From assembly GCA_903847525.1 (NCBI GenBank), contig CAINEA010000857.1, forward strand, positions 1-34,586: 34,586 bases of DNA, read 5' to 3'. This document shows positions 1 through 34,586 of this stretch, piece by piece (positions within the stretch are counted from its first letter, which is position 1; every line of letters starts with the position of its first letter). The stretch comes from an uncultured Acetobacteraceae bacterium (GTDB lineage: Bacteria; Pseudomonadota; Alphaproteobacteria; Acetobacterales; Acetobacteraceae). Below the pieces are notes generated by a model. The model was not told where the DNA came from, did no database searches, and was given only the letters and a program-made list of their open reading frames with translations. The translations under genes and the position numbers were made by a program.

Positions 1-148
1 ATGCTGGTGAACTGCGAGCCCTGATCGGAATTAAAAATTACGGGAGATCCGAACCGATCCAGCGCTTCCTGCAAGGCCTCGATGCAAAATCCCGTCTCCA
101 TGCCAGTCGACAAACGCCAAGCCAGAACACGGCGGCTGTACGAGCATC
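1..148 (-). pseudogene. IS3-family-type transposase (OrfB, DDE integrase core) fragment, runs off left edge and truncated near 148
   Basis: Reverse-complement translation gives SRRVLAWRLSTGMETGFCIEALQEALDRFGSPVIFNSDQGSQFTS, typical of the rve/DDE core (SDQGSQFTS) of IS3-group transposases; homology stops at about 148. Confidence 0.8.
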
Positions 149-154
149 CTGGGC

Positions 155-436
155 CTATCGCCCGGTCTGTAGGCCGCTCTGGATCGTCGCTGCCGTGACC
201 CTGCAGCCGCACTCCTGGCACCGTAGCCGGCGTAGCACGACGCCGACCGTCACCGTGCCATCATAGAACCGGGCCAGGTCCGCCAGCGCATACACCCGAT
301 CGCGTCGACAGCCGGGCTCGCCGCAATCCACGCCCATCAGCCAGGCCTCAAAGTCACGGAGCGGGCTTTCGGGCACGGCGCGGCGTTGAGCTCGTGGGGA
401 TGCGTTGGCGGCCATGTATGAACATATCAGGAACAT
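155..436 (-). CDS. Small Cys-rich hypothetical protein (possible zinc ribbon)
   Basis: 93-aa ORF with two Cys clusters (CGEPGCRRD, CQECGCR). Confidence 0.4.
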   Translation of the reverse strand: MFLICSYMAANASPRAQRRAVPESPLRDFEAWLMGVDCGEPGCRRDRVYALADLARFYDGTVTVGVVLRRLRCQECGCRVTAATIQSGLQTGR

Positions 437-498
437 GGATCGTGGCGAGTCACAGATCTATGTGATCGCCTGCACGCTGTAGCTCCCACAGAAGCATC

Positions 499-544
499 AG
501 TCGCCACACATTCAGCCGGCCAACAGAAAGTCGCCGCACATTCA
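499..544. repeat. Pair of 16-bp near-identical direct repeats, period 30 bp
   Basis: agtcgccacacattca (499-514) and agtcgccgcacattca (529-544), one mismatch. Confidence 0.7.
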
Positions 545-1086
545 CGGCGGTAATTCCGAAGAAAAGATGCTCGGGAATGGGTGGCGTTTCCTGGGCCTGC
601 GTTGGCGCTGTAACAGCCTGAGCGGCTGCCCCCTTACTCGTCGTTAAGGAAGAGGTTTGAAACGCGGCACGCATCCATTCTGTGGAGAAGACCAGCAATG
701 CCGGAAATGAAATTACAGGCGTTTACGCCAAAATAGTTGCTTCGACGCGGACGCAGCGGGTACGATGTTCTTCCGATTCGAGCATGGCTGCAGTGCCCGG
801 TCCCGTGAGGATAAAAAAGCTGTCAACGTCAATGCAGGCCTACGCCGGAGCCGCCAAAGCGGGGAAGGTGGACTCGTACGTCAATCGGTTACCCCCAACG
901 CACAGGGGCAATGTGCGAAGTGCAGCATCGCTGCAATGCCATGAGGCATTACCGAAAAGCCAGGTGTCGGAACCTGTGTATGCCCCCTTAAATTTAGAGG
1001 CATTCACTATGGCATCCGAAGAACTGACTGGCTTCTCCCCCAGCAGCGTCGTGATGACGCGGCTTCCCGCAGATGGAACGACAAAA

Positions 1087-1275
1087 ATGACTCCAAATCC
1101 TGACAGGTTAACCCCCGCCGCCGCCGCCGAGCTGATCGGCGTGCAACCGCGCCGCATCCTTCGCTGGGTCCGTCGTTACCCGAACCTTGGCCGTCGCATC
1201 GGTGGCCGCTGGGTGATCGACCCCGAAGTGCTGGCGGTCCTGGCCGCTGGCACGCCCGGAACTGACCTTTCCTAA
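1087..1275 (+). CDS. Excisionase/MerR-like helix-turn-helix protein
   Basis: C-terminal part of the 682..1275 ORF: LTPAAAAELIGVQPRRILRWVRRYPNLGRRIGGRWVIDPEVL, a winged-HTH excisionase pattern; internal ATG at 1087 is the likely start. Confidence 0.6.
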   Translation: MTPNPDRLTPAAAAELIGVQPRRILRWVRRYPNLGRRIGGRWVIDPEVLAVLAAGTPGTDLS

Positions 1276-1427
1276 ATCGCTTCACGCCGTCTCGCTCTGG
1301 TGTAGCGACGACACGTGATTGGGCTGGTCGATGGGTTGGGCTGCTGACACCCGGAATCTATCAAAAATCTAGCCGAATTGCGAGAAAAACGCATCAAAAG
1401 CGGGAAAAATCGAAAGATTATTCTCCC

Positions 1428-1631
1428 ATGTCCCCATATACCCGCCGCGCCCGGCTTCTCGCTGGCACCGCACAACAAGCTGACAGCTTCGACCACCGGC
1501 GCTTCGCCATCCGTATCCTGGCCGCGATGGTCGAGCATTCGGACACGATAACCGGCGCGACGCTGATAACGCCGGATGGTTTCGTGGAGTACATCCCCGC
1601 AGGTCATCTTCGACATGGTGGCCGCGCATGA
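1428..1631 (+). CDS. Small hypothetical protein upstream of and overlapping (ATGA) the primase fragment
   Basis: 67-aa ORF, 4-nt overlap with the 1628 ATG. Confidence 0.4.
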   Translation: MSPYTRRARLLAGTAQQADSFDHRRFAIRILAAMVEHSDTITGATLITPDGFVEYIPAGHLRHGGRA

Positions 1632-1785
1632 ACGCCATGCCGCCGACCGGGTTGTCGGTGCAATCGGTCTCCGCGCTGCGCTCCCGACTATGGGCCGCCG
1701 GGTTCCGACCGATCCCGCTCTACAACCACAACCATGTCGGCAGTTCGCCGGGGAAACGCCCGCTTGGCGACGGCTGGGTGCCGAG
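1628..1785 (+). pseudogene. N-terminal fragment of a bifunctional DNA primase/polymerase (prim-pol)
   Basis: ALRSRLWAAGFRPIPLYNHNHVGSSPGKRPLGDGW matches the prim-pol N-terminal pattern (aGf.viPl...GK.P...gW); similarity ends about 51 codons in. Confidence 0.55.
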
Positions 1786-1898
1786 GCTTCAGCCAGCCGA
1801 GGAAGGATGCGAGGCCTGCGGCCCGGGTTCAAGAAACCGACGGCGGCGCTCATCAACAGCGCCAAGGGGGCGGCAAACGGCAGGAGATCGATTGGCAA
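1781..1898 (-). pseudogene. N-terminal fragment of a multi-TM proton-channel/NuoL-like (DabB-like?) protein
   Basis: MPIDLLPFAAPLALLMSAAVGFLNPGRRPRILPRLAEA then loses sense; divergent from an adjacent LysR gene, as seen in NuoL-like/DUF2309 (DabAB) loci. Confidence 0.4.
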
Positions 1899-1980
1899 AG
1901 ATTTTCCCCTTCAACGCACCATGCGGGTCAGGGAAAGAGGTATCCGACGGGATAGGCTGAGAAAAATTCATTGTTTCGGC

Positions 1981-2009
1981 CATATCGTTCTGTTTTATAG
2001 AACGATATG
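1981..2009. promoter_or_regulatory. Perfect 11-bp inverted repeat overlapping the LysR start codon (probable autoregulatory operator)
   Basis: CATATCGTTCT-gttttat-AGAACGATATG; the last ATG is the LysR start at 2007. Confidence 0.7.
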
Positions 2010-2900
2010 AAAAACCTGAACTTCAACCATCTCCGCTACTTCTGGGCGGTCGCGCATGAAGGCAGCCTCACGCGAGCGGCCGAGCGATTGAATCTGTCGC
2101 AGTCGGCGCTATCGGTGCAGATCCAGAAACTCGAACACCAGATGGGTCACCCGCTGTTCGAACGTGTCGGCAAGCGGCTCGTCTTAACCGAAGCTGGTCA
2201 GATATCGCTGGATTATGCGGACACCGTGTTCCAGGCAGGCGACGAGTTGATGAGCACCCTTGAAGGACGGCCTCTCGCAAGCCGCCAGGTCTTGAGGGTC
2301 GGCGCGCTTACGACCCTGTCGCGCAACTTCCAGCTTGAGTTCCTGCGTCCCTTGGTCGGTCGCGCGGATGTAGAACTGATCGTGCGTTCCGGCTCGACAC
2401 GCGACCTGCTCGCGCAGCTCGAAGCTCATGCCATCGACGTGGTTCTTTCCAATAGCGCCGCTCAACGCGACGCCCGCGTACCCTTTCGCAATCATCTCCT
2501 GAATAAGCAGCCTGTCAGTCTGGTGGGGCGACCGAGGCCGGGCAATGCGCCGTTTCACTTCCCTGAGGATTTGCGCAGCGAACCGATCCTGCTTCCTAGC
2601 CTCGACAGCGACATCCGGGTCGGCTTCGACCGTCTGCTGGATTTGGCGGGCATAAACCCGATCATCTTGGCCGAAGTCGACGACATGGCGATGTTGCGCT
2701 TGCTCGCGCGTGAGCGCGAAGGGGTAACCCTCGTGCCGCCGATCGTCGTCCGTGATGAACTCGAATCGGGAGTCTTGGTCGAGCATTGTCGCATCCCGCA
2801 ACTCACAGAAAGCTTCTATGCAATCATCCAAAATCGGCGGTTCCCCAAACAACTTCTGGGTGCACTGCTGCAAAGATATGCGGATAAGACTTCAACCTGA
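2007..2900 (+). CDS. LysR-family transcriptional regulator
   Basis: N-terminal HTH (NFNHLRYFWAVAHEGSLTRAAERLNLSQSALSVQIQKLEHQMGHPLFERVGKRLVLTEAG) and LysR substrate-binding domain. Confidence 0.95.
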   Translation: MKNLNFNHLRYFWAVAHEGSLTRAAERLNLSQSALSVQIQKLEHQMGHPLFERVGKRLVLTEAGQISLDYADTVFQAGDELMSTLEGRPLASRQVLRVGALTTLSRNFQLEFLRPLVGRADVELIVRSGSTRDLLAQLEAHAIDVVLSNSAAQRDARVPFRNHLLNKQPVSLVGRPRPGNAPFHFPEDLRSEPILLPSLDSDIRVGFDRLLDLAGINPIILAEVDDMAMLRLLAREREGVTLVPPIVVRDELESGVLVEHCRIPQLTESFYAIIQNRRFPKQLLGALLQRYADKTST

Positions 2901-2984
2901 GCGATTATGAACGAGCGACCGCTCTCGGGTCACGCCAGATCGCTGCCGATGGCCTGGCCGTCGCCGGCGCTGTGCGCGTATCCG

Positions 2985-3200
2985 CATGGACGGCGGCGAT
3001 GACGTGTCCGCGCCCGCACAGAACGCCTTGCCGGCTCCGGCAAGCACGATTACAGAAATGTTGTCGTCGTGCTGTGCCGATATCAGCGCGTCGGTCATCG
3101 TATGCACCAGCTCCGAATTCAGAGAATTGCATTTGTCCAGACGGTTCATTTTCAGAACGCGGATCGGTACGCGACCCTGGGTCAGCAGAATGTCGGTCAA
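2985..3200 (-). pseudogene. Enoyl-CoA hydratase/isomerase (crotonase) N-terminal fragment
   Basis: MTDILLTQGRVPIRVLKMNRLDKCNSLNSELVHTMTDALISAQHDDNISVIVLAGAGKAFCAGAD; crotonase signature then loss of homology. Confidence 0.75.
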
Positions 3201-4807
3201 AGGTTCGTCTGCTTCAGCGACAGACCGGCAAGCAGCTTACGTTCCAAGCCGCGGTGATCGTTCACGACACGCGACGTGACATCGAACACCATCGTCGAAC
3301 GATCAGCGTCGGTATAGGCCGGCCAATGTGGCACCGCGGGGTTGTCCGGGTTTCCGGAACGGGCAAAGGCGAGCCAGCTCGCGCTCATCTGGTCCGCCAG
3401 AGCCTGAGGCTCGGCACCGGTGCCCACCATGGACGCAGATTTGGCGACATTATCGAACACAAAGGCCAGTTCGACGGAATGGGGCGTCTTCCATTTGCCG
3501 CCCCCGACCGGTGTGCGCCAGTCGACTTCGTAGAGCCATACCGGGGCGCCGCCCTGCGCGGCCTTGCGTCCAGCCTGCTGCCAGGCACCTTGGCGCATGC
3601 GCAGGTCGGTTTCGATGGCGAAGAACAGGTCGCCAGGCGTCGCGTCCGGCCAGGTTTCGCGGAAGGTTGCCAGAACGCGGTCGATATCGCCTGGCTCGAA
3701 CCAGCGCAGCAGCCGTTCGCGCAGCCCGGCCTCGTCCAGCGTAAAAGCCGCGGGGTCGCCGCCACCGGTGAGGAGCGTCATTTCAGTCGCAACCGTGCCG
3801 ACCAGCAGCGGGACATTCCGCGACACCTCTGGAGCCCCAGGTACCCAAGGTCCGGAGGGCAATGCGCGCCCGTCGGCCACGGGGCGGAAGTTCAGTCCGC
3901 CCGAGGTCTTCTGGGCTTTCTCCATGCCAGCGATCAGAACCTCCGCCGGCAGGCTGGCGAGTTTACCGGCCTCCGACGGGGAGAGTTCAAGCGTGGCGAG
4001 CAGCTTGCGCGTCAGCGCCGAGGAAGCGTCGGGGCTCATGGCCTCGAGGTAGTAGGAACCGCTCTGCACGACGGCGCGGTGAAACAGGCCGGCAGCCGCC
4101 GGCATCGCCATCAGGCAGCTGACCTTTCCGCCGCCGCCTGACTGGCCGAAGATGGTGACATTGCCCGGATCACCGCCGAAGGACGCGATGTTGTCGCGGA
4201 CCCAGCCCAGCGCCTGGACGAGGTCGAGTAGTCCAACATTGCCGGCATCCGCGTATTCAGGGGCGAACTGAGCGAGCTGCAGATAACCGAACAGATTGAG
4301 CCGGTGATTAACCGTTACCACCACGACGTCGCCCTTCCGGGCGAGGCGCGTGCCGTCGAACACGTTCCGAGAGCCCGACAGGCTGGAGAAGTCGCCGCCA
4401 TGGAACCAGACCATGACCGGGCGCTTGGCGCCGTCCGCCAGTGCCGGGGTCCAGACATTCAGTGCCAGGCAGTCTTCGCTCATGTCCTTGTCGAAGGTCC
4501 AGGAGCTGAAGATCTCGGGGAGGCTGCGTATTACCTGCGGGCACATCGGCGCGAAAGCGAGCGCGTCGCGCACGCCGCTCCAGGGCGCGGGCGCGGCGGG
4601 TGGCCGGAAACGACCCTCACCTCCCGTCGAGGCTCCATAGGGGATACCCTTGAAGACGTGGGTTCCGCCATCCGTCGCACCACGGACCTGGCCAGTGTTG
4701 GTTGTGGCAACAGGGGCAGAGCCCTGTGCTACAGGCTGGCGTGGACTGGAGAGCGCGAGGCCACCACCGATCGCCGTCCCGAGAACGACCCGACGCGATA
4801 ACACCAT
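3197..4807 (-). CDS. Type-B carboxylesterase/lipase with twin-arginine-like signal
   Basis: MVLSRRVVLGTAIGGGLALS signal, GGTHVFKGIPYGAST, EDCLALNVWTP, WFHGGDF, FGQSGGGGKVS nucleophile elbow; stop overlaps the start of the hydratase fragment. Confidence 0.9.
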   Translation of the reverse strand: MVLSRRVVLGTAIGGGLALSSPRQPVAQGSAPVATTNTGQVRGATDGGTHVFKGIPYGASTGGEGRFRPPAAPAPWSGVRDALAFAPMCPQVIRSLPEIFSSWTFDKDMSEDCLALNVWTPALADGAKRPVMVWFHGGDFSSLSGSRNVFDGTRLARKGDVVVVTVNHRLNLFGYLQLAQFAPEYADAGNVGLLDLVQALGWVRDNIASFGGDPGNVTIFGQSGGGGKVSCLMAMPAAAGLFHRAVVQSGSYYLEAMSPDASSALTRKLLATLELSPSEAGKLASLPAEVLIAGMEKAQKTSGGLNFRPVADGRALPSGPWVPGAPEVSRNVPLLVGTVATEMTLLTGGGDPAAFTLDEAGLRERLLRWFEPGDIDRVLATFRETWPDATPGDLFFAIETDLRMRQGAWQQAGRKAAQGGAPVWLYEVDWRTPVGGGKWKTPHSVELAFVFDNVAKSASMVGTGAEPQALADQMSASWLAFARSGNPDNPAVPHWPAYTDADRSTMVFDVTSRVVNDHRGLERKLLAGLSLKQTNL

Positions 4808-5175
4808 TTCGGTTTCCTCCCCCGAGGGGCCTGTGGCCCCGTCCATGATTGGATCGAGCCTAGGCGTGCGGCGCCGCCGTGGGCAAGTCGCAGACACGCC
4901 AGACTGGGGTAGATCCGGCGCCGCATTGCGGATGCCGTTACATCCTAGATGGATATTTGGATCGGACCATTCACGACAGTTTGCCGCGCGTTGAGGCCAG
5001 ACGAATGCGGCGATAAGCCATGCCGGTGACCGCTGAGCGCAAGCTGCTTCACGCTGGCGACCAGAAGCGGGCGGATTTGCCGCATCGCCGTCCGCCGCCG
5101 CAAGGGTTCGGCGCCCGCAGAAGGCGCCCGCGGTTGCGCCGCGCCCTGGCCCCGGCTCTCCGGGATGCGGCCCCG

Positions 5176-5218
5176 GGGTTGGGTCTTCCCAGAGGAGAGG
5201 GGAGACCGAGAGCAACCC
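5176..5218 (+). promoter_or_regulatory. Strong nested hairpin directly upstream of the parB-like gene
   Basis: GGGTTG / GGTCTTCCC - AGAGGAGA - GGGGAGACC / GAGAG / CAACCC (9-bp inner stem with one G:T, 6-bp outer stem). Confidence 0.6.
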
Positions 5219-5232
5219 AACAGGAGCCCATG

Positions 5233-6966
5233 ATGGCCGAACTTCGCAGCGTCGATCCGAACACCCTTGTCCCGAACCCCGACAACCCGCGGCGGACACA
5301 AGTGCCGTAGGCGATGGACGATCAGCTCGTCGCCTCCATCAAGGCCGTCGGGATCGTCCAGCCCCCGCGTGTGAAGGAGGCGGATGGCCGTCTCGTGATC
5401 ATCGTCGGCAATCGCCGCGCCAAGGCCGCGATCACCGCGGGTCTGGCGGAGATCGACGTGCTGGTCTGCGATGCCGACGAGGCCGCAGATGCCATGCGGT
5501 CCATGTCCGAGAACCTCATCCGGGCGTCGATGACCAGCGTGGACATCTGGAGGGCTACCGAGGCGCTGGAGGGCCAGGGCTGGAATGAACAGGCGATTTC
5601 CGACGCTCTGGCGTTGCCGGCTCGCACCATTCGCCGTCTCAAGCTGCTGGCCAATCTGCATCCGGCCATGCTCGAGTTCATGGCCGGCGGCAGCATGCCG
5701 AACGAGGATCAGCTGCGCACCATCGCCAGTGCATCGCGCGAGGAACAGACGCAGGTCTGGAAAAAGCACAAGCCCAAGAAGGGGCACGACGTCTACTGGC
5801 ATGAAATCGCGCGTGGCCTCGCCAAACGGCGCATGCCGTTCTCTGCCGCGAAGTTCGATGAAGACCTGGCACGGGCTTATGGCGTCGTCTGGGAAGACGA
5901 TCTGTTCGCGCCGGCCGGCGAGGACGGCCGCTACACGACCAACGTCGAAGGCTTTTTTGGCGCGCAGCAGGAGTGGTTGCAGAACAGCCTGCCTGAGCGT
6001 GGCATTCTGCTGACGACCGATGAATATGGCCGCCACGAGCTGCCGAAGAAGGCCGAGCACGTCTACGGCAAACCTGGCAAGAACGACCATATCGGTCACT
6101 ACCTCGACTCGAACTCCGGCGAGGTGAGGACGATCGCCTACCGGATGCCCGAACCGAAGAAGCCCGTCAAAAATGGCAATGCCGGCAAGCATGGCGAACC
6201 TACGGACGGCTCAGGTGAAAGCGACGTGCCGACGCGGACAAGGCCCGACGTAACTCAGAAGGGGGCCGCCATGATTGGCGACCTGCGCACCGACGCGCTG
6301 CACCAGGCGCTGCGGGAGGCTACGATCGATGACCACATTCTGCTGGCGCTCCTGATCCTCGCCTTTGGCGGCAAGAACGTATCGGTTCAGAGTGGTTCCG
6401 GCATGGACGCTTTCGAACGGAATAAAGTCTGCAAGACGATTGCCGAGGGCGGCGTGCTCACCATGGATCATGATGTACTCCGCCGTGCCGCGCGTGACAT
6501 GCTCACGGGTGTGCTATCCTGTCGCGATAACATGACGGATAGCGGCTTCGTCGCCCGCATTGCCGGCGATGCGATCGGCGCATCGCTCTGCCTTCCAAAC
6601 ATGGCGACAGAGGAATTTCTATCCTGCCTTTCCAAAGCCGGCATTGAGAAGGCAGCCTCCGCCGAAGGGGTAAGGATCGAGCCTCGCGGCAAGGATACGC
6701 GTGCGCGCTTGATCGAGCGGTTCAAGGACAGCGTCTACGTCTATCCAGCAGCTTTCTTCAAGCTGACTGAGGACGATCTGACGAAGGGCAAGGCCTCGGA
6801 GCCTCGCCGCTACGTTCCGGGGGTCGGTTGGAACAGCCCTGATGACGATGACGTCGAAGAGGCAGAAGCCGAGGTTGGCCAACCCGAAGACGGAGGTGAC
6901 GAGGCCCGCACAGAGACCCGGAATGCCAACGATCCGGGCGACGAGTACTCCGCCGCCGCGGAATGA
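5233..6966 (+). pseudogene. ParB/Spo0J-like plasmid nuclease/partition protein, interrupted by an in-frame TAG at 5308-5310
   Basis: MAELRSVDPNTLVPNPDNPRRTQVP*AMDDQLVASIKAVGIVQPPRVKEADGRLVIIVGNRRAKAA: the ParB N-terminal box lies upstream of the stop in the same frame; the 550-aa remainder is open. Confidence 0.85.
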
Positions 6967-6976
6967 AGGCGCACGG

Positions 6977-7002
6977 CCCGCCCCAGTCTCCGGGGCGGGT
7001 TT
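6977..7002 (+). terminator. Hairpin after the parB-like gene
   Basis: CCCGCCCC-agtctcc-GGGGCGGG followed by TTT. Confidence 0.5.
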
Positions 7003-7026
7003 CGTCTCCCGAACGAGGAGTCCGCT

Positions 7027-7404
7027 ATGACCCACCTCACGGCAGGGGGCACCGACGCGCTCGCGCACTCGACGATGCCCGACACATTGCAGCCGCGCGC
7101 GCCAGCACCGGCAACGCCGCCTCGGCATTTCGATCGTGACTTTCTCCGATTCGGTATCGCTGACCGCCGCCAGAGGTTCGAAGAGCTGGAGGCCAACATG
7201 GTCGCCATTTGCGAATGTGCCGCTCTCCGCGGCGCCGATCGCGGCGCTCGCATTGACCATCGTCAAACCTGGGACAGGGCGATGTGGCAACGTTATCTCG
7301 CCACCGCAACGCAGATTGAACCCGACTTCATGCCGGAGATGCTTCGGCTGCTGCGCGAAATCGATCGGCTGCAACGGCTGCTGATGCTATCGATGAAAAT
7401 TTAG
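7027..7404 (+). CDS. Hypothetical protein
   Basis: 125-aa ORF with gagga Shine-Dalgarno just upstream. Confidence 0.6.
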   Translation: MTHLTAGGTDALAHSTMPDTLQPRAPAPATPPRHFDRDFLRFGIADRRQRFEELEANMVAICECAALRGADRGARIDHRQTWDRAMWQRYLATATQIEPDFMPEMLRLLREIDRLQRLLMLSMKI

Positions 7405-7510
7405 GCCAAGCGGCATGTCTTTCAGCCGGTCCGAACTGCATCGCATCAAAATGAACGCCGGTGAATGGGGGAATTGTGTGGAGGCACGCAGCTCCGGACC
7501 AGCGCCTGTC

Positions 7511-7814
7511 CCCTCGGGTAGACGCGCGGTCTAAACCGGTCCGGATCCCGCTACCGCATCCCCGCTTCGCCGACACCCATCGCGCCGCGCGACGGGACCT
7601 GTCCCGGCGAAGCGCCTCCGGCTCGCACCGCTGCCGTGTCACTTCGGGCACCGATCGCGCGAGCGCGATGGTGGCCCTTGCTCCCGCACCAGGCCGCGGT
7701 GCTTGGGGGCGGGGGGATCCAATTCCCGGTTTCTTCGGACCACACCCGAGGGAACGACGCCGGCACGGAGCCGGCGACCTTCCCAAGAACGGGGTGAACG
7801 AAAGGAATGAAATC
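7511..7814 (+). promoter_or_regulatory. Large structured upstream element of ssb (element A)
   Basis: Long-range closing helix CCCTCGGGT (7511-7519)/ACCCGAGGG (7744-7752); internal CGCTTCGCCG (7563-7572)/CGGCGAAGCG (7605-7614) and hairpin CACCGATCGCGCGAGCGCGATGGTG (7649-7673); then GACGCCGGCAC. Confidence 0.6.
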
Positions 7815-8288
7815 ATGTCTGGCTATCTGAACCGCGTGCAGCTGATCGGCAATCTGGGCCAGGAGCCCGAACTTCGCACAACGCAGAATGGCGGGCGAGT
7901 GGTGACACTCAGCATCGCCACCAGCGAAAGCTGGAAGGACGACCGCTCCGGCGAGCGACGCGAGCGCACGGAATGGCATCGCGTCGTCATCTTCAACGAG
8001 GGCCTTGGCAAGATCGCCGAGCAGTATCTGACCAAGGGTGCGAAGGTTTTCGTTGAGGGGGCACTGCGGACCCGCAAGTGGCAGGACCAGTCAGGTGCCG
8101 ATCGCTACAGCACGGAGATCCACCTGACGCCCTACAACGGCACGTTGACCTTCCTCGACAGGAAGAAGGACGGGGACCGGGCGCCCGGCGGCGATGATAC
8201 CGCTTCCGACCGGGCCATGACCGTTGGAGGCGGCGTGGGTGGCGGCAATCTGGACGACGAGATTCCTTTTTCCGCTTGCTGGCAGTAA
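7815..8288 (+). CDS. ssb: Single-stranded DNA-binding protein
   Basis: MSGYLNRVQLIGNLGQEPELRTTQNGGRVVTLSIATSESWKD...EWHRVVIFNEGLGKIAEQYLTKGAKVFVEGALRTRKWQDQSG; acidic tip DDEIPF followed by SACWQ. Confidence 0.95.
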   Translation: MSGYLNRVQLIGNLGQEPELRTTQNGGRVVTLSIATSESWKDDRSGERRERTEWHRVVIFNEGLGKIAEQYLTKGAKVFVEGALRTRKWQDQSGADRYSTEIHLTPYNGTLTFLDRKKDGDRAPGGDDTASDRAMTVGGGVGGGNLDDEIPFSACWQ

Positions 8289-8298
8289 GCGCGAGGCA

Positions 8299-8332
8299 GG
8301 GGATCGGCCACTCGTCCAGGCTGCCGATCCCC
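8299..8332 (+). terminator. Hairpin downstream of ssb
   Basis: GGGGATCGGC (8299-8308)/GCCGATCCCC (8323-8332), then ctttct. Confidence 0.6.
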
Positions 8333-8466
8333 CTTTCTGCCGGCGCGGACCTATCCGTGGCTGTGGCCGCGCCCCGTGGCGTCAAATGCTTGGGGCGTGG
8401 CTGTAAATCCAACAGGGTGACGACAGCCAACCCATTTCCTTCGAAACCTGTCTCCTTCGGTGTCCC

Positions 8467-8856
8467 ATGAGCATCAGCTTTTCACCGTACGTCTACGACC
8501 ATGCGCGCAATATCTGGATAGCTCCGCTAAACACACAGGGTGAGCCCGACGAGTTAGAGCTGTCGCTCTCGAACGGCAACGGCTGCGACATTTTGCTGGC
8601 GCTCGGGCTGGCGCCCGACCCGTATGGTGAACCCTATCCGATCGACATCTTTGCCGGCCTGGTAACCGCAGCATTGCGCCGCCACCTCGGCCAACGCTCT
8701 CCTGGATTGCCCGCCCGCGTGGATGCGGAGAAGGGGCGCGCCACAATCGTCTTCCTCGGCCGCCGTGAGGGCTACATCGAGGACCGCCTCGGTGACCTCG
8801 CCCGGCTGGTCCAGCGCGGCCGGACGGCGGGTGCCACGCATATCGGCTGGGGCTGA
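8467..8856 (+). CDS. Hypothetical protein
   Basis: 129-aa ORF between ssb and downstream genes, protein-like composition. Confidence 0.6.
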   Translation: MSISFSPYVYDHARNIWIAPLNTQGEPDELELSLSNGNGCDILLALGLAPDPYGEPYPIDIFAGLVTAALRRHLGQRSPGLPARVDAEKGRATIVFLGRREGYIEDRLGDLARLVQRGRTAGATHIGWG

Positions 8857-8922
8857 CACTGAACGGAACGTCCGCGGCCGGTGCCTTCACTCCCTCCATC
8901 CAAAGCTGATCAGGAGATAACC

Positions 8923-9087
8923 GTGACCACCATCGGCCACACGCCGTTGCACGAAAACTTTGAGGGCCTGTTCGTCCGCTACTTCTGCCGAGGTGAGTTC
9001 GGGCATGGCTTCTGGGTCAAGCGGCCAGCGCGTTGTGCCACCCGCGATCGGTTATCTACGGCCGCTGACCGGTACCGTAGTGGTTGA
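8923..9087 (+). CDS. Small hypothetical protein (GTG start)
   Basis: MTTIGHTPLHENFEGLFVRYFCRGEFGHGFWVKRP..., preceded by caggagataacc. Confidence 0.4.
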   Translation: MTTIGHTPLHENFEGLFVRYFCRGEFGHGFWVKRPARCATRDRLSTAADRYRSG

Positions 9088-9599
9088 GGAATCAACAGCT
9101 CCTACATACCTCCTGCAAACCACAGAGCGCGCGGGGACCGCAATTCGAGCCGCGTCGATCACATGTCGTTCTTCAGTCGGTCATCAGCAGAGAGCGACGC
9201 GACCCGTCGATCTCTATAGGGGCCAATCCGCCGTCGTCGCATTCAAGCTGACCGGGGCAGGGGCTGCGGACTTCCCTGCCCATCGCTCATCGTCCGACCA
9301 GCGCCAGAGGAGTGCGTGTACTATGCCTTTGCCTGACGTCATCCAGGCGCAGCCATCTCGGGGCGCAGCTCCAGCTTTGTTGGCAGAGCAGACGCGTCAC
9401 GGTTTCCCGGACCAGGGCGTCCAGTGACCGAAGCTGCGGGATTGGAAGTTTGATTTCGGCAGGTGCGCCGGCGCCGCAACCAGACGGAATGACAGCCTCG
9501 ATCGGCCCGCAGCGGAGGGACTTCAGGTCGTTGCGGATCGGCAGCTACGCCCCTCTCATCATTCACTGGCCTTGGGTTGCGGAGCCACTGCCGGCTTCA

Positions 9600-9854
9600 C
9601 CCCCTCGGATGCGTGCGGTTTAGGCCGGCCGCCGGCCGGCGAGGAAAGGGTGGGTCCTCGCCATGCTCCCCCGGATCAGGTCCGGGGTGCGCGTGGCTCT
9701 GGTCCCGCTCGCCACCCCATGCGAATGCGCATCGGGACCCCGTCTTCGCGCCTTTCACGCCACCCGCCTATGCCCGGCCAAGGCAACCGCACCCGAGGGG
9801 GAGGACGCCGGCACAGGGCCCGCGGACCTCTCGGGCAGTGAAAGAAATCAGATC
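9600..9854 (+). promoter_or_regulatory. Large structured upstream element of the 9855 gene (element B)
   Basis: Closing helix CCCCCTCGG (9600-9608)/CCGAGGGGG (9793-9801); internal GGCGAGGA/TCCTCGCC, CCCCGGA-tcagg-TCCGGGG, GGTCCCG/CGGGACC enclosing ATGCG-aatg-CGCAT; then GACGCCGGCAC as in element A. Confidence 0.6.
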
Positions 9855-10448
9855 ATGGCCACCACGACCGCCCCGAAGACCGCAAAGAAGTCCGCACCCC
9901 GCAGCCAGCCGACCCGCCAGGCTGTCACCCTCGAACTGGTCGTCGCGCATGCCCCGCACGCCGCACTGGCCGAAAACCTGTCCCGCACCTTCGGGGTCGA
10001 TCCCGTGGACTACCAGGCGATCCTGGAGAGCACCGAGGAACACGTCGCCCTCGCCGCGAAGGCCGTGGAACCCGCGCTGAACGAGAAGGCCATGCAGATC
10101 CACCTGCAGCGCATAGTCGGCAGCTTCGTCTCGTCCGCCTACGGCGCCGCCATGTTCTACGGGACCAAGGTCACCGAGGCCCGCGACCGTACCGTGGCCT
10201 CGGCCAATGACGATCGCGACGAGGACCGGGAAGGAGTGGCGGGGTTCGAGAGCAAGGCAGCGCGCGCCCGCCTTTTCGCCGCCCAGATGGGTCTTCAGGC
10301 CTATGCCCTGATGGCCGCTGCCGAGGGTGCTGTATCCGCCTACGCCCATATCACCGGCGAAGATTGGAAGCCCTACGAGGCTCCGATCGCCAGCCCGGTT
10401 ACCGTCGCCCGCCAGTCCGCGGCTACGGAGCTCGCCGCCTTCGGGTGA
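9855..10448 (+). CDS. Hypothetical protein
   Basis: MATTTAPKTAKKSAPRSQPTRQAVTLELVVAHAPHAALAENLSRTFGVDPVDYQAILESTEEHV...; good ORF with GAAAGAAATCAGATC leader. Confidence 0.7.
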   Translation: MATTTAPKTAKKSAPRSQPTRQAVTLELVVAHAPHAALAENLSRTFGVDPVDYQAILESTEEHVALAAKAVEPALNEKAMQIHLQRIVGSFVSSAYGAAMFYGTKVTEARDRTVASANDDRDEDREGVAGFESKAARARLFAAQMGLQAYALMAAAEGAVSAYAHITGEDWKPYEAPIASPVTVARQSAATELAAFG

Positions 10449-10458
10449 GACGCCACGG

Positions 10459-10478
10459 CGGGGGCCGCAAGGCCCCCG
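10459..10478 (+). terminator. GC-rich hairpin with GNRA tetraloop
   Basis: CGGGGGCC-GCAA-GGCCCCCG, 8-bp perfect stem right after the 10448 stop. Confidence 0.6.
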
Positions 10479-10554
10479 TTACGGCCCTCGTCTTTCTTTG
10501 TGTGGTCGGACGCCCACCCAGATCGCATGCTTGTCCTTTGTCATGGGGGGCGTT

Positions 10555-10582
10555 AGATATACATTTAACAATACGTATATCT
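10555..10582. promoter_or_regulatory. Inverted-repeat operator candidate of the vapBC-like module
   Basis: AGATATAC-N12-GTATATCT, perfect 8-bp arms, just upstream of the antitoxin ATG (10595). Confidence 0.65.
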
Positions 10583-10594
10583 TTGGAGAAAGGC

Positions 10595-10825
10595 ATGCAG
10601 ATCGCCAAATGGGGCAACAGTCTTGCCGTTCGTCTTCCTGCCGCGGTGGTCGAGGCGCTCGAGTTGAAGGAAGGCGATGAGATCGAGATCCACATCGCCG
10701 ACGCGCGCGAGTTCATCGTGGCGCGGAAACCCGGTCGGGCGGAATTGCTGAAGCGTCTGCGCGCATTCCGCGGGCGTCTCCCGCCCGACTTCAAGTTCGA
10801 CCGGGATGAGGCGAATGCCCGGTAG
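10595..10825 (+). CDS. AbrB/MazE-fold antitoxin (VapB-like)
   Basis: MQIAKWGNSLAVRLPAAVVEALELKEGDEIEIHI, canonical AbrB-type N-terminus. Confidence 0.9.
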   Translation: MQIAKWGNSLAVRLPAAVVEALELKEGDEIEIHIADAREFIVARKPGRAELLKRLRAFRGRLPPDFKFDRDEANAR

Positions 10826-11219
10826 TTTCATCGATACCAACGTTCTCATCTACATGGCGTCTGGCGACCCGTTGAAGGCGGACCGGGCAGAGGAGATCGT
10901 CAGCAGTGGCGGAACGATCAGCGTGCAGGTGCTGAACGAGCTAACCAATGTCGCCCGCCGCAAAATGCTTATGTCATGGATCGACACGCATGCTTTCCTG
11001 TCGATGATCCGTGCCTTGCTCGCAGTCCACTCCGTCACCATCGAGATCCACGAAACCGGACTGGTGCTGGCGGAGCGCTACGGTTTTTCGACCTACGACG
11101 CGATGATTGCCGCTTCGGCACTGCATGGCGATTGCGATCTGCTCTGGTCGGAGGACATGCAGGACGGGATGGTGATCGAAAACCAGCTGCGCATTTCCAA
11201 CCCATTTCGCTCCAAATAA
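10806..11219 (+). CDS. PIN-domain toxin (VapC family)
   Basis: SFIDTNVLIYMASGD...SVQVLNELTNV...YGFSTYDAMIAASALHGDCDLLWSEDMQDG; PIN acidic residues; overlaps the antitoxin. Confidence 0.92.
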   Translation: MRRMPGSFIDTNVLIYMASGDPLKADRAEEIVSSGGTISVQVLNELTNVARRKMLMSWIDTHAFLSMIRALLAVHSVTIEIHETGLVLAERYGFSTYDAMIAASALHGDCDLLWSEDMQDGMVIENQLRISNPFRSK

Positions 11220-11417
11220 GTTGGAACATTCATAGAGACATTCCTCGCGGGGCAACGAGGTCATTCCCGAAAATATCGGCCCCGTCTGTGATGCGAGCCC
11301 TCCTCGCCCGATATGACCGATAATCAACGGACGGTCCGCGGACGCCGCCGCTGAACACGCATTGGAAAAGAAGCGCCTCCATTGCCGTTCCATTATCACG
11401 CCAACCGAGGTCGGGCC

Positions 11418-11629
11418 GGTTCAACCCCGCCTTTGGCGCCGCGCAGTGCGCGGCTTCGGCACGCAACCTTCAGCAGGGCCGGACTGCGGCAGGCACAGGC
11501 CAGAAGAAGGCCCGTCCCTGCCGCAGTCCGGCCCCGCCCGCTTGCATGCCTCAGGGGTTGAGCCGTCCCGAAGGTCGGCGTGCGCCGCTCCCGTCAGCGA
11601 TCGGGCTGACACTCACACGGGAGCAAGCC
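11418..11629 (+). promoter_or_regulatory. Multi-hairpin upstream element of the 11630 gene with Shine-Dalgarno sequestering stem
   Basis: Closing GGTTCAACCCC (11418-11428)/GGGGTTGAGCC (11554-11564); CCGCGC-agt-GCGCGG (11439-11453); 18-bp perfect GGGCCGGACTGCGGCAGG/CCTGCCGCAGTCCGGCCC (11476-11493/11517-11534); GCTCCC/GGGAGC enclosing GTCAGC/GCTGAC at 11587-11624. Confidence 0.65.
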
Positions 11630-11800
11630 ATGACCATCATCCGCTGCAGCGACAATGGATTTGATAACACGCGCATGACCGCCGCCGGTTACGAGATCAT
11701 CGCCATCGAGGATTACCACTGGGAAGATGGCCACACGGAGACGGAGATTCTCTGGGCAAAGGACGAACAGCCCATCGCAGATGGCGACCTGCCCTATTGA
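11630..11800 (+). CDS. Small acidic hypothetical protein (56 aa)
   Basis: MTIIRCSDNGFDNTRMTAAGYEIIAIEDYHWEDGHTETEILWAKDEQPIADGDLPY; GGGAG SD 6 nt upstream; terminator downstream. Confidence 0.65.
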   Translation: MTIIRCSDNGFDNTRMTAAGYEIIAIEDYHWEDGHTETEILWAKDEQPIADGDLPY

Positions 11801-11814
11801 CCATCGCACATCAT

Positions 11815-11841
11815 GCCGGGTCCGTCAGGGCCCGGCTTTTC
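11815..11841 (+). terminator. Rho-independent terminator
   Basis: GCCGGGTCC-gtca-GGGCCCGGC followed by TTTTCGTTT. Confidence 0.8.
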
Positions 11842-11916
11842 GTTTGTACCAGCATGCCGAGCTATTACGTTCCACCTTTTTCCCACAGTAGAGATTATCA
11901 TCCCGGCCACAAAAAC

Positions 11917-12306
11917 TCAGCCGAAGCCCGGCTTTCCATCAGACATCATGGACGGGGTGCAATGCGCATTGGGGTTTGCAGAAGTGACATATGGCTCAAG
12001 AACATCCGCGGGAATCCAGGCCGTGCGGCCGTCTAGAAATAATATCTCTGCAAACCCGTTCTGAACGTGCATTGGTGACCTTGCAATGATCGTCGCGGAC
12101 GCCTGCCCGATCTTGTCGTTGCCGTAGGATGGTTCCGCAAATACCAGAACATTGAATGGTCGGGCGATCAGCTGCTCGCGTGTAAGGTTCAGGCGCATAC
12201 ACACATAGCCTGGGATCGGTCTAATCACTGTCAGGCCCTGAGAGAGTGCCGGCCCGGCCAATGCGAGTAGGGTGAAAAGAGTTGTTGCGGCAGTGAATTT
12301 CATCAT
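11917..12306 (-). CDS. Secreted/periplasmic small protein, SH3-like pattern
   Basis: Signal peptide MMKFTAATTLFTLLALAGPALSQ; FAEILFLDGRTAWIPADVLEPY. Confidence 0.65.
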   Translation of the reverse strand: MMKFTAATTLFTLLALAGPALSQGLTVIRPIPGYVCMRLNLTREQLIARPFNVLVFAEPSYGNDKIGQASATIIARSPMHVQNGFAEILFLDGRTAWIPADVLEPYVTSANPNAHCTPSMMSDGKPGFG

Positions 12307-12315
12307 CAGTCTCCG

Positions 12316-13200
12316 CTATAGAAGGACCACCTGGTTTGCTGCGCTGCCGATCTTGGCGGCAACTGAAGCGCGCCATTGACCAACTGTTGTGGAGGGGGTG
12401 ATTCCGTTCTGGGCAATCTGAGCCGGTGTGTAATAGGCGGAAAGAATATCGCTCATATTGCGATCTGCCGGAGATCGGGCAAGATCTGAACCTACTGCCG
12501 CGCCAAAGTTGAAGTAGCCCCTTGTGTCCATCACTGAAGGGCTCGAGATTCCGGCGGCCTGCAAGGCGAGTGCCGCATTCTTGAGATCTTGAGCGGCGGC
12601 GATCGCCTGGTTAGCAGGGTCCATCTTACCGGCCAAGCTTGTGTCGATCGTCCCTGCCAATGACGGGTTCTGCGCCAATGCCTGCATTATATCAGCGGAG
12701 TAGGTGCCGTTCGTCATCTGGAAGGCGCCGCTGACAGTACTGCCCCCGACCGCTGCGATGCTCTGGCAGCCGGTTTCAAGCATGCATGTGGCGGCAATGG
12801 CGGAAGGGTTCACGCCCATCGCAGTTGCGTTGGATGCAGCGAGAGCACCCCAGGACCGGGAGTCCAGCGTCGTCAGCGCGTCGCTGCTTCCTGGTGGCGA
12901 AGCAGTTCCAGTCCCTGTGCCCGGGCCAGCCGGCGGCAGCACCGACGACGTGCCTACGGGCATGGAGTAGATTGGCAGGCCCGTTTCCATGAATGTGGGC
13001 ACCGGCAAGATGGGCGGTCCACCCGTTTGTGTCTCGGGCTGAACGTCCGATAGCGCCATCGCCGGCGCAAAGACCATCAAGGCAACGATGGCCGTGGCCG
13101 ATGTTCGACCTGACTCGAGTGTCCATGCTGAGCGCGCTGGTCCGGGACCAGGCAGGCGAGCTGGGTCAAGGCGTGTGTAAATCGCTGGTATGTATTGCAA
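12316..13200 (-). CDS. Secreted/membrane-anchored lysozyme/transglycosylase-like protein, probable TTG start
   Basis: TTG at 13200 is preceded by a perfect AAGGAGGT SD; signal-anchor SATAIVALMVFAPAMALS; AATCMLETGCQSIAAVGGSTVSGAFQMTNGTY resembles a transglycosylase catalytic-Glu region. Confidence 0.55.
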   Translation of the reverse strand: MQYIPAIYTRLDPARLPGPGPARSAWTLESGRTSATAIVALMVFAPAMALSDVQPETQTGGPPILPVPTFMETGLPIYSMPVGTSSVLPPAGPGTGTGTASPPGSSDALTTLDSRSWGALAASNATAMGVNPSAIAATCMLETGCQSIAAVGGSTVSGAFQMTNGTYSADIMQALAQNPSLAGTIDTSLAGKMDPANQAIAAAQDLKNAALALQAAGISSPSVMDTRGYFNFGAAVGSDLARSPADRNMSDILSAYYTPAQIAQNGITPSTTVGQWRASVAAKIGSAANQVVLL

Positions 13201-13392
13201 TGGGACCTCCTTCCGGATGTGTCCACAGTCTCCGCCGCGATCGCGCGAACCTGAACGCGTTTGCTCCAACAAAGGTGTGCAACGATCCACCACACAACGA
13301 CCGACCCGTTCTGCATCGCTGGGCGGCTCCTTCGTATGCACACCACTGAAGATTTGCGGCGGCAACTGGGTCCGTTCATTGCCGCGCAAACC

Positions 13393-14028
13393 TTATGCCG
13401 GCGGTGCATCGAGCACTTTCACCGGACACCATGCCTCGCCGGTTGTCCGGTCCGGCATTGCGGCTTCCCGGCATCGGACGACCGCGGCCTTGGCCGCAAC
13501 ACCGGACGCCTTGCTCTGGAAGTTCCCGCCACCATAGAAGAAGCCAAATGTGAACACGCCCAGCAGCACGCTCGCGACAACGCTGACGCGCGTCCAATTC
13601 TGCCGTTGGTTCCAGTGTCGCTCCTTGACCACGGCAACGGAACTGAGCGCCGTGACCAGTTCCGGCGTCACCGTGGCCATGAAACCCTGGACGGCCTCCT
13701 TCGTGCGAATTTGGAGAATGGCCTCCGAAAGTCTCAGTGCTTCAATCGTCTGATAGGCCAGGCGATTGCCCTCCTTAAGCTTATGCACCTCGGCAATCGC
13801 CAGGTCGCGGGTATTGCTGATGGTTGCGGCCACCTTGCTGTCCAACTGTGCCGCCGTGTTGTCGATGTGCTCCGCCATGTCGGCGAGGGTGTGAAGAATG
13901 GCTTCCTGCGATCGCACCCAGTGCCCCAGTGTCCCATCGGGCTCGATCTCATCTCTGGCTGCCGACATCATCAGGTTCGCCGCTTCTGCCCGAATGCGGG
14001 TGGCTGGAGTATCTCCTACACTATCCAT
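13393..14028 (-). CDS. Membrane protein, third gene of stb-like operon
   Basis: 211 aa with one TM (VVASVLLGVFTFGFFYGG); start overlaps the end of the upstream ParA-like gene. Confidence 0.6.
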   Translation of the reverse strand: MDSVGDTPATRIRAEAANLMMSAARDEIEPDGTLGHWVRSQEAILHTLADMAEHIDNTAAQLDSKVAATISNTRDLAIAEVHKLKEGNRLAYQTIEALRLSEAILQIRTKEAVQGFMATVTPELVTALSSVAVVKERHWNQRQNWTRVSVVASVLLGVFTFGFFYGGGNFQSKASGVAAKAAVVRCREAAMPDRTTGEAWCPVKVLDAPPA

Positions 14029-14834
14029 TGCGCGGCTCCCGATATCTCGAGTTGCCGTTCCATCTCCTTGATCCAGGCACCCGTCATGTGCCGCAGTGTA
14101 GGGCTTGCACGGCGACCCTCCCGGTCCGCGCCACCGGCCGCCGCGTCGTAAAAACCAAGTCCCCGTTCCCGCAACTGATCCATACAGGTCAGCCGCGGCA
14201 TCAGAAATGGCTCCGCCCCATCTCGGAGCAGCGCCCGGTATTCTGGTCGTTGCAGGGTGGATGCGAACACCCCGGTAGTCGTCTGGCCATGCCGTATAAC
14301 GCCCTCGTTCAGCACAAGCAGAAGGCGGCCACCCTTCATGTGGCCTGAGGCCACCACCTGCACGACGTGGTGCAAGTCTTCCAAATCCGGGCCGAGGATG
14401 AAGGCCCAAATCAGGCCAAGCTCGTATTCGGAACAGAAGTCCGGAATTCGGATCTCATTTCCATACTCCTGGATCACTCTGTCGCCGCCACCAAAATCCA
14501 CGACCCGGCAGACCTTGTCGTCGACGCTGCGGTCCAGTTCCCCGCCCAGCCAGGCCTTGTTGGCTGCCAGATCCTCCGACACCGGATAGGTCGCTCCGTC
14601 CAGTAGCGGCGCGCCAGACACGTTCTCGATCGGGTAAAGCGCTGTGAGTGTGCGGCTCCGCAGATCCCCGTCGAGTGGCTTCACGCGACGACCTTTGCAG
14701 CGGCAATACTGGATGATGAAGTCGAGGAACGTGCTTCCGCCCACTCGGCCGCGGCCACCGCGGATCAGCCACCAGGTTTCGTAGGCTCGCTCCAGGGTAT
14801 TGTTAGAGGTTGGTGGAATTGTGACCTGATCCAT
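14016..14834 (-). CDS. ParA/StbB/TraL-like protein with degenerate Walker A
   Basis: WWLIRGGRGRVGGSTFLDFIIQYCRCKGRRVKPLDGDLRSRTLTALYP aligns with the ParA pattern GGKGGVGKST...D.D...tL; VVDFGGGD. Confidence 0.6.
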   Translation of the reverse strand: MDQVTIPPTSNNTLERAYETWWLIRGGRGRVGGSTFLDFIIQYCRCKGRRVKPLDGDLRSRTLTALYPIENVSGAPLLDGATYPVSEDLAANKAWLGGELDRSVDDKVCRVVDFGGGDRVIQEYGNEIRIPDFCSEYELGLIWAFILGPDLEDLHHVVQVVASGHMKGGRLLLVLNEGVIRHGQTTTGVFASTLQRPEYRALLRDGAEPFLMPRLTCMDQLRERGLGFYDAAAGGADREGRRASPTLRHMTGAWIKEMERQLEISGAAQWIV

Positions 14835-14942
14835 AGACATCTCCTGTTCTGGGTTGATCGTGGGTCGAGACATGCTCCTGGGGCGTGCCGTGCAACGCGC
14901 ATGGGGCTGGACAGCCCGCGGAGGCTTTCTCATTGAGCATGG

Positions 14943-15443
14943 CTAGCTGGTGCGTCGTTTGATGGACCAATCCATCCTCGCGATCTTGCGTTCGACATCA
15001 TCCATGCCGGAGTAGTCAGGCTCCGGCAGGTCCGGCCCTGACGTGACCGGACCAAGCAGCTCACGCAGGGTCTGCGGGGCATTTGTCGTTGGGACAATTG
15101 GTTGCGGGTGCCAGTCTTTCGGAAGATCGCGGGGCTGGCGCTTGCGCGGCTTCATTGGCCCGGCCGAGGGATTGGGGGCGGCCTTCGCCTTCTCAGCTTC
15201 AATCTGCTTGCAGACCTTGCGCCAGGTTTCCCGCATGATCCGAAGGGAAGGTGATTTCCCATCGCCGGCCGTTACTCCAACCGCGACGGCCCGCTCGATC
15301 ACAGGCCCCCAGTTGCGGCGCTCGCCGGTGATCCCGGCAAACTGTTTGTGGTTCTTCTTCAGCCAATAAAACAGCGTGGACCGCCTCGGGTTCTTGGCGC
15401 TCTCTATGGCTGTGGTCTTAAGCCGTGGTGCTGTCCTGTTCAT
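14943..15443 (-). CDS. Hypothetical basic protein, first gene of stb-like operon adjacent to the oriT candidate
   Basis: 166 aa, Lys/Arg-rich; divergent from the mob operon across a hairpin-rich intergenic region. Confidence 0.55.
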   Translation of the reverse strand: MNRTAPRLKTTAIESAKNPRRSTLFYWLKKNHKQFAGITGERRNWGPVIERAVAVGVTAGDGKSPSLRIMRETWRKVCKQIEAEKAKAAPNPSAGPMKPRKRQPRDLPKDWHPQPIVPTTNAPQTLRELLGPVTSGPDLPEPDYSGMDDVERKIARMDWSIKRRTS

Positions 15444-15479
15444 GGACTGACCGTGCGCGGCAATCGCGCGAACGACGCC

Positions 15480-15690
15480 AACTCAAATGACACAGCTTCG
15501 TGACATCGGCTGACGCCGACCCGTCCCGAGGGGCCGCTCCTGCGGAAAGGCCGCAGAAGCGGCACGCTAACGCCATAGTAACGGCGTGCTCAATGCAGGT
15601 TGCTCATGCACCATTGCACCGGTGGTGCGGTGCCAGCGGCGGCTGTCATCGATCGAAAGCATCTCAGGGGGTGAGATGGATGACGGCGAT
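15480..15690. other. Candidate oriT region
   Basis: Intergenic between divergent stb-like and mob operons; nested IR GCACC-att-GCACC-ggt-GGTGC-GGTGC (15608-15633), CATCTCA-ggggg-TGAGATG (15660-15678), and TGCGG-aaagg-CCGCA near 15540. Confidence 0.5.
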
Positions 15691-15762
15691 GGGCGGCCGG
15701 AGGAAAGGAGCGGTGTTCGCGCGCTCGCTCGGCATCCTGGCGGCCTCACACGGGAGGCGCCG

Positions 15763-16077
15763 ATGGACTCCGAACTTCGTAACTGGCTGGAGCGGCAGGA
15801 TGCCATACATCGACAAATAGCGGCTGATCAGAAACGGCAGGCCGACACCCTGACGATTATGGCCAGGGAACTGGCGAACCTGACCGAGTTGCTGACGCCG
15901 AAGACCGGCGACGGAGAGTCGGCACTCGAACAACTGCTCGCGCAATTGGCGGCCCAGGGAAAAGAACAGCTGACCCTGTTGCGACAGCTTGGTCAGCTGA
16001 CGAGCCGGATCGAGCGGCGCCTGTCCGGCACAAGCCCGCCGCCCCCGCCGGCGAATGGGCAGGTCCGGCTGCCATGA
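15763..16077 (+). CDS. Small coiled-coil mobilization accessory protein
   Basis: MDSELRNWLERQDAIHRQIAADQKRQADTLTIMARELANLTELL...; ATGA overlap with the relaxase. Confidence 0.55.
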   Translation: MDSELRNWLERQDAIHRQIAADQKRQADTLTIMARELANLTELLTPKTGDGESALEQLLAQLAAQGKEQLTLLRQLGQLTSRIERRLSGTSPPPPPANGQVRLP

Positions 16078-19000
16078 TCACCTTCCGGAAGCTTGCGGCG
16101 GCCCCGGAGGGCAGCGGGAAATTGATGCGCCGGTACTTCACCGAGAACACGCCTGAGCCGGCTCATGATCCCGCCCAGGGGGTAGAACGGCAGTTCGACC
16201 CAGGAGGCCGGCTGACGGCCTACTACACGTTGCGGGACAGCCGCGCGACCTGGCGGCCCGACATGCCGGCGGAGGTTGCCCAGGCGCTTGGAATCGATCC
16301 GCGTCAGATGCCGCGCGATATCGAACTGGATCGTCTTTTCGAGGGGCGGAGGGCCGACACCGGCGAGGCTTGGTCACCGCATGGCCGAAAGATCAGCGCC
16401 TATGATTTCACTGCCTCGCCGCACAAATCCGTCACCCTGGCGGCCGAGTTCGCACCGACAGCGGCCGAAGGGGCAGCAATCTGGCACAGCATCGACAAGG
16501 CCCACGACGCGGCAATGCGCTACATCGCACGAGAACTGGGGTGGGCCCGAAAAGGCGCGGGTGGCGAGGACGGGGCCGATCCCGGCGCGGTCGGTTGGGT
16601 CAGCTTCCGCCATCACGTTGCGCGGCCAACGTTGCCGGTACAGGACGGGCCAGGGGGTGCGACGTACCTTGCTGACGCGCCCGTGGACGGGGACCCCCAG
16701 GCGCACATCCACGGGCTCATGTTCAATGTGGTGGCGACCGAGAGCGGCCGGATCGGTTCGCTCGACACGCAGCGGCTGCACGCGCGGGTTCACGAGTTCG
16801 GCGCCTACTTTCAAGCGCGGCTGGCGGACGAATTGCGCCAGCTCGGTATCCGGGTTGCCTACGATGCAAACGAGCAGGCTGTCGTCATCACCGCAGTGCC
16901 GGCAGAGGCTTGCGCGACTTTCAGCAAGGGCCGGCGGCAGATCCTGAACAATGCCCGCGCTTTCGCCAGGGAGCAGGGCCTCGACTGGGACAGAATATCG
17001 GCCGAGCGGAAAATCGACATCCTGTCCGAGGCGGGCGTGGCTGCCAGGCTGGCAAAGCACGGCGGTAAGACCGATCGGGAGATCTGGAGGGCCCAGGCGG
17101 ACGCAATCAGCTGGAATCATAAGAGCGTCCTCGGCCAGGTCAGTCACCCCGCGCTGACAGATGGCGAACGGTTCGATAAGGCCTACCAGCGCGCAACGAA
17201 GCATCTCGCGCGCGAATTCCGGACCGCCGCGGTGATCGACCACGAACAGCTGCGCACCTATGCCGCCCGCGGCTTGATCGGCAGCGGCATCGCCGGCGGT
17301 GCCGACGATATCGACCGGGTGGTCGAACTGATCGAGCGGCGCGGTCTGCGCCTAATGGGTGAACACGTTGCTCTGGTGGTTGGTCTGGTGGACGGGACGG
17401 TGCGTGTGACCAACACCGCGCAGATCCGTATCGAGGAGAAGCTGGGCGATCAGGCGCATCAGGCAGCGCTTGACCGATCCGGCGCTCTGCCGGCGGCGGC
17501 AATTCGGGCTGCCGTCGACGCCTCGGGGCTCGATCGCCGGGGAGAGCCGGACCATTGGGAGTCACAGCAGGCCGCCATTTACGCGATGGGGCAGGGGGGT
17601 GCACTGACGCTGCTGACCGGCGTCGCCGGTGCGGGCAAGACGACACTTCTGTCGCCTCTGGTCGAGGCATGGAAGGCCGACACGCGCTTTGACAGCGCTG
17701 GCCGGGAGGTCGTGGGGCTGGCCGTTGCCTGGAAGCAGGCCGACGCGCTCAAGGATGCCGGGATTAAACGCGGTTTTGCGATGACACCCCTGCTGGACGC
17801 CATTGCCAAAGGTAAGTTCCAGCCGACGCGCAACACGGTGCTGGTGATCGATGAGGTGAGCCAGGTCGGTCCGCGACAGATGCTGGCTTTGCTGGAACTG
17901 CAAGCCGCGACCGGCATGACCATCAAGGCGCTCGGCGACCGGGAGCAGGCCCAGGCGATCGAGGCGGGCGACACAATTGAAATCATGCGCCGGGTTCTTC
18001 CGAAGTCGGCCCTGCCCGAATTGCTCAGCACCGTGCGTCAGGACAGCGAACGTGACCGCAAGATCGCCAACCTGTTCCGCGAAGGAAAGGCGGCCGAGGC
18101 GCTGGTCATGAAACGGGCGGACGGAACCGCAATGCTGGCCGGCGGCGATCAGGACCAGGTGATCGCTCAGATCGTCGATCTTTACATGGAACGGCGCGAC
18201 CACCTCCGGGCAGCGGGGTCACGCAAGCCGGTCACCATCTCGACGCTCACGAACGAGGATGCGGCCGACATCAGCCGGGTGGTTCGTGCACGGCTGCGGG
18301 AGCGCGGTGAGATTGCTCGAGAGGAGCGCCGATATGATGCCATCGATCAGCGGGGTGAAACCTACAACCTGCCGATTGCCGAGGGCGACAGCCTGCGACT
18401 GTTCCGGCGGACTTGGGCGCGGATCGACGGCAGGGGCGGTTCTATCGGTAACAACGGCGATATCGTGACGGTAGTCAGCCAGTCGGCGCAGGGCTTGGTT
18501 GTCCGGGCGAGTGACGGCCGGCTTGGTGAGGTCGAATGGCGGCGATTGTCCGACCCGAATACCGGGCGGCTGATGCTGGGCTTTGGGCACGCTTTGACCG
18601 TGGACTCCGCGCAAGGGATCACGTCCGCCGAGCACATCAATGCGCTGCCACGAGGCAGTGCCGGGATCACCTCGTTCAAGGGCTACGTGGCTGAGAGCCG
18701 CAGCACCGGCACGACGTGGACGATCATCTCCGAGGCGGCGGTACATGAGGCGGAGAAACGGAGCCGGGCGCTGGGCGACGCCGCTCCAGTGACGACCGAG
18801 GATCTCTGGCAGCGGATCGGGAAGGACATGTCGACTAAGCCGTACAAGGCTTTGGCGATCGATCTAGCCAAAGCGGCGCGGCGGGACCGCGAGGCGGCAA
18901 TCGCCTCATTCATAGAAACCAGTCGCAATACAGAGACGTTGCGGCTCGCCGGCCGGGATGTCGGTCGTGAGGTGCGCGGCCGGCTGCAGGCGGAGGCGGT

Positions 19001-19187
19001 CCGAAAACAGTTGGCACGTCACCTTCCGGCGCTGAATGAGGCGATCGCGAGGAACGGCGCGGAGTTGAAGGTTGCTTCGGCCGAAGTCGTGGTCCATCTG
19101 GCGGAAGTCAGGACAGAGGCCGAACTGGCCCGTCTTCGTTTGGAGGCTGCGGCAACACGAGCTCCTTCCCCGGGCGCTGGGTCATAG
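16074..19187 (+). CDS. MOBF conjugative relaxase-helicase (TrwC/TraI type)
   Basis: N-terminal TrwC relaxase (KISAYDFTASPHKSVTLAAEF, DGDPQAHIHGLMFNVV) and C-terminal RecD-like helicase (LLTGVAGAGKTTLL, VLVIDEVSQVGPRQM, LTVDSAQGITS). Confidence 0.95.
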   Translation: MITFRKLAAAPEGSGKLMRRYFTENTPEPAHDPAQGVERQFDPGGRLTAYYTLRDSRATWRPDMPAEVAQALGIDPRQMPRDIELDRLFEGRRADTGEAWSPHGRKISAYDFTASPHKSVTLAAEFAPTAAEGAAIWHSIDKAHDAAMRYIARELGWARKGAGGEDGADPGAVGWVSFRHHVARPTLPVQDGPGGATYLADAPVDGDPQAHIHGLMFNVVATESGRIGSLDTQRLHARVHEFGAYFQARLADELRQLGIRVAYDANEQAVVITAVPAEACATFSKGRRQILNNARAFAREQGLDWDRISAERKIDILSEAGVAARLAKHGGKTDREIWRAQADAISWNHKSVLGQVSHPALTDGERFDKAYQRATKHLAREFRTAAVIDHEQLRTYAARGLIGSGIAGGADDIDRVVELIERRGLRLMGEHVALVVGLVDGTVRVTNTAQIRIEEKLGDQAHQAALDRSGALPAAAIRAAVDASGLDRRGEPDHWESQQAAIYAMGQGGALTLLTGVAGAGKTTLLSPLVEAWKADTRFDSAGREVVGLAVAWKQADALKDAGIKRGFAMTPLLDAIAKGKFQPTRNTVLVIDEVSQVGPRQMLALLELQAATGMTIKALGDREQAQAIEAGDTIEIMRRVLPKSALPELLSTVRQDSERDRKIANLFREGKAAEALVMKRADGTAMLAGGDQDQVIAQIVDLYMERRDHLRAAGSRKPVTISTLTNEDAADISRVVRARLRERGEIAREERRYDAIDQRGETYNLPIAEGDSLRLFRRTWARIDGRGGSIGNNGDIVTVVSQSAQGLVVRASDGRLGEVEWRRLSDPNTGRLMLGFGHALTVDSAQGITSAEHINALPRGSAGITSFKGYVAESRSTGTTWTIISEAAVHEAEKRSRALGDAAPVTTEDLWQRIGKDMSTKPYKALAIDLAKAARRDREAAIASFIETSRNTETLRLAGRDVGREVRGRLQAEAVRKQLARHLPALNEAIARNGAELKVASAEVVVHLAEVRTEAELARLRLEAAATRAPSPGAGS

Positions 19188-19386
19188 TCCGATCTCACTC
19201 ACAGGCCGAAAGAATGTTCCGAGGAAGCCTAAGCACGAATCAAAGCGGTCTGCGGTGGGCGTCCACTCGCAATGGTGATCATCTGCAGTCCACTGTCCGC
19301 CCGGAACCCTAATTGCGAACGAGTCATGTTATCGCTGGATGAAAACCGGGGGTCACATCACCGAGAAAACCCGAATTACCTCCGTA

Positions 19387-19402
19387 TGTGAACTACCTCA
19401 CA
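19387..19402. promoter_or_regulatory. CRP/FNR-type consensus-like site
   Basis: TGTGA-actacc-TCACA, about 66 nt upstream of the 19468 ATG. Confidence 0.4.
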
Positions 19403-19467
19403 CTTATTCACACCTAGACGGCAATAAGATCCGATCTGAATCATCCTAGACAAGGAAGGTGCAGGAC

Positions 19468-21126
19468 ATGGAGAGTGATCCGACCCATGTAGTCGCTACC
19501 TACGCATTTTGTGTCGCACTGGTGATCCTCTACGCGTCTGCCCGCTTCAACACACCTGTCACTAACCGTTCGTCAACAGTACAGCTGTGGTATTGGCAAG
19601 GGTTGCTGGCCTATATCGTCTCCTGCGTCACTCTGTTTGGCGTGCTTTCGATTGCGCTTGAGCAACCAGCGCTTCGCAGTTTCCTGTTAAAGTTTCCTCT
19701 TCCGGCGAGCGTGGCGGAAGGCGCTTTAGCTCAGCCATCTCCTCGGCAGGTCGAGACAATCATGTCGATACCGCCAGCACTTGCCGCAACATTAGTAATG
19801 ACCGCGCTGTTGCCGAGCGTGCCTTACGTCAAGAAACTCGATGGTGCGCTACTGGCGTTTTTCCTGCGAATGGCCTGCATCCCGGCGGAGGTCACGCGCC
19901 GTTCGAGGATACTGAACCACAACAACCTTCGGCTTTCGGGTTCAGACTTGGCAGAGATAACATCGTTCATCCATGATACACCGATCCCCAACGAGGCGAC
20001 GGAGTTTCTTCGCGCCAAAGCTGAGACAGCCTGGGAGGATTCCGAGCTGCGGTTTACGAAAGTCCTGCTGGTTTTCCGTCGACTCGACGCCCTTCAGGAA
20101 GAGCCGCGCTACGCCAGATTCTTTAGTGATAACGCGGTGGAATATCGGGGCTTTCGCGACTCCATGACCGATTTTGCCGGGCGCGCGGTAAAGGGCCTGA
20201 CGATGGCCAGACGCCTGCGCGAAAACGCGGCCAAATCGGAGTACGAGGAGTTGATCAGCGAGAAGCGTGAGATTTTCAAGCGAGAGTGCATCGAACGATT
20301 TGCGGCTGCGGGTCTGTTTCTGGCTCGGGCTATACTGCAATGCGAACTGAGCGAGCGCGACGTGCGCGATGGACTACGGAAAATCGGTTTCGAGGCGGTT
20401 TCGATCGACCGGCCCTACATACCCATTCATCAACTTGCAGCCCTTTGCGTCGGCATCCTGGTGTATCTGCTGCTAGCCGGAGTGGTATTGCATCCGCCCG
20501 TGAACGATGCCCGGGCAGCTGAATTCAAGTGGGTTCCATTTCTGATCGCACTTGCTCACGTGTTGACGATTGGGCTGACGCTCTGGCTCATGCAGACGGT
20601 TCCGTGGGCGCGTCGGAAAGCCGGTGGCATTCGTCCTTTTGCTTCGTACATCGTTTGCGGCTTTCTGGGGGCGGCGCTGACCGTCGTGCTCTGCGTGCTG
20701 TGGGATCTTGCTCGGGTCGGAACACTGCCGGATGGTGCGCGCCTAGTGTTTCTCCTACCCTTTGTCATCCTTTGCGGACTACTCTGCATGGTCGTCGCCT
20801 TTGCCTGCGATGACCGGCCACCGAGAGTGCCGGAACCGCTGTGGTTCCGTGGTCTGGAAGCCCTCGGTTGCGCGTTGGCGATGGCGTTTGTAGCCTGGCT
20901 GCTGATGCAGCTGTTTCCCATTCCCGATAACATGCCGAACCCGCCGCCGTCCTGGGTGCGCGTATTGTTACCGGCCGGAACGGCACTGGTAGTCGGGTTC
21001 TTTATTCCTGAGATCTTCCGTTCCGGCCTGCGTAGGACAGGTGCAGGAGATCACTCTGTGGATTCAGGGCTCTCCGGTCAACTTGAGCCCGAGCCCACGC
21101 GTAGTCAGTGGGAGATGGCAGATTGA
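19468..21126 (+). CDS. Uncharacterised multi-pass membrane protein
   Basis: Hydrophobic stretches at both ends (e.g. LLAYIVSCVTLFGVLSIAL, LAALCVGILVYLLLAGVVL, FLIALAHVLTIGLTLWLM, IVCGFLGAALTVVLCVLW, LVFLLPFVILCGLLCMVVAFA, LGCALAMAFVAWLLMQL) around a ~200-aa soluble middle. Confidence 0.7.
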   Translation: MESDPTHVVATYAFCVALVILYASARFNTPVTNRSSTVQLWYWQGLLAYIVSCVTLFGVLSIALEQPALRSFLLKFPLPASVAEGALAQPSPRQVETIMSIPPALAATLVMTALLPSVPYVKKLDGALLAFFLRMACIPAEVTRRSRILNHNNLRLSGSDLAEITSFIHDTPIPNEATEFLRAKAETAWEDSELRFTKVLLVFRRLDALQEEPRYARFFSDNAVEYRGFRDSMTDFAGRAVKGLTMARRLRENAAKSEYEELISEKREIFKRECIERFAAAGLFLARAILQCELSERDVRDGLRKIGFEAVSIDRPYIPIHQLAALCVGILVYLLLAGVVLHPPVNDARAAEFKWVPFLIALAHVLTIGLTLWLMQTVPWARRKAGGIRPFASYIVCGFLGAALTVVLCVLWDLARVGTLPDGARLVFLLPFVILCGLLCMVVAFACDDRPPRVPEPLWFRGLEALGCALAMAFVAWLLMQLFPIPDNMPNPPPSWVRVLLPAGTALVVGFFIPEIFRSGLRRTGAGDHSVDSGLSGQLEPEPTRSQWEMAD

Positions 21127-21184
21127 CAGAGGCCGCACCGATTCGTGCGTAACTGGAGGGCGGGCCTCATGTTGCGTCGTTCCG

Positions 21185-23602
21185 CTATGTGTTCAGGGTG
21201 GCACATGAGGCAGCATTCAAGGCACCGATCAGGCGTCGCAACCGTGAACCCAACTCGTCCGGTCCCATGGGCGGCGGAGTGGGCAGGCTGATTGAAGCCG
21301 CCGCCGCGTCGCGTTCACCCATCGCCGCCCGCGCGTTCTCTCTCGCGTCGTCGCGTGGTACACCTGCCAGCAACTCAATCGCCGCGTGGAGGGCAAAGCG
21401 CCTAGCGTCGATGGGGTCCTGTGGCTCCTTGGGGCCGGAACGGAGCACCGGTTCTCCCTCGTGTCCATTCAGCATCGGGTCGAATACTGTGACGATCCGG
21501 CCTGAAATCGAAGCGGCATGGTCCCCCGACAAGGCGTCCTCGGCCAAGGCGCTCGTCAAATCATCGGCTATCGGCCCGGCGGCCGCGGCAAGTCCGGCAT
21601 CCACACGCACGTCAATCGTGGCCTCGCTGTCATCCTGGTTTGCGAAACCATCCAGGAAGGCGGTCAGGATGGGACAGCAAGGCGTGAGCGCCCGGCCGGT
21701 CTCGGGGTGGGTTTCCTGGCCCAGCTTGCCGCGATTGATCTTCTCCCTCATCCCCGCGACCCGCTCGGCGTCCTGGCAGAAATCATCGAGGGGAGCTGTC
21801 AGCGCCAGCGGTCGGTTCAGGCGGATGGGCCCACCCCTGGGCAGCACCGCGTGGAACAGTCTGGCGTAAATCCTTCGGCCGGCGAACAGCACGATTGCTT
21901 CGCCCTCGATGAGCTTTTGCAGATCCTGCCAGTCGACACGCGCGACCTGGCGCAATTCCGCCGCCTGAGCCTCACGGTAAGCTCCGTCCGATGCGCCGTG
22001 ATACGACAGGGCCTGCGTGACGTAGGTCTGGCCGGCGGTCTTCTCCAGCCACTCGCGGGTGCGGTTGCTGTCCTGCTGGCGCATGGCGATTGTGAGATTG
22101 GCGTTGCCGAGCAGCGAGTAGGTCTTCTCGCCCAGACGGGCCCAGATACCGCCGACCTCCTGAAAGGCAAGCCAGAACATCATGTTCAGCCCGCGACCCA
22201 TGGCCAGCATCCGGTCCATGCCGTTCGTTGCGTAGTAGGCCAGCTCGTCGAATACGACATGGAACGGCCCCTGACCCATGCCGGGTCGGGCAACGAAGAT
22301 TTCCTTGGGGTCGCCCTCCAGCCGCGCGCCGAGCAGCTGCGCCATCATACCGCGCAGCGAGGCGACGACGATCTTGCCCAACGCAGCCAGACTATCATCG
22401 GAGTTCTCCAGCGCAGGCAAGTTGACCACCAGGATGCGGCGATTCAGCACAATGTCGCGCATGTCGATATCGCCGGCATCCACCTTGAAGATATGCCCCA
22501 GGCTGACGGCGAGCTGGGTAAAGGCGGCAGTGAAATGGAACAGCGCGAAGCCGTGCTGCTTGAACGGCTCATCGGTCTTCTGCTCGTTATAGGGCAGGTC
22601 GATGTTGTAGCCCGGGATCTCGCCGAGATAGGCCAGCAGCGGATAGAGCAGATCCCCGGGAATGTCCGGCACGGCAATCGTTCGTGGGGTCGTGGCTCCG
22701 GGGTCTCGCACCAGGAACTGCTTGAGCGTCGCCAGCGTCCAGATGCTGCGCAGTTCCAGTGACTGGCGGATCTGCTCGATGTTGATGGTGATGCTTTTGT
22801 GGTCGCGCATCCAGACCAGTACGGGTGCCATTGTTCCGAGCAGGGCGACGGCGCGGCCACGGAACACGCCGTTGGCATCGGACGGGCTGGAATCGCCGAG
22901 CTGGCTGACCAGCAGTTCGCGGATCGCATCGGCATTGCCGGTCGAGAACGGGTTGAAGGTGTTCGACTGGCTGTCCAGCACGAGACCGCCCAGCCCGACG
23001 CCGGGCAGGCTGGCGGTCAGGAAATTGAGCACGAACACATCGTCCTCGCGGCCGAACCGGCGGGCCAGGGCCAGGATGTCGCCATAGAGCTCGTTGCTGG
23101 CCTTGCCATCCACCAGCACGAAGCCGCTGCCGTGAGTGAGTGCGTTGGCCAGAAAGCTGACGATTGCGGTCGTCTTGCCGGCGCCGGTCGTGCCGGGAAT
23201 GGTGCCGTGCTGGCGGCAGTCTTCGTTGGTGAGCCAAAGTTCCTGGCCCGTAAGCTGGTCGTTGCCGATGAAGATATCGCCCGCTGCTCGCCGCGGTTTG
23301 CGGGTTGCCGGGTCCGGCAGATTCCAGTCGCAGCACCCGGCACTGCGGGGGAGACGGATTGGCAGGGTGAGGCGCCGGGTCAGCACCCAGATGGTGTAGA
23401 ACAGGCCGATGAGTGCTGCCGGAGTCGCGGAAGCCGGGGCAAGATAGGCCGTGCCGGCGAGCAGGGTCAGCACAAAGCCGGAGGCTTGGCTGCGCAACCC
23501 CTGCGACAGGCGGGTTGTCAGCGGGCGGACATCCCGAAAACCCTGCGCGCCGGTACGCTCGAACTGCGCCTGCGGACCGACGATCTCGCGCGGGATGCTC
23601 AC
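21185..23602 (-). CDS. dotL: DotL/IcmO (IncI TrbC)-type coupling ATPase
   Basis: GTIPGTTGAGKTTAIVSFLANALTHGSGFVLVDGKASNELYGDILALARRFGREDDVFVLNF; VVFDELAYYATNGMDRMLAMGRGLNMMFWLAFQE. Confidence 0.9.
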   Translation of the reverse strand: MSIPREIVGPQAQFERTGAQGFRDVRPLTTRLSQGLRSQASGFVLTLLAGTAYLAPASATPAALIGLFYTIWVLTRRLTLPIRLPRSAGCCDWNLPDPATRKPRRAAGDIFIGNDQLTGQELWLTNEDCRQHGTIPGTTGAGKTTAIVSFLANALTHGSGFVLVDGKASNELYGDILALARRFGREDDVFVLNFLTASLPGVGLGGLVLDSQSNTFNPFSTGNADAIRELLVSQLGDSSPSDANGVFRGRAVALLGTMAPVLVWMRDHKSITINIEQIRQSLELRSIWTLATLKQFLVRDPGATTPRTIAVPDIPGDLLYPLLAYLGEIPGYNIDLPYNEQKTDEPFKQHGFALFHFTAAFTQLAVSLGHIFKVDAGDIDMRDIVLNRRILVVNLPALENSDDSLAALGKIVVASLRGMMAQLLGARLEGDPKEIFVARPGMGQGPFHVVFDELAYYATNGMDRMLAMGRGLNMMFWLAFQEVGGIWARLGEKTYSLLGNANLTIAMRQQDSNRTREWLEKTAGQTYVTQALSYHGASDGAYREAQAAELRQVARVDWQDLQKLIEGEAIVLFAGRRIYARLFHAVLPRGGPIRLNRPLALTAPLDDFCQDAERVAGMREKINRGKLGQETHPETGRALTPCCPILTAFLDGFANQDDSEATIDVRVDAGLAAAAGPIADDLTSALAEDALSGDHAASISGRIVTVFDPMLNGHEGEPVLRSGPKEPQDPIDARRFALHAAIELLAGVPRDDARENARAAMGERDAAAASISLPTPPPMGPDELGSRLRRLIGALNAASCATLNT

Positions 23603-23626
23603 CCCAATTCTCCCCGGTCGCCTGCG

Positions 23627-24016
23627 TCAATCAAGACCGAACGGGCTGCGAGGCGCGGCTTGCGGTGGTGGCGTGCCCGGAGGCTGGCTCGCAACCGGCG
23701 GCCGGGCGGGAAAGCGCAGTGCGGGCGACAGCTCATCCCGTCCTGGTGAGGAAAGCAGGGGCGGGGGTGGCGGCGCGACGGGCCGAGGGAGGGAGGTCCC
23801 GGCTTCGGCCGGCTGGGCGGTCATGCCACGGACTACATAGCCGCTGCCGAATAACAGGATCGCGGCCGATGCCAGAAGCAACGGATGGCGGCGGAGCAGC
23901 GGCGCGGAGCCGGCGTCGGAAATGGCGGCGTGGCTTCCGGGCACCACGGCGTCCGGGCCAAAGTGGATGTGGATTTGCGCGGTCTCGGGCACGATGAGCT
24001 GCAGAGGGTTGGACAT
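23627..24016 (-). CDS. Proline-rich single-TM T4SS-associated protein
   Basis: TM LLLASAAILLFGSGYVVRG followed by a Pro-rich tail; between dotL and dotM. Confidence 0.6.
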   Translation of the reverse strand: MSNPLQLIVPETAQIHIHFGPDAVVPGSHAAISDAGSAPLLRRHPLLLASAAILLFGSGYVVRGMTAQPAEAGTSLPRPVAPPPPPLLSSPGRDELSPALRFPARPPVASQPPGTPPPQAAPRSPFGLD

Positions 24017-24097
24017 GCATGGATTCCTCAACGCGTGGGAAAGGCGGGAACGACGTAGCGACAAGGCAGAGAGCGTGAGCTGATGCGATACGGCCGG

Positions 24098-25282
24098 TCA
24101 TCCGGTGGCCCGCCCGACCGGCCTTTGGCCGTACGAATTGTGTGGGCTGGCGGTGAGCAACGCGGCGATCGCACGATCCACCGAGGGTGTGGGCATTCTA
24201 TGGCCGATCTCCATTTCGACGGCCCAATGGTCGCGTGCGCCGATTGCTTCCGCACAGGGGTTGGGATGGTAGGTCCGGCTCTGTCCCTCGGACGGGAAGC
24301 CAAGCGAATGCAGTGCGTACCAGAGCCTTCGGTCCACCAGCTTCAGCCCGTTGAAGGCTGCTGGCGGAAGAACCCCGGCGCGTCGCCGCGCCTCGGTCAG
24401 CAAACTCATCAACGCCGGCGCGGTAAAAGCATGCCGGGCTGCGATCTTGCCGGCCTCGACGCACCCTGCGTCTCCCAGGATGGCGTCGGCCTGGGAGACG
24501 AGGGAAACAGGCAGGCTGAGCGGGGCAGAGGGTCCGGTGTCGGGTTCGCGGCCCGCCGGACGGAGCGCTTCGGCCATGTCCCCGAGCAGTGCGAGGGCTT
24601 CACCGCGCCGCTGAGCCAGGTGCAACGAGAAGGCCGCAAACAACACGCGCACATGCGGGGCTGCCTTTCTTGGCCCCTGCCAGGGGGCACCAAGCTGACG
24701 CACCAGCTCGGCCCGGATCACCTTTGGGTCATGGCTACCGCCCCGGCCCACGCCGAACCGATCGAGCCACTCGACCGGATGGAGCGCTGGATCAGCAGGA
24801 CGCGGATCGCCGGGGCTCAACGGGGAAAGACGTAGCTTGCGCGTGGCAAAGGCCGCGATGGTTCGGAAGGACCCGGCCTGCTCGGCGATCAGGCCGTCGA
24901 GGTCGAGACGCCGGGTGAAGCGGGCTGACGTGGACCTGCTAAAGCAGACGATCGCGAGCAGGAAGAGAAGCCCCGCGACGGGGATGCGAAAGAAAGCGCC
25001 GATGGATGTCGCTGCCGCGCCGATGCCGTTGAGGGTCACGCGGCTGTAGTCCGCGGTCAGCAACTGCCGATCGAGGCTTTCGTAATCGTCCGTGAAGCCG
25101 CCGATCGCCGCGATGTGCCAATGGGCGAGCAGCGCGAAGCCGCGGCTGATCTCCGCGTGGTAATAGGTCCAGGCGAGCCAGGAATAGATCGCAAGCCCGC
25201 CGGCGATCACCATCAGGCTGAAGAATGTGTAGTCATCACCGGAGGGCCAGCTGGAACGGCCGCTGGAGCTGCTTGGCTGCAT
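24098..25282 (-). CDS. dotM: DotM/IcmP (IncI TrbA)-like protein
   Basis: N-terminal TMs; LFAAFSLHLAQRRGEALALLGDM; C-terminal RLWYALHSLG...AEAIGARDHWAVEMEIGHRMPTPSVDRAI. Confidence 0.85.
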   Translation of the reverse strand: MQPSSSSGRSSWPSGDDYTFFSLMVIAGGLAIYSWLAWTYYHAEISRGFALLAHWHIAAIGGFTDDYESLDRQLLTADYSRVTLNGIGAAATSIGAFFRIPVAGLLFLLAIVCFSRSTSARFTRRLDLDGLIAEQAGSFRTIAAFATRKLRLSPLSPGDPRPADPALHPVEWLDRFGVGRGGSHDPKVIRAELVRQLGAPWQGPRKAAPHVRVLFAAFSLHLAQRRGEALALLGDMAEALRPAGREPDTGPSAPLSLPVSLVSQADAILGDAGCVEAGKIAARHAFTAPALMSLLTEARRRAGVLPPAAFNGLKLVDRRLWYALHSLGFPSEGQSRTYHPNPCAEAIGARDHWAVEMEIGHRMPTPSVDRAIAALLTASPHNSYGQRPVGRATG

Positions 25283-25285
25283 GGC

Positions 25286-25840
25286 TCAGTTCCTCGCTGC
25301 GACCTGGCGGGGCACATCAAGAACCGGAACTGAAAATGTTGCCGCGGCATTGTGCTGCGCCTGATCACGGAGTCGTAGGGTCCATTCCAGGACCTTGCGG
25401 AGATAAATGTCCTTATGGACCGGGTTGTGCGAGTGATAGATGCCGACGCCGGACCAGAAATCTCCGCCGGCTTCGTCCAGTGCCTGACGAAGGATCCAGG
25501 TGCCACCCTCGATGTTGGCACAGAAATTATCGCGCAGCGCGGCATAGGCGGCCTGTGGTGTTGCGTGCCAGTGCCGGGCAATCTGCGGCACCCAGATTGT
25601 ATTGACCTGCATCGGGCCGATGTCGACGGAATTGTTGGTGTTGAAGCTGACCGCGCCGAGTCGGCCGCCCTCGACCCTGAGCAGGATGAGGATCAGCGAC
25701 TGCGGAAGACGATAGCTGGAGGCGGCAGCGGCGATGCATCCATGGACCCGCTTTTCGGCCGGCGATAGGGTTTCGTCGGCATGCGCCTCCGAGACCAGGA
25801 GCATCGACGCGGCAAGACCCATAACAAGAAGCCGGATCAT
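25286..25840 (-). CDS. Lytic transglycosylase (conjugation peptidoglycan hydrolase)
   Basis: Signal peptide; SLILILLRVEGGRLGAVSFNTNNSVDIGPMQVNTIWVPQIARHW. Confidence 0.85.
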   Translation of the reverse strand: MIRLLVMGLAASMLLVSEAHADETLSPAEKRVHGCIAAAASSYRLPQSLILILLRVEGGRLGAVSFNTNNSVDIGPMQVNTIWVPQIARHWHATPQAAYAALRDNFCANIEGGTWILRQALDEAGGDFWSGVGIYHSHNPVHKDIYLRKVLEWTLRLRDQAQHNAAATFSVPVLDVPRQVAARN

Positions 25841-26253
25841 GGGCTCGCTCCGGCGCCCGTGAACACCGCCGGCAGCCGCTCGAAGACCGCTTCCCACTGC
25901 CTGCGAAGGTCGTTCACGAGCAGACCATTGGGCCCGGTCGCCTGGGTGGCCGCCTCGATCACCGACAGCATCACGGTCGAGAAGGTGCCCGACCCGACCG
26001 CATGGAGACGACGGCTGAGCAGGGCCTCCGGGTCCGGCCGGATATCCAGCGCGAACCCCTTCCCGGACGCTTCCCGCCACACAGCCTCGCCAGCGACCAG
26101 GAAAACCGGCAGCACCCCGGCCGGATCGCGCGCCGAGGCGAACGGCAGAACATGGGTCTGTGCTGTCGCACGGTCATGGAAGGCAAGGGGTTTCCCAGCC
26201 CGCGTCAGATAGGCCTCCAGCGTGCGGCCGAGTATCGCGGGATCGAGCCTCAT
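25837..26253 (-). CDS. Conserved T4SS-operon hypothetical protein
   Basis: 138-aa ORF with ATGA-type overlaps on both sides. Confidence 0.6.
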   Translation of the reverse strand: MRLDPAILGRTLEAYLTRAGKPLAFHDRATAQTHVLPFASARDPAGVLPVFLVAGEAVWREASGKGFALDIRPDPEALLSRRLHAVGSGTFSTVMLSVIEAATQATGPNGLLVNDLRRQWEAVFERLPAVFTGAGASP

Positions 26254-26501
26254 GCCAGCCGCCGGCGATGCCAGGCGGGAACGGCGGACCGCACTGGGCC
26301 AACCAGCCAGCGGCGGACGAGCCGGGCAACAGCCGGAACGGTCAGGCCGAACCAGCTGATCATCGAGAAGAAGATGGTGCAACCGACTGCCAGATAGAAC
26401 GTCCACCATGCCCACCACACGGCGAACAACAGCAGTGGCAGGCAGGCCCGCGCATCGAGGATCACCAGCATCACCGGCCTGGCCGTGTAGCGCCACATCA
26501 A
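26250..26501 (-). CDS. icmT: IcmT/TraK-family small membrane protein
   Basis: RYTARPVMLVILDARACLPLLLFAVWWAWWTFYLAVGCTIFFSMISWFGLTVPAVARLVRRWLVGP. Confidence 0.8.
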   Translation of the reverse strand: MMWRYTARPVMLVILDARACLPLLLFAVWWAWWTFYLAVGCTIFFSMISWFGLTVPAVARLVRRWLVGPVRSAVPAWHRRRLA

Positions 26502-27673
26502 CCGATCTCCCTCCGTTCGTGAGCCGCAACCTTCTCGCTGATGCGACCCTGCTCCAGCGACGCGCGAATAGCGCTCGCATAGGACTGACCCTGTTCGTGA
26601 ACTGCTCGCCGGGTGATGGTCGGCCAGTCGGACGGGCTGCTTTGCAGCAATGTCGTTCGCAACGGCGCATCGAACACCAGGATCTCACGCAACGCCGTCC
26701 GGCGGCCGTCCATGGAGATGGCCAGCCGCTGGTTGACGATCAGGCGCAGCGACTGTGCCACTGACGTGATCAGGTTGTCGCGCTCGTCGGCCGCGCAGAG
26801 GCTGGCGATCCGCTGCATCGTGAGCGAGACGTCATTGGCGTGGATCGTTGTGGTGAGCGCATGTCCGGAGATCGCCGCCTGAATCGATGCCCCCATCGTC
26901 GTACTGTCGCGGCACTCGCCGACGATGATGTCGGTCGGCTCGCGGCGCATGCAGCCGCGAATGAACGCCTCGAAGGACGGCAGATCACGCGGGATCTCGG
27001 TCTGGCAGATCGTCGAGGATGGGCTCTTCACCCGGTCGAGCAGGAACTCAACCGGCGCTGCCGCCTCGGCGATGTTATGGTGACCATAGGGGTCCTGCAG
27101 CTTGGCGACGGTCATGCCGGCGATCAGCGTCGATTTGCCGGAGCCGGTGCCGCCACTGACGATGACCATGCCCTCGCGCGGGCGAAACGCCGCGAGTATG
27201 GCAGGCTCGGCAAGCTGTGCCTCCAGGCTCGGCGGCAGGTCGGCGATCGGCCGGAGCACGATGTTGGCCCCGGCACGGCGGCTGGTGCGGATCGGGGTCG
27301 CGTTCAGGCGAAACCGCAGCCGGCGGGAGCGGTCGATCGGAATCTCGTAGGATACGTCGAAGTCCGAACCACCTTGCAGGCGCGCGGTGCCGTCGGCGCC
27401 ATAGAGATGGTTGGCGATCTGTGCGATCTGCGCCTCGTCAAGCGTCGATACAGTCGCACGGCGATTGCGGCCGTGCACTCTTATCCAAATCGGATGGCCG
27501 GTCTGGAACGCGACGCGCGAGGCCTCCAGCTCGAACGCCCAGCGCAGCAGAGAGTCCAGGCCCGGTGCGTATTTGCGGGCTTCCGTGACCCAGGTCAGCC
27601 CCTCGTCCGGCCAGAAGGTGCTTGGAGACGAGGTGCCGTCAGAGGCTTCGAGGAGAGAGAGGCTATCGAGCAT
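26498..27673 (-). CDS. dotB: DotB/TraJ-type secretion ATPase
   Basis: PilT/VirB11-like: MVIVSGGTGSGKSTLIAGM, IIVGECRDSTTMGASIQAAISGHALTTTIHAN. Confidence 0.92.
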   Translation of the reverse strand: MLDSLSLLEASDGTSSPSTFWPDEGLTWVTEARKYAPGLDSLLRWAFELEASRVAFQTGHPIWIRVHGRNRRATVSTLDEAQIAQIANHLYGADGTARLQGGSDFDVSYEIPIDRSRRLRFRLNATPIRTSRRAGANIVLRPIADLPPSLEAQLAEPAILAAFRPREGMVIVSGGTGSGKSTLIAGMTVAKLQDPYGHHNIAEAAAPVEFLLDRVKSPSSTICQTEIPRDLPSFEAFIRGCMRREPTDIIVGECRDSTTMGASIQAAISGHALTTTIHANDVSLTMQRIASLCAADERDNLITSVAQSLRLIVNQRLAISMDGRRTALREILVFDAPLRTTLLQSSPSDWPTITRRAVHEQGQSYASAIRASLEQGRISEKVAAHERREIG

Positions 27674-27682
27674 CGCCGTTGC

Positions 27683-28642
27683 TCATTGCGGACAATTGGC
27701 GCCGGGAGCCCAGCGACGCCGGTTGGCCTGCAAGCCCGGCTGGTCGGTGATGCGGATCGTGCGGTCGCCGACGCGCATCTGATCGCGTCCTCCCTCGACC
27801 GCCTGGTTCTGGAACGCGACGGTCGGCGGCTCAACCAGTCTGGCGCGCAGCAGCACGCGGTAACGCGCCATGCCGACAATGTCGCGTTGCAGCCGGCCCA
27901 GATCGGAAAGGAAGATTTCGACGGCCTGCTTCTCTCCCTGCGCCCAGCCCTCGGCCACGAACTTGTTCCACCAGGCGACTTCTGCCTTGGTGCGTGGCAG
28001 GGCGGCGTCTGCCGGACGCGGCGGGTCGCCCCAGGTGCGAACCAGATAGGACCGCCAGTTGGGTGGTGCGGAGGTCAGCTCCGCCGCGCGGGTGATCTGG
28101 TAAAGGCACGACGTTTCTCGGGCGACCTGGCCGCCATCGCCCAGTGCGAAGGCCATCTGTGCCGCGGTGACGACAGGCGGCTTCAGCAAGGTCTGCCCGG
28201 TCCCGGCGGGTAGCACGAGCACACGGAAATCGTAGGTGCTGTCTAGCTGCGCCTCGTTCCGACGCAGCATTTCGTTCAGCGCGAAAGCGCGCGCGGCGAG
28301 GCCGCCCTGGGCGCCGTAGATGCGGCCGGAGTCACGCAGCACATCAGCTCGTCCAGCCTCAAGACCGTCGCCTTGCTGGTCGCCGGGGCGGGTCGCCTGC
28401 AGCTTTTCGAGAGACGGCGGTCGCTCGCCGCCAACGATCGTCGGAAGGTCCTTGGCCCCCGTGATGGGCCGGTTGAGCGGATTGGCGAGCGTCGCGGCCG
28501 CGCGATCCGCTTCGCCAGGAGGCAGGGTTGGCGGCACCTCCCATCGCGTGACGGGTTCGGCCGCGCGGGCTGGATGTGTCGTGGCCAGCACGACGGCGAC
28601 GCAGGCGGCAAGGGGGACGGCCAGGCCGAACCGATCAGCCAT
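27683..28642 (-). CDS. dotC: DotC/TraI-type T4SS protein
   Basis: RADVLRDSGRIYGAQGGLAARAFALNEMLRRNEAQLDSTYDFRVLVLP... RTKAEVAWWNKFVAEGWAQGEKQAVEIFLSDLGRLQRDIVGMARYRVL. Confidence 0.88.
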   Translation of the reverse strand: MADRFGLAVPLAACVAVVLATTHPARAAEPVTRWEVPPTLPPGEADRAAATLANPLNRPITGAKDLPTIVGGERPPSLEKLQATRPGDQQGDGLEAGRADVLRDSGRIYGAQGGLAARAFALNEMLRRNEAQLDSTYDFRVLVLPAGTGQTLLKPPVVTAAQMAFALGDGGQVARETSCLYQITRAAELTSAPPNWRSYLVRTWGDPPRPADAALPRTKAEVAWWNKFVAEGWAQGEKQAVEIFLSDLGRLQRDIVGMARYRVLLRARLVEPPTVAFQNQAVEGGRDQMRVGDRTIRITDQPGLQANRRRWAPGANCPQ

Positions 28643-28997
28643 AATACACCACCTGGATGAATCGCTTCTCGGGATCAAGAACGACGATGGCCCGGTTGGC
28701 TGCCTGCCGGTTCAGCAGAACCACGATGTCCGCCGCGGAGACGCCGTTGACGTTGATCTGCACATCGATGGTGGGCGGTGGGCGAGGGATCGGCAGGCCA
28801 CTGGCCATGGTGGCCCAGGCTGTGTAGCCCAGGCGGGCCGCGAGGGCCTCTGTCGCGCCGTCGAGCGGTCCGGACCAGGAGAACGTCAGCCACTGCTGCA
28901 CGACTCGGGGTATCGGGAACAGGCTGACCTGCGCGAAGGCCGGGAGCGTCATGACAGCGAGGTGTGCCGCCATCAGCAAGGCGCCGGTCCTAGGCAT
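28635..28997 (-). CDS. DotD-like paralogue 2 (signal peptide, no lipobox Cys)
   Basis: GATEALAARLGYTA...TIDVQINVNGVSAADIVVLLNRQAANRAIVVLDPEKRFIQVVYYG. Confidence 0.75.
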   Translation of the reverse strand: MPRTGALLMAAHLAVMTLPAFAQVSLFPIPRVVQQWLTFSWSGPLDGATEALAARLGYTAWATMASGLPIPRPPPTIDVQINVNGVSAADIVVLLNRQAANRAIVVLDPEKRFIQVVYYG

Positions 28998-29508
28998 AGT
29001 GGATCACCTCGACCAGGTGGTGCTGCGGATCGACACGAACCATGGCCCGGCTGCCGGCCGCATCACCGAGCGCGGAGAATGCGGATACGGCGGTCACGAA
29101 GCCGGTCGAAATGCTCACTGTCAGCGGCGGCAATGGCGCCGAGCCCGGTTTGGGCGGGGGAGGGGGCGTGACCGTCACGGTATAGCCGACCGTCTCGGCC
29201 AGCTTGCGCACGCCATCGTCCAGCGCTCCGACGAAGGCAAAGGTCACGGTCTTCTGGAGTTCTCCGGGTACGATGGCTTGCGACATTCGTCCGGCGGCGG
29301 GCGCGTTCATTGTGCCGAGCGTGGTCATCTCGGCATCGACCAGACGCATGCTTTCGCGGAGGGCGATCTCCGGGTTGGGCATGCCGGTCGTGAGCACGTC
29401 CGTGCCGACGTTCGAGGTCACCCCACAGCCAGCCAGCAGCGCCATGGTGATGAGCGACGCGCCCACGAACGTTATTGTCGAATGAGGTGAACTTATTGGG
29501 TGGGTCAC
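28990..29508 (-). CDS. dotD: DotD-like lipoprotein paralogue 1
   Basis: Lipobox LLAGC; DGVRKLAETVGYTV...LTVSISTGFVTAVSAFSALGDAAGSRAMVRVDPQHHLVEVIHYA. Confidence 0.8.
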   Translation of the reverse strand: MTHPISSPHSTITFVGASLITMALLAGCGVTSNVGTDVLTTGMPNPEIALRESMRLVDAEMTTLGTMNAPAAGRMSQAIVPGELQKTVTFAFVGALDDGVRKLAETVGYTVTVTPPPPPKPGSAPLPPLTVSISTGFVTAVSAFSALGDAAGSRAMVRVDPQHHLVEVIHYA

Positions 29509-29751
29509 TGTTGCGTCTCCCGTTCGATCTGGAGACGCTGTGGGATGAGCGCGCGAACGGAAAGACCGCGGCGCTGTTCAGCCAGCCGCGCGTGGCCCGG
29601 GTCGGGACTTTCCTTCCTCGAGGGCGATCTGGACGGTTGATCGGTCGCCTGTCGAGATTGACGTTTCTTTCGATCCTATCAGGGTGACTCCCGCCGCACC
29701 GAAGGACGATGGTCCTGTCAGGCTCCCGGCGAGAACAGCCGAACCGAACGG

Positions 29752-30084
29752 CTACCGCGGAAGGCCGACCGGATAACCGTGCAGGATGATGTCGATGGCG
29801 CCGAGGATGGCGTCACGATCGGCGACCAGAGATGAGATGGTCTCGCCGAGGAGCGTACAGGGGACCGCACTCATGTCGAGAACCCGAGCCCGATACTCGG
29901 TGCCGTCCACCAGCAAGCGCGGCGCGAGCACGTCGACGTCGCCTGGGAGGGGTGGCGACACGGGCGCCACCAGGCGGGTTGCCGCAGGGATGGCGTGGTG
30001 CTGGACGATGAGAAGGTAAGGGACACGGAAGCCGCGCACGCGATGACGAACGATGTCCAGCCAGCGAGGACTACTCGGCGGCAT
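29752..30084 (-). CDS. ccdB: CcdB-family toxin
   Basis: VRGFRVPYLLIVQHHAIPAATRLVAPVSPPLP...VLDMSAVPCTLLGETISSLVADRDAILGAIDIILHG. Confidence 0.88.
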   Translation of the reverse strand: MPPSSPRWLDIVRHRVRGFRVPYLLIVQHHAIPAATRLVAPVSPPLPGDVDVLAPRLLVDGTEYRARVLDMSAVPCTLLGETISSLVADRDAILGAIDIILHGYPVGLPR

Positions 30085-30334
30085 CGGTGATGGCCCGAAC
30101 CGCGGCGCCCAGGCTGCCGTATTCGGCCAGGTAATCTTCGTGCACCCGACAAGCCTGGGCGATTTCTGCCTCAAACTTCTCCCGGGCAATACGGGTAAGC
30201 TCGGCAGCCACAGCCTGTTCGGCAAGTGCCGACAAATTCAGGCCTTCTGCCCGCGCGCGAGCCACGAGGTCACCGTTGAGAGTCACATTGACAGCACGCT
30301 TAGCCGCCTGAGGATCGTAGAGTTCCATGCGCAT
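30071..30334 (-). CDS. ccdA: CcdA-family antitoxin
   Basis: AKRAVNVTLNGDLVARARAEGLNLSALAEQAVAAEL; overlaps ccdB by 14 nt. Confidence 0.88.
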   Translation of the reverse strand: MRMELYDPQAAKRAVNVTLNGDLVARARAEGLNLSALAEQAVAAELTRIAREKFEAEIAQACRVHEDYLAEYGSLGAAVRAITDAAE

Positions 30335-30381
30335 TTACTCTGGTCGTGCTGTGCGCATTTATATGCTGAATATAGTGCGCA
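30328..30381. promoter_or_regulatory. Three TGCGCA palindromes at exact 24-bp intervals at the ccdA start/promoter
   Basis: TGCGCA at 30328, 30352 and 30376; the first two extend to TGCGCATTTA. Confidence 0.6.
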
Positions 30382-30443
30382 GTCAAATGATCCTAGTCCA
30401 AAATATGCCAATCCGGCGGCTGTTAGACGCATGCTTGATCCGG

Positions 30444-30914
30444 TCAGAGGCCTTGCGCCACAAGGTCCCCTGTATCGACCCGCAGCTCCTCCAAAGCGTC
30501 TCGGATGGGGGCGTCCCTATGCTTGGCCTCAAGAACATCGGCAAGCCGGATGCGCCGGTGCGCGCCGACGCGGCGGAACGGAAGATCGCCCACCTCCATC
30601 CGACGCCGAACCAGTGGCCGCGAGACGCCCAGGATCGCCGCCGCGTCTTCCGGTGAGATCTCCGCATCGTCGGTCAGTAGTGCGACCGCATCTGAGGTCG
30701 AGGCCCTCTCGAGCAGGTCCGCAATGATACCTGTGATTTCGGCGGAGACTTCGACGGTCTCCCGAGTGCCATCCGGATGAACCAGAAGCATCTCGACGCG
30801 ATCTGCCGGCGCGCGATGCTTCAACAAATCGGCACCACAAGCCACGTCCGATCGAATGCCGGCCGGCAGGCTATAGCGCGTCATACGTTCCATACCCATC
30901 ACGGCCTCCTTCAA
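30444..30914 (-). CDS. HTH (excisionase-type) antitoxin-like protein without a recognisable toxin partner
   Basis: ISPEDAAAILGVSRPLVRRRMEVGDLPFRRVGAHRRIRLADVLEAK. Confidence 0.75.
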   Translation of the reverse strand: MKEAVMGMERMTRYSLPAGIRSDVACGADLLKHRAPADRVEMLLVHPDGTRETVEVSAEITGIIADLLERASTSDAVALLTDDAEISPEDAAAILGVSRPLVRRRMEVGDLPFRRVGAHRRIRLADVLEAKHRDAPIRDALEELRVDTGDLVAQGL

Positions 30915-31040
30915 CTGGAATATCTGGAAGGACCTGCCGATCTTATCAAGCTCGGGACCGGCGCCACGACAAGTCGCCCCTCCGGAACCGCCCTTTCACC
31001 AGCCACACCGAGGAAGTCCCTTTCGTACCACGAACCGTTG

Positions 31041-34000
31041 CTATCCCGCACGGTATGTGGGTTGACCTCGCTCTGCCGCGCGTGCGGCCAGCTGCATACG
31101 CTCGGGCGTGGCGTTCGCTGGCGGCCGCGGGATATCGCCGGCGGGATCGCGCAACACGATACCGAGGCCCCGTCCGTCGATCAGCTCGCATGCCAGTTCG
31201 TCGATCACGCCGGTCGCTGCCCTTGCATCGAGTTCGCCGCGCCGGAGCCGCGCGTCCTTGCGCCGGTTGATCTCGCTCTGCGCCGAGCCGGACGGGAACA
31301 CGCGGGCCAGACGCTTCAGTGCCTCGCTGGAGCCAAGCTGGTCGTAGAGCCGGTTGCGCAGTCCGGTATCGCCGGGCGTGGTCGAGAACGCCCACAGCTC
31401 GCGCGGGCCAAGCTGGTTGACCAGCATCTGCTCGTATTTGGCGTCGTCGACCTGAAGGATCACCAGGAATGGCGCGCCGCGGTCACTCGGCCCGTTCAGG
31501 CCGTAACGTACGACGGCGGCGGAGGCCTCGGACAGGTTGAAGCGATCGATGATCTCGGCCATCTCCCGCTCATCGCCGGCCTTCAGCACGAAGCGCCCGG
31601 TCGATTGGCTGACGATGGAATCGCCCATGTCCGACAAACGCTGGCTGGCGAAGCCCATCTGGATGTTGTGCTTGGGCCCCTCGCGGGCATCGAGTTCGGC
31701 CTGGGCGCGCACCTGCGGACTGCCCTGTGTGCGGTGCCACTCATCATAGTCGAGACGCTTGACCGCCTCCTGTACCTCCTGGAAGCGCGCCCGGTGATAC
31801 TCGCGTACTGGTTCGGGAACGTATTGCGCGTAATCCGGATGCAGAAAGAAATTGCGCGCGAGTACGTGTCTGCCGAGCATGTACATCATTTCCGTCTGGC
31901 GATTGGACTGGGCCGAGCCGGTCGGTGCCACCGACGCGAGGTCCATGACGATTACCCGCGCCGGCCCGAAATCGAGTTTGGTCGGCCGGTTCAACGTCGG
32001 GTAGCGCTTGATGACGTCGTAGATGTAACGCTCAAAAAGTTTGGTCGCATCCTCGTGCGTCGCGTTGATTTTCAGCTTGGCAAATACGTCCTGCACCTGT
32101 TCGGCGCGGGCGGCACTGATGAGATCCTCTAACAGCGGCACGGCATGGCGCTGCGCCACCGCCGCCAGGTCATACTCGCCGCGTTCGAACAGCGCCGTAA
32201 CCACGTCGCGCCACCACGGATCGTCGCGGTGCAGGTCGATACCGTGAAGCGCGAGTGCCGCGTCGACCTGCGGCTCTACCCCCGGCCGGTAGCCCTTCGG
32301 CGATCCACCGGCGACGCCGGTGCAGAGCCGATAGGCCTCATCAATGACCAGCCCGATCAGTTGCGACATGCCCTCGAACGGCGTGGACATGTCGGGCGGC
32401 AGCGTGGCGAGAGCCAGGAAGTTCTGCAGAAAGGCCCGCTCCAGCGGCAGCGGATCGTCGCAGCCAACCTGGGTGTCGAAAATGTTGACCTCATAGCCAG
32501 GGGCGAACTGCATGGTCACGAAGATCGCCTGGTTGCGCCGTGCCGGGCCAAGCGCCTCCTGCAACAGTCGGACAAACCCTTCGGCCGAAGGCCCGATGTC
32601 GAGCTTGCCGATCAGCGGCAGGCGCGCGCCCTTGGCGCCGAGGACGGCCGAGCTCAGGCAGAGGCCAAGATTGATCGTGTTGGCCAGCACCGACTTCCCG
32701 GAGCGCGGGGGCGCCACGAAGATATCGAGCACCTGCGGACGCTTCGAGCCGCCCGACGGATCGTAGGGCCAGATGCCGCCATCGGGACGGCGGAACAGCA
32801 CCGAGCCGGTCGCCCAGGGCGAGGCGGTGCGGTTCCACGGCATCATCAACATCGCATCCCCCAACAACGCCAGGGATGGTGTGCCGGTCGAGGCCAGTGC
32901 CAGGCCGGGTACGCTGCTCATTAGCCCTTCCAGTGGATCGCCGGAGATCGTCGTGGCCTTGCAGTTGCCCCAGCCCTCGATGCGCTGAACCAGGGTCGAG
33001 GCACGGCGGCGCAGCCTGCGGACATCCTCGACCGGCGCCCATGTCGCGAAGGACATTCGCAGCTTCACGGCGACGTGGTTGTTGACCGCCCGCTCGTCCC
33101 GGAGCGCTTGGAAGGCCCGGCGCAGATCGGCATTCTGTGGGAACATGGCGAGGAAGGAGGCACCGATCTCCTTCATCGTCATCGCAGTCCGCCCGCCGCC
33201 TTCGATGATGGCGGTGCAGCGCCAGGGAATACGATCGGCGCCGAGAGCGGCGGACAGCTCAATGAAACTGCGCGGCTCCTCCGGACCGAGCATCATGTCC
33301 ACTGGCGCGTAGACAAAATCGCCGACCTGCACGCGCTGTCCGCCCTGCGTGATGGCATCGAGGTGGAAGATCTGGTTGTGCAGGCTGGGCCAGAGCAGGG
33401 CCTCCGGTCTGACGGCGCGGTCCTCCTCGTCGGGAATGCGCGGCATCACCGGATCTCCGGGCAATGTTGCTTTCCACTGCGAACCGGCTGTCTCGCGGTA
33501 GATCGTCTCACGGATGATTGAGAGCGCCTCATGGGCGGTGACGTCGCCTACCGCGATGTCGCCGGCGCGCAACGCCGCCGTCACGCGCGAGACGAAGGCG
33601 TCGTGCCGGGCCGACATGATCTCACTGCGCTGGAAATATTTCTGGCTTTCGCCGACCAGCGGGCACTCCCTGGCGAGGGCGGCCTGTTCCTCGCGCACCT
33701 GCTTGCGCTCCTCCTTGGTCAGCACCGCCTTGCGGGTCCACAACACAAAATAGGCTGCCTCCCAGCGCATCACCCGTGGCCACAATTTGCGACGCTCATC
33801 GAGGATGTCGGTGAGCTCAATGCCGAGCTGTCGCGCAACCTCGCGACAGGGATTGAGATTAGCGTGCTCGATCTGCACCCCTGACGCCTCGGGGTCCGAA
33901 ATGTAGAAGCCGACGATCGCGTGGCCGCGCTCTTCCAGCGCGCCGGACAGGTCGACGCGCTGTCCCATGGCGATGCGCTCGACGTCCTGGCGGGTGGATA

Positions 34001-34172
34001 GGCGCCGCATGCCATCGACGCGCAGCCAGGAGACGTAGTCGCCATGCCTGGTGACCAGGGCATTGCCGTGCGCAGTTTCGATGTCGCAGAAGGACGGAAA
34101 GGGTTGCTTGAGCATGAGCGACAGATTGGCCAATGCCCGCCCGATGGCCGCGATCATGCGACGGTTCCGCAT
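31041..34172 (-). CDS. dotO: IcmB/DotO (IncI TraU)-type T4SS ATPase
   Basis: VLDIFVAPPRSGKSVLANTINLGLC; ARVIVMDLASVAPTGSAQSNRQTEMMYMLGRHVLARNF; GFASQRLSDMGDSIVSQSTGRFVLKAGD. Confidence 0.92.
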   Translation of the reverse strand: MRNRRMIAAIGRALANLSLMLKQPFPSFCDIETAHGNALVTRHGDYVSWLRVDGMRRLSTRQDVERIAMGQRVDLSGALEERGHAIVGFYISDPEASGVQIEHANLNPCREVARQLGIELTDILDERRKLWPRVMRWEAAYFVLWTRKAVLTKEERKQVREEQAALARECPLVGESQKYFQRSEIMSARHDAFVSRVTAALRAGDIAVGDVTAHEALSIIRETIYRETAGSQWKATLPGDPVMPRIPDEEDRAVRPEALLWPSLHNQIFHLDAITQGGQRVQVGDFVYAPVDMMLGPEEPRSFIELSAALGADRIPWRCTAIIEGGGRTAMTMKEIGASFLAMFPQNADLRRAFQALRDERAVNNHVAVKLRMSFATWAPVEDVRRLRRRASTLVQRIEGWGNCKATTISGDPLEGLMSSVPGLALASTGTPSLALLGDAMLMMPWNRTASPWATGSVLFRRPDGGIWPYDPSGGSKRPQVLDIFVAPPRSGKSVLANTINLGLCLSSAVLGAKGARLPLIGKLDIGPSAEGFVRLLQEALGPARRNQAIFVTMQFAPGYEVNIFDTQVGCDDPLPLERAFLQNFLALATLPPDMSTPFEGMSQLIGLVIDEAYRLCTGVAGGSPKGYRPGVEPQVDAALALHGIDLHRDDPWWRDVVTALFERGEYDLAAVAQRHAVPLLEDLISAARAEQVQDVFAKLKINATHEDATKLFERYIYDVIKRYPTLNRPTKLDFGPARVIVMDLASVAPTGSAQSNRQTEMMYMLGRHVLARNFFLHPDYAQYVPEPVREYHRARFQEVQEAVKRLDYDEWHRTQGSPQVRAQAELDAREGPKHNIQMGFASQRLSDMGDSIVSQSTGRFVLKAGDEREMAEIIDRFNLSEASAAVVRYGLNGPSDRGAPFLVILQVDDAKYEQMLVNQLGPRELWAFSTTPGDTGLRNRLYDQLGSSEALKRLARVFPSGSAQSEINRRKDARLRRGELDARAATGVIDELACELIDGRGLGIVLRDPAGDIPRPPANATPERMQLAARAAERGQPTYRAG

Positions 34173-34510
34173 GGTCTGGGGATGGCCGACAGCAAGGCGG
34201 GATAAACGTCGATTCCGTCGCGGTAGAACCGACCACGGGGCAGAAGCCGCACGCCGCCGAGCAGCGTCGCCCGGACCTGACTGTCGGTGGTGACACCTGC
34301 CAGTGCTTCGGCAAGATCCCGGATCGCCGGGGAACCGATACGTTTCTCGGCGACGGCGGCGCGACGGAGCAGCGCGGCGTAGACGCCCCAGGCCTGGCTG
34401 AGTTGGGCTGAGCCGGCGCGAGGCACGCGATCCATCGTGGCAGCGGCACCGTGGTCATTGCAAATGACATGCAGGCGGCGGACGGTGGCGATCAGCGCTG
34501 CCTGGCTCAT
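34154..34510 (-). CDS. Conserved T4SS-operon hypothetical protein upstream of dotO
   Basis: 118-aa ORF overlapping the dotO start; the frame stays open nearly to the window edge, so the true start may be further upstream. Confidence 0.55.
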   Translation of the reverse strand: MSQAALIATVRRLHVICNDHGAAATMDRVPRAGSAQLSQAWGVYAALLRRAAVAEKRIGSPAIRDLAEALAGVTTDSQVRATLLGGVRLLPRGRFYRDGIDVYPALLSAIPRPCGTVA

Positions 34511-34586
34511 TTCGGGCAGCCAGATCAGCGTCGCCTCGGCTTCGATCGTCGGACGGTCCAGGTTGTGGCACAGATGTCAGAGGATG

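Follow-up and report, generated by a model that had tools for sequence, protein, structure and literature searches.

The window analysed here (34,586 nucleotides) is the whole of contig CAINEA010000857.1, from an uncultured Acetobacteraceae bacterium. Positions 16074-34172 combine a TrwC-type relaxase with a Dot/Icm-type transfer cluster, which has genes for DotM, a TraG/TrwB-like coupling protein, a T2SSE-type ATPase and two DotD-like proteins. A small gene and the structured leader that precedes it lie next to these DNA-transfer genes, which probably belong to a mobile element. The leader is about 230 bases long, begins near 11397 and lies directly 5' of the ATG at 11630. It runs through P1, P2, P3, HA, HB and HC, returns via P3, P2 and P1, and finishes with HD and the Shine-Dalgarno (SD) arm. 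Genes for a MazE-like antitoxin and a PIN-domain toxin (10595-11216) are located immediately 5' of it, and the MAG locus L044 has the same pair in front of its leader. The features are as follows.

9855: upstream ORF, recurring beside the leader in several homologues
11397-11406, plus strand: P1 5' arm CACGCCAACC, outer closing stem, pairing with 11573-11582 with one A.C mismatch
11411-11415, plus strand: P2 5' arm TCGGG, pairing with 11567-11571
11417-11428, plus strand: P3 5' arm CGGTTCAACCCC
11429-11437, plus strand: HA, small hairpin GCC-TTT-GGC (97.8% of cells paired in the alignment)
11438-11454, plus strand: HB, hairpin GCCGCGC-agt-GCGCGGC (92.6% of cells paired in the alignment)
11455-11553, no strand assigned: HC, interchangeable central hairpin, here of type A, within which lies the perfect 18-bp stem
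11554-11565, plus strand: P3 3' arm GGGGTTGAGCCG
11567-11571, plus strand: P2 3' arm CCCGA
11573-11582, plus strand: P1 3' arm GGTCGGCGTG
11587-11592, plus strand: anti-SD arm GCTCCC, pairing with GGGAGC
11593-11610, plus strand: HD, hairpin GTCAGC-gatcgg-GCTGAC, adjoining the SD
11619-11624, plus strand: SD arm GGGAGC, in which GGGAG is the SD, 6 nt 5' of the ATG at 11630
11630-11800, plus strand: 56-aa ORF MTIIRC...DLPY, predicted beta-alpha-beta-beta
11815-11836, plus strand: terminator-like hairpin after the stop of the 56-aa ORF, with TTTTCGTTTG following it
11920-12306 and 12319-13389, minus strand: convergent ORFs, also recurring beside the leader in several homologues

An earlier note on this DNA had put the start of the element at 11418, which is too late, as it overlooked the outer stems P1 and P2. 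The pairings that it listed are present: the arms GGTTCAACCCC (11418-11428) and GGGGTTGAGCC (11554-11564) with one U.G, the CCGCGC-agt-GCGCGG hairpin (11439-11444/11448-11453), the perfect 18-bp stem (11476-11493/11517-11534), and GTCAGC (11593-11598) with GCTGAC (11605-11610) nested inside the GCTCCC/GGGAGC stem that holds the SD. It was also right that this is not a simple terminator, since no terminator-like site (a GC hairpin and then a T run) was found within the leader, the sole one being that after the ORF. A similar GC hairpin appears 3' of the stop in almost all the copies with sequence there. No promoter match was found. Compared with dinucleotide shuffles, the plus strand of the leader folded with a z of -6.8 and the minus strand with a z of -9.05, values reached in neither case by any of 200 shuffles. 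The better fold of the minus strand is due to the central hairpin HC, which retains G.U pairs on that strand.

The model of the 56-aa protein obtained with AF2 was fairly confident (pLDDT 84.7, pTM 0.56). Its sequence matched no family in Pfam, NCBIfam, PHROG or PADLOC, and the fold searches gave nothing below E 0.001, only weak resemblances, to a DUF4177 phage protein and to portions of GNAT acetyltransferases. An alternative start in the same frame at 11546, which would give 84 aa, was rejected, as the frame is open for only about 62 codons in G231, G083, G098 and G057, and comparison of the reading frames thus favours the 56-aa start. Just before the stop there is a C-terminal tail, [DE][LIVQ]P[FY] or a close variant, which is common to small proteins with different cores and may be a recognition tail.

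The earlier note had proposed a search for conserved structure upstream of homologues, and the same architecture was indeed found in 22 full copies. These came from 16 of 20 selected genomes with the covariance model R3, most of them having helped to build the model, so that they match by construction. There were one to three whole elements per genome, all of them 5' of a small ORF, and each full copy precedes an ORF of about 51-60 aa. So far the full copies are confined to a single bacterial family, Acetobacteraceae where named. A DNA search located the element on two plasmids of Rhodovastum atsumiense (RHOApb and RHOApc of strain G2-11), and further genomes of this family also have it. Scanning contigs with the protein family recovered Acetobacter estunensis, A. 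musti, A. oeni, Acidisoma silvae and MAGs labelled only Proteobacteria, and in all four named species the same leader sits 5' of the small ORF. When we started from the protein and searched 300 genomes of the family, 24 small-ORF matches emerged in 17 genomes, and a full leader was upstream of 20 of these matches. Another one (G057) had only the 3' part of the leader, at a contig edge, and in G258:C124 the upstream DNA was absent. The two weakest matches lacked a leader, one of them (G198) without an ATG and pseudogene-like and the other (G031, E 0.001) likely due to chance. In G006 the ORF after the leader shares only 20% identity with the window protein and has a tail of the same kind (IPENELPF). 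Its P1 is perfectly compensated (AATGCTGGCC/GGCCAGCATT) despite the diverged ORF.

Outside these sets, a class-wide search matched only the genome of the window itself, under strict filters and with five candidates scored per genome, which leaves absence elsewhere unproven. No relative of the leader was found in the viral contigs searched. A pattern search allowing three mismatches gave mostly chance matches according to a reversed control, and the near matches in G288:C4, G096 and G195 were rejected by eye, having no leader continuation. A covariance model of the core alone (R1), from which the central hairpin had been removed, was dropped for its poor alignment. No Rfam family matched the window or nine homologous loci at the curated score, and the sub-threshold matches were generic microRNA-type hairpins on HC. 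Among the titles and abstracts listed by literature searches, nothing specific described such a leader.

Other structured stretches were seen in the same surroundings. One, long and GC-rich, lies at 9580-9855, 5' of ORF 9855, with a type-B-like hairpin at 9653-9705, and resembles the stretch 5' of the homologous ORF in G182 (L015). As a member of the leader family it was rejected by R3 (12.7 bits, E 0.089). By eye, the region 7614-7815, 5' of ssb, ends in a motif much like 9790-9855 (CACCCGAGGG...GACGCCGGCAC...GAAAGRAATNARATCATG), and the two are perhaps a second leader family. A diverged scaffold relative that has stems like P1 and P3 was located 5' of the homologue of ORF 9855 in G017 (L128, G017:C141:1198-1379, minus strand), flanked by an additional long inverted repeat (GTGTCTGTTCCCCGGTATCGCCCCGTCGTGA...).

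The comparison of the copies indicates that the folded scaffold is conserved beyond its sequence. In an alignment with HC removed (A2), 93.8% of the pair cells were standard and 27 cells had changed on both sides, compared with 8.8 +/- 2.1 in shuffles and at most 6 in slid controls. In the concatenated arms of the 22 copies (A6, 18 distinct sequences), both-side changes rose to 45 cells, where shuffles gave 16.4 +/- 2.7 and slid controls no more than 9. None of the 500 shuffles or of the slid controls scored as high as the scaffold, bearing in mind that these arms were excised with anchors taken from the structure itself and that the shuffle statistics ignore kinship. P1 exists in at least five compensated versions (CACGCC/GGCGTG, AAAGCC/GGCTTT, AATGCC/GGCATT, AAGGCC/GGCCTT and ACCGCC/GGCGGT). 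In P2, TCG/CGA is invariant and the fourth pair goes from G-C to U-A in some copies. In HD, four core pairs hardly vary and three pairs are compensated, e.g. TCAGC/GCTGA to CCAGC/GCTGG. This is the conserved multi-stem domain with compensatory changes expected of a translational riboswitch, and the pattern supports a structured leader under selection. Inverted repeats in DNA covary too, a point against reading it as an RNA leader. The U.G pair of P3, retained in 11 of the 18 distinct copies, would suit an RNA of the plus strand.

The occlusion of the SD is less uniform. In the window the SD is predicted to be paired with a probability of 1.00, equalled by none of 30 shuffles, and opening it would cost 9.3 kcal/mol, when most SD-led starts in the window require 1.5-6.5 and one, that of a DotD-like gene, requires 10.1 kcal/mol. 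Among homologues the SD stem appears as GCTCCC/GGGAGC, ATTCCC/GGGAAT, ATTCCC/GGGAGT or TTCCC/GGGAA. It is reduced to 3 bp or rearranged in G076b/c, G258b and L047/L050, and weak in G053. Masking is strong in about two thirds of the copies and weak in the others, and SD pairing averages 0.83 across the copies vs 0.77 in GC-rich shuffles. Since GC-rich shuffles mask the SD as well, masking alone is weak evidence and was rejected as sole evidence. Taking 13 representatives in aggregate, which are not independent, the pairing of the SD arm was reached by 3 of 2000 shuffles. By these folding predictions, masking is real in the window and common among the copies, not universal. In some lineages the 3' end of P1 shares bases with the anti-SD arm (e.g. 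GCCCGGCATT with ATTCCC) and therefore P1 and the SD stem may compete there; in the window they are four bases apart (11583-11586).

The translational switch suggested by the earlier note is thus plausible. What stood of it is the structured leader under selection, with its compensatory changes and constant place before the start codon. Homologues lacking the pairing were to count against it. The scaffold comes through this comparison clearly and the SD stem with a mixed outcome. The universal P1-P3 scaffold next to a lineage-variable SD pairing, together with the very stable 5' structure, might instead point to a leader whose target is transcription or the stability of the mRNA, by attenuation, RNase protection or as a binding platform, the SD stem being secondary. 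We consider this unlikely, as HD, next to the SD, also shows conservation and compensatory changes and the interior of the leader is free of terminator-like sites.

The central hairpin behaves in a different way from the scaffold. Type A is carried by the window, G231, G083, G098, G076 and G288, and type B, at the same position, by G017, G143, G078, G182, G447, L047, G053 and G006. By eye, G076b/c and G258b apparently have a third version. Types A and B are unrelated hairpins with opposite strand preference: type A has no G.U on the plus strand and 4-9 on the minus, where all its wobbles are, and the minus strand of its copies folds better, whereas the wobbles of type B are mostly on the plus strand. 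Since two unrelated types swap at one position, the 18-bp stem emphasised by the earlier note exists but is part of a replaceable insert and not the core of the finding. HC can be explained as an interchangeable passenger, for a single RNA function would not easily account for both strand preferences. Type B is also found away from the leader, e.g. on the largest contig of G143 and partly at 9653-9705 of the window. A stand-alone type B hairpin was seen in the window's own genome (L131, G000:C758:6624-6740), with a relative in similar surroundings in G057 (L123). Stand-alone type A copies lie near the convergent conjugation genes and keep the same strand preference as type A in the leader.

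These dispersed hairpins, found elsewhere in several genomes and filling the HC position, and the second long inverted repeat around the diverged relative in G017 would also agree with a DNA-level palindrome (a protein-binding or recombination site, REP/MITE-like) lying 5' of the gene by chance. This is quite unlikely: with the exception of that weak relative, the full element is always directly 5' of an SD and ATG in the 20 genomes, the mismatched pairs of HC are strand-biased and P3 keeps a U.G. The wobbles of type A, that of the window included, are on the strand that encodes the convergent genes, and the stand-alone copies near such genes share this preference, as would be expected of a functional RNA on the minus strand, either antisense or the 3'-end RNA of the convergent conjugation genes. 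We regard this as improbable, because type B copies favour the plus strand, the core P1-P3 does not clearly favour either strand, the element goes with the plus strand ORF and the terminator-like hairpin stands between the element and the convergent genes. That a GC-rich intergenic sequence merely folds so by chance, for which the SD pairing of GC-rich shuffles could be invoked, is already refuted by the z of the plus strand fold and by conservation and compensation across genera, and its probability is negligible.

The best explanation, to which we give a probability of about 0.6, is a cis-acting structured leader that represses translation of a protein of about 55 aa, encoded next to a conjugation cluster of the Dot/Icm type. 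This RNA control element, probably an undescribed one, would hide the ribosome-binding site of the small gene. The leader, the 56-aa ORF and the terminator-like hairpin would form a one-gene unit, transcribed from just upstream of P1. P1-P2-P3 would close and organise a junction carrying HA, HB and the exchangeable insert HC. Right after P1, HD and its flanking arms would pair the SD to the anti-SD arm, leaving translation off or low, and P1 may be coupled to the SD stem. The SD would be freed once the HD region opens, whether through protein binding, a second RNA, a ligand or temperature. More tentatively, the copies could represent a new class of multi-stem leader RNA in conjugative elements of Acetobacteraceae, controlling a family of small proteins that all finish in the tail [DE][LIV]P[FY]. 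In such a class, unrelated dispersed hairpins of either strand sense could take the place of the central arm at the junction while the scaffold is retained. The leader adds an undescribed but well-supported candidate to the catalogue of bacterial cis-regulatory RNAs. It also draws attention to a family of small proteins that accompanies conjugation genes of the Dot/Icm type and has no entry in the protein-family libraries searched. Besides, the swapped central hairpins are a natural experiment that separates the scaffold from the replaceable parts of a leader.

There are known systems with some of these properties. REP/MITE-like sequences are dispersed palindromes, and HC alone, swappable and in its type B also present elsewhere in the genomes, is partly of this kind. 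The whole element is not, being tied to one gene position, with a compensated scaffold and without the many dispersed, gene-independent copies. In the repY-repZ system of IncI plasmids, a leader is controlled by RNA occlusion of an SD. The analogy would extend to the probable mobile element around the leader, which carries an IncI/Dot-Icm type transfer system, although no leader peptide or pseudoknot is shown here and the gene matches no replication initiator family. RNA thermometers such as ROSE and fourU hold the SD in a hairpin just 5' of the start codon, as is predicted here. Unlike them, the SD helix of the window is short but GC-rich and perfect, its opening cost (calculated at 37 C) argues against easy melting, and there is beside it a large conserved junction that a thermometer does not need; no ROSE or fourU match to this leader was found in Rfam. 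Riboswitches and ribosomal-protein leaders that act on translation, such as the candidates in PMC7247131, are conserved multi-stem structures with a last hairpin that occludes the SD. The leader described here has this same organisation, but the gene behind it, which points to no ligand, encodes a small uncharacterised protein and is not a ligand-pathway or ribosomal gene, and the leader is so far known from one bacterial family.
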